Positions 1 to 64,000 of a stretch of DNA of 64,000 nucleotides are shown in pieces (position 1 is the first letter of the stretch; the number at the start of each line of letters is the position of its first letter). The translations under genes were made by a program, and so were the position numbers. This stretch comes from a virus. Below the pieces are notes generated by a model that ran no database searches, was not told the origin of the DNA, and was given only the letters and a program-made list of their open reading frames with translations. The stretch covers positions 1-64,000 of IMG/VR virus record IMGVR_UViG_3300042503_000209, one strand, 5' to 3'.

Positions 1-189
1 ACTACTAAGGAAGTAACCTTCAAGAACGGTATCAAGCGTACAGTATCCACACAAGCGTCAGACTTGAAGTTCGGATTCTTCGCAGTAGAAAATCCTAGTG
101 AACTAGGGTATGAGAAAGGCGAGAAAGTACCAGTAGTACTATCTGAGTCTTGCATTGACGGTAATCTATATTGGTGTAACCCAGAGTAA
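1..189 (+). CDS. C-terminal part of an unknown protein (cut by window edge)
   Basis: Frame 1 is open from the first base to a TAA at 187-189 and gives 62 residues with no start codon, so the 5' part lies outside the window. The fragment is mixed charged/hydrophobic and ends in a Trp/Cys-containing tail (YWCNPE). It has no signal peptide or membrane segment. I do not recognise it. A long imperfect hairpin starts 12 nt after the stop. Confidence 0.75.
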   Translation, partial: TTKEVTFKNGIKRTVSTQASDLKFGFFAVENPSELGYEKGEKVPVVLSESCIDGNLYWCNPE

Positions 190-200
190 TCTGGGGTGAC

Positions 201-255
201 CATTGGTAGTACACGCAGCTTATCTTTATAGACGAGCTGTGTGTACGTTACCATG
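201..255 (+). other. Long imperfect RNA hairpin downstream of the first gene
   Basis: GTACACGCAGCT (209-220) pairs with AGCTGTGTGTAC (235-246) over 12 bp with one G-T wobble, and the stem continues outward as CAT-GGTA against TACCATG with small bulges. The loop is 14 nt. No T-tract follows, so it is not a textbook terminator. It may be an mRNA 3' stabiliser or part of a noncoding RNA. The rest of 190-329 holds a direct repeat of ACCGTATAC (near 277 and 288) and no ORF. Confidence 0.55.
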
Positions 256-329
256 TACTCTACCGTTACTAACCACCGTATACTTCACCGTATACACTAT
301 CTATTCATCCATCACTAAATTTATTTCTT

Positions 330-482
330 ATGTTAAGATCTAAAACTCTTATGTTTCATACCTGGGAAGTATTCCGCAACTGGTATGCATACATGAAAAC
401 TAGCTTTAACAAGCTCAGACTTGTACTTGCTAGACTAGCACCAGGTTATAATTCCAAAGTGTTAGTAGTTATTACGTACTAA
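330..482 (+). CDS. Small basic protein, 50 aa
   Basis: ATG TTA AGA to TAA gives 50 residues. The protein is rich in Arg/Lys and aromatics (HTWEVFRNWYAYMK) with a hydrophobic C-terminal third, and looks like an amphipathic helical peptide. The A/T-rich leader (TTTATTTCTT before ATG) matches other starts in the window. It lies between a structured stretch (190-300) and the membrane protein at 603. The only support is an intact frame in an otherwise empty gap and its plausible composition. Function unknown. Confidence 0.4.
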   Translation: MLRSKTLMFHTWEVFRNWYAYMKTSFNKLRLVLARLAPGYNSKVLVVITY

Positions 483-602
483 CTGATTGATTATCAGAGA
501 GTTTGTGTGTGGTAGGAAACTGTCACACTACTTCTTTATATCTTCCTAACCTGCTATTTATACCAACCGTTAAGCGGATTAAATAGCTATAACTTATTAG
601 TC

Positions 603-821
603 ATGAAGTCTATCATTCTTATTACAACGTATTTAGCGTCATTTGTTCTGTTCTTCTTTATTATATCTAGTATTGGACTACTATGGTCTACACCAGCTGA
701 GATATATACAGACAAGACTTGGTTCATGGTTTACTCCTTATTCCTAGGTTGGTGGTTAGCCATCTTCCCAGCTCGTGAGTATTACATTAAGAACCATGAA
801 CACTTTGAACAAGTATTTTAG
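603..821 (+). CDS. Small two-helix membrane protein, 72 aa
   Basis: Residues about 3-28 form a strong hydrophobic helix (IILITTYLASFVLFFFII) and residues about 42-56 a second Trp-rich one (VYSLFLGWWLAIFP), followed by a short charged tail. It is therefore predicted to be an inner-membrane hairpin. It is the first of a run of tiny proteins (603-3056) of the kind phages often place in early regions for host take-over. The upstream gap 483-602 has a hairpin (CTATTTA with TAAATAG enclosing CCG-TTAAG-CGG). No family recognised. Confidence 0.75.
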   Translation: MKSIILITTYLASFVLFFFIISSIGLLWSTPAEIYTDKTWFMVYSLFLGWWLAIFPAREYYIKNHEHFEQVF

Positions 822-824
822 AGA

Positions 825-901
825 GCTCATTTTTGAACCCTTCTGTATAGTAGTTATATAGTATTATATATTACTATACTAGGGGGCTCAAATATGAACC
901 C
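825..901 (+). repeat. Pair of GCTCA-N(4)-TGAACCC elements flanking a hairpin
   Basis: GCTCATTTTTGAACCC (825-840) recurs as GCTCAAATATGAACCC (886-901). Each copy has a TCA-N4-TGA dyad, and the second is a longer imperfect palindrome (GGG..TCA-aata-TGA.CCC). Between them TATAGTA (846-852) can pair with TACTATA (872-878). The spacing and dyads suggest a regulator-binding or RNA-structural element in front of the next small genes. Its role is inferred. Confidence 0.45.
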
Positions 902-988
902 ATGAAACAGGAGTTTATCTGGTCTACTTCATTGATCAGAGGCTTTGTAGATAGAGGCATAAAATCTACAACTTACACTTTCTTATAA
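902..988 (+). CDS. Possible 28-aa peptide
   Basis: An ATG directly after the second GCTCA/TGAACCC element opens a 28-codon frame ending in TAA, 4 nt before the next start. The peptide (MKQEFIWSTSLIRGF...) has no recognisable feature. The tight spacing to the following gene is the only argument for translation; it could instead be a leader peptide or untranslated RNA. Confidence 0.25.
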   Translation: MKQEFIWSTSLIRGFVDRGIKSTTYTFL

Positions 989-992
989 AGCA

Positions 993-1133
993 ATGCACAG
1001 ACAGAAACAAACTAGAATTCTCAAAGCAATTAGTAACATAGCCTTTATAGTGGGACTAGTTACTATAACATGTTTGCTGGTAATATGGTGGATCAAGTTC
1101 ATCAAGCACTTTCCAGTTATAGAAATGTATTAA
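993..1133 (+). CDS. Single-pass membrane peptide, 46 aa
   Basis: The frame encodes a basic N-terminus (MHRQKQTRILK), one strong transmembrane helix at about residues 16-35 (AFIVGLVTITCLLVIWW) and a short Lys-containing tail. The positive-inside rule puts the N-terminus in the cytoplasm. It ends 4 nt before the start of the gene at 1138, so the two are probably co-translated. Function unknown. Confidence 0.6.
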   Translation: MHRQKQTRILKAISNIAFIVGLVTITCLLVIWWIKFIKHFPVIEMY

Positions 1134-1137
1134 AGAT

Positions 1138-1485
1138 ATGTATGGATGGTTAGCCCTGGAGATAACGTCAAAGGGGAACATCTATCAGACAATTGTCTAT
1201 ATGAATAAGACAAAATTCTTTCAAAAGTATGGTCATCTATTGGTACAAGTTAACAATGATGATCCACAAACTGGTGATTACATGCTGTACTACCCAGAAG
1301 AGAAGTACATTGCTAAGCAGTATTTAGACAATGGTTACATGGTTGCCTCAGTATATGAGGTAGAAGATGATGAAGATAATGTAGAGTTAGACAACGACAT
1401 TAGTGATTCACATCATAAAATAGGACTATTAATTTTATCAAAACCTCATCTAAACAACAATCCAAATGGAAAAAACTCTAATTAG
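1138..1485 (+). CDS. Acidic protein of unknown function, 115 aa
   Basis: Residues 1-85 alternate beta-type stretches (GWLALEITSKGNIYQTIVYM, KYGHLLVQV), followed by an acidic run (EVEDDEDNVELDND) and a Ser/Asn-rich tail. It is soluble with no signal peptide. It overlaps the next small gene by 20 nt in another frame, which is typical of translational coupling in this left arm. Not recognised. Confidence 0.7.
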   Translation: MYGWLALEITSKGNIYQTIVYMNKTKFFQKYGHLLVQVNNDDPQTGDYMLYYPEEKYIAKQYLDNGYMVASVYEVEDDEDNVELDNDISDSHHKIGLLILSKPHLNNNPNGKNSN

Positions 1486-1630
1486 AAGTAAGACAGTTAC
1501 TCTAAAATTCATTCCAAACACAGTATTATTTGGTTTTAGCTATGACAAACCAGATTTGTTTGTAGCGTTTCTATGTTTTTTAATGGAATTCAACTTCCGT
1601 AAAGCAAAGAAAGGACCAAGCACCTTTTAA
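1466..1630 (+). CDS. Small hydrophobic/basic protein, 54 aa
   Basis: This ATG lies inside the end of the previous gene (20-nt overlap, different frame) and the frame runs to TAA with 54 residues. The middle is hydrophobic (LFVAFLCFLMEF) and the tail basic (RKAKKGPSTF). It may be a peripheral or single-pass membrane peptide. A terminator-like hairpin follows at 1648, which makes this the likely last gene of the 993-1630 operon. Confidence 0.55.
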   Translation: MEKTLIRSKTVTLKFIPNTVLFGFSYDKPDLFVAFLCFLMEFNFRKAKKGPSTF

Positions 1631-1647
1631 GATTTTCATAAGGCAAG

Positions 1648-1685
1648 CAAGCTCCTGCGTTTCTACGTGGGGGCTCTATTTTCTT
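1648..1685 (+). terminator. Probable intrinsic terminator
   Basis: AGCTCC pairs with GGGGCT (one wobble) and an inner CGT pairs with ACG. The hairpin is followed by a CTATTTTCTT tract. It closes the 993-1630 group. Confidence 0.55.
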
Positions 1686-1704
1686 AACCACTAAATCAAT
1701 TACA

Positions 1705-1836
1705 TTGAAGAAGTTATTAATCATTAGCATTATTAGTATGCTAGGAACAAGTTGTGTAGTTTACAACCCTTACAAACCACATCCACCAAAACAATATAGA
1801 TGTGTAGTAGGTAAAGTAAACTATTGGCAACGCTAA
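1705..1836 (+). CDS. Small lipoprotein with TTG start, 43 aa
   Basis: From TTG at 1705 the frame gives a classical lipoprotein signal: two Lys, a hydrophobic core (LLIISIISML) and a lipobox ending GTSC at residue 17. A 26-residue mature part rich in Pro, Tyr and basic residues follows. There is no ATG in this position; TTG is inferred because the signal peptide begins exactly there. Signal peptidase II would cleave before Cys17 and anchor the peptide to the envelope. Tiny phage lipoproteins sometimes act in superinfection exclusion or as outer spanins; neither role is shown here. Confidence 0.55.
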   Translation: MKKLLIISIISMLGTSCVVYNPYKPHPPKQYRCVVGKVNYWQR

Positions 1837-1848
1837 AATAAAAATTAT

Positions 1849-2220
1849 ATGGTAAAAAAATTTTATCAAGAAGAAGATGGACGCTGGTATATAAATCTAC
1901 CAGAGTACATAGAATCAGGTATTGGAACAAAATCCAATCTTGAAATGGTAGCTGGTGCAGATACATTCTTATCTACATTAGCTCAAGGTGAAACATCAAT
2001 CACCCTTAAATTTACAGATGAAGACTTTGCTGGTAGTCATGTACAACTAGTCAGATCTTCAAATCATGGTTATACATCTGAATTAATAGATGATGTAGAA
2101 CTAGATGCAGGTGCATGGTATACAGTCAAAGACTACGATCATGATTTATGGTTGTGTCCTGTTGTATTGTATTTATTTAACAATACTTATCCAGAAAACA
2201 TATTTATTGAAATCCTTTAA
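1849..2220 (+). CDS. Conserved protein, resembles DUF6717
   Basis: The 123-aa product has Trp/Tyr-rich beta-strand patterns (GRWYINLPEYIESG) and a central NLEMVAGADTFLSTL segment that I remember from Bacteroidota proteins labelled DUF6717. It is soluble with no signal peptide, and starts 12 nt after the lipoprotein stop. The family name is from memory and its function is unknown. Confidence 0.75.
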   Translation: MVKKFYQEEDGRWYINLPEYIESGIGTKSNLEMVAGADTFLSTLAQGETSITLKFTDEDFAGSHVQLVRSSNHGYTSELIDDVELDAGAWYTVKDYDHDLWLCPVVLYLFNNTYPENIFIEIL

Positions 2221-2230
2221 TCATTCAAAC

Positions 2231-2815
2231 ATGAAAGAATTTACTTTTACTAGCCCTCTTACTGGTGATGTTATACCATTAGCCGTAAGTTTAAGAAAGT
2301 ACAACAATGGTAGAACAGCCATTGAGTTATTAGAAATGGATCCTGCATACGGTTATTATCCGTATGCTACAGCAACAGTTAATGTACCAGAAGTATTATT
2401 AGCTGACAATGAAGTCTTAGTTAAAGACTATTCAGAGAACGAAGGTGTATTAGACTTCCTTATTAAGTACAATATAGTTACACCAACACCTAATGGCGTA
2501 CATTCAGGGTTTGTATGGTTACCAGTAGCCATTCTAAACGATGAATCTGTATGGGGTGATGTACCTAATGCATATTGTATGAACGAAGAGCCTGAATATG
2601 ATCGTAAACCTTTGGTTGCATCTTATGTTAATGTTGATAATGTAACCAGCACTCCAAATAGTAATGGTTGGATATCAATGAACAACTTAGATCCGGCACC
2701 AGATGAAATAGATACTAATACAGGTAAATCTATGTGGATTATTAAAGATTACAAGATATGGGCTAATAGCTATCAAGAAGCATTACAATTATTACCAATG
2801 ATTGAATCATTCTAA
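2231..2815 (+). CDS. Conserved protein, resembles DUF4313
   Basis: I place the start at the ATG at 2231, 10 nt after the previous stop, because the reading frame upstream of it overlaps the previous gene and reads as noncoding. The 194-aa product carries a YGYYPYATATVNVPEVLL strand pair followed by VKDYSENEGVLDFLIK, a pattern I associate with DUF4313 proteins of Bacteroidota mobile elements. It probably forms one soluble alpha/beta domain. Function unknown. Confidence 0.75.
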   Translation: MKEFTFTSPLTGDVIPLAVSLRKYNNGRTAIELLEMDPAYGYYPYATATVNVPEVLLADNEVLVKDYSENEGVLDFLIKYNIVTPTPNGVHSGFVWLPVAILNDESVWGDVPNAYCMNEEPEYDRKPLVASYVNVDNVTSTPNSNGWISMNNLDPAPDEIDTNTGKSMWIIKDYKIWANSYQEALQLLPMIESF

Positions 2816-2825
2816 ATCATAGCAT

Positions 2826-3056
2826 ATGAAGCCTATTAATAAATTTACAGTTGCTGTAATAGTGATCTTATTATTATGCATATCTGTATCTTATTATAAT
2901 GTATTAAAGCATTATCAAATACAAAATGTTAAATATGACTTTCCAGAAGAGTTTAATCCTGAGACTATTTCTCAGGATAGAACAAAACCAACAGAAATGA
3001 TGGTCATTTACGATACTGTTAGTAACAAGTACGTATTTGAATTCATGGATAAGTAA
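2826..3056 (+). CDS. Membrane-anchored small protein, 76 aa
   Basis: A single N-terminal helix (about residues 8-25, VAVIVILLLCISVSYY) anchors a 50-residue polar domain ending in a beta hairpin (MMVIYDTVSNKYVFEF). It has a signal-anchor-like topology with no clear cleavage site. It starts 10 nt after the preceding gene and is the last protein before the structured stretch 3060-3320. Confidence 0.7.
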   Translation: MKPINKFTVAVIVILLLCISVSYYNVLKHYQIQNVKYDFPEEFNPETISQDRTKPTEMMVIYDTVSNKYVFEFMDK

Positions 3057-3059
3057 TAT

Positions 3060-3318
3060 AAAGAAGGTGAGGGTAGCAATAGCTATCGTGGGCAAGCTCT
3101 TGTCCAAACCAATCGGACTTAGGATACTGATCAACCATGAGCTGCTGTAGTTGATGACGACTACCGTGACGGGGGTAATGAAAGCAGAAGCTTACAGTGA
3201 TTAACTTCACGTAAGATAAGTAGACGTTAGTAATTATACAATACCGAGACTATCAGCATAGCTGTTTAGAAGTAGGAAACTCCAATCATAATCAGTACGT
3301 CAAGCTGATTGTTTTTAA
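3060..3318 (+). ncRNA. Putative structured noncoding RNA
   Basis: No plausible ORF lies here, yet the sequence holds a series of compact hairpins: 3072-3087 (GGTAGC/GCTATC), 3090-3105 (GGGCAA/TTGTCC), 3130-3155 (ATCAAC/GTTGAT), 3162-3177 (TACC/GGTA) and 3191-3215 (CTTAC-GTGA/TCAC-GTAAG with one bulged A). A terminator at 3290-3320 ends it. The density of stable stems is far above that of the other intergenic gaps. I infer a transcribed RNA of about 260 nt, or a long 3'/5' UTR. I could not place it in a known RNA family. Confidence 0.45.
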
Positions 3319-3320
3319 AT
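3290..3320 (+). terminator. Intrinsic terminator
   Basis: AATCAG (3290-3295) pairs with CTGATT (3305-3310) around a 9-nt loop and is followed directly by GTTTTTAAATTTT. It ends the structured region and precedes the gene at 3345. Confidence 0.65.
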
Positions 3321-3344
3321 TTTCATTCATAAACATAATCAATT

Positions 3345-3965
3345 ATGTCATTTAGAGATAGTAAATTCAACCACGCAGAAGATAATTTCCATTTAGCATT
3401 AGGAGTTACTTCTGAAATTAAAACTATATGCAGAGAACGTATATTCTTTGCATCACTTAGTAATGCTTTACAAGCAGATGAACTGTTTGATGATATGGAA
3501 GAAGCACCAAAAGAGTTTAAAACCGTAACAGGTGACTTACAAAGGTTAATATCTATGATTACAAATCCAATTGAGTATGATTATACTCTTCTTGTATTCA
3601 TGATGTACCAGCGTATGGCAAAAGAGGTGTATGTTCATTATAAAAATGCCAAAGAAGATCCAGTTGCTTCTCGTGAAGAGCAAATTAAAATGGAGATTAT
3701 TAAAGGTATAATGAAGCTTAAAGAAATGAAAGATCGTGAAGAATCTGGTGAAAGTAATACAGATGATGATGATGATAGTATTGAAGTATTAAGTAAAGAA
3801 AGTATTACAGAACGTATTAACTTGATTAAAAAGAGTGGATACAATTTTGATAAATATTTAAATCTTTTACGTAGTACAGATATTATTAGTTCACGTAATA
3901 AAAAGTCAGATTTTGATATAAGTGATCTTTTATCAGGATTATTTTCAAAAGATGATGATGACTAG
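3345..3965 (+). CDS. Unknown helical acidic protein, 206 aa
   Basis: The product is mostly alpha-helical. An N-terminal half rich in amphipathic helices (IKTICRERIFFASLSNALQADELFDDM, YDYTLLVFMMYQRMAKEVY) is followed by a charged coiled-coil-like stretch (IKMEIIKGIMKLKEMKDREESGE) and two acidic Asp runs, the second at the very C-terminus (KDDDD). An acidic C-terminal tail is also seen in SSB-like and scaffold-like proteins, but I see no defining motif. Stop codon TAG. Confidence 0.8.
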   Translation: MSFRDSKFNHAEDNFHLALGVTSEIKTICRERIFFASLSNALQADELFDDMEEAPKEFKTVTGDLQRLISMITNPIEYDYTLLVFMMYQRMAKEVYVHYKNAKEDPVASREEQIKMEIIKGIMKLKEMKDREESGESNTDDDDDSIEVLSKESITERINLIKKSGYNFDKYLNLLRSTDIISSRNKKSDFDISDLLSGLFSKDDDD

Positions 3966-3992
3966 TTTTTCATAGAGGGTTAACAAGGTGTT

Positions 3993-4026
3993 AGAAGGAA
4001 GAGATTATGTCTCTCCCATTCTTTTT
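3993..4026 (+). terminator. Intrinsic terminator
   Basis: AGAAGGAAGAGA pairs imperfectly with TCTCTCCCATTCT, followed by TTTTTAACTTT. It separates the gene ending at 3965 from the HTH gene at 4055. Confidence 0.55.
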
Positions 4027-4054
4027 AACTTTCTAAAATTTAAGAACCACACTT

Positions 4055-4342
4055 ATGAAGTTTAATAATCCTCGTATACAAAAAGGTTTTGGTCAAGCTA
4101 CGAGTTTAGTAATGCGTGATCCTGAAATATCTTTACGAGACAAAGGTTTATATGCATATTTATGTACTTACGCTAATGCTACTAACAATGAATTAGTAGT
4201 AAGTGTACATAGAATGGCATCAGAATGTGGTATCACTACGTCAACTGTCAAACGTTCACTTGAATCTCTAGAAGAAAAAGGTGTAATAGCACGTATATAT
4301 CAAGGACCTAGAGTTACAAAGCTTACAGTTATATTAAAATAA
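4055..4342 (+). CDS. Winged helix-turn-helix protein (replication/transcription regulator type)
   Basis: The 95-aa product is a single winged-HTH domain. An N-terminal strand region (FGQATSLVMRDPEISLRDKGLYAYLCTYA) resembles the start of phage replication-initiator and DnaD-like HTH proteins. The recognition helix pattern follows (VSVHRMASECGITTSTVKRSLESLEEKGVIARI), with a wing at the C-terminus. It should bind DNA as a regulator or initiator accessory. It stands alone between a terminator and the structured RNA region, so it is a good candidate regulator of that region, though this is only proximity. Confidence 0.8.
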   Translation: MKFNNPRIQKGFGQATSLVMRDPEISLRDKGLYAYLCTYANATNNELVVSVHRMASECGITTSTVKRSLESLEEKGVIARIYQGPRVTKLTVILK

Positions 4343-4344
4343 TA

Positions 4345-4863
4345 TGGGTCTCATTATAATTTCACATAAGAAGTCTAGCTTGCAAAACTAGAATGTATTA
4401 TTGGGAGTTAGAGACCCACCCTTCTTTAAGGCAAGTGGGACCTGTGCACATATATTAGGTGTAAATACACGCTAGTATATGAATAAGTCCTTGTCCCCAC
4501 GCCATGTTATTGAGAGCTATGTGATTATATAAAGATAGTACTAGTCGCTTAAACTAGCCCGCTTGACATATATGATGCATAGTTCTCATACCTTATTAAC
4601 TGATTACAGTAACATCATATAAGTCGTATGTGGCTTGGCCCAGCATTGGTCTGCTGTAATAGTTAATTAATTAAAGTCTGATCCCAGGAGCTAAATAGCG
4701 TATTAACTAAATTAGTCAGGGCAGTATCAAGTGAGCGGTTCCGTCACTCAGTAGTACGACATGATGATAGAGCTCCGTCAAACGAACAGTGGTCATACCT
4801 AGTAACAGTCGATCAGAACAGCACTAGACCCATAAGAACTATGGAACCCTGGGATAGACTTTT
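4345..4863 (+). ncRNA. Cluster of tandem structured RNA modules
   Basis: This is a 520-nt gene-free stretch made of back-to-back modules, each closed by a long stem. A: 4345-4418, 8-bp TGGGTCTC/GAGACCCA, with two inner arms (TTAT/ATAA at 4354-4369 and CTAG/CTAG around 4377-4391). B: 4430-4503, GGC..GTGGGAC with GTCCCCACGCC, and an inner GTGT-AAAT-ACAC arm. C: 4512-4587, 10 bp plus 8 bp stem, apical CTAGT-(7)-ACTAG. D: 4595-4667, 14 bp with one bulged G. E: 4673-4862, 15 bp with a bulged G, enclosing GGAGCT/AGCTCC and smaller hairpins. Modules A-D are 73-76 nt, tRNA-like in size, but none has a T-loop consensus. E is followed by TTTTAATT, so transcription may end there. Family unknown. Confidence 0.55.
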
Positions 4864-4903
4864 AATTCTGTATTTATTAATAATTCCATATAAATTCATT
4901 TAA

Positions 4904-5638
4904 ATGAAAGATTCTAAAGTAGTAGGAAAAATCTTCCAAACAAAAAACTATGATCAGTTTAAGTATAGAGCTGATAATAGACCTGTGGACGCATCAAACG
5001 TACACAAATTGGTTAAAAGCTTTGAAGTAATGGGACAAAAAATTCCAATCAAAGTAGACTCTAGTATGAATGTACTAGACGGGCAACATCGTTTAAAAGC
5101 ATGTGTGCAGTTAAAAATTCCAGTAATTTTCATCATTGATGATGAAGATATGACAACATCAGAAATTGCACAACTTCAAGCTACTACTAAAAAGTGGACA
5201 TATGAAGACTATGCACATAGTTTTGCTAATGATGAAAATTTGGTAGATTACAGATTGTATAACAACTTCTGTAGTGTATATTCAGAGTTTCCACATAGCA
5301 CTGCTATTCTTATGTTAGGTAATCAGCGTACAGCTGGTGGTAACGCAGACCAAGTCTTTAAATCAGGTAAATTTAAGATTAAAAGTTTTGCTAAAGCTAA
5401 GCATATTGCTGAAACTTTAAGAAAGATGTCTATTTATTACAAAAACTACAATCGTAAAGGTTTTGTATCATCTATTATTGTGATGATGAACCATAAAGAT
5501 TATAGCGAAGAAAGACTATTTAGAAAGCTTCCAAAGCGTTGTAAAGAAATTCATGACTTCAGTAAAACAGAAGATTATTTGGATACTTTACAAGATATCT
5601 ATAACTGGAAAGAAACTAAGAAAGTCTATTTTCATTAA
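4904..5638 (+). CDS. ParB/Srx-fold nuclease-like protein
   Basis: The N-terminal 100 residues show the ParB-like pattern: a recognition strand, VHKLVKSFEVMGQKIPIKV, then VLDGQHRLKACVQLKIPVIFII, where G-Q-H-R is the diagnostic ParB/sulfiredoxin-fold box. The C-terminal 140 residues are helical and basic with no HTH that I can recognise. Stand-alone ParB-fold proteins in phages act as DNA-binding proteins, CTP-binding clamps or nucleases; which applies here cannot be told from sequence. It starts directly after the structured RNA cluster. Confidence 0.8.
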   Translation: MKDSKVVGKIFQTKNYDQFKYRADNRPVDASNVHKLVKSFEVMGQKIPIKVDSSMNVLDGQHRLKACVQLKIPVIFIIDDEDMTTSEIAQLQATTKKWTYEDYAHSFANDENLVDYRLYNNFCSVYSEFPHSTAILMLGNQRTAGGNADQVFKSGKFKIKSFAKAKHIAETLRKMSIYYKNYNRKGFVSSIIVMMNHKDYSEERLFRKLPKRCKEIHDFSKTEDYLDTLQDIYNWKETKKVYFH

Positions 5639-5639
5639 A

Positions 5640-5891
5640 AATATTACTAGATTGAAGTTTGGATGGTATAAACACCAATCGTCCACATATGTCCTCTTAG
5701 TATTGCACTGTAGAGAGCCATTGCTTAACTGGTCATCTAGTAGCAGTTGATGAAGTGCTAGGTCTGGAAGCTACTTATATATATCCTAGTAGCAAAAGCA
5801 GAATAATACAAAGGTAAATTTTTCCAGGTCTGAACCGTATATGTTAGTCAACGAACCAAAAGTGGTGGGAGTAAAATCTCACCACTTTTTT
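5640..5891 (+). ncRNA. Possible noncoding RNA ending in a strong terminator
   Basis: This gap of about 220 nt has no credible ORF but holds nested pairings: GGA-GGT (5661-5667) with ACC-TCC; GCACT (5705-5709) with AGTGC (5754-5758) enclosing AACTG/CAGTT; and TGCTAGG (5756-5762), which can alternatively pair with CCTAG or TAGCA at 5785-5794. The two uses of 5756-5762 are mutually exclusive. A perfect terminator closes the stretch. It is the weakest of the three structured regions and could also be a regulated 5' leader. Confidence 0.35.
5858..5891 (+). terminator. Strong intrinsic terminator
   Basis: AGTGGTGGGA (5861-5870) pairs with TCTCACCACT (5877-5886) across a 6-nt loop, with flanking A and T runs extending the stem. 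It overlaps what would be the 5' end of a longer frame from ATG 5841 and so decides the start of the next gene. Confidence 0.8.
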
Positions 5892-5903
5892 AAATTTAAA
5901 TCT

Positions 5904-6179
5904 ATGGATAAAGAATTGTTATTACTCTGTAGCTGTTACAGCCCAGAGCATCAAATTATTATACATTTAGATGAAGGTGGTGATTTATATCCACCAGAAG
6001 CATTTGTGCATGTACACTTAGTAAAACGATCCTTTTGGTATCGTGTTAAGTATGCAACAAAATATATATTTGGATTTAAATCCAGGTACGGTGCATGGGA
6101 CGAATTTATCCTAGATAAAACTCATGCAGAATCTCTTAGAAAAATAGCTAAACACTTAAATGATGAAACAGTATACTAA
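5904..6179 (+). CDS. Unknown protein, 91 aa
   Basis: An in-frame ATG at 5841 lies upstream of the terminator hairpin, so I choose ATG 5904 (MDKELLLLC), which follows the T-tract in an A/T-rich leader. The product has beta-type strands (QIIIHLDEGG) and a basic aromatic stretch (VKRSFWYRVKYATKYIFGF) that may touch membrane or nucleic acid. It overlaps the next gene by 20 nt. Not recognised. Confidence 0.7.
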   Translation: MDKELLLLCSCYSPEHQIIIHLDEGGDLYPPEAFVHVHLVKRSFWYRVKYATKYIFGFKSRYGAWDEFILDKTHAESLRKIAKHLNDETVY

Positions 6180-6729
6180 ACTGCCTATACCTAAAGGTAC
6201 AGCATGGAAATACAAGAGGTTTAATAATAGATTCTTAAGAATCATACACTGGCGTATAAAAGATTTCTTTGATGGTATATGGAACATTATAAGATGGGCA
6301 CCAACTATCTATAAAGACAAAGATTGGGATGATTATTACATTACTAAGCTTCTACAAAAGAAGATAGAGCATCAACGTGCTTATTTAGTAGGTGCTAATA
6401 GACATACTAACGTAGATAGAGATAATTTCTGGATGACAGTAGTTCTTAATCTTATAGAACGAAAGCATGCTGATTATTATGATATGGAACGTTATGACTA
6501 TATAGTTCTTGGTAAAGATATATTTGGTGATGTAGAATCTGAAAACTTGAATGAATATATTGCAAAATATCCAGTAGCTAAACGTGCAGCTTTAAAAAAG
6601 TATCGTGAATATTCACGTTTAGATGATAAAGAAACTATATCTTTATACATGGGGCATATACGTCAACAAAAGTGTGATGATCTTATATTTGAGATACTTA
6701 AAAGACACTCTGCCGAATGGTGGGATTAA
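6160..6729 (+). CDS. Conserved-looking unknown protein, 189 aa
   Basis: It begins ATG ATG AAA, so translation may start at 6160 or 6163. The N-terminal 50 residues are basic and Trp-rich (RIIHWRIKDFFDGIWNIIRWAPTIY). The rest is a helical domain with many Asp/Tyr residues (WDDYYITKLLQKKIEHQRAYLVG, ERKHADYYDMERYDYIVL). No catalytic motif is recognised. It is translationally coupled to the gene before it. Confidence 0.8.
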   Translation: MMKQYTKLPIPKGTAWKYKRFNNRFLRIIHWRIKDFFDGIWNIIRWAPTIYKDKDWDDYYITKLLQKKIEHQRAYLVGANRHTNVDRDNFWMTVVLNLIERKHADYYDMERYDYIVLGKDIFGDVESENLNEYIAKYPVAKRAALKKYREYSRLDDKETISLYMGHIRQQKCDDLIFEILKRHSAEWWD

Positions 6730-6739
6730 ATAACTTATT

Positions 6740-7285
6740 ATGACTGAAGAACAGTTTATTGAAATAAAAGCTGAATATTTTGAAAACATCAAAAAAATGC
6801 TTTTAGAACTAGGTAATATACAACCTACAGTTACAGTGATTGGTAATCACATAGAAGAGAATAAGCCAGCAATAGTACATATTCCTTTACCTGCAGAGCT
6901 AGCAAATTCAGATAATGGTAAACAAATGTTTGTAGATAAGATGATTCCAGATATATCTAAAAAAATACATGAAAAGTTTACTATAGATGCAGTTTGTTTT
7001 GCTTCTGAAGCATGGTTACGTACAGCTGATAAAGACGGATATAATCCTGAAACAGATAACTATAAGAAGTTACCTATATCAAAAGAGATATTAATTATAT
7101 CCATTGATGGTAAAGATGGTAGTAAATCTGATATTTATGAGATTAAAAGAGACGGTAAGTCTATTAACACTGATGGTGATTTAATAGATACAATTGAATT
7201 AGAACCACTTCCTGAATTAGGAGAAACTTATAACACTAATACAGGAAGATTTAGTAATCTTTACAAAAAATTTAGTAAACAGTAA
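6740..7285 (+). CDS. Unknown protein, 181 aa
   Basis: A predicted alpha/beta domain: an N-terminal helix (EEQFIEIKAEYFENIKKMLLEL), then strands TVTVIGNHIEENKPAIVHIPL, then a segment DAVCFASEAWLRTAD, and late strands ILIISIDGKDG. The FASEAW segment and following strands resemble small phage proteins without assigned function. It starts 10 nt after the previous stop and ends before a weak terminator at 7295. Confidence 0.8.
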   Translation: MTEEQFIEIKAEYFENIKKMLLELGNIQPTVTVIGNHIEENKPAIVHIPLPAELANSDNGKQMFVDKMIPDISKKIHEKFTIDAVCFASEAWLRTADKDGYNPETDNYKKLPISKEILIISIDGKDGSKSDIYEIKRDGKSINTDGDLIDTIELEPLPELGETYNTNTGRFSNLYKKFSKQ

Positions 7286-7294
7286 TTTATAACC

Positions 7295-7318
7295 GAGAGT
7301 TTCAACTCTCACATTTTA
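7295..7318 (+). terminator. Weak intrinsic terminator
   Basis: GAGAGT (7295-7300) and ACTCTC (7305-7310) form a perfect 6-bp stem with a TTCA loop, followed by ACATTTTATA. The T-run is short, so termination may be partial. Confidence 0.45.
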
Positions 7319-7326
7319 TATAGTAT

Positions 7327-7518
7327 ATGAGGAGCAATTGGTTCACATCATTATTTGGTAAATCTAGAATACAAGAATTAGAAGAACAAGTTGATGACTT
7401 AGAAAAAGAAGTTATTGATCTTAGATTAAAACTACACGAGAAACAAGAGCATATTGACAAAACTAATGCATATTGGAAGAAAAAAATGCATCAAAACAGC
7501 AAAAAAGATAAGTTATAG
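7327..7518 (+). CDS. Short coiled-coil protein, 63 aa
   Basis: After a short N-terminal hydrophobic/basic patch (NWFTSLFGKSR) the protein is one heptad-repeat helix (IQELEEQVDDLEKEVIDLRLKL) ending in a Lys-rich tail. It is likely a parallel dimer or an adaptor. The gap 7519-7601 contains a perfect 8-bp hairpin (AGCTTTAT/ATAAAGCT, 7573-7594). Confidence 0.7.
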   Translation: MRSNWFTSLFGKSRIQELEEQVDDLEKEVIDLRLKLHEKQEHIDKTNAYWKKKMHQNSKKDKL

Positions 7519-7572
7519 CTCTATTATCCGTAGAAAATAATAAAGGTATTTGTAGATAGTTAGACATATGTT

Positions 7573-7594
7573 AGCTTTATATGCACATAAAGCT
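7573..7594 (+). promoter_or_regulatory. Hairpin in the leader of the next gene
   Basis: AGCTTTAT and ATAAAGCT pair perfectly around ATGCAC. The loop contains the upstream in-frame ATG (7581), which would be a poor start. The hairpin ends 7 nt before the ATG at 7602 and could affect its translation. Confidence 0.4.
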
Positions 7595-7601
7595 TAAATA
7601 C

Positions 7602-7862
7602 ATGCTCTACCAGTTACCAAATGGAAAAGTAATTGAAATAAGTACTGAGCAGTATTTTGATATGACTGATGAAGAGTTAGAATATTTAATAGCTTATAAC
7701 TACGGTGAAACATTAGAAGATCCATGGTTTGGCTCAATACTAAGTAAAGGAGATAATTCTAAAGCAGAAGAAATACAAGATACTATTATAGAACTTACTG
7801 ATATCCCAGTTTCTGAAAAACTGAGTGATCCAGACATTGACTTTCAAATAGAAGAAGATTAA
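7602..7862 (+). CDS. Unknown acidic protein, 86 aa
   Basis: The start is set at ATG 7602 (MLYQLPNGKVIEIS) because the alternative ATG at 7581 lies inside a hairpin loop. The first 45 residues are compact, with an EEYL-type helix (YFDMTDEELEYLIAYNYGE), then a DPWFGS segment and an acidic tail ending QIEED. I remember similar short proteins from crAss-like phages, without known function. A strong terminator follows. Confidence 0.75.
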   Translation: MLYQLPNGKVIEISTEQYFDMTDEELEYLIAYNYGETLEDPWFGSILSKGDNSKAEEIQDTIIELTDIPVSEKLSDPDIDFQIEED

Positions 7863-7885
7863 ACTTAGTCTTACAATTTTAACTC

Positions 7886-7916
7886 AAGCCTTAGCTAAAG
7901 CTAGGGCTTTTTTATT
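7886..7916 (+). terminator. Strong intrinsic terminator
   Basis: AAGCCTTAGC (7886-7895) pairs fully with GCTAGGGCTT (7900-7909) around TAAA, followed by TTTTTTATTT. Confidence 0.85.
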
Positions 7917-7939
7917 TATAATTTATAACAATTATCAAG

Positions 7940-8416
7940 ATGAACAAAGTCACAGTAGCAGCCGACAAGAACGGCAACGTAATTGGTGTATCACCAAACA
8001 ATCCAGAATATGGCTGGATTAGAGTAGAGCAAAACGCACGTGTCATCAGTGACCGTGGATGGTTACGCAATTCTAAAAGATCTGCGTTAATTAAAGGTAA
8101 AGTAGAAGACTTAGTAGCTTCTAACTATAAAGAAGGAGAAGAAATTACAGGTAAAATCATTGTAATAGAATCTCATGACCCATTTAACCCAGAAAATCCT
8201 GATAGAGATATCAAGTTAGCTGGTGATACTGGTGTAATTTGCCGTGTAGACGATCAACCTATTTATCGTCAAACGTTCTTTACACCTAATATAAATGCTC
8301 AAGATGAGCTTATTATGCATACAAATACGGAAGAAATTAAAGAAGTACAATCTGCACAACGTGCTATTGGTTCTTTAAAGAATATCCGCACTAAAGAGTT
8401 TGAAACAGAACTATAA
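7940..8416 (+). CDS. Well-expressed phage protein of unknown function, 158 aa
   Basis: The gene is a single-gene unit bracketed by two good terminators (7886 and 8442). Its first third uses more C-ending codons (GTC, GAC, AAC) than its neighbours, which suggests strong expression. The protein has an N-terminal beta region (VTVAADKNGNVIGVSPNNP), a basic patch (RGWLRNSKRSALIKG) and a C-terminal helix. I recall close relatives in crAss-like genomes with no assigned function. An abundant DNA-binding or structural role would fit the expression pattern but is not shown. Confidence 0.8.
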   Translation: MNKVTVAADKNGNVIGVSPNNPEYGWIRVEQNARVISDRGWLRNSKRSALIKGKVEDLVASNYKEGEEITGKIIVIESHDPFNPENPDRDIKLAGDTGVICRVDDQPIYRQTFFTPNINAQDELIMHTNTEEIKEVQSAQRAIGSLKNIRTKEFETEL

Positions 8417-8441
8417 TTGACATAGTGTATAAATCCCCCTA

Positions 8442-8477
8442 GGGAGCTTGGAGAAATCTGAGCTCCCAATTTTATTT
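8442..8477 (+). terminator. Intrinsic terminator
   Basis: GGGAGCT (8442-8448) and AGCTCCC (8461-8467) pair perfectly and are followed by AATTTTATTT. Confidence 0.7.
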
Positions 8478-8503
8478 CTAATCCATTACATAACTCCAGC
8501 TAT

Positions 8504-9013
8504 ATGCACAACAATCAAAACAAAACCGTATCTGCAAACTCTAAAGGTATAGTTGTATCTTTCAGAGACGTAAACAAACATAAGTTTATACCTTATGACA
8601 GTCAGTACGTAAAACAAATTCAGCTACATGGTACAGCAAAGTATCAGCAGCTTGAAATTGAAGTATTTAACCCTACTCAAAGAAGAATATATGATGAAGC
8701 CTTATATGGTTTTGCTGTATACTCACCTAAAGAGATACAAGAGTTATCTCCTTCTAAAAAACATTTTATACAAAAAAATTATCACAGAGTACAGAGGTTC
8801 TTAAACAAATGGAAAGAAGAGCTTCTAAACCAACGTATAGATAATTATTTGTTAGAACTTTTTTACAAATCTCCTTTAATCAAAGAGTTTGTAGAAATAT
8901 CACGTGCTGAATATCAATTTGCAAACGAAACTGATCGTTTAACAGATGAAGTAATAGCACGTAAACTTGTTGAATTTAAACTTTTGCCATCTAATTTCTT
9001 TAACTTAACTTAG
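8504..9013 (+). CDS. Unknown protein, 169 aa
   Basis: A beta-rich N-terminus (KGIVVSFRDVNKHKFIPYD) is followed by an all-helical basic segment (KKHFIQKNYHRVQRFLNKWKEELLNQ) and a C-terminal helix bundle. No enzyme motif is seen. It begins after a terminator, so it probably has its own promoter, and leads the tightly spaced run 8504-12067. Confidence 0.75.
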   Translation: MHNNQNKTVSANSKGIVVSFRDVNKHKFIPYDSQYVKQIQLHGTAKYQQLEIEVFNPTQRRIYDEALYGFAVYSPKEIQELSPSKKHFIQKNYHRVQRFLNKWKEELLNQRIDNYLLELFYKSPLIKEFVEISRAEYQFANETDRLTDEVIARKLVEFKLLPSNFFNLT

Positions 9014-9020
9014 TGTAATT

Positions 9021-9257
9021 ATGCAATATACATTTGTAATTAATGGTACATCACAACTTGTACTAATTCCAGAAAATGAACTGGACCGTTTACTTTTAGA
9101 ACGCACTCTTGAAAATGGTGCTACAATTGAAGTATCTAAAATTTCACAACCTGTTAGTATTTTAGGTAAACCTGTTACGGATAGTTATGTATTAAAACGT
9201 AAGGTACATTCAACTACAACAGCTTTAAATGTAAGAGATGATTCAAGCGAAGACTAA
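9021..9257 (+). CDS. Unknown protein, 78 aa
   Basis: A small beta/alpha protein (YTFVINGTSQLVLIPENELDRLLLERTL) with a Ser/Asp-rich C-terminus. It starts 7 nt after the previous stop and overlaps the HNH gene by 20 nt. No family recognised. Confidence 0.7.
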   Translation: MQYTFVINGTSQLVLIPENELDRLLLERTLENGATIEVSKISQPVSILGKPVTDSYVLKRKVHSTTTALNVRDDSSED

Positions 9258-9621
9258 ATTGTGTGCTGGTTGTAACCAGTTAAAACACATTTGGAAAGCT
9301 CATGGTAAAGATAAATACTGCAAGGAATGCTGGTATAGCATTGAAAAACCAAAGTCTATAGCTCCCATATCTAAAAAGATGCGGGAGACTGTAGACCAGT
9401 ACTCTAAAATGCGTACAGCATACCTTGTAGTAAATACTTTATGTAAAGCTAAACTATCAGGTTGTACAACATTTGCTACAGATGTACATCATAAAGCAGG
9501 TAGAGGTGAAAACCATCTAAAAATTGCTACATGGTTACCTGTATGTAGAACTTGTCACACTTGGATAGAGCTTCATCCTAAAGAAGCTAAAGAGCTTGGA
9601 CTATCAGAAACAAGATTATAA
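9238..9621 (+). CDS. HNH/NinG-like zinc-binding nuclease
   Basis: The 127-aa protein opens with a zinc ribbon (CAGC at about residues 9-12, CKEC at 31-34). It then carries an HNH-type core: TDVHHKAGRGENH, WLPVCRTCHTWIE, with the second Cys pair and catalytic-type His residues. The layout resembles phage NinG/Rap-like and stand-alone HNH proteins, which cut DNA in recombination, packaging or homing. It overlaps the upstream gene by 20 nt and is not flanked by an intron-like sequence, so it looks like a resident gene. Confidence 0.8.
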   Translation: MIQAKTKLCAGCNQLKHIWKAHGKDKYCKECWYSIEKPKSIAPISKKMRETVDQYSKMRTAYLVVNTLCKAKLSGCTTFATDVHHKAGRGENHLKIATWLPVCRTCHTWIELHPKEAKELGLSETRL

Positions 9622-9637
9622 CCAAAACAAATAACCT

Positions 9638-10039
9638 ATGAGTACAGAAGAAAAACTATTGGACTATCCGTATCCGGATAAACTCCTAGATGAAGATGGC
9701 TATCCTACTACAGAAGCTCTTTTGTATATCAGAAACTGGGGCACTGAAACAGTAGATGGTGATTATAGATTTGGTAAATGGTTTACCACTCCTGAAATGC
9801 ATCCATTGATAGATTATATAAAGTCAATCTATACTTATGATGATGCTATCAGAGAACAAGATAGTCTGTTAGAGATCCACACATTTGGTTGGTCTGGAAA
9901 TGAAGAAATTATTTATGAGCTAAAGAAAACTAGCTTATGGATGTTCAAGTTTGTAGCACAACAGACCGGTGGACATTATTACTTCCGTCTTGATAGAGAT
10001 AGTGAGTATACATGGTCTGTAGAGAAAGTAAAAGATTAA
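9638..10039 (+). CDS. Unknown protein, 133 aa
   Basis: The product is aromatic- and acid-rich with repeated Trp/Tyr strands (YRFGKWFTTPEMHPLIDYIKSIY, HTFGWSGNEEIIYEL, GGHYYFRLD). It looks like one compact soluble alpha/beta domain. I recall similar small proteins in Bacteroidota and their phages without assigned function. It is part of the 8504-12067 run. Confidence 0.75.
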   Translation: MSTEEKLLDYPYPDKLLDEDGYPTTEALLYIRNWGTETVDGDYRFGKWFTTPEMHPLIDYIKSIYTYDDAIREQDSLLEIHTFGWSGNEEIIYELKKTSLWMFKFVAQQTGGHYYFRLDRDSEYTWSVEKVKD

Positions 10040-10050
10040 ATAAAAAGATA

Positions 10051-10284
10051 ATGGTAAAAGAAAATAGAAGAAACCTATCAGGTGTATACATCTTCCATAA
10101 ATTTGATGAAGATGAGCGTAGACAACCTACCTGTTTTGAAGACTGTCCTGTAGAAAAGCAAGACGAATGGTTAAATAGTTTAGACCCAGAAGGTGTAAAA
10201 AGTTTAGCTAAACACCTAGCTACTACGCTAAGACGTGTTGGAGATGATTTTGACTTAATTAGTACTTCACAAGAAGATATTTAA
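10051..10284 (+). CDS. Unknown protein, 77 aa
   Basis: I use ATG 10051 (MVKENRRNLSGVYIF), 12 nt after the previous stop. An alternative in-frame ATG at 10012 would overlap the previous gene by 28 nt. The product shows a strand (GVYIFHKFD), the phrase CFEDCPVEKQDEWLNSLD and a C-terminal helix (VKSLAKHLATTLRRVGDDFD). No family recognised. Confidence 0.7.
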   Translation: MVKENRRNLSGVYIFHKFDEDERRQPTCFEDCPVEKQDEWLNSLDPEGVKSLAKHLATTLRRVGDDFDLISTSQEDI

Positions 10285-10295
10285 AATAAATAATC

Positions 10296-10577
10296 ATGGA
10301 AAACTTCCAAGAACTAAGAGATAAATACAGAACAGCTGTAGTTCATTTCTTAAATAGATACGAAAAACAAGTATCAGAACACATTATAGATGTTATGATA
10401 TCCGTAATGATGACTAGAGATAATGTTTTACAAGGTGGTAGTTTTGTACAAGCAGTAGTAGGTAATAATTTAAGAGAAGCTATTAGTAGAGCTGATAACG
10501 ATTGTAGCAATAACTTAAAAATTATTACTATATGCTGTCACAACTGCTATGTAGAAACAGAACTTTTATATGAGTAA
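10296..10577 (+). CDS. Unknown helical protein, 93 aa
   Basis: An amphipathic helical product (ELRDKYRTAVVHFLNRYEKQV) with a Cys cluster near the C-terminus (ITICCHNCYVETE) that could bind metal. It overlaps the helicase start by 8 nt, so the two are translationally coupled. The function may be linked to the helicase, but this is inferred from position only. Confidence 0.7.
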   Translation: MENFQELRDKYRTAVVHFLNRYEKQVSEHIIDVMISVMMTRDNVLQGGSFVQAVVGNNLREAISRADNDCSNNLKIITICCHNCYVETELLYE

Positions 10578-11694
10578 AAGAGAAGAAATCCAACAAGAAG
10601 CTCTTGATATAGCTACTAAACACAAACGATGTGGTTTAGCTATATCAATGGGTGTTGGCAAAACCTTAATAGGTTTAAAATACATAGACTACTTTCAGAA
10701 AGCTAATAAAAATATACTGAAAGTATTGGTAGTAGCACCTAAGTTATCAATATTTGATAGCTGGAAAGATGATTCTGCTAAGTTCAATATACCACTTGAC
10801 AATGTAGAATTTACTACTTATCTATCTCTAAATAAATGTGACCCATTTATGTATGATATAGTTGTTATGGACGAATGCCATAGTTTACTCATTAGTCATA
10901 CCTTATTTCTAAATAGATTTAGAGGTAGGATACTTGGTTTAACCGGCACTCCTCCTAGACATATGCAGTCAGAGAAAGGTAAGATGGTAGGTACATATTG
11001 TCCAATGATGTATAAATACATTACAGATGATGCTATTGATGATAACATTCTTAATGATTACAGAATTATAGTTCACAGACTTTCCTTATCTACTGATAAT
11101 ACTATACCAGTAAATATGAAAGACAAACAGTTTTGGACGTCAGAGCAAAAAAACTATGAATACTGGACTAAACGTCTAGTAGAAGCTCAGACTAAAAAAC
11201 AAGAACAAATATCTTCTGTAATGAGAATGCGTACTCTTATGGATTTTAGAACTAAAGAAGATTATACTAAGCAGTTGATGAATGATATAGAAGAAAAATG
11301 TATTGTATTTTGTAATACACAAGTACAAGCTGACAGAATTTGTAAAGATTCATATCATTCAAGTAATCCAGATGCTGAAGAAAATCTTCTTAGATTTAAA
11401 AATGATGAGATAGATAAGCTATCATGTGTGCTACAGCTAAACGAAGGTGTTAATATACCTAATCTTAGAGCTGGTATTATTATGCATGCATATGGTAACG
11501 AGCGTAAAAGCAATCAACGTATAGGTAGATTACTACGACTTAATCCTAATGATACATCTATTGTGCATATACTATGCTATAAAAATACTGTAGATGAACG
11601 TTGGGTTACAGAAGCTCTTAAAGATTTAGATCAAACTAAAGTCAAATATTTTGACGTAAAAATTGAAAAAGATGAATCAATCTTTTACAGGTAG
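10570..11694 (+). CDS. Superfamily 2 DNA helicase (DECH box)
   Basis: A 374-aa SF2 helicase/translocase. Motif I is GVGKT (28-32), motif Ia VLVVAPKLS, motif II DECH (101-104), motif III LGLTGTPP, and motif VI QRIGRLLR near residue 320, so both RecA-like domains are present. It is short for the family and has no extra C-terminal domain. Such helicases in crAss-like phages belong to the replication/recombination set. It overlaps its neighbours at both ends (8 and 32 nt). Confidence 0.9.
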   Translation: MSKREEIQQEALDIATKHKRCGLAISMGVGKTLIGLKYIDYFQKANKNILKVLVVAPKLSIFDSWKDDSAKFNIPLDNVEFTTYLSLNKCDPFMYDIVVMDECHSLLISHTLFLNRFRGRILGLTGTPPRHMQSEKGKMVGTYCPMMYKYITDDAIDDNILNDYRIIVHRLSLSTDNTIPVNMKDKQFWTSEQKNYEYWTKRLVEAQTKKQEQISSVMRMRTLMDFRTKEDYTKQLMNDIEEKCIVFCNTQVQADRICKDSYHSSNPDAEENLLRFKNDEIDKLSCVLQLNEGVNIPNLRAGIIMHAYGNERKSNQRIGRLLRLNPNDTSIVHILCYKNTVDERWVTEALKDLDQTKVKYFDVKIEKDESIFYR

Positions 11695-12067
11695 ACTTAT
11701 AAAAAAGAATGGGAGACTAGAGTTTTCTAGTCTCACCCAATCTAAACAGTTTGAACATTATGCATCAGACGTACCTGATGGTATGATAGTAGAATGTTTT
11801 TACGAAATAACACATGATGATGGTACGCTTCCACAGCTAGCCAAACTTCATGTATTAATCCGACAGCTTGCCACACATGTTGGTGAGACTGTAGAGAATA
11901 TGAAAATCTTAATTAAAGATCGTGCTGGTCTTTGTATATCTAGAAATGTAGCCGGCAAAGAATACTTCTTAGCTAAAAGCTTTGGAGATTGTTCTAAAGA
12001 AGACTTATCTCTAGCTATACAAGCAGCTATGGAAATAGGTGAAGAAATTAATTTTCCGGTAGGCTAA
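11663..12067 (+). CDS. Unknown protein, 134 aa
   Basis: It begins inside the 3' end of the helicase gene (32-nt overlap, other frame). The domain has an N-terminal strand region (GRLEFSSLTQSKQFEHYASDV), then GMIVECFYEITHDDGTLPQLAKLHVLIRQLATHVGETVE, then a late helix (LSLAIQAAMEIGEEIN). The LPQLAKLHVLIRQLA helix is the most distinctive element. In other phages similar proteins are unannotated. Confidence 0.75.
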   Translation: MKKMNQSFTGRLIKKNGRLEFSSLTQSKQFEHYASDVPDGMIVECFYEITHDDGTLPQLAKLHVLIRQLATHVGETVENMKILIKDRAGLCISRNVAGKEYFLAKSFGDCSKEDLSLAIQAAMEIGEEINFPVG

Positions 12068-12326
12068 TTTCTTTCTCTTCTATTAATCCAGATTCTTCAG
12101 CTTTATCTTCAATAGCTCTGACTAGTAATACTACAGTGAATAGATGTGACATCCATTCTTCTGTGATTTCTTTCTTTTCAACAATAGCTGTTTCAAATTC
12201 CTTAATTTGATCTTCAGTTTTGTCTTCTGCAAGATGTACTAGTAGATCTTTAAGTTTTAGATAAAACGCTGTACCGATAGCTACATTAACCACAGCATCG
12301 TTCTTAATTACTTTCATTTTTTCCAT
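12048..12326 (-). CDS. Antisense-oriented small protein, 92 aa
   Basis: This is the only - strand gene inside the + block, and it fills the gap between 12067 and 12364, which has no + ORF. The product is helical and acidic (AVVNVAIGTAFYLKLKDLLVHLAED, WMSHLFTVVLLVRAIEDKA). Translation may start at Met1 or Met4 (MKVIKND). A TAGATTTG box lies 19 nt before the start. Its 3' end overlaps the + gene by 20 nt, tail to tail. I recall similar proteins in crAss-like phages; function unknown. Confidence 0.7.
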   Translation of the reverse strand: MEKMKVIKNDAVVNVAIGTAFYLKLKDLLVHLAEDKTEDQIKEFETAIVEKKEITEEWMSHLFTVVLLVRAIEDKAEESGLIEEKEISLPEN

Positions 12327-12345
12327 AAAATATATGTTTATTATA

Positions 12346-12353
12346 CAAATCTA
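12346..12353 (-). promoter_or_regulatory. Promoter-like TAGATTTG box
   Basis: On the - strand TAGATTTG fits the Bacteroidota -7 consensus TAnnTTTG and stands 19 nt before the ATG at 12326. The following leader (TATAATAAACAT) resembles that behind the same box at 25092. I see no TTTG -33 box at the standard distance. Confidence 0.45.
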
Positions 12354-12363
12354 ATAAAATTTC

Positions 12364-13080
12364 ATGACAGAGACCATAAATCTTGACGAAATTAAATGTA
12401 AGCTTATAGAGCGTCTTAAACCTTCAGGGTGGGCAGATAAACTTAAAGGTTTTATACAGTCCAGTGACTTTGACAAAATCTTAGAAGCTTTATATAAACA
12501 GAGGGGAGAAGGAAAACGCTTTACACCTCCACTTAAGCACGTATTTAGTGCATTCCAGAACTGTCCAATAAATGATCTTAAGATTGTAATAGTTGGACAA
12601 GATCCTTATCCACAGTTAGGTATAGCAGATGGTATGGCATTTTCTTGTAGTTTATTAGGTAAACCACAGCCAAGTTTACGTAATATATTTGAAGCTATAG
12701 AACATACAGTTTACCAAGAATGGCCTACGTATCAAGATCCAGATCTTACTCGTTGGGCTAAACAAGGTGTACTGTTACTAAATACAGCTTTAACCTGTGA
12801 AGTAGGTAAAATTGACTCACATGCTAGCTTGTGGCATGACTTTACTATGTATGTATTAGATATGCTGAACTTAACAAATTCAGGTTTAATATTTATACTA
12901 CTTGGTAAAAAAGCACAAGAATTAGAGCCTTTAATAGGGCAGAATCATTATATACTCAAAGCTTCTCATCCAGCTTCTGCAGCATATACTAAAACAGTAT
13001 GGGACTGCGGTGACGTATTCAATAAAGCTAATGAGATAATTAAAGCTAATAATGGTCCTTTATATAAAATCAATTGGTAA
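12364..13080 (+). CDS. ung: Uracil-DNA glycosylase (family 1)
   Basis: A 238-aa enzyme that removes uracil from DNA by cleaving the N-glycosidic bond. The water-activating loop GQDPYP is at residues 78-83 (Asp80 catalytic). The downstream ADGMAFS loop, the GVLLLNTALT strand and the leucine-loop HPAS near residue 200 are all in place, so it should be active. Full length for the family. In a phage it keeps uracil out of newly made DNA, consistent with the RNR and MazG further right. It is transcribed divergently from the small gene at 12048. Confidence 0.95.
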   Translation: MTETINLDEIKCKLIERLKPSGWADKLKGFIQSSDFDKILEALYKQRGEGKRFTPPLKHVFSAFQNCPINDLKIVIVGQDPYPQLGIADGMAFSCSLLGKPQPSLRNIFEAIEHTVYQEWPTYQDPDLTRWAKQGVLLLNTALTCEVGKIDSHASLWHDFTMYVLDMLNLTNSGLIFILLGKKAQELEPLIGQNHYILKASHPASAAYTKTVWDCGDVFNKANEIIKANNGPLYKINW

Positions 13081-13096
13081 ACTTAAATAAATAAAA

Positions 13097-13432
13097 ATGG
13101 CAGTTAACAAAGTGGAGATCTATGTATCTCAAATTCTAGAAGACTTAGACAATGGTCTAACGTGGTTTAAAAAAGATGACTTGGGTTATGGATCTATCCA
13201 GGACAAGTACAACGCTAAAGAACAACAGATCGCTATGATCAGAAAGCATCCTGCTTTAAAAGATGCTGAGACAACAGTGACAGTATTTACTGTTATTGAT
13301 GATACAAAGAAAGAAGAACCAGTAGTATCTGTAGACACTACACCAGTTAAAGAAACAATTACTTACACTGAACCTGCAATTAGCAGCACTCCAACTAATG
13401 CCGATGAATTATCAGCATTCGCAAATTTATAA
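13097..13432 (+). CDS. Unknown protein, 111 aa
   Basis: The N-terminal 60 residues are a folded helical part (VEIYVSQILEDLDNGLTWFKKDDLGYGSIQDKYNAKEQQIAMIRKH split over two helices), and the C-terminal half is a Thr/Pro/Val-rich disordered tail. It lies just upstream of the MoxR/VWA pair with short spacers and may be a partner or substrate of that ATPase; this rests on neighbourhood only. Confidence 0.75.
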   Translation: MAVNKVEIYVSQILEDLDNGLTWFKKDDLGYGSIQDKYNAKEQQIAMIRKHPALKDAETTVTVFTVIDDTKKEEPVVSVDTTPVKETITYTEPAISSTPTNADELSAFANL

Positions 13433-13452
13433 TATACACAAATACATTTATT

Positions 13453-14604
13453 ATGTCAAAAGTAAAGTCACTTACAAAAAAAACTACACAGGAAGTTAGA
13501 ACTATTGATACATCACTTATCAATAAAGAAGAAGTATTTAAAATGCTAGCATTAGCAGAAGCTACAGGATTACCATGTCTTCTTGTAGGTCAACCGGGTG
13601 TAGCTAAAACCAAAACTGTTATTGACTATGCAAAAGCATGGTTGAATAAAGATGGTAAGATGACAGCAAAAGATTTTGCTGAGAAAATCTACATTTTAGA
13701 AACTGATGAAGGTACTAAAGCATCAGAAATCAAGGGTATGCCTGATTTAGGTAAGTTATTTACAGACAATCAGTATGAACTTAGCACACCTATTGCAGAT
13801 GCTGAGATCGTAATTATCAACGAGGTAGATAAAGCTAGTTCAGCTATACGTAACGCTATGTTAGGTGTAATGAACGAGAAGTTCTTATTTAACGGTAAAC
13901 ACAAGATACCATGTAAGTGGAAGTTATTTGTAGCTACATGTAATGAGATTCCTAAAGAAGAGAAGAACTCTCCATTCTGGGACCGTTTCATGTTAAAGCA
14001 TACAGTTAACCGTGTATCTGCAGGTGAGATGATTAAATACTACAATAAAGGTGGTCGTGACTACCGTGAGAGATTTAACATCGGTATTCCTAATAAGCAA
14101 GAGATTAACGAAGTAGAAATTCCAGTTACTAAGTTAGAAAAATATATGGAAGTAGGTTACAACCATAGCTCTGACCGTACTCTTACTTTCGTACCTACCT
14201 TATCTAAAGCAGTATCCTATATCTGGGATATCTCAGTAGACAAAGCTCTTGTAAAAACAGCTCAGATCATGATTGATCAAACTGCAGGTTCTGAACTACA
14301 GAATAAACTGATGTCACCAGAAGTTAAAGCAGTAATGAGTAAGGTGGAGATGTTACATAGCTACCAAACTAATGAGCAGCTAGAGCTAGCTATTGCAGAG
14401 ATTGAAGGTCTAGTTAATACTTATGCAACAAGAGGTATTATGGACTCTGGTCAAGTAAACGAGATTGAAATCTCTATGCAGTATATTCTACAGAATCATC
14501 CAGCACGTGTTGATAACACAAACAATGCTGAGTTAGAAGACATGATGTCTGAAGTAGAATCTATGCCTATAGAAGCTGTAATGGAGGCTTCAAACCCTTT
14601 TTAG
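13453..14604 (+). CDS. MoxR-type AAA+ ATPase
   Basis: A 383-aa AAA+ protein. Walker A is GQPGVAKT (46-53). The Walker B position reads IVIINEVDKA (119-128), so the usual Asp before the catalytic Glu is Asn. Sensor 1 is LFVATCNE, and an arginine-finger-type FWDRF follows. The order and lengths fit MoxR/CbbQ-like ATPases, which act with VWA-domain partners as chaperones that insert metals or remodel complexes. The partner is the next gene (14732). The Asn substitution could lower Mg/ATP turnover or be tolerated. Confidence 0.9.
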   Translation: MSKVKSLTKKTTQEVRTIDTSLINKEEVFKMLALAEATGLPCLLVGQPGVAKTKTVIDYAKAWLNKDGKMTAKDFAEKIYILETDEGTKASEIKGMPDLGKLFTDNQYELSTPIADAEIVIINEVDKASSAIRNAMLGVMNEKFLFNGKHKIPCKWKLFVATCNEIPKEEKNSPFWDRFMLKHTVNRVSAGEMIKYYNKGGRDYRERFNIGIPNKQEINEVEIPVTKLEKYMEVGYNHSSDRTLTFVPTLSKAVSYIWDISVDKALVKTAQIMIDQTAGSELQNKLMSPEVKAVMSKVEMLHSYQTNEQLELAIAEIEGLVNTYATRGIMDSGQVNEIEISMQYILQNHPARVDNTNNAELEDMMSEVESMPIEAVMEASNPF

Positions 14605-14608
14605 CACA

Positions 14609-14716
14609 GGGTTATAAGTATATAACAGAAAACATGTATTGGAAAAACAACCAAATATATGTTCTTAATAGTATTGGTGAGATGCAGCTTCTTTGTATCT
14701 CACCAATTTATAACCC
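14609..14716 (+). promoter_or_regulatory. Nested hairpin between the ATPase and VWA genes
   Basis: An outer stem GGGTTATAA (14609-14617)/TTATAACCC (14708-14716) encloses a perfect 11-bp inner hairpin, ATTGGTGAGAT (14673-14683)/ATCTCACCAAT (14697-14707). No good T-tract follows. It may cause partial termination or stabilise the upstream mRNA to set the ATPase:VWA ratio. A 28-codon ORF inside (14634-14720) is probably chance. Confidence 0.5.
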
Positions 14717-14731
14717 GTAAACTTTAACTAA

Positions 14732-16228
14732 ATGGCTAGTACTAAACAATATAAGAATGTATATACCATTCTTGAGAAAGTAAAAAAAGGTGAGATTCAA
14801 TCTTACTACAATGACGATGATGATGGTTTATTTGGTAAGATTAACTTCTATAAAAAAGCTGATCTTATCAAGCCATACATGCATTACATAGACGAGAGTA
14901 GAGTAGATACTATAATAAATGCTTATCTTGACAAATCTGAAAATGTTCAAGATGCTTTTCGTAAATTATCTGGTTCTACTAAATTACCAGATGATAAAAA
15001 ACCTGACTTTGATAGCTTTTATAAAAAAGTTAGAGATAACTATAGAAAGTTTCCTAAACATCTATCTAAAGACATTCATAAACTTTTCTATCATAAAATG
15101 GATAAGCTTGAATTTGAAGATAGAGATGATAAAAACTACACTAAGTTCAAGCTTTTAGAAAAAGCTAATAATCCTGTAGCTAAAATTATGACAGAAGGTA
15201 GCAATCTTAAGTCTACAATCTTTGCTAGAAATATTATGGCATATTTTGCACTTAGATCTACTATGATGGAATATATTGATCCAGATACTGCTCAAGATTT
15301 TATGAACGGTATGAGTGGTGACGGTGATCCTGATTCTGCTGATCAAGCAATGGATAAGATGTTCAATGATAAAGCATCTAAAAATATGTTTGATAAAGCT
15401 GTACAGGAAGCTACTGACATGTGTAAAGATATGGATCAAGCTATTGATAAAGACACTCAAGAAAAAATGTTTGAAGATGTCAATAAAAATGGTGGAAGAC
15501 AAGCAGGTAATCTAAGTCCAGATTATATTAGAACAGTTGTACAAGAGCTTTCTAAGCTTAGACTTTCTATGGGTAGCCTTAAAGATAAGATTAAGAAACT
15601 TATGGATAAGTCTGCATCATACTTTAGTGCTAAGAAAGAAACTACATATGAAGATCTATTCAATTCAGATAATCTAGCTGGTCTTAATGACTATATAGAA
15701 CTGCATCCGAAGCTACGTAAAATATTTGCTGAAGACATTGTTATCAAAGATGAAAAGTCTATTGGTAAGATTGATATCTATATAGATATATCAGGATCAA
15801 TGTCTGACGGATGTGGTGTTAAAGATGCTAATGGACGTACAATTACTAAACTTGATTTCTGTAAATCATTTACAGTGAAGCTTGGTGAGATGGGTATGCT
15901 TAACGATGTATACTTATTTAACACTAGTGTAACTAAGTTTAAGAATGATCCAATATCATTAGCTATGCTTGATACATCTGGTGGTACTACTATTGATAAA
16001 GCAGTAGAAAGTATTGAGAGAAGAGGTATTAACTCATTAGTTATTACAGATGCTGAAGATCGTTGTAGAATTTACTCAGATAAAGCATTCTTTATAGGTG
16101 TAAACGGTGCAAGATTTACTCACTTTAGTGATGATGTTATCAGTGAATACTCTGATAAAAACCAAGTTGTAGTATTTGATGGCACTAAAATATTTAGTGT
16201 TGATAAGAAAGGTAGGACGGTATACTAA
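14732..16228 (+). CDS. VWA-domain (CoxE/ViaA-like) partner of MoxR ATPase
   Basis: A 498-aa protein. Residues 1-340 are helical and Lys/Asp-rich, and the C-terminal 150 residues form a von Willebrand factor A domain with a complete MIDAS: DISGSMS (Asp352, Ser354, Ser356), a Thr in DTSGGTTIDK, and an Asp in LVITDAED. The MIDAS binds a divalent metal and a ligand carboxylate. With the MoxR ATPase upstream this forms a RavA-ViaA/CbbQO-like pair. The substrate in the phage cycle is unknown. Its stop overlaps the convergent gene at 16225 by 4 nt. Confidence 0.88.
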   Translation: MASTKQYKNVYTILEKVKKGEIQSYYNDDDDGLFGKINFYKKADLIKPYMHYIDESRVDTIINAYLDKSENVQDAFRKLSGSTKLPDDKKPDFDSFYKKVRDNYRKFPKHLSKDIHKLFYHKMDKLEFEDRDDKNYTKFKLLEKANNPVAKIMTEGSNLKSTIFARNIMAYFALRSTMMEYIDPDTAQDFMNGMSGDGDPDSADQAMDKMFNDKASKNMFDKAVQEATDMCKDMDQAIDKDTQEKMFEDVNKNGGRQAGNLSPDYIRTVVQELSKLRLSMGSLKDKIKKLMDKSASYFSAKKETTYEDLFNSDNLAGLNDYIELHPKLRKIFAEDIVIKDEKSIGKIDIYIDISGSMSDGCGVKDANGRTITKLDFCKSFTVKLGEMGMLNDVYLFNTSVTKFKNDPISLAMLDTSGGTTIDKAVESIERRGINSLVITDAEDRCRIYSDKAFFIGVNGARFTHFSDDVISEYSDKNQVVVFDGTKIFSVDKKGRTVY

Positions 16229-17562
16229 AGATTTATCTTAGAACCAACTACACCAAAAAATAACATAGGGATATCAGGACTAGAACTTATGCTAGTCTTG
16301 AGCCCTATGTTTAATTTAAACCTCTTAGTAAAAGAGTAATCTACACCCATACCAGTGAGTATGTTTACTTCCGTAGATTCGGTGAATGTCCCTTCTTTAG
16401 TTAGATATACCAAGGGACTACCAGAAAAATAAATATCAGGTGACAAAGTAAGCCTACGTGAAAGAGTAAAAGGCTTTGTGTAGAAGAGAAGTATAGAACT
16501 AGTAACACTCATCTGTTTTTGAGGATCACTAGAAGGAGTAGGTAAGTAATCAGCTCCAGCAAAAGATACAGTGAGGTTAGCTCCTGTAACACCCCACTTA
16601 CCCATAGGATAAATATATGCGTAAGTACCAAAACCAAACAATGTACCAAAAGCATATGCTACAGTACCACCAAAGTTAGATATACCTTGAAGCTTACCTT
16701 CATCAAAATGCATAGCAGTATATCTACCACTAAGAGCAAATTGTTTAAAGTTGCTCCACACCATACCGGTTAGTCCCCAGGAAGATTGTCCAGTCATAGA
16801 AGACTGTGATATCCCACCGGTCATAATAATATTGAAACTATTATCTAGACTTTGCCCACCAGTAAAGTCAGAGTTAAATAATATTGGGTTTACTCTAGCA
16901 GCACCTCTAGATCCACCTTTGGATTTAGAACCTCCACTAGATTTAGACTCTGATTTAGATTCAGACTTAGACTCAGAAGATGATGATTCAGAACTAGATG
17001 ATTCTGAACTTGAAGAACTTTCCCCGCTAGAGCTGCTGCTACTAGATTCTGAGCTCGATCCTTGAGAATTGCTTGAACTACTAGTAGAGCTACTAGCTGA
17101 GGAAGAAGCTGAACTTGCTGCAGAAGAACTTGCAGATGAAGCTGCACTACTAGAAGCAGAAGAAGCCGCAGAACTAGCGGCTTGAGATGCTGCACTTGAC
17201 GCAGCTGATGCGGCAGCAGTAGAAGCAGCCGCAGAGGCAGCAGCACTTACTGCAGTAGCAACAGCAGAGGCTGTAATTTGAGTGCTAGTTTGTGTAGCTT
17301 GAGCCACAGAACAAGGAGATAACCTTCTATATTCTTCATATACTTGATTAAGCCAACTATTAAAAGCACCGCTCCTAACATCAGCTGCACTAAAAATACG
17401 AGACTTGTTATAAAAAACAATAACAGTAGAACCAGTAAGAGGTATAACAAAAGTTGACACCGTTTTTGTACACGGGTCAATAAATGTTTGTACCAAACTC
17501 TGAGAATACCCATAAATTGGTAGTAATACTACTATTAGTAAGGATAGTATAAACTTTTTCAT
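16225..17562 (-). CDS. Secreted beta-barrel-like protein with Ala/Ser linker
   Basis: A 445-aa exported protein. A signal peptide (1-20, ending GYSQ) is followed by a 60-residue N-terminal domain with a Cys pair. Then comes an Ala/Ser linker (about 95-165), a Ser/Glu/Lys-rich run (165-215), and about 220 residues of alternating amphipathic strands (GWGLTG-type turns) typical of outer-membrane barrels. It ends in ...KINL, not the usual terminal aromatic residue. The linker DNA is a GC-richer simple repeat. It may be an outer-membrane protein or a virion/adhesin protein. Its start overlaps the stop of the CsgG-like gene by 1 nt (TAATG). Confidence 0.75.
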   Translation of the reverse strand: MKKFILSLLIVVLLPIYGYSQSLVQTFIDPCTKTVSTFVIPLTGSTVIVFYNKSRIFSAADVRSGAFNSWLNQVYEEYRRLSPCSVAQATQTSTQITASAVATAVSAAASAAASTAAASAASSAASQAASSAASSASSSAASSASSSAASSASSSASSSTSSSSNSQGSSSESSSSSSSGESSSSSESSSSESSSSESKSESKSESKSSGGSKSKGGSRGAARVNPILFNSDFTGGQSLDNSFNIIMTGGISQSSMTGQSSWGLTGMVWSNFKQFALSGRYTAMHFDEGKLQGISNFGGTVAYAFGTLFGFGTYAYIYPMGKWGVTGANLTVSFAGADYLPTPSSDPQKQMSVTSSILLFYTKPFTLSRRLTLSPDIYFSGSPLVYLTKEGTFTESTEVNILTGMGVDYSFTKRFKLNIGLKTSISSSPDIPMLFFGVVGSKINL

Positions 17563-18293
17563 TACTTGTCAAAGATTCCTTTTTTAACCATACGGTCAAG
17601 GATTCTTGCACAAGCAATATCTAGAGCTTTCTTAGTAGCAATAGAAATAGAAGATTGATTAAATTTAACAGGATCTAAGCTTGCATCTGATAAACCAGAT
17701 GTTTCCTTAGTAGTTTTAGCTTCACCTAAACCAGAGCCGGATATAACGGTCCCTGTTTCAGCATTTGTGAATCTCACCTGAAGACCAATACGTGTTACTA
17801 ACAGTTGCTTAGTATCACCCTTTATACTTACAGATTCATCTTCTGAAATAGAGTAATCATAGCATTCTATGGTAACAAAGTACTCAGCTAGGTTAATCTT
17901 ACCTCTTCCATCTAATTTGTTTTCTGATATACCTGCTTGAGAAGCTTGAAACTGTTTAACCATACGGTTCTTAATTTCAGTTTTATCTTCTGTAAACTTA
18001 AATCTGTTTAGATTCTCCAGGTATTCCATAGATATGTTAGCCACACCTAATCCAACACGCTTTTCTTTAAGTTCTGGATAAAGTTCATACATATCATCAG
18101 AAATACCGCACTTTAGAATCTGGATAGGAATCTGCTTACCCTCATAGTCAAGGAACTGACTAATATCAATAGACTTTTCAAAATCTGCTTTATAATTCTC
18201 AGTAGTAGTCTTAGCTACCTGAGAAAAACCAGCATGCCCCACGAGGAGCATGCCGGAAAAAAACATAAACCAAACAAAATATTTCTTTTTCAT
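17562..18293 (-). CDS. CsgG-like secreted protein
   Basis: The 243-aa product has a signal peptide (about 1-25, ending GFSQ) without the lipobox Cys of true CsgG. A curli-assembly-like core follows: YELYPELKEKRVGLGVANISMEYL region, strand ITRIGLQVRFTNAETGTVISGSG, and a C-terminal helix IATKKALDIACARILDRMV. The pattern resembles CsgG/HfaB-family periplasmic-facing domains. CsgG itself forms an outer-membrane export pore; whether this one makes a pore is uncertain because the barrel segments are not obvious. It is coupled to both neighbours by 1-4 nt overlaps. Confidence 0.7.
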   Translation of the reverse strand: MKKKYFVWFMFFSGMLLVGHAGFSQVAKTTTENYKADFEKSIDISQFLDYEGKQIPIQILKCGISDDMYELYPELKEKRVGLGVANISMEYLENLNRFKFTEDKTEIKNRMVKQFQASQAGISENKLDGRGKINLAEYFVTIECYDYSISEDESVSIKGDTKQLLVTRIGLQVRFTNAETGTVISGSGLGEAKTTKETSGLSDASLDPVKFNQSSISIATKKALDIACARILDRMVKKGIFDK

Positions 18294-18511
18294 ACCTTTA
18301 ATTTATTAGAGTATTTGGATAGTAGCCAGTACAGCAGCCAAAATACCCCTGACAAGCAGTAGAATATGATATCGGTAGCCCAAAAGCTCCCAGTAACGTT
18401 TAAGAGCGTCTTGAATAAAAGATCGTATCCCAACGGTAGGAAAAACATGGCTAGCATTAAGCTTATATCTTTGAGAGAGTTTACTCTCCTCAGCGTGTTT
18501 CTTTTGTTCAT
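18290..18511 (-). CDS. Two-helix membrane protein, 73 aa
   Basis: Two hydrophobic helices (LMLAMFFLPLGYDLLF and IIFYCLSGVFWLLYWLL) with a basic N-terminus and tail (RNTLRRVNSLK, KYSNKLKV), which is holin-like in size and topology. The 4-nt ATGA overlap with the CsgG-like start supports this frame over a competing frame at 18306-18521 on the same strand. It could be a holin or a membrane partner of the envelope proteins downstream. Confidence 0.7.
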   Translation of the reverse strand: MNKRNTLRRVNSLKDISLMLAMFFLPLGYDLLFKTLLNVTGSFWATDIIFYCLSGVFWLLYWLLSKYSNKLKV

Positions 18512-18535
18512 CAGGATCCATGTGAGTTAATTAAG

Positions 18536-19153
18536 TTAAACAATATCTTTTATCTTGCCACACTTAAGACATTCTTCATCTCCGTCTCCATCAGCGTCAC
18601 CCCAAACGTGCTCACACTGACGGTGTGCAAAGTATTCATCAATCTTACCATCACCATCAAAATCAAGACCGTCCATAACACCGTCTCCATCTTCATCAAT
18701 TTCTACACCTTTTTTAGCAGGTGCAGCTTCTGGAGCTTTAGTTTCTGCGGTGATTGGTTCTTTATTCTCCGCAGCTTTTGCGGCAAATGCAGCAAATGTT
18801 GGATCTACTAATGATCCACCTTCAGATTTAGGAGACTCTTTCATATCATTAGTATGTGATAATGATACACCGTCTTCCTCATCCATCTTCTGTACAAGCA
18901 TTTTGTCTTTGTCTGTATCAGAGAACCAGTAGTCAATGATTTTACCATAAGAGCCAATAAAAGCTCCTAGTAACAATAACAAAAGTTCTTTCCATTCACC
19001 CTGGATTGCAGTACCATAAGTGATAGCGGTAAAGATACCTGCTATAATAAGCATAAATGAACCAAGTACTAACGCTGTAATAAACCAGCGTCTCATCATC
19101 ATAGAGCTAAGTAGTTCCTTAAAACCACCAGGTTGTTGTGTGTTGTTTTCCAT
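18536..19153 (-). CDS. Membrane protein with Asp-rich calcium-type loops and zinc ribbon
   Basis: The 205-aa protein has two transmembrane helices (about 21-45 and 53-72), then an Ala/Glu-rich flexible stretch. Its tail holds DEDGDG and DFDGDGKID loops (EF-hand/thrombospondin type 3-like), a third DADGDGDEE loop and a Cys set (CEHVW ... CLKCGK) suggesting zinc. The N-terminal hairpin is holin-like. Calcium or zinc sensing by a lysis or envelope protein is an attractive inference but not demonstrated. It lies in the block that also encodes the endolysin. Confidence 0.75.
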   Translation of the reverse strand: MENNTQQPGGFKELLSSMMMRRWFITALVLGSFMLIIAGIFTAITYGTAIQGEWKELLLLLLGAFIGSYGKIIDYWFSDTDKDKMLVQKMDEEDGVSLSHTNDMKESPKSEGGSLVDPTFAAFAAKAAENKEPITAETKAPEAAPAKKGVEIDEDGDGVMDGLDFDGDGKIDEYFAHRQCEHVWGDADGDGDEECLKCGKIKDIV

Positions 19154-19170
19154 ATATTTATATTAATTAA

Positions 19171-19488
19171 TTACCACTTTGGAGCTTCTTCCTTAAACTC
19201 GTCACCATCTTTTTTCTTTACAGGTTTAGCGGGTTCTGCAGGTTTAGCTACTTCTTTTTCTTTAATAACAACTGTCTTACCACCTCCACTAGCTTGCTGA
19301 GCTTGCTGGTTAGAGTTAGTAATGTTAATAACTGGAGCAGGTGCTGTAGCAGGAGCTGCTTCTTTATCTCCTCCACCAAGTAATGTAGTTAACCAAACGC
19401 CACCGGCTGTAGCTACAGTACCTAAAATACCAATCACAGTCTTCTTAAGACTTGACCAGGTTCCTTCTTGTTCTTGTTCTTCTGACAT
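19171..19488 (-). CDS. Small membrane protein with Ala/Pro/Lys tail, 105 aa
   Basis: A transmembrane segment (about 14-32, VIGILGTVATAGGVWLTTLL) is followed by a low-complexity Ala/Pro/Gln/Lys region ending in an acidic, Trp-terminated tail. Similar short proteins with KKTVIGILGT-type helices recur, as I recall, in crAss-like phages near the lysis genes. It is a candidate holin accessory or spanin-like protein. Confidence 0.7.
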   Translation of the reverse strand: MSEEQEQEGTWSSLKKTVIGILGTVATAGGVWLTTLLGGGDKEAAPATAPAPVINITNSNQQAQQASGGGKTVVIKEKEVAKPAEPAKPVKKKDGDEFKEEAPKW

Positions 19489-19494
19489 AATATT

Positions 19495-19872
19495 CTATTT
19501 TATAATTATTGGATGTTTTACTTCTTTACCGTTTATATCTATAAAGATAAGGTCATAATCTTGCTTAGCGAGCTGCTTAAGATCAAATACTTTTTTAGTT
19601 ACTTCTTCTGTAGCAGTGAAGCCTTCTTTCTTAACAGGCTCTTCTTTACCAAAAGGTATAATCAATACAGAGTATTTAGCACCTACAGTGGTTGCAAATT
19701 CAGCTGTAACAATATTACCACTTTGTGTAATAGATTTGATACTTGTAGATGTAGACTGTACACCTAGATTAATAGGTGTAGGATCTTCTAATTCAATCTT
19801 AGTACAAGAATATATTACAAAAATTAATATAAAGAACAAGTATAAACCTAGTATTTTATTTGTCTCTTTCAT
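19495..19872 (-). CDS. Lipoprotein, 125 aa
   Basis: A hydrophobic signal (about 8-22) ends in VIYSC with Cys23 as the lipid-attachment site. The mature 103 residues read like an Ig/FN3-type beta domain (SGNIVTAEFATTVGAKYSVLIIPF). The residues right after Cys (TKIELED) are acidic, and Bacteroidota use acidic residues near the Cys as a surface-export signal, so it might be displayed outside. It is part of the envelope block 16225-22647. Confidence 0.75.
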   Translation of the reverse strand: MKETNKILGLYLFFILIFVIYSCTKIELEDPTPINLGVQSTSTSIKSITQSGNIVTAEFATTVGAKYSVLIIPFGKEEPVKKEGFTATEEVTKKVFDLKQLAKQDYDLIFIDINGKEVKHPIIIK

Positions 19873-19873
19873 G

Positions 19874-22003
19874 TTAAAAGTTATTATATCCTGTTAATTT
19901 AATTTGAGTTGAGTTAAGATTGATATCCAACTGATTTCCTTTCTGATCTGCAGCATCCATTAGTTGACTAACTCTTACAGATGTAAGAATATCTACACCG
20001 TTACCAATAGTACTAAACTTAAGTTTAAAAGGAATTTTAGTTCCAGTGATAGATTCAGTATTGTTCTTATCTAGTGCACCAAACTTAACACGTCCGTCTT
20101 TAGAGCTAGCAAATACATACCAAGTATTTGGTACGTTAGCTAACAACTCTTCAAACTTAATCTTAGTAGGGTCAAATGTAAATTCAAACTGAAGACCACT
20201 TACTGATCCACCTTTGGTATCCACTGTAACAGGAATTTCAATACTATTGGATGTCACTGTAAGATTTACAAGGTTAACATCAATAGATTTTACATTTGTA
20301 GTAGTATTAATATTAGTTCCGGTGCTGTTAGATTGTACAGCCATAGTTCTAAATGCCGTATTAGTAGCTAAACTATTAACAGCATTAGTTTGTACGGTTG
20401 TAGTTCCACCTGAACTAGTAAGCACTTGTGAAGAGTGTGATCTATTTACATCACCCCATAAAAGATACTTGAGATCTAAAATAGCATTAGTACCAGGAGT
20501 TCCAGTTCTAAAGAAAGTTCTTGGTGTTGTAATATTTTTCCAGTTAGCTGCAGTGATAGCTCCCCAAGAAGAGTTAACTGAAGTGTTAAACTCAAATTCA
20601 GCTTTTAAAGCATAATCTACGTTCTGATTATTAATATTACGTATAGAAGATACATATAAAGAAGTGCCATCTTTTGCTTTAATAAGTGTTGAAGGTACAG
20701 TGTATTGGGCCCATGTACCGTCATTAGATACATATTCAACAGGTCCTGTATAAATATCAAAAAGCTGTACACTTCTAATACTATTAGGTGTTACACCACT
20801 AGAAAACTCTCTCATATCTATACGAAGAGTACTAGAAGACGAGCCCGGAGTAACATAGGCCCATTCAATTTGACCAGCAAGTGTAGTAGCATCAGATGCT
20901 TTCCATGTTGGAAGAGACATAAAACTTCCACTTCCTGCAGTGTAGCCATTAGGAAGCATAAATAATGTATCTATACCTGCTACTTGTGCAAGTAATTGAG
21001 GAAGATCTCCTCCATCTATTGACTTATTACGATTAATATCTGCAGCATATAATGATTGTCCAGTTATAATACTTTGGCCATTAGAACCATCTAGACCCAT
21101 AGATGTAAATTCACCTTGAGCTGTAGTAAAATCAGATATAGTGATTGCATTACCGTATATGTTATACAGTTTATCCATTTCATGCATCACGGAAACCTCA
21201 TACACTTTATTATCTGCTAAAGAAGATTGATTAATATCAACTTCTCCTGTAGATGTGATTGGGAACAACACACCTTGGTTAGTAAGTGTATCTCTAAAAG
21301 AAACTCTTAAGTTAGATATATTAAATAAGTTAGAGTTAAGATCTACTTTAGCTGAAACATATTTACCAAAGTTCTGATTCATTACAACTGCTGTACTAAG
21401 AGGTTGCTCCATAATTGTAGCATCCCATGTTCCATCAGCTTTCCAACCAGCTACAAAGTTTAGTTTAATAGGATTAAATGTATAAGCTGTAGAAGTAGCT
21501 TTAAGTCTAAATTTAATTCTAATAAAATCACTATACCCATTATAAGGCATAGCTGATGTAGTAGACCAAGTAAGAGTTGCTCTTAAAATAGCATTAGGTC
21601 CACCTGCACCATTAAAAGTATAACTAGCATACTGATAGTTAGTAGTACCATTACTAGTATTATTAGCTGCAGAACCAGATGTTACTGAATTCCAAGTGTA
21701 GTTGGGATAGTTATTAAATGATAACTGGATAGTAGAGTTTTGAGGAAGGATACCACCGTTACCCCCTGTACCGGTATGGTTAACAGATACAAGCTCAAAA
21801 TTTACTTGATCATACATAACATCAAATAACAACTGACGTGTAGTGTTGTTATTCATACCATTACCATAAATAATATAATCAAAAGTGTCTCCTCTATTAA
21901 GAGAAGCTCCACCTATAGAAGTACCTGCTTTAAATTTTTGTTGAGCAAAAGATTGCAGCGTACATACCAACAAAACCGTAACAAAAAATAATACTTTTTT
22001 CAT
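19874..22003 (-). CDS. Secreted cohesin/dockerin-like protein, 709 aa
   Basis: A signal peptide (1-20, ending SFAQ) is followed by a cohesin-like beta region (about 22-215). A dockerin-type calcium loop sits at about 318-335 (DINRNKSIDGGDLPQLL), with a degenerate second one near 516 (WGDVNRSHSS). A second cohesin-like domain (about 570-705) includes the LQFEFTFDPTKIKFEEL strand pair typical of type-I cohesins. Cohesin-dockerin pairs hold cellulosomes and S-layer assemblies together. On a phage they could cross-link virion or cell-surface proteins. The middle region (350-500) is unassigned beta-rich sequence. It is downstream of, and overlaps by 1 nt with, the gene at 22003. Confidence 0.75.
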   Translation of the reverse strand: MKKVLFFVTVLLVCTLQSFAQQKFKAGTSIGGASLNRGDTFDYIIYGNGMNNNTTRQLLFDVMYDQVNFELVSVNHTGTGGNGGILPQNSTIQLSFNNYPNYTWNSVTSGSAANNTSNGTTNYQYASYTFNGAGGPNAILRATLTWSTTSAMPYNGYSDFIRIKFRLKATSTAYTFNPIKLNFVAGWKADGTWDATIMEQPLSTAVVMNQNFGKYVSAKVDLNSNLFNISNLRVSFRDTLTNQGVLFPITSTGEVDINQSSLADNKVYEVSVMHEMDKLYNIYGNAITISDFTTAQGEFTSMGLDGSNGQSIITGQSLYAADINRNKSIDGGDLPQLLAQVAGIDTLFMLPNGYTAGSGSFMSLPTWKASDATTLAGQIEWAYVTPGSSSSTLRIDMREFSSGVTPNSIRSVQLFDIYTGPVEYVSNDGTWAQYTVPSTLIKAKDGTSLYVSSIRNINNQNVDYALKAEFEFNTSVNSSWGAITAANWKNITTPRTFFRTGTPGTNAILDLKYLLWGDVNRSHSSQVLTSSGGTTTVQTNAVNSLATNTAFRTMAVQSNSTGTNINTTTNVKSIDVNLVNLTVTSNSIEIPVTVDTKGGSVSGLQFEFTFDPTKIKFEELLANVPNTWYVFASSKDGRVKFGALDKNNTESITGTKIPFKLKFSTIGNGVDILTSVRVSQLMDAADQKGNQLDINLNSTQIKLTGYNNF

Positions 22004-22647
22004 TATAATAGTTTAGTTATCAATGTGACAGATGCTTTTTTCAAAGCAGAACTCAAATTTTGTTGGTTAAATTTCCCTCCTTCGTCTATAAGTACAGCAG
22101 ACATAGAAACTTCATCAGCTGATTCTTCTACGACCACCTTTTTTTCAAGTTTACCGTCTTTGTATAACTGACCACGTAAACGTATAACTACAGATTCTTT
22201 GTTGTTATGTAATACAGAGAAACTAGATTGTGTCTTTAGTACATCTAGATAGATAATTTCTACAGCAAGTTTAAGATTAGCTGACTTATCAAGTTCATAC
22301 TCTTTATCTTGTAGAACCTCTTCTAGAATGTTTTTAATTCCAAACTCTAAATTTCTGTTCCCGGCAAGGGAACCAACTACTACCTTATTGGTAACAGAAG
22401 ATATATCTATCTTCTTAGGTTCTTCATACCAAATACTTCTAGGATCATTAGCCCAACGTCCATCAAATGTTACGTTAAACCAATCTACAATAGCCCTGGT
22501 TGTTTCTGTTTTACCTGAAAACTCCAAGTATACCATGTACACTTGGAATGATAAAGCAAACATTACCCATAAACATACTAATCCAAGAAATAACTTTGCA
22601 ATAAAGTCCCCTACTTTATTGGAGTAATTAATAATAACTGCTCTCAT
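22003..22647 (-). CDS. Membrane-anchored protein, CsgG/LptE-like fold possible
   Basis: The 214-aa product has a single N-terminal helix (about 18-40, FLGLVCLWVMFALSFQVYMVYL) and a 160-residue exported domain. A strand/helix order (VVVGSLAGNRNLEFGIKNILEEVLQ ... LKLAVEIIYLDVL ... VVIRLRGQLYKDGK) ends in LSSALKKASVTLITKLL, which recalls the ABD-like fold of curli-assembly and LPS-assembly helper proteins. The resemblance to the CsgG-like neighbour's C-terminal helix is suggestive only. Confidence 0.65.
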   Translation of the reverse strand: MRAVIINYSNKVGDFIAKLFLGLVCLWVMFALSFQVYMVYLEFSGKTETTRAIVDWFNVTFDGRWANDPRSIWYEEPKKIDISSVTNKVVVGSLAGNRNLEFGIKNILEEVLQDKEYELDKSANLKLAVEIIYLDVLKTQSSFSVLHNNKESVVIRLRGQLYKDGKLEKKVVVEESADEVSMSAVLIDEGGKFNQQNLSSALKKASVTLITKLL

Positions 22648-22676
22648 AACATATTTATTATAGAGAGCTTAGAATC

Positions 22677-22802
22677 TTACCTTCCTTGCCCTCTGTATTT
22701 ACTAACTTTTTTATCTTTTGGACCGCTTGTTTTACGCATACGTCCAGTTCTTCTTTTACCAAAGCTGATCTTCTTTGATTCAGCTCCTTTACTTTTAGCC
22801 AT
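22677..22802 (-). CDS. Tiny highly basic protein, 41 aa
   Basis: The frame encodes MAKSKGAESKKISFGKRRTG and continues in the same Lys/Arg/Gly-rich style to KYRGQGR, with 17 basic residues in 41. It has a good leader and sits between the envelope genes and the endolysin. I recall near-identical short basic proteins in other crAss-like phages. Candidate roles are nucleic-acid condensation, a minor capsid protein or an anti-host peptide. Confidence 0.7.
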   Translation of the reverse strand: MAKSKGAESKKISFGKRRTGRMRKTSGPKDKKVSKYRGQGR

Positions 22803-22814
22803 AATGTGTTGGTT

Positions 22815-23414
22815 TTATGCAAGTAATGCGTGATATTCCTTAAAATGTTTGATACGATCAGCTAAACCAATAGTACCACCGTTAACTCTTTTAGTAATCT
22901 TAGTTACTACTTCTGTACTAGATCCTGTATCTGCAATAAGATTAAGACCATTCTTCTTCCAGAACCATGCAGCAGAAGCTAAAGCATGTTTAGTAGATAC
23001 TAAATCTGGATTAGCAAGAATATCATCTTCTACAGCTAGATCAAATGCAGTATAGTTTTGTTTACCCGTGAGCTGGATATAGCCTCTTCCACGGAACTTG
23101 AACCCCTCTCCTGATGCTTCAGGACCATTACCCATACGATTACCATATACTTTATTAGCAATCTTTTCAGGTTTACGAGCATAAGCATCAGCTAGTGCTT
23201 GTGTAGGAAAGTATTTCTTAAAAATACCCATAAGACCCTTAGCAGAATAGTTAAGATTTTCTTGAGTTAATCTAAATCCACCTGATTCATGACCACATTG
23301 TGCTAAAAAATGTGCAAGACGCAATGGTGTATTAACACCAAACTTTTCCATAACGCCTGGGATCTGTCCAATAACAGTATCCGGAACGTGTCCTTTTAAT
23401 CTATCTAAGTTCAT
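22815..23414 (-). CDS. GH19 chitinase-like endolysin
   Basis: The 199-aa product is a single glycoside hydrolase family 19 domain. The catalytic Glu is in CGHESGGF (Glu43), followed by the NYSAKGLMGIFKKYFP segment and the substrate-cleft motif FRGRGYIQLTGKQNY. Phage GH19 enzymes cut the glycan strands of peptidoglycan at lysis. It has no signal peptide, so release needs a holin; several candidates lie nearby. The length is normal for a single-domain phage lysozyme of this family. Confidence 0.92.
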   Translation of the reverse strand: MNLDRLKGHVPDTVIGQIPGVMEKFGVNTPLRLAHFLAQCGHESGGFRLTQENLNYSAKGLMGIFKKYFPTQALADAYARKPEKIANKVYGNRMGNGPEASGEGFKFRGRGYIQLTGKQNYTAFDLAVEDDILANPDLVSTKHALASAAWFWKKNGLNLIADTGSSTEVVTKITKRVNGGTIGLADRIKHFKEYHALLA

Positions 23415-23429
23415 ATGTATAATTGTTTG

Positions 23430-23561
23430 TTACTTCTTCTTCTTAGGAGCAGCTTTAGGAGCTACTTTCTTAACTTCTTTCTTAATCTCTGCTACAGCAA
23501 CAACTTTTTGAATTTTGCTACCAAACAAGAACTTCTTAACTAATTCAATAATCTTTTTCAT
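23430..23561 (-). CDS. Small Lys/Ala-rich protein, 43 aa
   Basis: An amphipathic N-terminal helix (MKKIIELVKKFLFGSK) is followed by a Lys/Ala/Pro-rich tail ending in KKKK. The frame fills the gap between the endolysin and the gene at 23563 exactly, with 1 nt between stop and start. It may bind membrane or nucleic acid. Confidence 0.6.
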   Translation of the reverse strand: MKKIIELVKKFLFGSKIQKVVAVAEIKKEVKKVAPKAAPKKKK

Positions 23562-23562
23562 A

Positions 23563-24189
23563 CTATTTATTTTTTTTACCAATCTTCCAGTAAGTCTGGA
23601 ATCCATAAGAAATATTTCCGTTTATATCAGATCCGGCTTTAAGTCCGTAGATCTTATCTTTTTTAGTTTTTAGGATGACACCTGCTTCTGCAGCTTGTAA
23701 TCCTAATGTTTGTGAAGTACTTATACCGCCTCCTACATACAATTGTGTTTTAGCTGGAGCCTGGTTAGTAATTGTTACTGTCTTAGTAACAAATGGGATC
23801 TTGTAATCATATTTCCAAGAGCGTCCCTTAATCTTATTTTCTTGAATACTATCAGTAACTACAACATATCCAAGTGTATCTAGTCTCACACTGTCAACAT
23901 AAATTGCTAAAGCAGTGTACATTTTAACTAGATTATCAAATTGTATCTTTAGAGCAGCATAATTAGTATCAGCTAGATACTCAGTTTTACCTGCAATGAA
24001 TAAACTATCATGAATAATCTTAGCCGGCAAAGGTTTAGAATAAATCAAACTATCTTTTTTTACCCATGTAGTATCATGTACTACTAGTGTATCTGAAGTA
24101 GGTTTATCACCTCCACCTACGCAACCTTTGTTTTGTAAAAGAACAAAGACTACTAAAACTCCTATAATGAAGATGTATATCTTATTCAT
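23563..24189 (-). CDS. Membrane-anchored protein, spanin-like possible
   Basis: The 208-aa product has an N-terminal helix (about 4-18) ending at Cys23 (NKGC), which could be a weak lipobox or a plain anchor. A mostly beta/helical exported domain follows, with repeated DTT/DSL strands, a central helix (YAALKIQFDNLVKMYTALAIYVD) and a C-terminal glycine-rich strand region (QLYVGGGISTS, ISYGFQTYWKIG). The position beside holin-like genes and the topology suit an Rz-type role. I also recall DUF6808-like proteins with this look. Neither is certain. Confidence 0.65.
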   Translation of the reverse strand: MNKIYIFIIGVLVVFVLLQNKGCVGGGDKPTSDTLVVHDTTWVKKDSLIYSKPLPAKIIHDSLFIAGKTEYLADTNYAALKIQFDNLVKMYTALAIYVDSVRLDTLGYVVVTDSIQENKIKGRSWKYDYKIPFVTKTVTITNQAPAKTQLYVGGGISTSQTLGLQAAEAGVILKTKKDKIYGLKAGSDINGNISYGFQTYWKIGKKNK

Positions 24190-24424
24190 CCGTTTTCTTT
24201 TTTAGTGAGAACTTATCCCCGGTGTCTCCAATAAGAGCTGCAATACAGATGTACATAACAGCATCTACTAAAGCATCAGATGGTTTAATATCTCCATGAC
24301 TAAAGCTATTAGCTGTTAAAGTGATACACAAAAATAAAGCACACATAAAACCTACTACTGGTTTAATAGAAGTAGATCCACGCTCATCTTTAAATAAGTC
24401 TAACACCCATTGCTTAAAAGTCAT
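24182..24424 (-). CDS. Holin-like two-helix protein, 80 aa
   Basis: Two membrane segments (about 24-42, VVGFMCALFLCITLTANSF, and 51-66, ALVDAVMYICIAALIG) with a charged N-terminus and a Lys-rich C-terminal tail make a typical small holin layout. It overlaps both neighbours by 8-11 nt. It is one of the better holin candidates to release the GH19 endolysin. Confidence 0.7.
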   Translation of the reverse strand: MTFKQWVLDLFKDERGSTSIKPVVGFMCALFLCITLTANSFSHGDIKPSDALVDAVMYICIAALIGDTGDKFSLKKKTDE

Positions 24425-24710
24425 ACTTAATTGTTTTTAGTTTAAAAGCTTTATCATCAGGTAGCACTGCTACAACTGTTTGATACTCAGGTAGTTGTTT
24501 TGTTGGTGCTATAGGAGCACTTGTAGATTTAAATAACTGACGTTCTAAGTTATCAATCCTAGTCTTGTCTATATTAGACTGAGCCATTAGCAACTTAACA
24601 TCAGCTTTAATTTCATTTACATCATTCCAGATTAACAAACTAACAAGTGACACTAAAGATGGGAATATCCACACCTTAAAAGCAGCTATAGATGGATTTT
24701 CTCTAGTCAT
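24414..24710 (-). CDS. Membrane protein with short coiled coil, 98 aa
   Basis: One helix (about 12-27, VWIFPSLVSLVSLLIW) is followed by a heptad-like stretch (VNEIKADVKLLMAQSNIDKT) and a Pro/Val-rich tail. This organisation is common in phage holin-accessory proteins. It is coupled by an 11-nt overlap to the holin-like gene downstream. Confidence 0.7.
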   Translation of the reverse strand: MTRENPSIAAFKVWIFPSLVSLVSLLIWNDVNEIKADVKLLMAQSNIDKTRIDNLERQLFKSTSAPIAPTKQLPEYQTVVAVLPDDKAFKLKTIKYDF

Positions 24711-24722
24711 TTTTACTTAAGA

Positions 24723-25004
24723 TTAGACTGTTTTTAACAATTTAAACTCATATACAGACCCTTGAGGTTTTTCTAAGCTGATAGTCAATGAGTTAGGAAT
24801 AATGTTACCAGATCTATCTTTACGTACAAAATAACGTAAGCTTGATGGTTGAGGAACCACTGCTTGCCCAGCTCCAGCTGTAACGTTTTGAGCAGGGATT
24901 GATACAGAATCTTTAGGAATGCTGCTTGTACCAGGTACAGACATCATAGTACCCGGAATAGGGAACCCTAAAGCATCTTTTTGGGCATAAAATTTCTTAG
25001 CCAT
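24723..25004 (-). CDS. Unknown small soluble protein, 93 aa
   Basis: This is the first gene of the leftward block. The product is Pro/Ser/Val-rich without charge clusters (FYAQKDALGFPIPGTMMSVP, SLRYFVRKDRSGNIIPNSL), with two similar beta hairpins in which a Gly/Asn turn precedes IP. It looks like a small structural protein, possibly virion-associated. A palindromic promoter-like box TAAACGTTTA ends 19 nt before its ATG. Confidence 0.7.
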   Translation of the reverse strand: MAKKFYAQKDALGFPIPGTMMSVPGTSSIPKDSVSIPAQNVTAGAGQAVVPQPSSLRYFVRKDRSGNIIPNSLTISLEKPQGSVYEFKLLKTV

Positions 25005-25023
25005 GATATAATTTATTTATAAA

Positions 25024-25033
25024 TAAACGTTTA
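25024..25033 (-). promoter_or_regulatory. Palindromic TAAACGTTTA box before the leftward block
   Basis: The perfect 10-bp palindrome lies 19 nt before the ATG at 25004. The same palindrome with the same 19-nt spacing precedes the SSB-like gene at 28830. The distance equals that of the TAnnTTTG boxes, so it probably marks a promoter -7 region, an operator, or both. Confidence 0.5.
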
Positions 25034-25091
25034 AAGTGTAGTTTTTCTATAAACCCTACATTATAATATACAAAATATTGAGGAATTATCC

Positions 25092-25099
25092 TAGATTTG
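25092..25099 (+). promoter_or_regulatory. Promoter-like TAGATTTG box of the replication block
   Basis: TAGATTTG fits TAnnTTTG and stands 20 nt before ATG 25120. The leader (TTTATAAAACAT) resembles that behind the same box at 12346. It argues against a TTG start at 25078 for the next gene, because the box would then be inside the coding region. Confidence 0.5.
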
Positions 25100-25119
25100 T
25101 TTATAAAACATCCGACATT

Positions 25120-25626
25120 ATGGAAAGTAAAAAGTATGCGTATGCTCTGCAGGAAAAACTGGTTTCTCAGTTCAGACAGACATTCTATGAAAAAATGGGA
25201 TATTATCCCATAGTAATTACAGAAGTGATTGACCATGAAGGTAGTTATACGCCTCTTATGACGTTACAAAAACTTAAAAAACTGTTTAACATCTTTTTAC
25301 CTACAAAGAATGGTAAGAAGTTACCACTTGAAAGTAAATCAAGATGTAGGGAACTTGTAGAACTAAGACAAATCTATTGTTCTATAGCTAGAAGTATGAA
25401 GTATTGTCTTAAAACCATAGGTGAAACACTTGGTAATAGAGATCACACTACAATAATTCATAATGTAACTGCTTTCAATAACCTATATGAGACTAATTAC
25501 GAGTTTCGTCATAAGTATGCAACCATTATTAAATATATAAAAGATAATCATGAGCCTTCAATTATGGACTACGTGCAGGAAGTACAATATGAGCCCGAAC
25601 CAGATGTTCCTTCTGGATTGCTATAG
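25120..25626 (+). CDS. DnaA domain IV-like replication protein, 168 aa
   Basis: The C-terminal half carries a DnaA-type DNA-binding domain: a helix IARSMKYCLKTIGETLG followed by the signature NRDHTTIIHN, the counterpart of GGRDHTTVLHA in bacterial DnaA, and a final helix. There is no AAA+ ATPase, so it is not a full DnaA. The N-terminal half is basic and helical (YALQEKLVSQFRQTFYEKMGYYP). It may bind DnaA-box-like sequences to recruit or mimic the host initiator. It is the first gene of the rightward replication block. The start at 25120 is chosen over TTG 25078. Confidence 0.8.
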   Translation: MESKKYAYALQEKLVSQFRQTFYEKMGYYPIVITEVIDHEGSYTPLMTLQKLKKLFNIFLPTKNGKKLPLESKSRCRELVELRQIYCSIARSMKYCLKTIGETLGNRDHTTIIHNVTAFNNLYETNYEFRHKYATIIKYIKDNHEPSIMDYVQEVQYEPEPDVPSGLL

Positions 25627-26158
25627 TAGCAAGATTATACCGGGAACAATTATTAATGAGGAGGCAGAACTTTTACTCTGTCAGAAAATGAAGTTAATAG
25701 ACATGAGTCGTGAACTTACACCACTAGGTTTACAAGCACTTGATGAATTTAAAACGTTTCAAACAAAGACTAAAACTAAAGTAACCACTGAAGTTTTAGG
25801 TAAAGACTTCTTAGATAAAGTCAAAGAGTACTTAAACATATTTCCAGACTCTACAACTCTTCCAGGGGGAAGAATACCTACGTCTAGAGAACTTGCTAAA
25901 CAAGGTGTAGATGAAATTAAAGGTAAGTTTGTATGGTTTAGAAAAGCTTATCCTGAGTATAGCTGGGATGTTATACTAGATGCTACAGAATACTATGTCT
26001 ATTTAAAAAGTTTAGATGGGTATAACTACATGGTTACTAGTAGTTATTTCATTAAGAAACATGACCCACGTACAAAAGAGATAGCGTCTAAGCTAGCAGA
26101 TCACTGTCAGTTGATTACAGAAAACCCAAATATTCTTAGAGATTTACAAGATAGTTAG
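25589..26158 (+). CDS. Unknown replication-block protein, 189 aa
   Basis: The most likely start is ATG 25589 (MSPNQMFLLDCYSSK), which overlaps the previous gene by 38 nt; an ATG at 25550 is also in frame. The N-terminal 60 residues look like a winged-helix module (NEEAELLLCQKMKLIDMSRELTPLGLQAL). The C-terminal part is helical and aromatic (KFVWFRKAYPEYSWDVILDATEYYVYL). I recall this kind of protein between the DnaA-like gene and the helicase in crAss-like phages. It may be a helicase loader or regulator; this is not shown. Confidence 0.75.
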   Translation: MSPNQMFLLDCYSSKIIPGTIINEEAELLLCQKMKLIDMSRELTPLGLQALDEFKTFQTKTKTKVTTEVLGKDFLDKVKEYLNIFPDSTTLPGGRIPTSRELAKQGVDEIKGKFVWFRKAYPEYSWDVILDATEYYVYLKSLDGYNYMVTSSYFIKKHDPRTKEIASKLADHCQLITENPNILRDLQDS

Positions 26159-26208
26159 GTTTTTCTTAGAAAAAGTATTATATTTACAGTACAAAACACA
26201 TAAATACA

Positions 26209-26439
26209 ATGAATACACAAAGAATCCTCACCTCAGAAGAAGAGGCACAAATCTCTGACCTCTTTCAAAAAGTTACAGTATCTATTCCTGGAGTAAGCTC
26301 AGACATTAGAGCTATCAATCTTGATAGTTTTAAACTAGGTGTAACTAAAATGATGGAAATAGCTGACTTAAAAGGTAAACTTGAAGCATTAGAAGTTTCA
26401 ATTGAAACTATTAGATCAACTAGAACATCAACAATATGA
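26209..26439 (+). CDS. Unknown helical protein, 76 aa
   Basis: A small acidic helical protein (TSEEEAQISDLFQKVTVSIPG, MEIADLKGKLEALEVSIETI) with a coiled-coil-like C-terminus. It ends in a 4-nt ATGA overlap with the DnaB-type helicase gene, so the pair is co-translated and could act together. Confidence 0.75.
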   Translation: MNTQRILTSEEEAQISDLFQKVTVSIPGVSSDIRAINLDSFKLGVTKMMEIADLKGKLEALEVSIETIRSTRTSTI

Positions 26440-27509
26440 GTACTAGACCAGATGAAAGAGCCTATGGTGCTAGAAACTATTCAGAAATTTTAGCAGAAGG
26501 TCTAGGTTATATCAACGACAGACGACATGGTAGGATTAAATCCTTTAAAACACCATGGTTAGGTTTTAATAGAGCCGGTATTAACGGTCTAGAATGGGGT
26601 TCATTACTTACTATTGGTGCAAGACCCGGTAGTGGTAAGACTATGATTTCTAGTCAGATATTACGTGAAGCTCGTACACAGAATCCAGATCAAGATTTTA
26701 ACGTATTAGAATTCCAGTTTGAGATGGGTGCTAAACAATCAGCATCTAGAGCATTTGCTGCAGAAGTAGCATTGGATTATAATATTGTATTAAGTACTGA
26801 TCGACAATTAGATGACTACGTATACGGATTAATGCAGAACCATCTTGCTGAAGTTAAAGCAATGGAAGAAGTAGGTATACGCAGAATACAGATTAACAAA
26901 CCTCTTACAAACAAAGAGATAGTTGATGCTGTACACTTGTATTACAATAAACTTGGAGGTAAACCAATGATCATCACAATAGATCACAGTTGGCTTATCA
27001 AAAAAGGTACAGACGAAAAGGAAAAGATTGCAACTCTCTACAACACTGTAGAAGCTTTGATGCAACTTAAAAATGAACTTCCAGTTATTATTATAATGCT
27101 TACACAGCTTAATAGAACTATTGACGATGCTTCTAGAAAGAATCCAGGTTCTATAGCTAACTTTCCTACATCATCAGATATATTTGGTGGTGATGCTCTT
27201 ATGCAAGGATCAGATATGGTTGCAGTTTTGAATAGACCTTATAAGTCAGATATCAAAATCTACGGACCAAAGTCATATGAATGTAAGTCTGAAGATGTAT
27301 TTATGCATCTACTAAAAAACAGAAATAATTCAGATGATAACAATCTAATCTATCTTAAGATGGACGGTGTAAGACAACGTATGATAGAAGTAGGAGAACC
27401 ACCATCAAGAACTGCTTCTGGTGCACCCGGTACAGGAAAACCAAAAGGTAGAACTATTGGTCAATTTACAACAGGAAATATCTCTGCTGACATTGGAGAC
27501 GAGTTATAA
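26436..27509 (+). CDS. Replicative DNA helicase (DnaB/RecA fold)
   Basis: The 357-aa product is the C-terminal RecA-like motor of a DnaB-type helicase. Walker A is GARPGSGKT (61-69). A FQFEMGAKQSASRAFA segment corresponds to motif H1a, MIITIDHSWLI is Walker B, IIMLTQLNR is the Gln sensor, and late Arg residues are present. There is no N-terminal DnaB dimerisation domain, so it resembles compact phage helicases. It should unwind the phage replication fork with the primase at 29511. Confidence 0.9.
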   Translation: MSTRPDERAYGARNYSEILAEGLGYINDRRHGRIKSFKTPWLGFNRAGINGLEWGSLLTIGARPGSGKTMISSQILREARTQNPDQDFNVLEFQFEMGAKQSASRAFAAEVALDYNIVLSTDRQLDDYVYGLMQNHLAEVKAMEEVGIRRIQINKPLTNKEIVDAVHLYYNKLGGKPMIITIDHSWLIKKGTDEKEKIATLYNTVEALMQLKNELPVIIIMLTQLNRTIDDASRKNPGSIANFPTSSDIFGGDALMQGSDMVAVLNRPYKSDIKIYGPKSYECKSEDVFMHLLKNRNNSDDNNLIYLKMDGVRQRMIEVGEPPSRTASGAPGTGKPKGRTIGQFTTGNISADIGDEL

Positions 27510-27541
27510 CAATAATACATTCACAATTAAAACAAAAGCAC

Positions 27542-28108
27542 ATGTCACAGTTTATGTCTGATGATGAGCACAAAGAATGGAAAAAAGCTAAGCTTGAAGC
27601 CATACGTGACTATCATCAAAGTCTGATTGACGATCTTGGAATTTCAAGAACAGACTTTAATATGAAGATGCCTTTCTATAACTCACGTGGTGAGATGGTA
27701 GTAGGTATATTTGCGTCAGAGTTTAAAAAAGAAAAAGGTTTCTTCTTTGAACTAGTTAACAGAGGTTTAGAACCCACTAACACTGCAAGAACAGTTTATA
27801 GAGTTGCACCTAGTACTACATTTCAAGATGAGTATGAACTGAATGAAAAAGGTTCTTATCTTGTATCACTAGATGAACTTAGAACTGTTAATCCGCAATC
27901 AGTTGCTATTAGTAAATCTTCTGCAGTAACAAGCAGTGATAGATTTAACACAAGACAAGCAGCTGCCCCAGAAGTAATGTACAAAGCACCGGCACCTATG
28001 GAAGATGCTCCGTACTCTGATATGACTATTAGAGATTACTACGCTATTCATACAGGTAAACCTGTAAGTGCTAAAACATGGTTAAACGAACTAATAAAAC
28101 AAAAGTAA
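27542..28108 (+). CDS. Unknown replication-block protein, 188 aa
   Basis: It has an N-terminal charged helix (DDEHKEWKKAKLEAIRDYHQSLI), a beta core (GEMVVGIFASEFKKEKGFFFELV) and a Pro/Ala-rich linker leading to a C-terminal helix (MTIRDYYAIHTGKPVSAKTWLNELI) that looks like a protein-binding tail. It stops 1 nt before the P-loop NTPase gene, which suggests a joint role in recombination or replication. No family recognised. Confidence 0.75.
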   Translation: MSQFMSDDEHKEWKKAKLEAIRDYHQSLIDDLGISRTDFNMKMPFYNSRGEMVVGIFASEFKKEKGFFFELVNRGLEPTNTARTVYRVAPSTTFQDEYELNEKGSYLVSLDELRTVNPQSVAISKSSAVTSSDRFNTRQAAAPEVMYKAPAPMEDAPYSDMTIRDYYAIHTGKPVSAKTWLNELIKQK

Positions 28109-28109
28109 T

Positions 28110-28793
28110 ATGGGACAAGGAATCTTAGTCATTGCAGAATCAGGGTCAGGTAAATCTACTAGTATAGAAAAACTAGATCCAAAAGAAACATTTATTATTA
28201 ATATTGCAAACAAACCATTACCTTTCAGAGGCTGGAGAAAAAACTACACAATCTGGTCTAAGGATAATCCAACTGGTAACATGTATGATAAAGCTACCCC
28301 AGCTAACATTGAGGCAGCTTTAAAATATGTCAGTGAAAAACGTCCTGAGATTAAAAACATTGTGATAGATGACTTTCAGTATATGAGCTCATTTGAGTTC
28401 TTTGAAAGAGTAGATGAGAAAGGTTACGAAAAGTTTACACAAATAGGTGCACACCTAGCACGTGTAGCTAGATTACCTAAAGACTTAAGAGAAGATCTTA
28501 TGGTATTTATTCTGACCCATGCTGAAGAATCTACAGACATGGAAGGTAAAAAGAAGTTTAAAGCTAAGACTATTGGTAAAATGGTTGACGAAAAACTTAC
28601 TTTAGAAGGATTATTTTCCATAGTTTTGTTTGGAAAAGTAAAGAAAGACAAAGACGGAAACATCAGATATGTATTTGAAACATCTAACAATGGTGAGAAT
28701 ACATGTAAATCTCCAAGAGGTATGTTTCAGTCTTTTGAAATAGAAAATGATCTGCAACTTGTAAAAGAAGCAATCGTAGCTTACGAAAACTAG
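28110..28793 (+). CDS. Phage P-loop NTPase (Sak4/AAA_24 type)
   Basis: Walker A is AESGSGKST (9-17), right at the N-terminus. Walker B is IKNIVIDDFQYM, followed by a FILTHAEE sensor strand. Length (227 aa) and layout match the RecA-fold phage NTP-binding proteins that include Sak4 single-strand annealing proteins, which work with SSB. The next gene is an SSB-like protein, which supports a recombination or annealing role. Confidence 0.85.
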   Translation: MGQGILVIAESGSGKSTSIEKLDPKETFIINIANKPLPFRGWRKNYTIWSKDNPTGNMYDKATPANIEAALKYVSEKRPEIKNIVIDDFQYMSSFEFFERVDEKGYEKFTQIGAHLARVARLPKDLREDLMVFILTHAEESTDMEGKKKFKAKTIGKMVDEKLTLEGLFSIVLFGKVKKDKDGNIRYVFETSNNGENTCKSPRGMFQSFEIENDLQLVKEAIVAYEN

Positions 28794-28800
28794 TATAAAA

Positions 28801-28810
28801 TAAACGTTTA
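28801..28810 (+). promoter_or_regulatory. Palindromic TAAACGTTTA box before the SSB-like gene
   Basis: The palindrome ends 19 nt before ATG 28830. It is identical in sequence and spacing to the box at 25024 on the other strand. The flanking bases also agree (AAA before, A/T-rich leader after). It is probably a promoter or operator element. Confidence 0.5.
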
Positions 28811-28829
28811 ATAATTAAATTCAAACAAC

Positions 28830-29441
28830 ATGTTTAGTACAAAAGGACAGGAAGTCAAAGCAACAGGTGGAGTACAAAAATCTCTGCAAGCAGGAGTAGT
28901 TTACGCACACATTTACAGTGCGTCAGTAAGAGAGTCTAAAGGAACTGGTAAGAAATCTCTAGAATTAGTACTAGAGTCACCAGCTATAGATGGTTTTGAA
29001 GGTTGGGCTATCAGTAAAGATGATCAAGAAGGACCAAAGTTTAAAGGTCAATCATCTAGAGTTTCTGCAAGTATCTGGATTGATACATACAATGAGACTA
29101 GTCCGTCTAAAAACGAGATTATGAACAAGCTTAGTGTTATTGCTGTAGAACTAGGTCTTAAGCCTGAGTTAGACAACATCAACGCATCTAGTATTGAAGA
29201 CTGGGTTGCTCAAGTAGCTAATCTATTGAAAGGAAAAGATCTATATTTCTTCTTAAAAGGTACTGAAGAAGAGTATAACGGTAAAACAATTGTAAAATTG
29301 TCTCTACCTAAGTACAAATTTGCTTCATCAGACGAAACTAAGTTAGATAAGTTTGATAAGAACAATCAGTATCATTATAAAGCATTACAAACCAAAGCAG
29401 TATCTAGCTTTGAACCAGCTAATGATGACTTTGAGATGTAA
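28830..29441 (+). CDS. SSB-like single-stranded DNA-binding protein
   Basis: The 203-aa product has the look of an OB fold in its first 150 residues (AGVVYAHIYSASVRESKGTGKKSLELVLES, KDLYFFLKGTEEEYNGKTIVKLSLPKYKF). It ends in a disordered acidic tail, NDDFEM, as SSB proteins do for partner binding. It follows the Sak4-like NTPase, a pairing common in phages. It is likely made in quantity, with its own promoter-like box and a terminator right behind it. Confidence 0.8.
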   Translation: MFSTKGQEVKATGGVQKSLQAGVVYAHIYSASVRESKGTGKKSLELVLESPAIDGFEGWAISKDDQEGPKFKGQSSRVSASIWIDTYNETSPSKNEIMNKLSVIAVELGLKPELDNINASSIEDWVAQVANLLKGKDLYFFLKGTEEEYNGKTIVKLSLPKYKFASSDETKLDKFDKNNQYHYKALQTKAVSSFEPANDDFEM

Positions 29442-29462
29442 TTAGGTTGGTGAATAATAAAT

Positions 29463-29491
29463 GGGGGGTGTTCTGCACTCCCCAATTTTAT
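29463..29491 (+). terminator. Intrinsic terminator after the SSB-like gene
   Basis: GGGGGGTG (29463-29470) pairs with CACTCCCC (29476-29483), one wobble, with loop TTCTG. AATTTTATTA follows. Confidence 0.75.
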
Positions 29492-29510
29492 TACACTTAA
29501 AAATTGTGTT

Positions 29511-30512
29511 ATGTTTAAAACCAAAAACTTGGTACATGACATTAAAGATGTACCAGTAGCATGGATATTTGAACATTTCTGCAAGCTAAAAGAAAAGCTT
29601 AATGGGCATGATGTAAAGATTAAGTCTCTCTTCAATTTGAAAGAGCGTACACCAAGTATGTGTATATATTATGACGCTAAGAAATCTACTTACCGTTATA
29701 AAGACTTCTCATCAGGCAAAGGTGGTTCTGCAATAGATCTAGTAAAAGACATTGAAGAACTTTCCTACCACAAAGCTTGCTCACTAGTTGTAGAAAAGTA
29801 CAATGACTTTGTGCTGCACAACAATGGTGGCTATGATCTGCAAGAGTTCAAGCAAGCTTCTAGATATAAAGTGAACTCTTATATATTTAGATCGTGGAAC
29901 ACTCAAGATCAATACTTCTGGACCCAGTTTAATATTGGTACTAAGCTCCTTGAAGAGTATCATGTAAGACCGTTATCTTCATACACTATGCATAAAGATA
30001 CTGATGATGGTCCCAAAGACTTAACTATCTTTGGTAATTATCTATATGGTTACTTCAAGCAAGACGGTTCACTTTATAAAATTTATCAGCCAAAAACGTT
30101 AGATAAAAAATTTATAAAAGTAGCTGACTATATACAAGGGTCGGAACAGCTAAAAAATTATAAGTGGTTGATCATTACATCTTCTCTAAAAGATCTAATG
30201 GCATTAAGAAGTCTTAAACTACCTATAGATATAATAGCTCCTGATTCAGAAAATACTGTTATACGTAGAGAAGTAATGGAGTCTTACATACACAAATACC
30301 AAAAAGTTATTGTGATGTTTGACTTTGACGAACCAGGTATAAAAGCAATGGAAAAGTATAAAGAACTTTACCCTGAAGTAGAGTATGCTGCTCTACCAAT
30401 GAGTAAAGATCCTGCAGATTCCATTAAAGACTATGGTGCTAAAGAGGTATTCTACCGCATAGTACCTATTTTAAATAAAAGAATTCTTAATGACGAAGAG
30501 AAAAACGACTAG
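29511..30512 (+). CDS. DNA primase (DnaG/TOPRIM type)
   Basis: The 333-aa product starts with a primase N-terminal region (IKSLFNLKERTPSMCIYYDAKKS, YKDFSSGKGGSAIDLV), which corresponds to the CHC2-like fold, although I do not see the Cys/His zinc set. A TOPRIM core follows, with an Asp pair in VIVMFDFDEPGIKAM and an upstream Glu/Asp strand. It makes RNA primers for the DnaB-like helicase and family B polymerase. It starts after a terminator and overlaps the HNH gene by 23 nt. Confidence 0.85.
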   Translation: MFKTKNLVHDIKDVPVAWIFEHFCKLKEKLNGHDVKIKSLFNLKERTPSMCIYYDAKKSTYRYKDFSSGKGGSAIDLVKDIEELSYHKACSLVVEKYNDFVLHNNGGYDLQEFKQASRYKVNSYIFRSWNTQDQYFWTQFNIGTKLLEEYHVRPLSSYTMHKDTDDGPKDLTIFGNYLYGYFKQDGSLYKIYQPKTLDKKFIKVADYIQGSEQLKNYKWLIITSSLKDLMALRSLKLPIDIIAPDSENTVIRREVMESYIHKYQKVIVMFDFDEPGIKAMEKYKELYPEVEYAALPMSKDPADSIKDYGAKEVFYRIVPILNKRILNDEEKND

Positions 30513-30879
30513 ACGTGCTGTAACACCTAAGACTAGAAATGCAGGTACAATGACTGAATCTGCATTCTGGAGTTTTATTAGAAGTGCATTACGTCAGAAA
30601 TCTAGATGGTGGAAACCTATTACAGAATGTAAGATGAAAGCTCGCAGAGCTTACAAGGGCCCACTAAAAAGACAAAAATTTGAGTACCAGTGTAACAATT
30701 GTAAAAACTGGTTTCCAGAAAAGAAGATTAACGTAGACCATATAGTTGGTGCAGGTAGTCTTAACTGTGCTGCAGATCTTCCAGGATTTGTAGAAAGACT
30801 TTTCTGTGAACAAGATAACTTACAAGTGTTATGCACAGAATGCCATGATAAGAAAACAAAACTAGAAAAAGAAAAGTGA
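30490..30879 (+). CDS. HNH endonuclease, 129 aa
   Basis: The basic N-terminus (RKTTRRAVTPKTR, SALRQKSRWWKP) is followed by a zinc-bound HNH core: CNNC, then NVDHIVGAG (His-Asp), NLQVLCTECHDKKT with the second Cys pair and the final His. All HNH residues are intact. It overlaps the primase by 23 nt. Such enzymes act in packaging, recombination or as free-standing homing nucleases. Confidence 0.85.
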   Translation: MTKRKTTRRAVTPKTRNAGTMTESAFWSFIRSALRQKSRWWKPITECKMKARRAYKGPLKRQKFEYQCNNCKNWFPEKKINVDHIVGAGSLNCAADLPGFVERLFCEQDNLQVLCTECHDKKTKLEKEK

Positions 30880-30880
30880 T

Positions 30881-31042
30881 ATGGAAGATCCAATTATTGA
30901 AGCAGTTATAGAGCAAATTAAAGAAGACTTACAGTATGGTGATGTATCAGCCATCTATGAAATGCTGGAATTTCTTCCTAAGAAAAACTTGTTAGCTTAT
31001 CTACCAGAAGAAATATCTGAACAATTAAAAAATCTTAATTAA
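30881..31042 (+). CDS. Small conserved-looking protein, 53 aa
   Basis: ATG 30881 to TAA gives MEDPIIEAVIEQIKEDLQYG and so on, an acidic two-helix peptide ending in LPEEISEQLKNLN. It starts 1 nt after the HNH stop. I remember close relatives with the pattern AIxELLxxLP..LLxAYLPE from many phages, where the function is unknown. Confidence 0.75.
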   Translation: MEDPIIEAVIEQIKEDLQYGDVSAIYEMLEFLPKKNLLAYLPEEISEQLKNLN

Positions 31043-31043
31043 T

Positions 31044-31211
31044 ATGGATGAAGATAAAAAATGGTGTCCGTCTAGTATTGCTGACTTACAGGATCAGTTA
31101 GATGAGCTTATTAAGTTCATTGAATATGAAGAAGCTATGACAGTAGATCCGACTACACAAAAAAGAATTAGAGCTAAACTTGTAGAACTTGGTGTTTGGA
31201 AAAAAGATTAA
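31044..31211 (+). CDS. Small helical protein, 55 aa
   Basis: It starts 1 nt after the previous stop. The product is acidic with one long helix (SIADLQDQLDELIKFIEYEE) followed by a short basic helix (KRIRAKLVELGVWKKD). It is probably a regulatory or adaptor peptide in the replication operon. Confidence 0.65.
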   Translation: MDEDKKWCPSSIADLQDQLDELIKFIEYEEAMTVDPTTQKRIRAKLVELGVWKKD

Positions 31212-31223
31212 AATAAACTAATT

Positions 31224-32252
31224 ATGAACTTAGAAGAAATGATGCAGGATACTGCAGAAGTATTGGAAAAAAGCTTTTATGATAAAAAGTTTTACTTTAG
31301 CTACAGCAGCTTAAATAAACTTATGTGGAACCCAGCTGTGTTTTATCAGTTGTATGTTCTAGGTATGAAAGAAGAGCGTACTGATGCTCACTTAGTACAA
31401 GGTAAAATTGTACACGCATTATTATTAGAAGAAGATAAATTCAACGACCAGTTTATTATCAGCCCAGGTAAATTACCTGGTGACTCTGTTAAAACTGTGA
31501 TAGATAGAGTATTTAATCATTATACAGAAGTATCAGCAAATGGTGACTTAAGAACTAAACTAGAAGATTTTGATCAAGCTGTACTAGATGTAATGAAAGA
31601 TATGAACTATCATCAATCTTTAAAGACAGATCAGCAAAGATTAGATAAAATTATATCTACAGAAACTGTTAACTATTGGGAGTTTCTAAAGACAAAAGGT
31701 AATAAAATGCTTATTGATCAAGAAACTTATGATTTCTGTAAAAATGCTGTAGACCTTATTAAAACTGATAAGAATCTTTGTGATCTCATTGGCTGTAATC
31801 TAACAGATTTTGACAATAAAGAAGTGTATAATGAGCTTCCTTTATCAGTAGAATATGGTGACCAACCATTTGGACTTAAAGGAATTATTGACAATCTTGT
31901 GGTAGATCATGATAAAAAGACTATTTTTGTTAATGACATTAAAACCACAAGTAAAGATCTAAAAGACTTTAAAGAAACTATAGAGTTTTATTCTTATTGG
32001 TTACAAGCTGTAATGTATTGCACTTTAACCAGTATAAAATTCAGAGACTTACTAGAATCTGGATACACACTTAAGTTTCACTTTGTAGTTATAGATAGAT
32101 CGTTTCAAACATATTCTTTCTATGTAAGTGAACCAACTTTAAATAGCTGGTTAGATAGAATGAATAAAGTATTAGAAGCAGCTAAGTGGCATTACGTTAA
32201 TAAAAACTATACTTTACCTTACGAATTTGCAACAGGAAGTGTAGTTCTTTAA
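31224..32252 (+). CDS. PD-(D/E)XK nuclease (RecB/Cas4-like)
   Basis: The 342-aa product carries an N-terminal GKIVHALLLE box (Gly60...His64, the RecB-family GxxxxH-like helix), a central GLKGIIDNLVVDHDKKTIFVNDIKTTS segment with the Asp...Asp-x-Lys catalytic triad, and a WLQAVMYCT helix in the QxxxY position. It should be a 5'-3' or 3'-5' exonuclease for recombination or DNA end processing. It sits between the primase/HNH genes and the polymerase. Confidence 0.88.
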   Translation: MNLEEMMQDTAEVLEKSFYDKKFYFSYSSLNKLMWNPAVFYQLYVLGMKEERTDAHLVQGKIVHALLLEEDKFNDQFIISPGKLPGDSVKTVIDRVFNHYTEVSANGDLRTKLEDFDQAVLDVMKDMNYHQSLKTDQQRLDKIISTETVNYWEFLKTKGNKMLIDQETYDFCKNAVDLIKTDKNLCDLIGCNLTDFDNKEVYNELPLSVEYGDQPFGLKGIIDNLVVDHDKKTIFVNDIKTTSKDLKDFKETIEFYSYWLQAVMYCTLTSIKFRDLLESGYTLKFHFVVIDRSFQTYSFYVSEPTLNSWLDRMNKVLEAAKWHYVNKNYTLPYEFATGSVVL

Positions 32253-32261
32253 AGATTCATC

Positions 32262-32819
32262 ATGATAGAGAGCTTATATGGTAAATATTTTCAAAAGTCT
32301 AGGTCTTTTTTGTACCCAGCTTTAGGAATTAAAAAAAGCAGTAGCACTCATCCTACAGGTACTTATCTTTCTCTTGAGGGAAAGATAGGTCCTGAAGATA
32401 TGAAGCTCATCTGTAGTTATAACAATTGTGAGACAGATGGTTTTAAAGCATTTGAAAACAAGATGCTGCTCACAAACCCTTTATTTGAACAAGTCATCCA
32501 AGTACAGGATTATAAGCTCTATGTGTTTGATTATCAAACATATAAAGATGACTGGTTCAACTTCTTACTAGGAAAATATTCTAAGCTATCAACTGTTCTA
32601 AAAAGAGCTATTAAAGTTTACTATGGAGAAAACTCTTCTGAGTATAAATACATGGATTCATACCTCTATCCTGAAAAGTACCACGGCTTGTACGCAAAAA
32701 TTTTAGATGTGGATATCAAAACAATAAAGTCAAGCGGTGGTGAGTTATGTGATCCATGTAACATAGATAAAGAAACTTTAAAAATTCCAATAGAACATTT
32801 GGTAGTCTTAGATAAGTAA
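32262..32819 (+). CDS. Unknown protein, 185 aa
   Basis: The first 60 residues (GKYFQKSRSFLYPALGIKKS, GTYLSLEGKIGPEDMKLIC) form a beta region; the rest is helical, with WFNFLLGKYSKLS and YPEKYHGLYAKILDV segments. A CDPCN Cys pair lies near the C-terminus. I recall similar proteins next to the PD-(D/E)XK gene in crAss-like phages with no known function. Confidence 0.75.
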   Translation: MIESLYGKYFQKSRSFLYPALGIKKSSSTHPTGTYLSLEGKIGPEDMKLICSYNNCETDGFKAFENKMLLTNPLFEQVIQVQDYKLYVFDYQTYKDDWFNFLLGKYSKLSTVLKRAIKVYYGENSSEYKYMDSYLYPEKYHGLYAKILDVDIKTIKSSGGELCDPCNIDKETLKIPIEHLVVLDK

Positions 32820-32828
32820 GTAAATTTG
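32798..32828 (+). promoter_or_regulatory. Bacteroidota-type promoter TTTG-N19-TAnnTTTG
   Basis: TTTG at 32798-32801, exactly 19 nt, then TAAATTTG at 32821-32828 match both boxes of the primary-sigma promoter of Bacteroidota. The ATG at 32849 is 20 nt further on. The -33 box lies inside the end of the previous gene. This is the best promoter in the window and implies that host RNA polymerase can read this gene. Confidence 0.7.
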
Positions 32829-32848
32829 TATAAATAAAAAACCAAACA

Positions 32849-33265
32849 ATGAATAAATCAATGATGCTAGTTACATCTAGCTGGGGTCCACGGAAGACTT
32901 TTAAACTGATCCCTATTACACCTGAAGCTATTTACAATGAAGGAATCTTTGATCCGGATAGTAAAGTGTTGGCTCTAATTGGTAAAGAAAAGAAACAATC
33001 TTTACACATGTTAGCTAAACTTAACGATCTAGGTGACCCACAAGAACTTAAGATTGGTAAAAGAGCTAACGGTAAATCATACGCAGAAGAACGCAGACAG
33101 CTAGAAAGTTTTTATGAGTATTATGTAGAGCATCCAGAAGAGATTATCAATATCATCAACATGATTGCTATTAACGCAGATTCATTTGATTACAAAGAAC
33201 ATATGGAATCACCGGCTACACCTCCTGCAGGTCTAAAGAACAGTGGTATCATCACAGAAGTATAA
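32849..33265 (+). CDS. Unknown protein, 138 aa
   Basis: A single-gene unit with its own promoter and a terminator. The N-terminal region is beta-rich (MMLVTSSWGPRKTFKLIPITPEAIYNEG), the middle basic (LIGKEKKQSLHMLAKLN, KIGKRANGKSYAEERRQLE) and the C-terminus helical with a Pro-rich tail. Independent regulation and basic character suggest a DNA-associated or regulatory protein; no family recognised. Confidence 0.75.
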   Translation: MNKSMMLVTSSWGPRKTFKLIPITPEAIYNEGIFDPDSKVLALIGKEKKQSLHMLAKLNDLGDPQELKIGKRANGKSYAEERRQLESFYEYYVEHPEEIINIINMIAINADSFDYKEHMESPATPPAGLKNSGIITEV

Positions 33266-33291
33266 GTTATCATTCCTATTAATAACCAACT

Positions 33292-33318
33292 AAAGGGGAG
33301 AGAAATCTTCCCTTTTTT
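33292..33318 (+). terminator. Intrinsic terminator
   Basis: AAAGGGGAG (33292-33300) pairs with CTTCCCTTT (33307-33315), one wobble, loop AGAAAT, followed by T's. Confidence 0.8.
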
Positions 33319-33363
33319 CAGCTTCAACAATTACGGGGGGACAGCTTAACTGAACAATCACAT

Positions 33364-35322
33364 ATGGCACAATCTGCAACACCTACTCATTGGGTTATGG
33401 ACTATGAAACAATTGTAAACTGTTTTGTAGCTGTATTCCAACATTACAAAGATGATGATATTAGTGAAGTATTTATCATTACTAAAGACCAAAACGATAC
33501 AGCTAAGTTTGTTAAATTTCTTAATAAGTGTGTATCACTAAAACAGTGGCATATATCTTATAATGGTTTAGCATTTGACGCTCAGATAAGTCAACATGTA
33601 CTTATACATCAAAAGGAATATCTTAAACTAAATGGTGAAGAAGCTGCCAAGAAGCTATATAATTATGCACAATCTGTTATAGGCAGATCTGATAGAGGTG
33701 AGTTTTTAGATTATGCACCATACAAGCTTAAAATAAGGCAGATAGATCTATTTAAAATGAATCACTGGGACAACCGTGCCAAGATGAGTAGTCTTAAATG
33801 GATACAGTATTCTATGGACTGGCAGAATGTAGAAGAGATGCCACATCATCATTATGAGCCTGTAGATACATCTGATCAACTAAGTAGTATTGTTTCTTAT
33901 TGTATTAATGACGTACTAAGTACTAAAGAAATACTCAAACATTCTACAGAACAAATACAGTTAAGACAAACTCTTACAAGAGAATATGGAATTGATCTAT
34001 ATTCTGCATCAGAACCAAGAATATCTAAAGAGTTATTCTTGTATTTCTTAAGTAAGAAGTTAAACTGGGATAAATCTGAGATCAAAACACTCAGAACTCC
34101 ACGTCAGTACATTGTCTTAGCAGACTGTATTCTTCCCTACGTAAAGTTCCAGACCCCAGAGTTCCAAAAAATCTTAGACTATTTTCGTACAAAGGTAATT
34201 ACATCTACTAAAGATGGATTTAAATATACTCTTGAAAATAGAGGTGTTAAAACTGACTACGGTCTAGGTGGTATTCATGGTGCTGCAGATGCAGGAGTTT
34301 ATCAAGCAGAAAATGGATGGACTATAATGACATCAGATGTTACATCTTTCTATCCTAATCTAGCTATCAAGAACAAGTTTCATCCTGAACACTTACCGCA
34401 AAAAGAATTTGGTGATCTATATGAATGGTTCTTTGAAGAGCGTAAAAAAATACCTAAGTCTGATCCTAAAAACTATGTCTACAAGATTATTCTTAATAGC
34501 ACATACGGTTTAACAGGTGATGAAAATAGTTTCCTGTATGATCCACGAATGACTATGCAGATTACTATCAACGGTCAGTTATTACTATCTATGCTCTATG
34601 AGATGTTGTGCTTAGCCATACCAGAAGCTATGCCTCTAATGCAAAACACAGACGGTTTAGAAATGATGATACCAACATCAGCCATTTCTAAATATATGGA
34701 AGTATGTGATAAGTGGCAGGTACTAACTCAACTTAATCTAGAGCATGATGAGTATTCTAAAATGGTTATTGGTGATGTAAATAATTACATAGCAGTAACT
34801 AAAGATGGTAAAACTAAATGCAAAGGTCGTTTTGAGTGGGAAGACTTACAGAAAAAGAAAGTTAGTGTATTCCACAAGAATAAATCTTTCTTAATTATTC
34901 CTAAAGCTATCTATGCATACTTTACAAAAGGTATAGACCCTGAGAAATTTTTAGAAGACAACCAGTCTATCTATGATTACTGTGCAGGTGTAAAAGCTAA
35001 AGGCGGATGGTATTACGAGACTCGAAGATTAGTGCATGAAAATGAAGGATCTTCTGTAGAAAAGATTAGACTACAAAAAATAGTAAGATACTATGTATCT
35101 GAAAAAGGTATAAAGCTAATGAAGTGTCACCCGGATGGACGTGAAGCTCAAGTAGAAGCAGGACCTTGGATGCAAACAGTAGTCAATGACTTAAGAGACA
35201 TTAACAAACCTCTTAGTGAATACGGCATCAACAAACAGTACTATCTGGAAAACATATACAAACAGATAGAACAGATTAACAAAGTAAAAAGAAGAAGTTT
35301 TACTCAACTGTCATTATTTTAA
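33364..35322 (+). CDS. DNA polymerase, family B
   Basis: A 652-aa polymerase. The N-terminal DEDD 3'-5' exonuclease shows DYET (13-16) and YNGLAFDAQI, with further acidic sites. The polymerase part has motif A SDVTSFYP (Asp325), motif B KIILNSTYG (Lys374) and motif C QNTDGLE (Asp430), where family B usually reads DTDS. The first Asp of the classical pair is therefore Asn/Thr here, a variation that occurs in some divergent family B phage enzymes. It is compact for the family. It should be the replicative polymerase, with the primase and helicase upstream. Confidence 0.9.
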   Translation: MAQSATPTHWVMDYETIVNCFVAVFQHYKDDDISEVFIITKDQNDTAKFVKFLNKCVSLKQWHISYNGLAFDAQISQHVLIHQKEYLKLNGEEAAKKLYNYAQSVIGRSDRGEFLDYAPYKLKIRQIDLFKMNHWDNRAKMSSLKWIQYSMDWQNVEEMPHHHYEPVDTSDQLSSIVSYCINDVLSTKEILKHSTEQIQLRQTLTREYGIDLYSASEPRISKELFLYFLSKKLNWDKSEIKTLRTPRQYIVLADCILPYVKFQTPEFQKILDYFRTKVITSTKDGFKYTLENRGVKTDYGLGGIHGAADAGVYQAENGWTIMTSDVTSFYPNLAIKNKFHPEHLPQKEFGDLYEWFFEERKKIPKSDPKNYVYKIILNSTYGLTGDENSFLYDPRMTMQITINGQLLLSMLYEMLCLAIPEAMPLMQNTDGLEMMIPTSAISKYMEVCDKWQVLTQLNLEHDEYSKMVIGDVNNYIAVTKDGKTKCKGRFEWEDLQKKKVSVFHKNKSFLIIPKAIYAYFTKGIDPEKFLEDNQSIYDYCAGVKAKGGWYYETRRLVHENEGSSVEKIRLQKIVRYYVSEKGIKLMKCHPDGREAQVEAGPWMQTVVNDLRDINKPLSEYGINKQYYLENIYKQIEQINKVKRRSFTQLSLF

Positions 35323-35333
35323 AAACCAAACTT

Positions 35334-36152
35334 ATGCCAATTAAAACAGAGTTCACAACTGAACAAAGAATTAGACTAGCCTCTTTACCTAACCACGGTA
35401 AAAGCTATGCTGTTATACCTCACAGTTATGTAATTGATGAGACTAAAAAAGAATTAGCTGCTGCAGGATTTACAATTTCTAACGAGCTATACAAGACTAA
35501 TCTAAATGGAGAAGTAGCACAAGGTATCTACCATTTAAATTACGGTAATGACCAAGATATGGGTCTAATGTTTGCATGGTCAAACTCATATAACAAAATG
35601 ATGAGATTTAAATGTGCAGTAGGTGCACAAGTATTTGTATGTATGAACGGTATGGTATCTGGAGACATCGGTAACTACGCCAGAAAACATACAGGCACTG
35701 CATTATCAGATGCTACACAAACTATTCAATATCAGATATCTAAAGCTAAGGAACACTATGATAACTTAGTTGCTGATAAAGAAACATTTAAACAGATCAT
35801 ACTAACCAAAAAAGAACAAGCATCTATTATTGGTCAGCTATATGCAGATCAAGAAATATTAACCTTGTCACAAGTTGGTATAGTTAAGCGTGAACTAGAT
35901 ACTCCTAGTTATTTATATAATGCATCTGCTGACTCAGCATGGAGTTTATATAATCATATTACATACGCACTAAAAGATTCTCATCCTATGAGATATCTTA
36001 GTGATCATCAAAAGGTGCATACATTTTTCTTAACTAATTTGTCTTCACAAACAGCAGTACCTGCTATAGAAGAAGATGTAGTAGAAGAACAAGAAACGTT
36101 ATCTTACTTTGAAGAGGTAGAAAGACCAATATTTGGTGTAACCTTTTTATAA
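35334..36152 (+). CDS. DUF932-like phage/plasmid protein
   Basis: The 272-aa product matches the pattern of DUF932 (phage/plasmid-like TIGR03299-type) proteins: a beta-rich N-terminus, GLMFAWSNSYNKMMRFKCAVGAQVFVCMNGMV in the middle, a coiled helix (ISKAKEHYDNLVADKETFKQII), and the NHITYALKDSHP segment near the end, the usual NxxTxAxK-like site. Function is unknown despite wide spread on mobile elements. It follows the polymerase by 11 nt. Confidence 0.85.
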   Translation: MPIKTEFTTEQRIRLASLPNHGKSYAVIPHSYVIDETKKELAAAGFTISNELYKTNLNGEVAQGIYHLNYGNDQDMGLMFAWSNSYNKMMRFKCAVGAQVFVCMNGMVSGDIGNYARKHTGTALSDATQTIQYQISKAKEHYDNLVADKETFKQIILTKKEQASIIGQLYADQEILTLSQVGIVKRELDTPSYLYNASADSAWSLYNHITYALKDSHPMRYLSDHQKVHTFFLTNLSSQTAVPAIEEDVVEEQETLSYFEEVERPIFGVTFL

Positions 36153-36158
36153 ACTAGA

Positions 36159-36200
36159 ACAAGTAGGATGTAGAAATGCATCCTACTTGTTTTTAAATTT
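36159..36200 (+). terminator. Strong intrinsic terminator
   Basis: ACAAGTAGGATG (36159-36170) and CATCCTACTTGT (36179-36190) pair perfectly over 12 bp, followed by TTTTAAATTT. It ends the polymerase-DUF932 unit. Confidence 0.9.
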
Positions 36201-36206
36201 AAATAT

Positions 36207-36542
36207 ATGAACTACTATATATTAAACGAAGATAAAACATTTACAATGTTACCTGATGGAGAATATCCAAAAGAAGAAGTATTTACAGATCCACGTATTG
36301 CACTTAATGTAATAGGTGACCAAAGAATATCTACAGTGTTTTTACACTTTGATCATGGTCTTAACTTTGGGCAAAAAGATAAAGTTTATCCACCAGTATT
36401 ATTTGAGTCTATGATATTTAAAGGTCCACATGATCAGTATCAACGTAGATACCATACTTATGACGAAGCTTTAGAAGGACACAATAACTTAGTTAAAGCT
36501 TTAGAAGAGGAAAAACATCCTGACTTTTACTTTAACGATTAA
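36207..36542 (+). CDS. Unknown protein, 111 aa
   Basis: A small alpha/beta protein with FTMLPDGEYPKEEVFTDPRI, VIGDQRISTVFLHFDHGLNF and a Tyr/His-rich region (YQRRYHTYDEALEGHNNLV). The TVFLHFDHG.. WETMIFGG-type layout resembles small phage proteins of unknown role. It begins 7 nt after the terminator's T-run, so its promoter may overlap the terminator. Confidence 0.75.
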   Translation: MNYYILNEDKTFTMLPDGEYPKEEVFTDPRIALNVIGDQRISTVFLHFDHGLNFGQKDKVYPPVLFESMIFKGPHDQYQRRYHTYDEALEGHNNLVKALEEEKHPDFYFND

Positions 36543-36554
36543 ACTTAACACAAA

Positions 36555-37154
36555 ATGATTATAGGAATTTCAGGATACTCTGGATCTGGAAAAGATCTAG
36601 TGGGTACTATTATACAAGAGATTAGCCTAAACAAATGGCATATTAAGAAGTGGGCTGGTAAACTAAAAACCATTGCTTCTATACTTACAGGTATTCCTGT
36701 AGAAAACTTTGAGGATCAAGAGTTTAAAAAAACATTATTAGGTCCTGAATGGGGTACAGTTAAAGATATTCCTTTAAATAGTGTACCAGCATTTGCTGAC
36801 ATGCAGTTTAATAGTTTAATAACTGTTAGAGACTTTCTACAAAAACTAGGTACAGAAGCTATCAGAGATAGCTTGCATGAAAATACTTGGGTAAATGCTA
36901 CTATGGTTGATTATACAGTTGAATCTAACTGGATTATTACAGATACACGTTTTCCTAATGAAGCAGAAGCTATTAAAAAAGCCGGTGGTATTGTTGTCCG
37001 TATAAACAGACCAGGTGTACAACCTATTAATCCACATCCATCTGAAACTAGTCTTGATGACTGGAACTTTGATGCTGTAATTAATAACGATGGTGATGTA
37101 TCAGATATTGTACACAAAGTTGGCTTATTACTTTACAGACATAATATTAAATAA
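36555..37154 (+). CDS. Deoxynucleoside monophosphate kinase-like
   Basis: The 199-aa P-loop kinase has Walker A GYSGSGKD (7-14), a substrate-binding region TVRDFLQKLGTEAIRD, and the WIITDTRFPNEAEAIKKAGG strand-loop that is the hallmark of T4 gp1-like dNMP kinases, followed by an Arg-containing lid (VRINRPG). It phosphorylates dNMPs to dNDPs for DNA synthesis and fits with RNR and MazG downstream. It shares 1 nt with the next gene. Confidence 0.88.
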   Translation: MIIGISGYSGSGKDLVGTIIQEISLNKWHIKKWAGKLKTIASILTGIPVENFEDQEFKKTLLGPEWGTVKDIPLNSVPAFADMQFNSLITVRDFLQKLGTEAIRDSLHENTWVNATMVDYTVESNWIITDTRFPNEAEAIKKAGGIVVRINRPGVQPINPHPSETSLDDWNFDAVINNDGDVSDIVHKVGLLLYRHNIK

Positions 37155-38008
37155 TGAAGATCATTCATCAAAAAACTAAAACTTTAATCACCCGAGACAA
37201 TGGAAGAAGTTCAGACGCAGTTAGTCCGAACTTCATCTATGGGTGTTTAGGTGGTTGTATGAATTCCTATTGTTATGTAGGTAGATATAACCATGATAAA
37301 GTGTATGTAAATGAAAATACAGATGATATTCTACACTCTGTTTATGATTGGCTAGTAACTAAACCATGGCCTAAAGTTCCTAATCAGTGTGACGAAAAGT
37401 ATTACACTATAGATATAGGCTGCAGTACTGATGTAGCTTTAATGAGTAAACATTATAACTGGCAAAATGTATTTGATTGGTTTGATTTTCACAAAATGGC
37501 TAAGAGTACATTTGCTACCAAGTATCCCACTATGTTTCTTCCTAATGAAAAGTTTGTATTTCATCCGGATAAACACCGGATCAGGGTAAGTCTGATGCCT
37601 CAGCTTTATTCTGATGTATTAGAACCAGGTACAGATACTATAGAAGAACGTATTTGGAGTATACCTAGGTTACAGCAGTATATGGAAGTACATATTAACT
37701 TTAGCCCAATTGTTTATACAGATGGTTGGTTACATGAGTACCGTAAACTATTTCAACAACTAAAAGCTGCTAATGTAGATGTTAAGTGTGAATGTATATT
37801 TCTTACACACAACGTACATCAACATGAGCGTAACTCTGATATAGTAAGAGATCTACTCTGGCGTCCTGACATACAAGAATCTAAAGATTCTCAGTATGCT
37901 GCTGACAATATTCGTTACCAGTGGCAGCTTAAGAAAGAAATGATCAATCAGTTTACTAAACTTTACTCAGAGTTCTTTGATCCCGCTAACATTAGATATA
38001 TATTTTAA
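37154..38008 (+). CDS. Radical SAM protein, spore photoproduct lyase-like
   Basis: The 284-aa product has a cysteine cluster GCLGGCMNSYCYVGR with spacing C-x3-C-x4-C; canonical radical SAM enzymes use C-x3-C-x2-C. A barrel-type layout of strands follows (YYTIDIGCSTDVAL, YMEVHINFSPIVY, VKCECIFLTHN), similar to SplB-like repair enzymes. SplB reverses the spore photoproduct thymine dimer, and phages carrying relatives may repair UV damage or modify DNA. The odd Cys spacing means cluster binding should be tested. It is coupled to the dNMP kinase by a 1-nt overlap. Confidence 0.75.
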   Translation: MKIIHQKTKTLITRDNGRSSDAVSPNFIYGCLGGCMNSYCYVGRYNHDKVYVNENTDDILHSVYDWLVTKPWPKVPNQCDEKYYTIDIGCSTDVALMSKHYNWQNVFDWFDFHKMAKSTFATKYPTMFLPNEKFVFHPDKHRIRVSLMPQLYSDVLEPGTDTIEERIWSIPRLQQYMEVHINFSPIVYTDGWLHEYRKLFQQLKAANVDVKCECIFLTHNVHQHERNSDIVRDLLWRPDIQESKDSQYAADNIRYQWQLKKEMINQFTKLYSEFFDPANIRYIF

Positions 38009-38010
38009 CT

Positions 38011-38127
38011 ATGAAACTCATTGTAAAAGAAGGAAGCTATGAAGCTGATACCCTATGGGGTATAATAGTAGAAGTCTTGAAACACAGATTTTGGCATCTT
38101 AGAAAACACGGTAAATGGATGGACTAA
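38011..38127 (+). CDS. Small basic peptide, 38 aa
   Basis: ATG 38011 to TAA, with 1-nt TAATG overlap to the next gene. The peptide (MKLIVKEGSYEADTLWGIIV...) has a strand-turn followed by a basic, Trp/His-rich helix. It is too short to assign; the coupling on both sides supports translation. Confidence 0.55.
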   Translation: MKLIVKEGSYEADTLWGIIVEVLKHRFWHLRKHGKWMD

Positions 38128-38354
38128 TGAAAAGACAAACTCCTGTAGAAAGACTAGCAGACTATGTACGGTCAAGGTATGAAACAACTGAAGTGTTTAA
38201 CAATCTGGTAACCAATCTGTTACATAGAGAAATGCTACAACGTGTTGAAGACTACAATGCAGGTCATGCTGATGGTCTATGCAATCATGTTAATGATGCT
38301 ACCAATTATATAAACGAACAAAACTATTTAAAAGATGAAGATACTACACATTAG
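38127..38354 (+). CDS. Unknown helical protein, 75 aa
   Basis: I start it at ATG 38127 (MKRQTPVERLADYV), which overlaps the preceding stop as TAATG; an in-frame ATG at 38115 is less likely. It is all-helical and polar (EMLQRVEDYNAGHADGLCNHVNDATNYINEQNYL). It overlaps the phosphoesterase gene by 20 nt. Confidence 0.65.
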   Translation: MKRQTPVERLADYVRSRYETTEVFNNLVTNLLHREMLQRVEDYNAGHADGLCNHVNDATNYINEQNYLKDEDTTH

Positions 38355-39024
38355 TGATACCCATGGGTTCCATTATCAATTTCCTGAAACAACTTGGGAT
38401 GGTGTTGATGTAGTAGTCCATAGTGGAGATTGTTCTAATTACTATGATGTATTTAGAAACGAACAGGAAGTATGGGATTTTATTGACTGGTATAAAGGTG
38501 TACCCGTAAAGTATAAAATATACGTAGCGGGTAACCATGACACCTCTATAGAAAGGAAACGAATAACAAAAAAGGATTTTGAAGAACGTGGTCTCATCTA
38601 CTTGGAAGATAGCTTTGTAAATATAGACGGAGTTAAGTTTTATGGCACACCTATTACACCTACATTTGGTCAATGGGCATTCATGAAAGCCAGAGATAAA
38701 ACTCACCATGTATGGGAAGCTATCCCAGAAGACACCGGGGTCTTAATTGTCCATGGTCCTCCTAAAAGCATACGAGACTTATCGTATGACAGACATGGAC
38801 AGCTAGAGTTCTGTGGAGATAATGCACTTCTAAAGAGATGTATGGCTCTAAAGAACACATTAAAGTTTATGTGTTTTGGTCATATTCACAATATGGATGG
38901 AGTTTTAAACCAGGGAACTTCTACCTTTGCTACAACACAAACTGTCTTTTCTAACGCAGCTTGTGTAGACGATGGTAGGTTTGACCGAGGCTTAACTTCT
39001 TTTGGTAATGTCCTAGAAATTTAA
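38335..39024 (+). CDS. Calcineurin-like metallophosphoesterase
   Basis: The 229-aa product has every block of the family: DTHG (Asp8, His10), HSGDCSNY, AGNHDTS, LIVHGPP and FGHIH. These ligate two metals for phosphate-ester hydrolysis. Substrates in phages include DNA/RNA ends and cyclic nucleotides. The GNHD box and the GHIH end suggest an active single-domain enzyme of the MPE/YfcE-like kind. It is part of the nucleotide-metabolism run. Confidence 0.9.
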   Translation: MKILHISDTHGFHYQFPETTWDGVDVVVHSGDCSNYYDVFRNEQEVWDFIDWYKGVPVKYKIYVAGNHDTSIERKRITKKDFEERGLIYLEDSFVNIDGVKFYGTPITPTFGQWAFMKARDKTHHVWEAIPEDTGVLIVHGPPKSIRDLSYDRHGQLEFCGDNALLKRCMALKNTLKFMCFGHIHNMDGVLNQGTSTFATTQTVFSNAACVDDGRFDRGLTSFGNVLEI

Positions 39025-39042
39025 TAACTTTAATAAGTAACT

Positions 39043-39270
39043 ATGAAAGATTTATGTGTATCATGCGGTGCAGAAACCGCATACGAAGTGTCTACTCATG
39101 TTGATATGAGGAACGCATATATAGAAGGTGTAGGCCAACTATGTAGTAAATGTTTTACCTCTGGTACCAATCGTAATCATATTCTTGTACCAGAAGTCAC
39201 AATCATTAACACACCAAACAATAGTGAGCTTGGTGCTAAAGTGAGGGAGATCTATCATGAAACGAAGTGA
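39043..39270 (+). CDS. Small zinc-finger protein, 75 aa
   Basis: A four-Cys zinc knuckle: CVSCG at residues 4-7 region and CSKC after about 27 residues (GQLCSKCF). The rest is a short strand and helix. Probably a nucleic-acid or protein-binding adaptor. It overlaps the next gene by 14 nt. Confidence 0.75.
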   Translation: MKDLCVSCGAETAYEVSTHVDMRNAYIEGVGQLCSKCFTSGTNRNHILVPEVTIINTPNNSELGAKVREIYHETK

Positions 39271-39511
39271 TGATCTTGTTAAAACTCTTATTGACCAAAT
39301 GTTCATCATAGCAGGGCATGAGCTCCGCTATGATGACGTTATTGGTAGAAAAGATAACTGGTTTCAGCAATACACTATGACAGAAACTCAAAGAGATGAG
39401 TGGAAAGAATGGGGTATATCTTATATTCGTAAAAAGAAACGATGGAGTAAAAAGCTAGCTGAAAGAGAGATGGCTTTTCTAGATCTTTATTGTGGATTAA
39501 AAACAGCTTAA
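39257..39511 (+). CDS. Unknown basic protein, 84 aa
   Basis: A Trp-rich basic protein (DNWFQQYTMTETQRDEWKEWG, YIRKKKRWSKKLAEREMAFLDLY). The pattern of Trp and Lys/Arg in helices suits nucleic-acid or membrane contact. I recall similar small proteins in many Bacteroidota phages without function. It is coupled to the zinc-finger gene. Confidence 0.7.
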   Translation: MKRSDDLVKTLIDQMFIIAGHELRYDDVIGRKDNWFQQYTMTETQRDEWKEWGISYIRKKKRWSKKLAEREMAFLDLYCGLKTA

Positions 39512-39512
39512 C

Positions 39513-39773
39513 ATGAAAAAATACATAAGTGCAGTGCTTAGTATAGGCACTGTAGGTATACTATTTTATACACTCTTTGATTTAAGACAACAAGTTAGCT
39601 CTTTAAAAAAAGAGTTAGTAGTTGTTACGGCTCAAAAAGATAGTTTGTATGATGAAAATTTTATAAAGCATGTACAGCTTGATAGGTATGAATTATCAGT
39701 AGATTATTTACTGACTAAAAATCCTAACGCTGCTTTACAATTAATAAATTATATGAACCATGAAACGGAATAA
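39513..39773 (+). CDS. Membrane-anchored coiled-coil protein, 86 aa
   Basis: A signal-anchor helix (about 5-23, SAVLSIGTVGILFYTLFDL) is followed by a heptad-like segment (LRQQVSSLKKELVVVTAQKD) and a helical tail. It starts 1 nt after the previous stop and overlaps the next peptide by 14 nt. It could be an inner-membrane host-interaction protein. Confidence 0.7.
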   Translation: MKKYISAVLSIGTVGILFYTLFDLRQQVSSLKKELVVVTAQKDSLYDENFIKHVQLDRYELSVDYLLTKNPNAALQLINYMNHETE

Positions 39774-39864
39774 ATGGAACTGGGACTTTATCTTTGTATG
39801 GATAGTAATAGCTGCTACAAGTTTTACTCTTTGGTACAATATTATAAAGTTCTTTACACGATAA
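39760..39864 (+). CDS. Single-pass membrane peptide, 34 aa
   Basis: The frame encodes MKRNKWNWDFIFVWIVIAAT and a short tail ending in IIKFFTR: one transmembrane helix flanked by basic residues. It overlaps the gene before by 14 nt and ends 3 nt before the gene after, an arrangement that is unlikely by chance. Confidence 0.6.
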   Translation: MKRNKWNWDFIFVWIVIAATSFTLWYNIIKFFTR

Positions 39865-39867
39865 ACC

Positions 39868-40134
39868 ATGAATAATTTTATATACAGACTTACAAGACTT
39901 AACGATGGTCTTGTTAAAGAAGGTACACAACTAGCTTGGATTAATTACAAACTAACTGGTAACTCAATATATAAAAGAATAGCAAAAGGTAGAGGTTTAG
40001 TTATTTATAGAAGCATGGGAAGCTATTGGCAAACTACACTAGTCCAGTCTTATAAAAAACTAGAAGATGGTACAATAATGTTTACTACAGAAAATAGTGA
40101 TTATAAATTAGAAAAAATAAAGAAAGAAAAATGA
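39868..40134 (+). CDS. Unknown basic protein, 88 aa
   Basis: A beta-rich basic protein (YRLTRLNDGLVKEGTQLAWINYKLTG, GLVIYRSMGSYWQTTLV, YKLEKIKKEK). It overlaps the RNR small-subunit start by 4 nt (ATGA), so it is part of the RNR operon. It may be a small SH3-like or OB-like domain; not recognised. Confidence 0.7.
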   Translation: MNNFIYRLTRLNDGLVKEGTQLAWINYKLTGNSIYKRIAKGRGLVIYRSMGSYWQTTLVQSYKKLEDGTIMFTTENSDYKLEKIKKEK

Positions 40135-41126
40135 GCTTAGAAGACAAGAAAAAAAACATTTTTGAACCTAGAGTAAACATCCTACCCTATGAGTATCCAC
40201 AACTATTAGCATACAAAGATGCTATCCGTCACTCATATTGGATTGATACTGAGTACAACTTTACTACAGACATTGACGACTTTAGAGTCAAGGTGACTGA
40301 TGAGGAAAGAGAAGTGATCAAAAGAACAATGCTAGCCATTGCTCAGATTGAAGTTAACGTTAAGACCTTTTGGGCTGACTTGTATAAGAGAATGCCTATC
40401 ACTGAGATCGGTGATGTAGGCATGACGTTTGCAGAGTCTGAGGTGAGACACAAAGATGCTTATGCTAGACTACTTAGAATCTTAGGATTAGAAGAAGAGT
40501 TTAGAACAGTAATTGAAATACCAGCTATTGAGGGTAGAATCAAATACCTAAAGAAGTATCTTGACGGATCTCGTAGTAAAGACAATAAGATGTACACCAA
40601 AAGTGTTCTTCTTTTCTCTCTGTTCATTGAGCACGTAAGCTTATTCAGCCAGTTCTTGATCATGATGTCTTTCAACAAAGAGAAGAACTTATTCAAAGGT
40701 ATCTCTAACGTGGTAGAAGCTACTTCTAAAGAAGAGGATATCCACGGTAACTTTGGAGCTGAGCTGATTAATATAGTCAGATCAGAAAACCCAGAATGGT
40801 TTGACGAAGAGTTTGAAGAACTAATTTATTCTGCTTGTAACAAAGCTTACATTGCAGAGTGTGACATCTTAGACTGGATCTTTGAAAAAGGTGAGCTTGA
40901 CTTTCTTCCTAAAGAAAACATTAGACAGTTTATTATGAACAGGTTTAATAACTCTCTTGCAAAGATTGGTATGAAACCATTGTTCTATGTAGAGAATACC
41001 TTACTAGAACAGACTCATTGGTTTGACGTAGAGATTACAGCTACTAAAGAAGGGGACTTCTTTTACAAGAAACAAATTGATTACAATAAAAAATCTAAAG
41101 CAATCACAGAAGATGACCTATTCTAA
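40131..41126 (+). CDS. nrdB: Ribonucleotide reductase, class I small (beta) subunit
   Basis: The 331-aa product has the ferritin-like iron-ligand pattern: MTFAESEVRHKDAY (Glu, Glu and His), SLFIEHVSLFSQFL and EATSKEEDIHGNFG (second Glu..Glu..His set). It forms the radical cofactor for the large subunit encoded immediately downstream (14-nt overlap). Phage RNRs supply dNTPs when the host pool is short. Confidence 0.93.
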   Translation: MSLEDKKKNIFEPRVNILPYEYPQLLAYKDAIRHSYWIDTEYNFTTDIDDFRVKVTDEEREVIKRTMLAIAQIEVNVKTFWADLYKRMPITEIGDVGMTFAESEVRHKDAYARLLRILGLEEEFRTVIEIPAIEGRIKYLKKYLDGSRSKDNKMYTKSVLLFSLFIEHVSLFSQFLIMMSFNKEKNLFKGISNVVEATSKEEDIHGNFGAELINIVRSENPEWFDEEFEELIYSACNKAYIAECDILDWIFEKGELDFLPKENIRQFIMNRFNNSLAKIGMKPLFYVENTLLEQTHWFDVEITATKEGDFFYKKQIDYNKKSKAITEDDLF

Positions 41127-42738
41127 CTACTATTGGCTTAATGATGAAAGCCGCAAGTTCCTCTCAAGAGGTTACATTACAGAATCACCTGAACAAAGAA
41201 TTAAAGACATAGCTAGAACTGCTGAGAAGCATCTTAGTATTAATGGTTTTGCACAAAAGTTTGAAGACTATATGAGCCGTGGGTTCTACAGCTTATCTAC
41301 TCCAGTGTGGATTAACTTTGGTAAGCAGAAAGGTTTACCTATTAGCTGTTATGGATCTAACGTAGACGACAATCTAGACAGCATTCTTAACGCAGGTCGT
41401 GAGATTGGTATGATGTCTAAGTACGGTGGAGGTACTAGTGTATACCTGGGAAACATCCGGGCCCGGGGAACAGTAATTTCTACAGGAGGTACTGCAGATG
41501 GACCTGTACACTATGCACGTATATACGATACAGTGGTAGATGTTTGTAAACAGTCTGAAGCAAGACGTGGAGCATGTGCTGCATACTTACCAGTAGAGCA
41601 TCCAGACATCATGGAATTCTTAGATATTGGTACAGAAGGTAACCTTATCCAAAATCTTCAATATGGTGTGACAGTTGGTGACGCTTGGTTAGAAGAGATG
41701 AAAGCAGGGGACCCTGAAAAACGTAAGATCTGGGCAAAGATTATTCAGAGACGTAATGAGTTCGGCTTTCCTTACATCATGTTTAAAGATAACTCTAATA
41801 ATAACTCTCCTTATAAAGAGTTAGATATGGAGATTACAGCAAGTAATTTATGCTCTGAGATCCAGTTACCTACAGATAGTTACAACTCTTTTGTATGTTG
41901 TCTTGGATCTATAAATCTATTACACTGGGACGAAATTAAACAGACAGATGCTATTGAAACATACACTCTGTTTCTTAATGCAGTAATTGATGAGTTCATT
42001 ACTAAAGCTGCTACACTTCCCGGTATGTCTAGGGCCCACAGATTTGCTAAAAACCACAGAGCTATTGGTCTTGGTGTATTAGGATACCACTCTTATTTGC
42101 AATCTAAGCTTGTTGAATTTGAATCTATGCACGCTAAGATGTTAAACGTAGAAATCTTTAAAACTATTAAAGAAAGATCTGACAATACATCTAAGATGCT
42201 TCATGATGCTAAAGGAATAACATCCATTAGACCAGGTTACGCTAACACAACCTTAGTTGCTATAGCACCTACTAAGTCTAGTTCATTTATCCATGGACAA
42301 GTTAGTATGGGTATTGAGCCTATTAAGTCTAACTACTTTATTAAAGACTTAGCTAAAAGTAAGACCGTCTATAAGAACCCTTTCTTAGAAGAAGAGCTTG
42401 AGAAGCATGGTCTTAACACACCAGAGACTTGGGAAAGCATTCTAAAGAAAGACGGTTCGGTACAACACTTAGACTTCCCTACTAAAGCAGTATTTAAATC
42501 CTTTATAGAGATTAGTCCTAAAGAGATTATCATTCAAGCTGCTGCAAGACAGAAGTTTATTGATCAGTCTCAATCTTTGAACCTAATGATTCACCCTAGT
42601 ATTCCAGCTAAAGACATCAACCAGTTGTATCTATTTGCTCACGAGCAAGGTGTAAAGACACTATACTATCAGTTCAGTATAAGTAGTGCTCAATCATTTA
42701 CAAGAAACATCCTAGAATGTGCTAGCTGTGAGGGATAA
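41113..42738 (+). CDS. nrdA: Ribonucleotide reductase, class I large (alpha) subunit
   Basis: I start it at ATG 41113 (MTYSNYYWLNDESRKFL), inside the nrdB end; a more distal ATG at 41077 is unlikely. The 541-aa enzyme has the catalytic barrel: PISCYGSN with the first redox Cys, SNLCSEIQLP with the Asn-Cys-Glu triad, FVCCLGSIN with the partner Cys, a substrate loop GGGTSVYLGNIRARG, and a C-terminal ECASCEG pair for reduction. It lacks the N-terminal ATP-cone, so allosteric activity control is probably absent, a common phage trait. Confidence 0.93.
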   Translation: MTYSNYYWLNDESRKFLSRGYITESPEQRIKDIARTAEKHLSINGFAQKFEDYMSRGFYSLSTPVWINFGKQKGLPISCYGSNVDDNLDSILNAGREIGMMSKYGGGTSVYLGNIRARGTVISTGGTADGPVHYARIYDTVVDVCKQSEARRGACAAYLPVEHPDIMEFLDIGTEGNLIQNLQYGVTVGDAWLEEMKAGDPEKRKIWAKIIQRRNEFGFPYIMFKDNSNNNSPYKELDMEITASNLCSEIQLPTDSYNSFVCCLGSINLLHWDEIKQTDAIETYTLFLNAVIDEFITKAATLPGMSRAHRFAKNHRAIGLGVLGYHSYLQSKLVEFESMHAKMLNVEIFKTIKERSDNTSKMLHDAKGITSIRPGYANTTLVAIAPTKSSSFIHGQVSMGIEPIKSNYFIKDLAKSKTVYKNPFLEEELEKHGLNTPETWESILKKDGSVQHLDFPTKAVFKSFIEISPKEIIIQAAARQKFIDQSQSLNLMIHPSIPAKDINQLYLFAHEQGVKTLYYQFSISSAQSFTRNILECASCEG

Positions 42739-42743
42739 TTTAG

Positions 42744-42751
42744 TAACTTTA
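42744..42751 (+). promoter_or_regulatory. Promoter-like TAACTTTA box
   Basis: TAACTTTA differs from TAnnTTTG in the last base and stands 18 nt before ATG 42770. The following bases (TATAATTAAAAAAC) closely resemble those after the perfect promoter at 32821 (TATAAATAAAAAAC). There is no -33 TTTG at 19 nt. Confidence 0.4.
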
Positions 42752-42769
42752 TATAATTAAAAAACAATC

Positions 42770-43072
42770 ATGGAAAATTTCGATACACTTATTAATAACG
42801 TAGTAGGATGGGCAGCAGATAAAAACATCTTGAAGCCTGAGAACGCACCTAAGCAAATGCTTAAAGTGATGGAAGAAGTTGGTGAAACAGCCGGTGCACT
42901 AGCTAAGAACAAGCAAGAAGAGCTTAAAGATGGTATAGGTGACGCATTTGTCACTCTAATCATTCTAGCTAAGCAAGTAGGTATGGAACCTGCAGACTGT
43001 CTAGAAGCAGCTTGGAATGAGATTAAAAGCCGTACAGGTAAAACTGTTAACGGTGTATTTATTAAAGACTAG
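42770..43072 (+). CDS. MazG-like nucleotide pyrophosphohydrolase
   Basis: The 100-aa product is a single all-helical MazG-type domain with the metal motif EEVGETAGAL (E-E-x-x-E) and GIGDAFVTL (the E/D-x-x-D part). It hydrolyses NTPs or dNTPs to NMP and pyrophosphate. Phages use it to clean up nucleotide pools or to lower alarmones. It follows the RNR genes and has its own promoter-like box. Confidence 0.85.
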   Translation: MENFDTLINNVVGWAADKNILKPENAPKQMLKVMEEVGETAGALAKNKQEELKDGIGDAFVTLIILAKQVGMEPADCLEAAWNEIKSRTGKTVNGVFIKD

Positions 43073-43075
43073 TAT

Positions 43076-43216
43076 ATGATTAAAACACATTTAGATGTAG
43101 AAGATCTCTATGTAAAAAGAATTGTTAAAAGAGCTGTTAGAAGACTTAGATGTAAAGGCATTAGATTAATAATGAGACAATCTAAAGAATCAGCACTCAA
43201 TATAGACTGGTTATGA
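43076..43216 (+). CDS. Small highly basic peptide, 46 aa
   Basis: ATG 43076 to TGA, 4-nt ATGA overlap with the next gene. The product has an Arg/Lys-rich helix (VKRIVKRAVRRLRCKGIRLI) and should bind nucleic acid or membranes. The coupling to its neighbours supports expression. Confidence 0.6.
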   Translation: MIKTHLDVEDLYVKRIVKRAVRRLRCKGIRLIMRQSKESALNIDWL

Positions 43217-43653
43217 AAAAAGCATTATACCTAGATGATCAGCGTACACCTACTGATACTCTTCCTAATTACGAGCCTTGGTATGTAGTGAGAAACTATA
43301 ACGAGTTTGTAGACTGGATTAGTAAAAACGGTATGCCTGATTTTGTATCATTTGATCATGATCTAGCAGAAGAACATATAGAAGACTTCTTCAAACAAAA
43401 ATTATCACAGGGGTACCAGCATCCTAATTATGCAGAGTACACTGAGAAGACTGGTCTAGACTGTGCTAAATGGTTAGTAGATTATTGTCAAAGCAATAAC
43501 ATTCCTATATGTGGTTGTTCTGTACATAGTCATAATCCTGTAGGAGCTAGCAACATACATAGTTTGATCAACGGATTTAAAAAACACTTGGGCTTACCAG
43601 AAGATTGCTACATCGGTAAACACCCATTCACAGTAGAAACAAAAACCAAATAA
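43213..43653 (+). CDS. cREC-type receiver-like protein
   Basis: The 146-aa product begins KKALYLDDQRTPTDTLPNYE and has MPDFVSFDHDLAEEH, the two signatures of the cyclic-phosphate-processing receiver (cREC) family, in which a DD pair and an FDHDL box form the active site on a receiver-like fold. The family is predicted to act on cyclic phosphate or nucleotide ends in RNA repair or signalling. The C-terminal GCSVHSHNPVGASNI loop is also conserved in the family, as I recall it. Confidence 0.8.
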   Translation: MKKALYLDDQRTPTDTLPNYEPWYVVRNYNEFVDWISKNGMPDFVSFDHDLAEEHIEDFFKQKLSQGYQHPNYAEYTEKTGLDCAKWLVDYCQSNNIPICGCSVHSHNPVGASNIHSLINGFKKHLGLPEDCYIGKHPFTVETKTK

Positions 43654-43656
43654 TAT

Positions 43657-43824
43657 ATGAAGAAGTACGGAGTTGAATTTCATTTCTTTAGTCCATCAAG
43701 AATATGTCTTGGACTAGAGTTCTTACAAGGAATTATACATGAAGAGTCAGGAGACAGCTATTACAAAGAGTTAGTAATAGGTTTCTTTTTCTTTCATATA
43801 GAAATCACCCTTAGACAACAATAA
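43657..43824 (+). CDS. Small protein, 55 aa
   Basis: The frame ATG 43657 to TAA encodes an aromatic-rich beta peptide (KYGVEFHFFSPSRICLGLEF, GFFFFHIEITLRQQ). It is the last gene of the rightward block and ends 3 nt before the big terminator. Not recognised. Confidence 0.65.
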   Translation: MKKYGVEFHFFSPSRICLGLEFLQGIIHEESGDSYYKELVIGFFFFHIEITLRQQ

Positions 43825-43827
43825 AAC

Positions 43828-43858
43828 AAAAGGAGAGGCTAATAACCTCTCCTTTTTT
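43828..43858. terminator. Strong bidirectional terminator between blocks
   Basis: AAAAGGAGAGG (43828-43838) and CCTCTCCTTTT (43846-43856) form a perfect 11-bp stem with loop CTAATAA. A-runs on the left and T-runs on the right make it work for both converging blocks (ending at 43824 and 43863). Confidence 0.92.
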
Positions 43859-43862
43859 ATTT

Positions 43863-46800
43863 CTATCTGATATAGAAGTTTTTAACTGTTTCAAATGATT
43901 CCCATCTATTTAAAATATTCAATGCTGGTATAACGTCAGTCATTTCTTTAAATAGTTTCAACTCACCTTTGTTTACCCCACGCTCAAAGTAGTTATCATC
44001 ATATGGAGGAAACGGCATAGCAGCAGCTGTTGCTATTATTTGACCATAGTCTCGTAGAGTAGTTAAAGCAGCAAATGGATTTTTAGCAAGTTGATACTGT
44101 TCTAAAGTACCTAATCCAGGAATAAAAGTTAATATTTCATTCTGTTGACGAGTCTGCTGATAAGTTAAGAAATTAAGAAGACGTTTCATTTGTTCATCAT
44201 CATCATCCAATCCAGAAGCTAACATATTAAATAAGTAAGCAGCTACAGCAGAAGCCATAAAGAAGCCAAGTTCAGCAATATTCTTATGCATATTTCTTAC
44301 TTCTAACTCAGACATATTCTTATACGTCTTAGACCCTGGTACAAGTGCACCTAACATACCGCCTGTCTTAGCTAAGAAACCTTGTTCAGTTTGATAAACG
44401 TGTTTCATTACATTCCAGAATGTTCTGTAACGTCCTTCTATCACACCTAAGTTTTCATTATCATATCTCTTAGCAAATCTAGCTCTAAACAAAGGATAAA
44501 CCCACTTGTGAAACTGAGCTCCTAACTCACCTAACCAGTGAGACTGAATTACCATACGATCTTCCCACGCATAGTTACCATGTATTTGTTTGTTAACTTC
44601 ATAGATGTAATTAGTAACTCTGGTACGAAAAGCTTCATCTATATCAAAACCTGGCTTAAGAGTAAGTTCGTTAGTATTTTCATCAAAGTTAAAAGCATCA
44701 TAGATGCTCATCTTTTCACCAGTATTTTTATTAGTAAGCTCAAATTTACTACTCATTGTAACAGCAATACCTGTCTTGGACTGTACGTTAAATTCACCAG
44801 CTTCTTGAAACACGTAAGCTAATTGTAAAGCATCAACTTTTCCAGAAGTTTCTTGATACTTACGAATCATTCTAAAGTATTTAACTACTGCCTCATACTT
44901 AGAGTTAGGTTTATTTAAATTATAAAGACCATCTTTAGAACCCATACCTTTCATTAGACCAGGCATATAGTCTTTATTATACTCACCAGTAGCTCTAAAA
45001 TATGCAGGACGATCAAAATAAACACCGCCATAAGCTTCTATAGCATTGTTTATTCTACCCATTACATAGTTATTTACAGCACCGAATACGTTAAAACCTA
45101 TACCTTTTAATGATGTAATGTTTTGAAGCTTAGCTGCAACTTGAGCAAATGTACTATAGTCATACTGATCATTGTTGTAGTAGACCATTTTAAACCATTT
45201 CTTAAGACGCTTATTAGCTAATGACTCTCCTTCTTTTTGATATACAGCATCAGCATCACTGCCTTTTTTCAAAAACTTTTCACCAATGCTATTAGAAACA
45301 TAGTATTTTTTCTTTTCTACAATCTTAGATATAGCTAACAAAGAAGTTTCAATATCAGACATCTGCTCAAACTTTTCTGCCATCATTCTAAAAGCAATCA
45401 AGTTTTCTACAAGGTCAGTATTAATATCATTAAAATTAATCTTAGAGTTTTCTATAGCTAAAGAAAGCTGTAATTTTTTAAGCTCTTGCTCGTACACCTC
45501 ATTGCTAATACTTTTTTCTAGTACATAAGCATTCTTAAGATCTGATATTTTTTCGTTTATTGCGTTTATACGAGCTTCATTACGAGGATCATTAGTATAA
45601 AGAATAGGTAAGTTATCTACAGGTACACCATCGTCATCTGTTAATCTTTGTGTAGAATGCACTTTACCAGATATATCAAACCAACTTCTTAGAGACTTAG
45701 TTATAGCTGTAAAAATTGATGACCCGTTTCTTTTAGCAGTGTTAATATAATTATCTTTAACTCTAGCTACCTTACCTAACATTTTTTGCTGAACGTCAAT
45801 AGGAAGCTTTTCTAATGTAGCTTTCATCTCTTTATTAAAGACTTCATAGAAGTCCTTCTGAGCACGCTCTAAATCCGTAGTAGGATTCATAAGCTTTACA
45901 TAACGTTCATCCCGCATATCTACACCAGATAATGTAGTTTCTCTAGTCTCAACGTATTTACTCTTAACAAAGTAGCCTGTTTTTAATTCTGTACGACCTC
46001 TATAAGAACCATCTTTTTCAAATATAGTTCCCATGTATTCAATACGATCATAATACTTATCTCTAAACTTTCTATAAGCTTCATCTGTAACTGTAGATTT
46101 TTTAACCCATGATAGTATTCCACGTTTAGCAGAAGGACCATGAGGCATCTCATACATAGCACGCTCATTTATAAACTCACTAGAATATCTATGATACTCT
46201 CCACTAGTAATATTATTATTAGCATCTAGTTGTTCAGCTTCTCTAAACTTTCTTACTTTATCTTTACGTCTTTGAAGTTCAATATTATATAATACATCCT
46301 CACCTTTAGCATCTTCAAGATTTTCAATAAGAATGTATTCCATCTTTTCTCCCTTATCATCTCTTAAAAGACCGTAAATTTCTTTTTTAAGATCATAATA
46401 CTTTTGACCTATAGCTTGTAAATATCTACCACTAAAGTTGCCGTCTTTGTCGTAGTTAAGCATGAATGAAAAGTCAATCTTACCTCCAAAAGCTGCAGCT
46501 AATTTATTACCTATAGATTTAATCTTGATTATAAATTCATCTGTACGGTTCATAGCTTTTTGATTAGCTTCCGTATATAGATTAGCTGCTATAGCTAAGA
46601 GTCTTTCTTTACTATTCTGAAGATCACCTAAAGCATATTGATCTAAACTAATATCAAAACCTTCTTTAAGGATCTTGGTAAGTTCTTCTTCTGTTAGAGA
46701 AGCATTAGATTTTTTAGAAATCAAATCCTTAACATATGCTTCTAAAGCTGGATTGATTTCATCTTTTACAGCGTTAAGTAAACTTTGTACCTCACGCATA

Positions 46801-49019
46801 AGCTTTAACTGCTCTTGTGATCCTAATCCTAATTCAGGAACAGATGCAAGTCCTCTATAAGATTCAACGAATTTTTCAGCTTCTAATATTACGTCTATAT
46901 ATCCTGGATTACCAACCTTAGATGGATCAGTAATATACTTATACATACTTGATAACGTAGACTTAGTATAGTTAAGTAATCTACCAAATGAAATATCTGG
47001 TCTACCAGCATCTTTCATCTCAATAGAAGATAATAACTCAGAAACTTTATCAACGCTCTGCTCACGACTCTCTTCTGAAAAAGATTCAAATCTTCTAGAC
47101 TTAGCTAGATCTTTTAAATATATCTCACGTTGGCGTAGCTTATCTACAAAGGTTTTAATAGTTGCTTGAAGCTTATCTAACATATCTCCAGGAATATCCT
47201 CTTCAGGCATTTCTTCCTCAGCTGTTAAAAAGTCTTCATCATTAGCAGGGTTATTTAAACCTAAAGCTTTCTTGTATCCTTTAACTTTACTTCTACCACC
47301 TTTAGTCTTAACAATCTGATCTACAAAAGATACGTTAGCACTTGGTTGGTGAGTTTGTATACCTTCCCACTCAAAGTCTGTAACTTTTTGTTCTTTACCC
47401 AAACCTTCTATAGACAACTTAATATGAAGAGTTTGAATTCCCTTAACAGGAAATCCGTTAACTTCAGCAAGTCTTTTGTAAGTAGCAACTTGTATACCAT
47501 GCTGTTGCTGTGTAGTTAGAGGTCCTTCCAGTACTGACTCTTCCCCTACTGGAAACTTTTTGTTACGATAGTTATCACTCTTATAACTGTTCTTAGAAAC
47601 CTTTAGATCTGTAATAAATATATCACCGTTAGGTTTAACAATAAATATATCTAGAGATCCTGCTATACCACTTTGTGCATCAGACAAAACTACTTGTGGT
47701 AGTATAATAGAGCCATCTGACATTACACCAATAAAATATCCCTGTAAAGCATCATAAGCTCTTCTTGAGATATCTTCTGATATAATACCACTCATACTCT
47801 GTTTAGCCTGATCAAAAGTTTTACCTTCAATAATGTCTTGAAGAGTCTGATCAAATTGAGATCCAAACAAACGGTTAAGTTCAAACATCCCTTCTGGATC
47901 ATCAAGCTTACCTTTGATAGCTGTAGTTACAGACTTATATGTTTGACCTGTACTTGTATGTACATACACGTGATTTTTTTCTTCTAGAATTACACGTCCT
48001 GGGTCTTCTTGACCAGCTTTAGGTTCAAAATAGATATCATCTACTATACGCTTCTGAAGATCGTTTCCTAATTGTCTAATACGATTCTTAAAAGTTCTAG
48101 TACGTTCATCTAACTGATACAATGGTTTAACTGATACCGGCATACCAGTAAGATCTATCTTACTTTCAGACAAGCTAATCATATCAGCAATGTCTTGTAA
48201 GTTATAGTTTAGTTCTAAATCAGATATCTTAATACTAAACACTTTATTAAACATTCTACGTAACCAGTTTTTAAACTGGGTCATCATAGAAAGTCTCACT
48301 CTACTAACTTGACTATCTTCTATATTACCAGCATCGGTCATATTACCTGCAGCTAGTTTACCAAGATAGCTAATCAAAGCTTCATCCATTTGATCTTCTT
48401 CAGATAGATTACTATATCCTTCTGTAGCTTTAACATTCTCAATCTCAGATAATCCTTCCTCTATAGACTGAAGCTCTTTCATTAGCTTATCATATAAAGA
48501 CTTATTATCTGTCTTTAGTACACTGATGAATGGATGTAGATACTCATGAAACGGAGTATCTTTAGTTATCTCTTTAGCAGAGTTAATATACACCTTACCG
48601 TTTTGAAACTTAGCTTTCCATTCAGAATTAGGTTCATTAACTACTTGATAATCAACACCAAATCTTTCTTTAAGTCTATCAAGCATCTTGGTAGCTGTTT
48701 CAATATCTACAGGCACTTGAGGTATTACAGCTGTAGGAGTTTCTACTACTGGTTCAGATCCTAAAAACTTTCTAACTGAACTTATAAACGGCTCGTTATT
48801 ACTATCTACTAAACCTTTAGCTTCCCCAGCTTCAAAGTCTCCAAAGTAGGATTTAAAAGACGGGGTGTATGCAAGTAGATACATATCTACAGCTAACTCT
48901 TGATCTTTAGCTACTTCTGGTAATGATATAATATCATTGTATAGTCTAGACTCCTCACCGTTAGGAGCTTTAACTGCTACAACTTTACCTTCATCATTTC
49001 TAAATATTTTACAAGCCAT
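43863..49019 (-). CDS. Large polyvalent protein: zincin plus PD-(D/E)XK nuclease, 1718 aa
   Basis: From N- to C-terminus: an acidic start; a metallopeptidase-type HEYLH (158-162) with a later Glu (about 213) as possible third zinc ligand; a PD-(D/E)XK nuclease (about 345-545) with GSLDIF (Asp457), ITDLK (Asp471, Lys473) and the RecB-family Q-x3-Y helix (Gln510, Tyr514); long charged helical regions (600-1250); and a C-terminal region with a hydrophobic segment (near 1560, FFMASAVAAYLFNML). Such multi-domain proteins are called large polyvalent proteins and are thought to be packaged and injected with DNA. It is 25 nt downstream of the RNA polymerase gene. Confidence 0.82.
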   Translation of the reverse strand: MACKIFRNDEGKVVAVKAPNGEESRLYNDIISLPEVAKDQELAVDMYLLAYTPSFKSYFGDFEAGEAKGLVDSNNEPFISSVRKFLGSEPVVETPTAVIPQVPVDIETATKMLDRLKERFGVDYQVVNEPNSEWKAKFQNGKVYINSAKEITKDTPFHEYLHPFISVLKTDNKSLYDKLMKELQSIEEGLSEIENVKATEGYSNLSEEDQMDEALISYLGKLAAGNMTDAGNIEDSQVSRVRLSMMTQFKNWLRRMFNKVFSIKISDLELNYNLQDIADMISLSESKIDLTGMPVSVKPLYQLDERTRTFKNRIRQLGNDLQKRIVDDIYFEPKAGQEDPGRVILEEKNHVYVHTSTGQTYKSVTTAIKGKLDDPEGMFELNRLFGSQFDQTLQDIIEGKTFDQAKQSMSGIISEDISRRAYDALQGYFIGVMSDGSIILPQVVLSDAQSGIAGSLDIFIVKPNGDIFITDLKVSKNSYKSDNYRNKKFPVGEESVLEGPLTTQQQHGIQVATYKRLAEVNGFPVKGIQTLHIKLSIEGLGKEQKVTDFEWEGIQTHQPSANVSFVDQIVKTKGGRSKVKGYKKALGLNNPANDEDFLTAEEEMPEEDIPGDMLDKLQATIKTFVDKLRQREIYLKDLAKSRRFESFSEESREQSVDKVSELLSSIEMKDAGRPDISFGRLLNYTKSTLSSMYKYITDPSKVGNPGYIDVILEAEKFVESYRGLASVPELGLGSQEQLKLMREVQSLLNAVKDEINPALEAYVKDLISKKSNASLTEEELTKILKEGFDISLDQYALGDLQNSKERLLAIAANLYTEANQKAMNRTDEFIIKIKSIGNKLAAAFGGKIDFSFMLNYDKDGNFSGRYLQAIGQKYYDLKKEIYGLLRDDKGEKMEYILIENLEDAKGEDVLYNIELQRRKDKVRKFREAEQLDANNNITSGEYHRYSSEFINERAMYEMPHGPSAKRGILSWVKKSTVTDEAYRKFRDKYYDRIEYMGTIFEKDGSYRGRTELKTGYFVKSKYVETRETTLSGVDMRDERYVKLMNPTTDLERAQKDFYEVFNKEMKATLEKLPIDVQQKMLGKVARVKDNYINTAKRNGSSIFTAITKSLRSWFDISGKVHSTQRLTDDDGVPVDNLPILYTNDPRNEARINAINEKISDLKNAYVLEKSISNEVYEQELKKLQLSLAIENSKINFNDINTDLVENLIAFRMMAEKFEQMSDIETSLLAISKIVEKKKYYVSNSIGEKFLKKGSDADAVYQKEGESLANKRLKKWFKMVYYNNDQYDYSTFAQVAAKLQNITSLKGIGFNVFGAVNNYVMGRINNAIEAYGGVYFDRPAYFRATGEYNKDYMPGLMKGMGSKDGLYNLNKPNSKYEAVVKYFRMIRKYQETSGKVDALQLAYVFQEAGEFNVQSKTGIAVTMSSKFELTNKNTGEKMSIYDAFNFDENTNELTLKPGFDIDEAFRTRVTNYIYEVNKQIHGNYAWEDRMVIQSHWLGELGAQFHKWVYPLFRARFAKRYDNENLGVIEGRYRTFWNVMKHVYQTEQGFLAKTGGMLGALVPGSKTYKNMSELEVRNMHKNIAELGFFMASAVAAYLFNMLASGLDDDDEQMKRLLNFLTYQQTRQQNEILTFIPGLGTLEQYQLAKNPFAALTTLRDYGQIIATAAAMPFPPYDDNYFERGVNKGELKLFKEMTDVIPALNILNRWESFETVKNFYIR

Positions 49020-49044
49020 GTGTTATGTGTATATAAATTAATAA

Positions 49045-52000
49045 TTATTCTCCTTTACAACCAGCGTCATCTTCTTTTTTACGTTCCTGTAGTTCACTTC
49101 TTTTAGCAGCTAGAAGCTTCTGTAAGTTCTTCTTAGCTTCTTCTGGGTCTATGTCAGTTGGTACAGGATTGGTAAAGTTAGGCATTTCTCCCTCAGATTC
49201 ATCAGTAGCTTTAAAAGTATTTTTCATAGCTTTTGGTGAAACAGGCTGCTCTTGACGAGTCTCTTTTAGAACACGCAATAGCTCAGCTGGTTCAGTAATC
49301 TCAGTGTCATACTTAACATCTTTACCGTTTTCTTTTTTATAGAAGGTAAGTTTATTACCTACTATCTGGAAGGTAATTCCCCAATCTTCTTGCAGATCTC
49401 TAGCTTCAGTACTAAATCTTAAAGGATCAAAGTTTCCGATAATATTATCTAGTTCAATTTCTGCTTTAGCTAAAGCTGCTTCAGAAAGATTAAACTTATT
49501 ATTATTAGAAGCTTTTCTATTTCTAAGTACCAAGTTAGTAGGCATCTCACCTGTAAGTCCACCAACCTTCCATTGTTTTCTAGAACCAGTAGGCTCAAAT
49601 TTCTCATATACAGCTGTGTTGCTTAGTGCTATAGTATCACCTACATTTTTAATAAATGACCCAACACCTTCTATAGGAGTAGATTGAGTTACTACTTCTT
49701 CTAATCTCTTAAGCTCAGCGTTTAAGTATTCCCAAGTTCTTGGAGCTTTTTCAGCAAGCTTAGCTAAACCTACACCAATTGGAGGCACAGTTAACTTGTT
49801 ATACTTACCAGTGTTCCATACTGCTATAATAGCATCTATGTCTTGAGTAATTATACGTGCATTTTCTTCAAAATCAGCATCAGATTTGAAAGCAGAATCA
49901 TCCATGTTAGGAGCTTTCTTAGTAGAAATACCCATAGCATTAGGCTCACCTCTCATCTCTTTAGCTTGCCCACCTAAACCTTTTCTTGTATCATTATCAC
50001 CAAATACATATAGTGTACCTGGATTTTTCTGAAGATCTTCTCTTTTAAGAATCTTTGTAGTTCTTGAAAAAGCTGTAGCAGTGCTTACCTTCTTAGCTAC
50101 ACTTCTAAGTTTATAATATGTAGCTTTTTCATTTACACCTTTTTCACCTGTAAGTATCTTAACTGTATAAGGTAGTTCAATATAGTATCTATTGTTACCT
50201 TGTTCATCAGGACGATTAGTAAGTTTAAAACCATTAGCTTTTAAAACTTCTTTATTATAGTTTAACTTATCTAAATCCTTTTGCTCAAACTTACCTTTTT
50301 CAAGTACTTCAGTATAAAATTCATTACCAAACTCATCAATCAACAACATGAGTTCAGGTTTACGAACTCCACCAAACAAGTCAATAGCTAGTATAGTTTC
50401 ATCTTCAGACTGCATTATAACTTCAGGTACATATCCTTTAGGTTTATTTTTTTCAGCCTGTGCATTTACTTTCTTACCAGCAAATACTCTTGTTATATTG
50501 AATGTATTATTAATGTTAGTAGTGTACAAAGAAGTAAACTCATTAAACATTTCTGGAGCTGTAGAACCAAATATTTCTTTGTACTTTTCAGTGTTACCAA
50601 CTAAAGAGTCTTCCTTAAGAAGTTGATGAGCTGCCCCTGTAGAATCTAACAACTCTTTAAACATTGCAGGTGGAATAAACTTAATAAAACTACCACTCTT
50701 AAACTGAGCACCATCTTTAACTATAAGATAGTTAAATAAATTGTAAGCTAAAGATCTAGTTTTTGGATTACTATATATCTCTAAGAAGCTATCTTCAATA
50801 CGATTTTGTTCGTGCTGCCCAAGCTTAGCCCATGTATTAGACTCTACAGTGTTAATACCACCTCTTGATTTAGCATTAAAGTATTCTTGACCTGAGTTAA
50901 CATCATATAGTTTTACAGGAACAATGTTTAAGAATTTATTAGCAAAGTAGTTTTTAGGAAGTTGTTGTCTGATAGATTTTACAGTATCAATAATATCCAT
51001 AAACTGATCTCCTCTAGCTACTGCTTCTGCATCATAGATCATTGAATTATCTAAACCGGCTAGCTTTGCACCTTTACCGTTTACTTTTAGATACTGCATG
51101 TAAGCTTTAATACCTAAATAAGAAATGATATCACGCTTTAGTGTAACGTTAAAGGTTTCTGCTTCTTTAGAATTAACTCTTAAATTTTTAAGAATAGTTT
51201 CTTTAAATCTCTGGAAGATATATGTCTTTTCCATAAAGATACTTTTCTGAAGATCTTGAATCTGATTCTTAATTCTTAAATAGTTAGCCGTAATATTATG
51301 ATGAGGTTTAGAAGCATCTTTACCTGTAAGCACTTGACGTAAATCAAATGGTAATTTACTTTCAGAGAATGTAGAGTCATCCATATTTAAACCAAGCATC
51401 TCTTCTTTCTCTTCAATAGCATCAATAGCTTCATTACTTGTACCTAAACCTTTAGATAACTTAAGTACTTGAGCTACAGCAGAATAGTAAGATGTTTGAT
51501 TATAGAAATTTAAGAATGAACTAAATATTGCAACATTAGCTTCTGGGTTAGAACCAGCAGACTTAATATTGTTTTCCAAAAGTTCTGTTGTAATTTCAGG
51601 TAAAGTAGAATCTTTTACTAATTCATTAGAAAGTTCTTCTAAAAGTTCCTCACCAACCTTAGCTTTTACTAAATCTTGTTCTTGAGGTGTTTTAATCTTC
51701 TTAGAAGCTACAGCGATACGCTTATAAAACTCACGAACAGAAGGTTGTAAGTTAAACATAAGTGCTGTTTCTAAAGGTACACCAAGTGCAACCATATTAG
51801 ATACTACACCTACAGCATTAATATTCAATCCAAGACGTGCAGCCAAACGTTCTTTGGCGTTATCCGTCATAGCTGATACTATAGCAGAAATGTGATAGAA
51901 TATACGCTCACCTGTGTATCCTTCAACCTCACTTACTGCACCACCATCACCAATTTCTGTACGTTTTTGGAAAGCTTTGTTATACTCATAACTATTAAAC

Positions 52001-55000
52001 TTATGACCATCTATAGTTAATACATACAATTCTTCTCCTTTACCGTTTGTTTCTCTAACTCTAGTTAGTTTACCATAACTATTCATAATGGCATAAACTA
52101 GCATTGAGTTTACAGCTGGTCCAATATTACGAGCACCTTCTTTATTATTTTTGAAAGCTTTGTATTGACCGATCATAGAGTCAACATCAGATCCAGTTTC
52201 TACTAACACATCTCTTAGTATTGGGAATCTTTCAATAAAGCTATTAACAATATCTATAAGTGGTTGTACCTCAGCTACTTGGAATGCAGAAGCAACTTTT
52301 CCTTCTGTAGACTTAGTAACTCCATCATTGTTTTGAAGCTTAATCTTAGCTTCAAGAATACGGTTGTTAAGTACACCATTGTTAAGTTCACCATATTGTT
52401 CTACAGCTTTAGCATATTCATCTGCATTACTAGGTAATCCTAATTCTTTTAAAGCACTCTCAATCATCATTGAGTCTAGAGATCTACTAAATAAGTCTTT
52501 AGCTAGATCTTCAAAGCTTTGATAAACACCGCCCTCTTCATCACTATAAGTTTCTTCATTCACAGCTTCAGCTCTAAGTTGAGCAAGCTTTGTTTTAAAA
52601 GTCTTATTGCTTGACTGCAAGTACATTACATACTCAGTAAACTTACCGTCTTTAGTCTTAGCTGTACCATAAGGTATACGTTCTCCATCTTTACGATAGA
52701 AGTCCATAATTTGCATGTACACCTTATCAATATCAAAGTCAGCTCCAGATATTTCAATAAGCTCGTGAGGAAACACTGCTGTAGATCCGTAGAAAGCAGG
52801 TAAGAAATCAACCAACTTACTGGTTACAAATGAGTGCTTATCTTGTGAAGGAATACGTACTGCAAAAGATTTTAAAGCTGCTTCTGAAATAGATCCATCT
52901 TCATTATATAAGTTCATGTCTTCTCTAAAGTGAGGAGGCATCATATACTCTGTAAAGTAACCAGTAATATTACCTTGTTCATCAAACTCTGGAACGTTAT
53001 GTCTTAGATCATCTATGTAGATATCACCCACTTTAAGACCATCAAACTCACGATCTAGATTATTATTATAACGTTTAGCATCTTTAATTTGAGCTAATAA
53101 AGCTTTGTCTTTTTCATACTGGCGTCTAGTAATAACTTCCCAGCTTAAAGGTTGCCCGTTCTCATCTAATCTTGTTACACGTTTAGCAACCTTCATACCG
53201 TAGTTAGAAGCTAACGCTAAAGAGTGTCCTGGAGTTTTTTCACTCATAACACCTTTAGAAAAGTAAGCTAAGAATAACTGAGTAAACTTATCTAAAGTGA
53301 TAGGATGGTTAAGATCATACTTAGGTACATATTCACCAGTCTGCTCATTCTTAATAGGAGTAAAGAACTCAATAAGTTGTGAGTCAGCTCCTGTAGCTTT
53401 AAGAGTTTCAACTTGTTTATTTAAAAACTTACCAAGCTTAGGAGTAATCTGAGATTGTTTAAGTGACTTCTTAAGTTCTTTAAATGCACCTTCAATATCA
53501 AACATCTCATCACGAGCCGCAAAGTAGTTATTCTTAACACGTTGTTCAGTATCAGATAAATAGTTATCAATTACTTGACCAAGAGTCATCTCTTCACCCT
53601 GGAAATTAACTATAAGATCTCTTGACTGTTCTGCAATAATCAACTGCTTAGCTTGAGTAGGATCAGTAATTAATAACTTATTAGAAGGGTTTTCTAACTG
53701 AAGTCTCCAGAAGTTATTATCATGTTCTACAAAGTTCTCATCTGAAATAGAATTAGGGTCAGCAGCAATATTAGTCTTATATCCTTTAGAAGCAGACTTA
53801 GGTATAGCAAATGTAATAGTTTCATTTGCTGACTCATATGCCTCAAGCTTTTCTCTTATTGTATGAAGCTCTTCATATCCTGGTCTAGCTACCCAAGTAT
53901 TACCTTCTTCAACAGAAGTAAGTTGTTTACTTAATAGAATACCTGAAGTCTTAACATACTTCTTACCATCGTTATACACAAGCTTAATAGAGTTAGTCTG
54001 AGCATTATAGCTAACAGAACCTCCTCTTGTACGAGATATTCCATTTTTATCTTTATATATCTCTCCAAAGATATCTTTTGTAGATACACTTTCTCCTCTT
54101 TCAATTTTATCTAGTAAGTCAGCTTGAGCTTGATTAAGTTTACCAAGTCCAAACAATGTATAGCGGAAAGATTTTACAGACATCCACATTTGAGCATCTG
54201 CTTGTTCTTTATTCTTACCAGCATACTTACCTCTATATTGAGGATCATTAATTGTAACTACATGTGACTTTGTATTAGCATGATTAATGCCTAAGTTAGA
54301 TGCTGTAACAATACTAGAAATAGATGCTCCAGAACCATTCAAACCTTTATTACGCTTAACCTCATCAATACCACCATCGTTTTTATAGTTCTCAGCAGCA
54401 TCTCCAATAAACAATTGTCTAGCTGATAATGTATTAATAAAGTTGTTGATAAGTACCTGAGCTATATTATGTTCAGGTGCATCTACAACCATATTAAGCA
54501 TCTTATTTCTATCCTTATCAGTTTTATTATCAGATTTAAAACCTCTAAAAATATAATTAGTAAGAAGTCTATTCTCTAGTTTATCTTCTTTGGTTGCTCC
54601 AATTACGTTTTGTTCTTTTAAAACGGTAATCATTTCATCAAGTTTACCGCCATCCGCTAACCAATACTTTTCAATTTCATTTAGAATTTGGTCATTGTAT
54701 TGTGATATATCTTCAAAGTTTTTAGCAGCATCTTCTAAAGTAGATAATAAACTACCAAGCATATTACCAGTCTTAATAAACTTAAGACCTCTTTCTTCAC
54801 CATTATGGTATCCTTCTATAATACCATTTAAATAATTACCACTATTAATTTCAGTGGTCACTCTAGCTATTCTGTCAAACTCACGTTTAACTTCATTGAG
54901 CAACATATCCTTAGCTTCTTTAGTAAGAACTATCTTACCACTCTTATATTCTACAGCTCTGATTACAGGTAAGTTTAACATATCACCTGTGTTAGAAGCT

Positions 55001-58000
55001 TCCAATACTCCTAATAATACTGAAGAAGTCATAAACTGCTTAGTAGGTTGTCCTTCCTGACCAGGAATAACATGCTTTTTATTATTAGCATATAGATCAA
55101 ACAAACTAATTAAGAATTCACGGTCAGACATTGAGCCATAAGTAATACCTTCATTCTGGTTTACGTTAAGTCTCTTATCTTCTACTAAAGAACCATCTTC
55201 ATTTTTAGTAAGGCTAGATGATTTAATACCATCTATACGTGCAATCTTAAGACCGTCAGCAATATAGTTAAAGAACGGATTGTTCAATAAGTAGTTAGTA
55301 GTTAAGAACTTATCTTTTTTAAGTTCTTGACGGAACTCTTCACTCTGCAATTGTGCAGCTCTTACTAAGTTGTATGTTGGTAACTGATGTGAAAACACTA
55401 ATTCACCTTCTGCATTCTTATAAGAAGTAGAAGATACTTGCTCATCAAACACAGCATTACCAGCAGCTATCTTAGTCAAACGACCAATAGCAGCATCTAC
55501 ATCATCCTCTACATCTTCACTTTGTTCTTCAAATTCTTCCTCAGATATAACCTTTGGTTCTTCTGCAGCAGTAAGTGTAGCCACTTGCTCTTCAGATTCT
55601 GCAAGTTTGTCTGGGTCAATATTTGTACCAAAAGGATTCTTACCACTTCTAATAGAAGATGCAATCTCTCTAGCATCTGACTCAGTCATCACCTCTACAC
55701 CTTCAAAAGCTCTAAGTATTCTTAAGTCATTAGCTGTTAACTTTTTAGTATCAACAGTAGATAAATAACTATACTTAACAAACAATGGAGATAATGATAT
55801 ACCTAGTTCATCTTTTAGAGATAATACTATATTATCAATTTCAGTAGCTAGTACACTTTCCTTATAAGTGTTACCTTTCTTTAAAAGGGTAGCAAGCTTG
55901 TCTAATGCAGCTGTTTTAGATTTAATAAATCTAGAAAGACTTTCAGAATCTTTTGATACATTTTCATACTGATCAACAAAAAGTCTTAGGTATGCATTAT
56001 ACCAAATAGAAAACTGGTTTCTAGCAGCACCTTTACGATTAGCTTCACTAACTCTAGTTTCCTTTTTACTAATATCTTTATTAATAAAGTAGTAATCTAC
56101 TGAGAATTGGTTAAAACCTTTTATAACAGCTTGGAATAAATTAGCTTGATTCTTATTACCAATATCTATGAAGTTACCATCTTCGTCATATTGAAGATCG
56201 ACATCATTAGAAAACTTAGTCCAGAACTTTCTAGCTTCTGGATTATTCTCAGCAAATATTCTTAAACGCTCAAGCATCTGAAACTGATCTGTAGAACCAG
56301 CTACCGCTTTAAGAATACCATTATAAAGAACGTTTGCGTTTACAGCTTCAATTAGTACTTCTTCAGTAGGAGAACCATCCTCAGATATAAATCTAGTATT
56401 ACCAAATTCATCTGTAGTTTCTTCTACAATAGTAGATATATATTGACGTAGTTCTTTAGATAAAGAACCGTAACCACCAATGCTATAAGTTTCTTTCCAA
56501 TTATCAGTAGTCACTCTATCTCCATACTCATCTACTTTATCATCAAAGTCATTAGATTCAACCTCTTCCTGATAACCCATGATACGGGTATGTTCAATAA
56601 CAGCAACTTTAAGAACATTAAAAAAATCTTTATTTGAAAATACAGCAAATAATTGATCTAATTTTTCTATAGCTTTGCGTAAAGCTACTGGATCGTCTCC
56701 GTACCTATCAATAAACTCATCTGAATCATAATAAGGATTATTATTTTTATCATATAAGTTAGCATAATCTTCAAAAACAGTATCTAAAACATCTTCACTA
56801 TGCATTGTTAAACCTGCTTCAGACATACGTCTATGATATACTGCAGCAATAGTAGAAGCTAATATATCACCTTCTTGTTGACTTAAGTAAATAGGAATAG
56901 ATTCTCTTTCACCATCTTCATTATCTATTACAGTAGTTCCAATTTGAATAGCTTTTAAAGCTGTTTGTGTAATAGCAATATTAGGACCAGTAGTAAATCT
57001 ATTCTTTGCTAAAGAAGCATTTCTATAATTACCTTTCTCAATAGACTGAAATAAATCATCTAAAGGAGAAGCTTTAAGACGCTTAAAGAAGTTCTTAACG
57101 AAATCTAATAATCTTCTAAAAAAACTTTTATTTTCTGCAGATGTTGGTGTCTTAACGTCAGACTTCCATGCATCAAACTTATCAGCTAAGTATTCTTCAT
57201 ATACACGCTCTTCTAATTGCTCTTCTGTAAGCTTAGAGTAAAACTCAGGTTTAGTAGCTAGCAACTCTTGTTTAAGCTTAGCAATACTCTTACCTTGTTG
57301 ACGAAGTTCTTGTTTAGCTATATTTAAGTACTTATCAATCTGTTGATCAGTAAGTAACATACGGAATACAGCATGAAACGCTTCATGGTATTTAAACGGT
57401 GTATCTTTACCTACAGCAATCTTACCTTCTAGTTTATTATTTAACTCATTCATATGAGTGTAGAACATACCAACGGTAACACCCTCCACTTTCATTTGAC
57501 GAGCAATATTATTTAACTCTTCTACAGAAATAAACTCTGGAAGATTTTGTTGTGCCCATTTTTTAAATGCATTAATATGTACAACGTCTTGACCAGTAAG
57601 TCTATCTGAAACTTTAAGAGCAGCACTATTATTAATCTTAGCAATTTCTTGATTAATTGCAGCTACACGTGGTTCAGCATCATAATTATGCCTCATTACT
57701 TCACGTCTTGTTTTTCCAGATTTTTTTAAAGCATCACCAATTTCTCTAATTATAGCATATCTCTCATCTTTAAGATCTTGTAGCTGATCTTGAATACTCT
57801 TAGTCTGTTGCTTAGCTTTACGTTCTTCCTCTTCTTTACGTTTTTTTTCTTCCTGCTCTGCTATACGCTTAGCAATCATTTCAGCTTGTGCAGTATCTAT
57901 ATCAGAAGGTAGATTAATACCAGCTAGTTCTTCATCAGTAGGTTCCTCTTGTTGAGGTACTGGTCTCATTTCTGAAATAACAACATTGCTAGATGGAGAA

Positions 58001-61000
58001 ATTTGTTGTTTCTTAGGGTATATAAAAATACCTTCATTCTTTACAATACTTGGATTAACACCAGAAATCATCTGACGAGCTTCATCAACTGAAGCATTTT
58101 CAGAAAAAGTATTTTTAAAACTGTTTTTAGTTAATCTTACATTACCAATCTTATATGGAAATTTAGCATCATGATCTACAATAGCACGATTAATTCTTTC
58201 TATAAAGTCAGTGCTGTCCTTTATGTTTAAAGGTTTTTTACCATCAGATTCAGACTCTTGTAATACTATAATAGATCTCTGAGGATTCTTACTACCTTTT
58301 GTAAATGTTGCAAACTCTACTCTAACATTACCTGTTGGACTAAGAGCAATGTTCACTCTATAACCTCTTCTACCAGGTACAGCTACATAGATAGTTTGAT
58401 TAATCTCATTATTAATATCATCCGCTGCTGAAGTATCAACCGCAGCAAAATAAGTTTTATCTGTTTTTGGATCAGTCTTTTCTTCTAGATTGTTTTCTTT
58501 AATTTCTTTAGACTTAGCATTGATTCTTTGTACTAAATCATTAAAGCTTTCTGTAGAATAAACACTTGGTTGTAATTCTATAAACTTAATACTACCGTTA
58601 GGTAATTCTACTACAGCTACATAACGACCATAGTTTCTAAGCTTATCTTCACCGCCTTCAAATCTAGCAGCTTCAATTCTTTTTTCTAGTTCTTCAGTAT
58701 TAAGAGACTCTGTAATAGGAGCATTGGGAACATCTTCATACATTCCGTTTCCTAAATACTTAGTTCTACGATCATAGATATAAGTAGAACCACCTATTGT
58801 ACTGTAATCTAAATCATCTAAAGTAACTCTTGTATCACCTTCTTCTGCAAAATCATATTCACCAGCCGATGGTACAACATTAAATAAGCCATTAACCTCC
58901 TCATTGTTTAAAGTAACTTCGGTAGCACCTCCTAACAACTGGTTAGTCATTGCACTATATAACTTCATACCAGAAGCATAGCTTTCTTTAAACTTTCTAA
59001 ACTCCTCATTAACATCTTTCTTTTGAGGATCAAAAATTTGTATAAACTGGTCTTTAGTAATATTACTTAAAGCAATAGGTTTACCAGCATTATCTAAATA
59101 TGTGTATCTATTATAGTATGTAACAAAACCAATAGTCTCACCACCATATACAATTTCAATCTTGTATGGTTCTGGGTTCTGCTGTAGATGTCTATTTTGA
59201 TCTGTACCTTCACTACCAACTAAAGTTGTATTACCAAGAGTTTGATTCTTAGTAATCTTAATAGTAACACCAGACTGAAAAGCATCTTTAGACGTAGTAT
59301 AAATAAGTTGTCTTAATCTAGCATTAGCTTGCTCTTGAGTTTCATCCTCATTTCTTTTAGCATAAATTCTATTAAGCTCATTAGTTCTTTTTAGTCTAAA
59401 TGCGTCAGGATTTTCTGGTTGTAACGCAGCTTCAAAAGCACTTTCTAGTTTATAACCAGCAAGACTTTCAATAGTAAGAGTAGCTGCAGAACCCTGCATA
59501 GGCTGAATAGTAATCTTAGGTTTACCTTGTATTAGTTTAGGCTTAGTCTTTGTAATTACTCTATACTTTCTTCCTTTAGCATCTACAAGAATATCACCAA
59601 ACTTTAATGTTTGACCATCAAATTGATACTCAGCATACTCGTCTTTATTAAGCTCTGCCAATGCTTCAAAATAAGTTGTAACTTCTTCTAAAGATTCATA
59701 TGCTTTAGCAGCTTCCCATAATGGGAACTTCTTAGCATCTAACGTTAGCTCTGTTACAGGAGCCCCTCTTCTATTTAAAATATAATAGAACTTAGAACCT
59801 TCGTATTCTTCTTCTATAAGATAAATACCGTTTTTCTTATTTATTACTTTAGCACCTTCAGGAAGACCATCTGGTACATCTTCAGTCTGTTCAGTTGGAG
59901 CTAATGGATCTTTTCTTTCTACCGGAGGCTTACCTTCAAACTCATTTTTAATTTCCTCTAAATGCTCTTCTAAAAGTTTTTTACCAGTAGTGTCAATAGA
60001 TTCCATCAATCTTTGGTGCACCCTTACAAACTGAATAGGGTTAGCCATAATGTTATAAGCATCTACATACTCTTTAACATCATTATTAAGATCAATATAT
60101 TCAGTAAGATTCTTATAGATTTCTTGAATGTCATCCGCTTTTATAGTAGTATCAATACCTGCCTCTTTGTTCTTAGCATTAACATACTTCTCAAAACTTT
60201 TAGCTGCCTTGTTAAACTTACGTTTCTGACCAGGCTCCATACTCTTAAGATCCTGATGGTGTTGTAACCACTCTTCTAAAGATTTTAATTGTTCTTTCTT
60301 AGATTTAAGAAGCTCTCTAGTTGCAGTATCCTTTTTAGGATTAGCAGCTAGTGCTTCAATCTCAGCTTTAAGAATATCAATTTCTTTCTGTGTGTTTTGA
60401 ATAACACCTAGATTACGGAACGCTGTACCCACAGAAGCACCAATTTGTGGTGTAGCTGCCATTTCAGTTTGTAACTGAACAGCACGCTGAGCTGCTTTAT
60501 GAGCTTTGTAATCATTAGTAGCCATTATTTCAATAGCATCATCTAACGCACGCTTAGCCATTAAAGCAGTCTTACGCTCTGGTGTACCCTCTTTGTACAT
60601 ATCAATTAGTACAGAGTCACCATATTTATCTTTAAGAGCTTTCCAATTCTTATGGAATGTCTCTACATCATTTGCAATATTATTAAAAAAGTCTTTGGTT
60701 GATTTAATGTTGTCTGCAGTTTTGTCTAAGCCAAAAGCTTGTTTAAACTCTTCGTCATTAAATGTCTCACCATACCCACGTAATGTGTCAAGAACTGCTC
60801 CTGCCATATCTGTTTTGATAGCAGAAGAAATCATTTTAGCAAAACCTGAGTTCTTATTGTTGTTAAAAACATATTGGTCTCTGTTAGCAACAGCTTCCTC
60901 CATGTTCTTAGCAATCTTATTTTGTACTTTAATATTAGCTATATGCTCTGGTAAAAACTTATTAGGGTTTTCATAGAAAGCATTAACCTCTCTTACAGCT

Positions 61001-62682
61001 TCATTAATATTTTTATAACGTGTAGCTCTTTGCTCTGATGTGGTAGATGCAAACTCTTTAGTTTTACCAACTGTATAGTTGATAGGAGATAACAATCTTC
61101 CAGTCAAAGCTCCCATTAAAAAGGTCTTTAAACCTTGAATGTTAGCTTGCTCATCAATAGCTTTGTCTATTGATTTATCCATAGTTGTACCCTTATACCC
61201 GTGGTACAAATCATAATAGTAATCTTGTAAAGCTATATTAGAACCTTCTTGGAACAATTCCTGAAGACCTTCGCTTGCTTCCCATTTAAATACATTCTTA
61301 CCTAAAGACTTTGTTGCTTGCCATGCAGCTGTACGACCACCAAAATCTCTAGCTACCTGACCAATTAAACCTAATGTTCCTAACTTACCTTTTGTATATA
61401 GTTTAGTAGTTTCTTCTGCAGCTTCTTTACCTACACGTTTACCAGTTACTTTTAATACATCATCTGCAAATTCACCGGTAGTACCAAATAATCCACGGCT
61501 AGTTCCAAACTTAGAAAATAAGTTATCAAATTGTAAGCGGTTACTTAACATCAAGATACCTGTATTAACCATAAAGTTATCTTGAGCTGCAGCTTGTGCA
61601 GAAGCTTTCATTCTTTCTTCTTGAGCAAAACTAGGAGCTTGTCCTGTTTTCTGAAGTTCTTCATCATATAACTTATTATATAATTCTCCATATGTACCAG
61701 CAGCTTCCATACGAGCTTCTGTAGTAGCCATATTAACTTCAGATAAAGCACGTCTTAAACCACCTACACCAATAGCTGCCATTTGTCCAATACCTGCCCC
61801 AGCTTTACCGTACTTACTTAATGTGTAAGCAGTATCACCTAAAGGTACAAGTTGTCTAGCACCTTGTACTAAACCTTCGGCAACTGAACGAGATTTCCAT
61901 ACTGGACTACCAAGTCTAGTTAAATCTGCAGCAATGTCTGCTTTACTAATAACTTTACCAAAAATAGAAGGTGCTTTTAAACCTAACTTAGCTATTGAAA
62001 ACTCAGTGGATAAACCAAATGTAATAAGCTCTTCTGTTAAGAATTGACCAATAGCTCCTACAGCAAAACCAGATTGCTGTAACATATCACCAAAAAACTT
62101 ACGGTTGAATATACCTTCTTCAGATTCAGGTGTTGAATAGATAGCATATCTATTCATAATGTCTTTAGTAATCTTATCTTGTTCTAAAAGTTGTTCTGGA
62201 GTACCTAATAAATCTTGTTTAGCCTCATCCCAACTACTACTTGCTATAGCATCTGTTAAGTTAGCCCAACCTTTCCATCCTTCAATATAAGTATTACCTG
62301 CTAATCTAAACATACCGTTTAGACCATTAGACCAAATATCTCCCCAAGTTTGACGAGCTCCATACTTATATTCATTATTAGTTTGACCAGATGGATCAAA
62401 ACCTAATATATTAAAGTTATCCGAACTCTTATATCTATCTACTTGAGCTGCATTATAATCAAAAAACTTTGGAGCAGCTAATCTATTCATAGTAGCTCGT
62501 GAACTACTAAAAGCATCAAGACCACTTTGTACAATATCTACACCAGAAGATATAGGTGCTGAAATACTAGGACGAGCTAGTAAATCTAACATACTAGTAT
62601 TGGTTTCTGGTAAAGGAAGAAATGGATCTTGAGAATAAACTCCTTGTAATTCTTGAGGTATTACACCAGTTTCTAGTGCCAT
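49045..62682 (-). CDS. Giant virion RNA polymerase polyprotein-like protein, 4545 aa
   Basis: The catalytic motif GADFDIDKVYMQ places Asp3315, Asp3317 and Asp3319 as the Mg-binding loop of a two-double-psi-barrel RNA polymerase, preceded by the typical PSQDKHSFV and GSTAVFPHEL region. Other parts: an N-terminal Gly/Ala-rich helical region (about 190-500); a Lys/Glu coiled-coil (about 1600-1640); a HEAFH zinc-peptidase box (1766-1770) with a downstream EEYLADKF; an acidic linker near 2390; and a C-terminal FGDN-GxGGQA-GISTKxAP domain (from about 4226), which I recall as DUF7831. In crAss-like phages this enzyme transcribes early genes after injection. The frame is uninterrupted. Confidence 0.9.
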   Translation of the reverse strand: MALETGVIPQELQGVYSQDPFLPLPETNTSMLDLLARPSISAPISSGVDIVQSGLDAFSSSRATMNRLAAPKFFDYNAAQVDRYKSSDNFNILGFDPSGQTNNEYKYGARQTWGDIWSNGLNGMFRLAGNTYIEGWKGWANLTDAIASSSWDEAKQDLLGTPEQLLEQDKITKDIMNRYAIYSTPESEEGIFNRKFFGDMLQQSGFAVGAIGQFLTEELITFGLSTEFSIAKLGLKAPSIFGKVISKADIAADLTRLGSPVWKSRSVAEGLVQGARQLVPLGDTAYTLSKYGKAGAGIGQMAAIGVGGLRRALSEVNMATTEARMEAAGTYGELYNKLYDEELQKTGQAPSFAQEERMKASAQAAAQDNFMVNTGILMLSNRLQFDNLFSKFGTSRGLFGTTGEFADDVLKVTGKRVGKEAAEETTKLYTKGKLGTLGLIGQVARDFGGRTAAWQATKSLGKNVFKWEASEGLQELFQEGSNIALQDYYYDLYHGYKGTTMDKSIDKAIDEQANIQGLKTFLMGALTGRLLSPINYTVGKTKEFASTTSEQRATRYKNINEAVREVNAFYENPNKFLPEHIANIKVQNKIAKNMEEAVANRDQYVFNNNKNSGFAKMISSAIKTDMAGAVLDTLRGYGETFNDEEFKQAFGLDKTADNIKSTKDFFNNIANDVETFHKNWKALKDKYGDSVLIDMYKEGTPERKTALMAKRALDDAIEIMATNDYKAHKAAQRAVQLQTEMAATPQIGASVGTAFRNLGVIQNTQKEIDILKAEIEALAANPKKDTATRELLKSKKEQLKSLEEWLQHHQDLKSMEPGQKRKFNKAAKSFEKYVNAKNKEAGIDTTIKADDIQEIYKNLTEYIDLNNDVKEYVDAYNIMANPIQFVRVHQRLMESIDTTGKKLLEEHLEEIKNEFEGKPPVERKDPLAPTEQTEDVPDGLPEGAKVINKKNGIYLIEEEYEGSKFYYILNRRGAPVTELTLDAKKFPLWEAAKAYESLEEVTTYFEALAELNKDEYAEYQFDGQTLKFGDILVDAKGRKYRVITKTKPKLIQGKPKITIQPMQGSAATLTIESLAGYKLESAFEAALQPENPDAFRLKRTNELNRIYAKRNEDETQEQANARLRQLIYTTSKDAFQSGVTIKITKNQTLGNTTLVGSEGTDQNRHLQQNPEPYKIEIVYGGETIGFVTYYNRYTYLDNAGKPIALSNITKDQFIQIFDPQKKDVNEEFRKFKESYASGMKLYSAMTNQLLGGATEVTLNNEEVNGLFNVVPSAGEYDFAEEGDTRVTLDDLDYSTIGGSTYIYDRRTKYLGNGMYEDVPNAPITESLNTEELEKRIEAARFEGGEDKLRNYGRYVAVVELPNGSIKFIELQPSVYSTESFNDLVQRINAKSKEIKENNLEEKTDPKTDKTYFAAVDTSAADDINNEINQTIYVAVPGRRGYRVNIALSPTGNVRVEFATFTKGSKNPQRSIIVLQESESDGKKPLNIKDSTDFIERINRAIVDHDAKFPYKIGNVRLTKNSFKNTFSENASVDEARQMISGVNPSIVKNEGIFIYPKKQQISPSSNVVISEMRPVPQQEEPTDEELAGINLPSDIDTAQAEMIAKRIAEQEEKKRKEEEERKAKQQTKSIQDQLQDLKDERYAIIREIGDALKKSGKTRREVMRHNYDAEPRVAAINQEIAKINNSAALKVSDRLTGQDVVHINAFKKWAQQNLPEFISVEELNNIARQMKVEGVTVGMFYTHMNELNNKLEGKIAVGKDTPFKYHEAFHAVFRMLLTDQQIDKYLNIAKQELRQQGKSIAKLKQELLATKPEFYSKLTEEQLEERVYEEYLADKFDAWKSDVKTPTSAENKSFFRRLLDFVKNFFKRLKASPLDDLFQSIEKGNYRNASLAKNRFTTGPNIAITQTALKAIQIGTTVIDNEDGERESIPIYLSQQEGDILASTIAAVYHRRMSEAGLTMHSEDVLDTVFEDYANLYDKNNNPYYDSDEFIDRYGDDPVALRKAIEKLDQLFAVFSNKDFFNVLKVAVIEHTRIMGYQEEVESNDFDDKVDEYGDRVTTDNWKETYSIGGYGSLSKELRQYISTIVEETTDEFGNTRFISEDGSPTEEVLIEAVNANVLYNGILKAVAGSTDQFQMLERLRIFAENNPEARKFWTKFSNDVDLQYDEDGNFIDIGNKNQANLFQAVIKGFNQFSVDYYFINKDISKKETRVSEANRKGAARNQFSIWYNAYLRLFVDQYENVSKDSESLSRFIKSKTAALDKLATLLKKGNTYKESVLATEIDNIVLSLKDELGISLSPLFVKYSYLSTVDTKKLTANDLRILRAFEGVEVMTESDAREIASSIRSGKNPFGTNIDPDKLAESEEQVATLTAAEEPKVISEEEFEEQSEDVEDDVDAAIGRLTKIAAGNAVFDEQVSSTSYKNAEGELVFSHQLPTYNLVRAAQLQSEEFRQELKKDKFLTTNYLLNNPFFNYIADGLKIARIDGIKSSSLTKNEDGSLVEDKRLNVNQNEGITYGSMSDREFLISLFDLYANNKKHVIPGQEGQPTKQFMTSSVLLGVLEASNTGDMLNLPVIRAVEYKSGKIVLTKEAKDMLLNEVKREFDRIARVTTEINSGNYLNGIIEGYHNGEERGLKFIKTGNMLGSLLSTLEDAAKNFEDISQYNDQILNEIEKYWLADGGKLDEMITVLKEQNVIGATKEDKLENRLLTNYIFRGFKSDNKTDKDRNKMLNMVVDAPEHNIAQVLINNFINTLSARQLFIGDAAENYKNDGGIDEVKRNKGLNGSGASISSIVTASNLGINHANTKSHVVTINDPQYRGKYAGKNKEQADAQMWMSVKSFRYTLFGLGKLNQAQADLLDKIERGESVSTKDIFGEIYKDKNGISRTRGGSVSYNAQTNSIKLVYNDGKKYVKTSGILLSKQLTSVEEGNTWVARPGYEELHTIREKLEAYESANETITFAIPKSASKGYKTNIAADPNSISDENFVEHDNNFWRLQLENPSNKLLITDPTQAKQLIIAEQSRDLIVNFQGEEMTLGQVIDNYLSDTEQRVKNNYFAARDEMFDIEGAFKELKKSLKQSQITPKLGKFLNKQVETLKATGADSQLIEFFTPIKNEQTGEYVPKYDLNHPITLDKFTQLFLAYFSKGVMSEKTPGHSLALASNYGMKVAKRVTRLDENGQPLSWEVITRRQYEKDKALLAQIKDAKRYNNNLDREFDGLKVGDIYIDDLRHNVPEFDEQGNITGYFTEYMMPPHFREDMNLYNEDGSISEAALKSFAVRIPSQDKHSFVTSKLVDFLPAFYGSTAVFPHELIEISGADFDIDKVYMQIMDFYRKDGERIPYGTAKTKDGKFTEYVMYLQSSNKTFKTKLAQLRAEAVNEETYSDEEGGVYQSFEDLAKDLFSRSLDSMMIESALKELGLPSNADEYAKAVEQYGELNNGVLNNRILEAKIKLQNNDGVTKSTEGKVASAFQVAEVQPLIDIVNSFIERFPILRDVLVETGSDVDSMIGQYKAFKNNKEGARNIGPAVNSMLVYAIMNSYGKLTRVRETNGKGEELYVLTIDGHKFNSYEYNKAFQKRTEIGDGGAVSEVEGYTGERIFYHISAIVSAMTDNAKERLAARLGLNINAVGVVSNMVALGVPLETALMFNLQPSVREFYKRIAVASKKIKTPQEQDLVKAKVGEELLEELSNELVKDSTLPEITTELLENNIKSAGSNPEANVAIFSSFLNFYNQTSYYSAVAQVLKLSKGLGTSNEAIDAIEEKEEMLGLNMDDSTFSESKLPFDLRQVLTGKDASKPHHNITANYLRIKNQIQDLQKSIFMEKTYIFQRFKETILKNLRVNSKEAETFNVTLKRDIISYLGIKAYMQYLKVNGKGAKLAGLDNSMIYDAEAVARGDQFMDIIDTVKSIRQQLPKNYFANKFLNIVPVKLYDVNSGQEYFNAKSRGGINTVESNTWAKLGQHEQNRIEDSFLEIYSNPKTRSLAYNLFNYLIVKDGAQFKSGSFIKFIPPAMFKELLDSTGAAHQLLKEDSLVGNTEKYKEIFGSTAPEMFNEFTSLYTTNINNTFNITRVFAGKKVNAQAEKNKPKGYVPEVIMQSEDETILAIDLFGGVRKPELMLLIDEFGNEFYTEVLEKGKFEQKDLDKLNYNKEVLKANGFKLTNRPDEQGNNRYYIELPYTVKILTGEKGVNEKATYYKLRSVAKKVSTATAFSRTTKILKREDLQKNPGTLYVFGDNDTRKGLGGQAKEMRGEPNAMGISTKKAPNMDDSAFKSDADFEENARIITQDIDAIIAVWNTGKYNKLTVPPIGVGLAKLAEKAPRTWEYLNAELKRLEEVVTQSTPIEGVGSFIKNVGDTIALSNTAVYEKFEPTGSRKQWKVGGLTGEMPTNLVLRNRKASNNNKFNLSEAALAKAEIELDNIIGNFDPLRFSTEARDLQEDWGITFQIVGNKLTFYKKENGKDVKYDTEITEPAELLRVLKETRQEQPVSPKAMKNTFKATDESEGEMPNFTNPVPTDIDPEEAKKNLQKLLAAKRSELQERKKEDDAGCKGE

Positions 62683-62703
62683 GAATCTATCTTTATGTAT
62701 TGA

Positions 62704-64000
62704 TTACTTAATTAAATGACCTAAACCTACTGCTTTTAATGCTGCTTTAGGGTCCCAAACATTAACGTTTGCTTGTGTTGTGTTAAACTTTTGATACTCT
62801 AAATGAACATTTCTATTGTTATTCATATTCTGAAGATACAAACTTTGAAGATATGAAACAATTTCATCTGGAGATTTAGCACTATCACCTTGTAAATTTA
62901 TAGTGTGAAAATACGATTTATCTTCCACTTTTTTAACTAATTGTCCAGTTTGTGGATCTTTTACATTAGTTGCAACTTTATACTTTAAATCTACAGTAAC
63001 GTATTGTGGAACAGCAGAACCATTATCTGACATGACATTTGGTGTAATAGTATAACTAAATCCAGCAGCATCTAATATAGGGTCAGATTTAATCTGCTTA
63101 CCTCTAGTAATAGCATCATAAACCTGGAAACCAGTATTATTTGGAAGCTGATCAAGATAAGTACCAGAAGTATTATCTTTAACTACAAAATTAACTTCAG
63201 TACCTGAACTTATACTACTTAAATCAACTCCAGCAACTTGATCTTTAGATTCAGTTGAAATTGGTTTACTAAATATATATCTAATTGTTTTTTTACCATT
63301 AATGCCTTGAGGTATATACTGACCAGTACCGTATTCTTCAATGTTCTTTTCACTAGATAATAAAGTTTGAATACCTTTTATCATACTAGGATCTAAAGGT
63401 TTACCATCTTTATCATAAACATCCTGAACATTTCCTGGTTGTACAGCTTGATAAATTATCAAAGCTGCATTATCACCATTACCCATTGTCTTATTACCTT
63501 TTGTGTTTAAAGCAAAAAGAGTACCTTGTTGACCAGTTAAGTTCTTATACATTAAAAGATCTGGTACAACAGACTCGTGAGCAGCTTTAAGATTCTTTAC
63601 AAGATCTTGAGAAGACTTATATGTGGTGTTTAAAGATCCAATAGTTTTTCCTAAATCTTCCAAACCTGCTGGAATTGAATTATTACTATAACCAATACCT
63701 GAATTATATCTTCCATACAAATGATATTCTTTACCATCTTTTTTTACAGTATATCCAGCATATGTTGTAGTATTTCCACCTCCACCAAGTGCTGCTGCAC
63801 TAGACGATAAATTTTGAAAAAATGTAGGATCGTAGTCAGTTATATTACCTGTAACATAAGCTTTAGCTAAATCATCACTTGTTAACTTAACTTTATTACC
63901 ATCATCATCTTCAAAGTCATATGAACTTTTAAACTTAGGTGCTAAATTACTAGCTGTAACTAAATCTTTTTCTCCATTACCTACGTCAACTAATAATCCT
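62704..64000 (-). CDS. C-terminal part of a large unknown protein (cut by window edge)
   Basis: The frame is open from the right edge to the stop at 62704, giving 431 residues. The TTG that would make it start at 63720 is an internal Leu, because codons upstream continue without a stop to base 64000. The visible part is Asn/Ser/Thr/Gly-rich and beta-prone (TVDLKYKVATNVKDPQTGQLVKK, YIPQGINGKKTIRYIF) with a helical C-terminus. I recall no family. It lies directly upstream of the RNA polymerase gene (22 nt) and is probably part of the same packaged transcription machinery. Confidence 0.75.
   Translation of the reverse strand, partial: GLLVDVGNGEKDLVTASNLAPKFKSSYDFEDDDGNKVKLTSDDLAKAYVTGNITDYDPTFFQNLSSSAAALGGGGNTTTYAGYTVKKDGKEYHLYGRYNSGIGYSNNSIPAGLEDLGKTIGSLNTTYKSSQDLVKNLKAAHESVVPDLLMYKNLTGQQGTLFALNTKGNKTMGNGDNAALIIYQAVQPGNVQDVYDKDGKPLDPSMIKGIQTLLSSEKNIEEYGTGQYIPQGINGKKTIRYIFSKPISTESKDQVAGVDLSSISSGTEVNFVVKDNTSGTYLDQLPNNTGFQVYDAITRGKQIKSDPILDAAGFSYTITPNVMSDNGSAVPQYVTVDLKYKVATNVKDPQTGQLVKKVEDKSYFHTINLQGDSAKSPDEIVSYLQSLYLQNMNNNRNVHLEYQKFNTTQANVNVWDPKAALKAVGLGHLIK

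Follow-up and report, generated by a model that had tools for sequence, protein, structure and literature searches.

A putative island of small structured RNA genes in crAss-like phages

Overall organization of the island

The ORF-free gap at 4343–4903 of the crAss-like phage sequence analysed here is filled by five closed RNA modules (A–E), with A/T-rich spacers of 5–11 nt between them. Together with a further RNA (F) beyond the next gene, they probably constitute a phage RNA-gene island, in which separate structured RNAs would be co-transcribed, act in trans and carry a common docking handle. This reading is drawn from sequence comparison among relatives.

The window (the whole stretch analysed, 64,000 nt) is part of a 108,133-base IMG/VR virus record of a crAss-like phage found in environmental samples. 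One of the encoded proteins, 1718 aa long, matches those associated with RNA polymerase in crAss-like phages, e.g., Cellulophaga phi14:2, and a DNA polymerase, a ribonucleotide reductase, a DnaB-like helicase and a primase are also encoded. Adjoining the 1718-aa protein is a 4545-aa ORF (49045–62682, minus strand), which recalls the giant proteins of crAss-like phages. At 13453–16228, a MoxR-type AAA ATPase is followed by a 498-aa ORF with no Pfam match, possibly a vWA-type partner. The array is flanked by a 95-aa rep/DnaD-like winged-helix ORF (4055–4342, plus strand; PHROG matches), which lies upstream of the island in most relatives and served as an anchor to find them, and by a 244-aa ParB-like ORF between E and F (4904–5638, plus strand; PHROG 12305). 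The ParB-like ORF is not constant at this site, and the gene 3′ of E differs among relatives. A comparison of the whole rep protein with the genome contigs gave a single short match that looks unrelated.

The five consecutive closed modules proposed in the initial annotation are present, almost exactly where it had placed them and with minor corrections of their borders. No ORF of at least 60 aa occurs in 4343–4903. This region folds at −147.1 kcal/mol, compared with −127.1 ± 7.1 kcal/mol for dinucleotide shuffles (z = −2.83; none of 100 shuffles was as good). The z scores of the single modules are −4.1 (A), −3.3 (B), −4.9 (C), −1.9 (D) and −2.2 (E); A, B and C lie far below their shuffles in energy, and D and E moderately. 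For D and E the energy by itself is modest, and the case for these two modules rests on covariation, which was found in relatives for both; B and F also have covarying pairs. The three observations that the initial annotation had named as contrary to its reading (a folding energy within the shuffled range, a lack of covariation in relatives, and a conserved ORF) were not made.

The array matches no catalogued family by test, as the initial annotation had supposed of its layout, and in kind it belongs with the phage structured RNAs. An Rfam 15 cmscan of the window at the gathering score, with GOLLD, ROOL and other families included, yielded no match, and lax scans of 4300–4950 and 5630–5910 gave only chance-level matches. 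ARAGORN found no tRNA gene in the window, where there is also no match to RF00005, and the tmRNA model RF00023 matches neither the window nor the whole record to which it belongs. When 16 related loci were scanned with Rfam, tRNA and tmRNA genes were the only matches, and no module was among them. A DNA-level search of named phages with the gap and with a divergent E gave no match. No convincing antisense match of the modules to the rest of the window was found; the longest by raw length is an AT-rich word of 15 nt, found for B. A literature search, with most subscription journals outside its reach, returned no paper on noncoding RNAs of the crAss-related group or on the array.

Module E, the core RNA

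Module E (4673–4862, plus strand; 190 nt) is supported by 34 homologues, covariation and a covariance model, R1. Its closing helix P1 pairs 4676–4688 with 4848–4859 and has a bulged G at 4680; a second helix, P2, and a loop-E-like CGUA/GAA element lie inside. Across the 34 distinct E sequences, 99.8% of the cells in the 12-bp P1 are paired and 34/34 have the G, values that are partly selected because most of these sequences were picked by a helix finder demanding a G-bulged helix. Two-sided changes occur in 10 of the 12 pairs. The number of cells with such changes is 68, compared with 14.8 ± 3.2 in shuffles (0/500 as high), and when the partners are slid against each other, pairing falls to 23–49%. 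P1 contains 29 G·U cells and no A·C cells, which indicates selection on a plus-strand RNA rather than on a DNA hairpin or on the minus strand.

Less biased tests of E are provided by P2 and by model matches outside the training set. P2 was not used to select sequences. In 11 divergent E sequences, chosen by matching the spacing of conserved letters, all six P2 pairs have two-sided changes and 92.4% of the cells are paired. The E matches in L026, L036 and L050 (L-numbers designate related loci), which are outside the training set, keep the bulged G and have new compensated pairs. The sequence [N]GUA opposite GAA, a loop-E/sarcin-ricin signature, follows P2 in 27 of the 34 E sequences, compared with a mean of 0.7 in interior shuffles. 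The interior of E thus carries a loop-E-like sequence signature, whose three-dimensional form is a prediction. The minimum free energy z scores of the E homologues average only −1.1.

Of 40 related records, 36 have a single strong match to R1, and four further relatives have a complete copy and one has a copy truncated at the contig end. E is thus nearly universal and single-copy in the relatives. In 33 records of unrelated phages, R1 has no match at E ≤ 0.01, and nothing convincing came from running it on four named phages, crAss-like or related (best E-value 0.06). Within the window, a weak match to the E model at 24386–24528 (minus strand; E-value 0.03) is probably due to chance. In L026 and L036, E is sited elsewhere, between other genes, with P1 (AUUU/AAAU and ACAC/GUGU), P2 and [N]GUA/GAA present. 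Because the structure is kept away from rep in these genomes, E appears to be a separate gene rather than the leader of rep or of ParB.

An insert of about 40 nt in E (AGUAGUACGACAUGAUGAUAGAGCUCCGUCAAACGAAC) is nearly invariant where it is present and elsewhere replaced wholesale. Its GAGCUC palindrome is GGGCCC in L061. Mimicry of rRNA by this insert was considered and rejected, since it shares no word longer than 8 nt with Escherichia coli rRNA, a length that shuffles also reach.

Modules A, B, C, D and G

Module A (4345–4418, plus strand; 74 nt, z −4.1) has an 8-bp closing stem and a central hairpin loop CUUGCAAAA of the CYYGCRAAA type, and its homologues occur in L017, L020, L028 and L042. 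Module B (4430–4503, plus strand; 74 nt, z −3.3) is closed by the helix GGC-AA-GUGGGAC/GUCCCCAC-GCC. From its nine homologues, RNAalifold predicts 18 pairs, six of which have two-sided changes. Module C (4511–4588, plus strand; z −4.9) has a 12+8 bp closing helix with a bulged G, AUGU[G]AUUAUAUA / UAUAUGAU GCAU, and a 7-nt loop, CGCUUAA; homologues with the bulged G are found in L017, L020 and L021. The size of 73–76 nt originally given for A–D holds for A, B and D but not for C, which is 78 nt long.

Module D (4595–4667, plus strand; 73 nt) is closed by the helix AUUAACU[G]AUUACAG / CUGUAAUAGUUAAU and is supported by covariation and the model R2, with which it was found in 19 of 40 related records. 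In 18 homologues, 98.6% of the cells are paired and 8 of the 12 pairs have two-sided changes (0/500 shuffles as good).

Hairpins with the CYYGCRAAA loop recur on differing stems in A, in G (a module of relatives), in E of L036, in L061 and in a tRNA-like RNA of L006, with only one stray occurrence in 794 kb of sequence searched. When compared with a 7-nt anticodon-type loop, the CYYGCRAAA and CUGCUAA loops recur with changing stems, the flanking pair is C·A, and the loop varies. CYYGCRAAA was rejected as a canonical T-loop because its closing pair is C·A and L061 lacks the U. The tRNA-like RNA of L006 (about 5487–5585) has an acceptor stem, a T-arm (AGGTTCGATACCT) and an overlong hairpin loop, CCUGCAAAA, and is not called by ARAGORN.

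A bulge shared by the closing helices

The single bulged G noted by the initial annotation in the closing stems of D and E is real, and C also has one, which had been overlooked. The closing helices of four modules with mutually unlike interiors, C, D, E and G, have a Y-[G]-A/U bulge in common. In all gaps, we looked for long closing helices whose 5′ strand has a single additional base. This base is G in 56 cases, A in 4, U in 4 and C in 3, whereas ten dinucleotide-shuffled sets pooled gave 19, 32, 30 and 29, respectively (about two G expected per set), a comparison that is not a p-value because the homologous gaps are not independent. In 55 of the 56 cases the bulge reads Y[G]A and its A pairs with U. 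The pairs beside the bulge vary (CU/AG, UU/AA, AC/GU, AU/AU), and G, A and U are constant. A G·U pair with a bulged A is an alternative, near-degenerate register, and the invariant is therefore best stated as GA opposite U with one unpaired purine. A conserved asymmetric purine bulge in otherwise unlike RNAs would most simply represent a shared binding or processing site. In L006, a further bulged-G module (GGCU[G]AUGUUAUUAA / UUAAUAACAUAGCC) lies at about 5373–5485, between F and the tmRNA.

RNA F and the terminator beyond ParB

After the ParB-like gene, a conserved structured RNA of about 200 nt, F, is predicted at 5643–5855 (plus strand) from covarying helices in a seven-sequence alignment; its minimum free energy z score is only −0.3. 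F lies directly 3′ of E in L015, L016, L019 and L021–L023. The possibility that F is a relict tmRNA was rejected, because it has no Rfam support and F and a tmRNA coexist in L006. The T's that had been noted after the last stem of the array are present but amount only to TTTT, and the intrinsic-terminator-like site lies farther on, at 5858–5889, past ParB. This hairpin (5858–5893 in full, plus strand; z −6.6) closes the island and is the sole such site.

Presence and order of the modules in relatives

About 45 distinct contigs were reached by searching with the ParB-like protein, with an exact E motif and with the rep-like protein. In about 40 crAss-like phage contigs from IMG/VR, the homologous gap holds independent modules, not one RNA. 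The order is fixed; E is nearly always there and D is common, and A, B, C and G come and go. The window has A-B-C-D-E, followed by ParB and F. The arrangement is A-B-G-C-D-E in L017 and L020 (with one additional module in L017), B-G-C-D-E-F in L021, B-G-D-E-F in L016, B-D-E in L001, L003 and L005, and D-E-F in L015 and L019. A tRNA precedes D-E-F in L022 and L023. The shorter forms are A-G-D-E (L028), G-D-E (L027), A-E (L042) and E only, directly after rep (L063). More distant relatives have other closed modules of 65–90 nt, then E, and often then a tRNA and a tmRNA. In L026, two different closed modules with long stems (79 and 87 nt) occupy the island position at 3288–3480, and E follows about 1.2 kb farther on.

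Genuine tRNAs, detected by ARAGORN and Rfam, lie in or near the island of relatives and are interleaved with the modules. The RF00023 tmRNA is present in 17 of 35 related records and, in the cases checked, lies 0.1–4.5 kb from E on the same strand. A role in translation does not follow from this co-location, and the window record itself has no tmRNA. The flanking proteins have diverged to 30–60% identity among phages that keep E once per genome, and E is probably important for infection.

Proposed function and alternative interpretations

The separate folding units, the single losses, the interleaved tRNAs and the stand-alone E indicate an array of distinct RNA genes. One plus-strand transcript would hold several independently folded small RNAs (A–E, and F after ParB), with E as the single-copy core RNA of the group and the other modules as optional cassettes. 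By analogy with tRNA arrays, we infer that this common transcript is cut; the modules would be excised from the precursor like tRNAs and then act in trans. The common bulge may be the docking site of one phage or host protein that processes, protects or assembles the RNAs, and the exchangeable interiors might give each RNA its own target. Given the tRNA and tmRNA company, translation or ribosome rescue during infection is the first place to look for the process that they could serve. A more far-reaching proposal, which we put forward only tentatively, is that of a new phage RNA system with varied small-RNA cassettes, one protein-docking bulge, interiors exchangeable for different targets and an obligatory core E, carried with tRNA and tmRNA so as to remodel translation in the host or to overcome a tRNA-directed defence.

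Among the readings offered by the initial annotation, a noncoding structured array stands and an array of small RNAs fits best. The modules might instead be domains of one large, GOLLD/ROOL-like RNA that works uncut. The fixed order on the same strand, the short spacers and the overall fold (z −2.8) are in keeping with this idea, and a contact between domains could account for the common bulge. However, modules are lost singly, A, B, C and G are gained and lost whole, E stands alone after rep in L063, and L042 has only A and E. ParB separates E from F in the window, and tRNA and tmRNA genes lie inside the island in relatives, all of which makes a single large RNA unlikely. Mimics of tRNAs or anticodon arms, which would act as decoys and keep the host's anticodon nucleases or tRNA-sensing defences busy, are suggested by the tRNA size of A–D, by the genuine tRNAs that replace A–C in L022 and L023, and by the CYYGCRAAA and CUGCUAA loops, which resemble anticodon loops (Y32 U33 GCN A37 A38) in A, C, G, E of L036 and the tRNA-like RNA of L006. 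These loops keep the decoy idea alive, but its basis is limited and we consider it improbable. The loops differ in sequence (CCGCAAA, CGCUUAA), the universal module E does not resemble a tRNA, and, as the initial annotation had stated of the T-loop and D-loop of A–D, the modules have no T-arm or D-arm; none is matched by ARAGORN or a tRNA model in the window.

We also give little credence to cis-acting elements, in which the closing helices would serve the operon as RNase III-type processing sites or as mRNA-stability sites and have no separate function. A helix of 15–20 bp with a single bulge would be suitable for such a role, many E stems continue into a U-tract, and a protein-coding gene (ParB) is downstream in some genomes. 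However, the downstream gene differs among relatives, E is also found between other genes, at a distance from rep, and the interiors (AGUAGUACGACAUGAUGAUAGAGCUCCGUCAAACGAAC and the loop-E-like core) show more conservation than a cleavage stem would need. Assembly by RNA only, in which the RNAs would be joined into a complex by kissing of their palindromic loops, GAGCUC for E and UUGCAA for both A and G, has precedents in ROOL and GOLLD (PMC12286853). The GAGCUC to GGGCCC replacement in L061 is a compensated change within the palindrome, and AAAUUU stands at nearly the same place in L001 and L003. This explanation is nevertheless very improbable, as the element is absent from many E variants and the A loops of L020, L042 and L061 are not palindromes of 6 nt. 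An array of separate, trans-acting RNAs is thus the reading that we prefer.

Comparison with known systems

The tRNA cluster of phage T4 contains two small stable non-tRNA RNAs, C and D, of unknown function, which are co-transcribed with the tRNAs. The array resembles them in concept only, as small non-tRNA RNAs alongside phage tRNAs, and differs in having up to six or seven modules, several with a shared handle, and often a tmRNA in relatives. Type III toxin-antitoxin ToxI arrays are likewise tandem small structured RNAs from one transcript, but the modules here are mutually unlike, not near-identical pseudoknot repeats. The neighbours are rep-like and ParB-like in the PHROG comparison, in which no toxin gene of the ToxI type was recognised beside the array. 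The modules are close to tRNA in size and share the island with genuine tRNA and tmRNA genes in relatives, whereas they themselves score as neither.

GOLLD and ROOL are phage-encoded, extensively structured RNAs of unknown function that often lie near tRNA islands; they are single large RNAs, with many GOLLD members longer than 800 nt (PMC12286853). The array shares with them the phage-encoded structure and the vicinity of tRNA islands. In contrast, it consists of separate modules of 60–220 nt and of several kinds, with a common bulge and no Rfam match. If the handle is one docking site, the cassette array would be more than a variant of phage structured RNAs. At least one strongly supported RNA family (E), with the satellites A, B, C, D, G and F, is added for crAss-related viruses. 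The shared bulge offers a concrete handle for finding a protein partner, and the tRNA and tmRNA company makes the role of phage 'ornate' RNAs directly testable.

Other elements in the window

An inverted-repeat element at 823–899 of the window also occurs in L042 (9042–9055, minus strand). GAGAGCTCATTTTTGA is present in both, and the second arm is GGGGCTCAAATATGA in the window and GGAGCTCATTTATAAGCTC in L042; the exact 14-mer is in no other fetched locus. A gene-poor region at 200–262 contains the inverted repeat GGTAGTACACGCAGCT ... AGCTGTGTGTACGTTACC, which is possibly a further RNA element.
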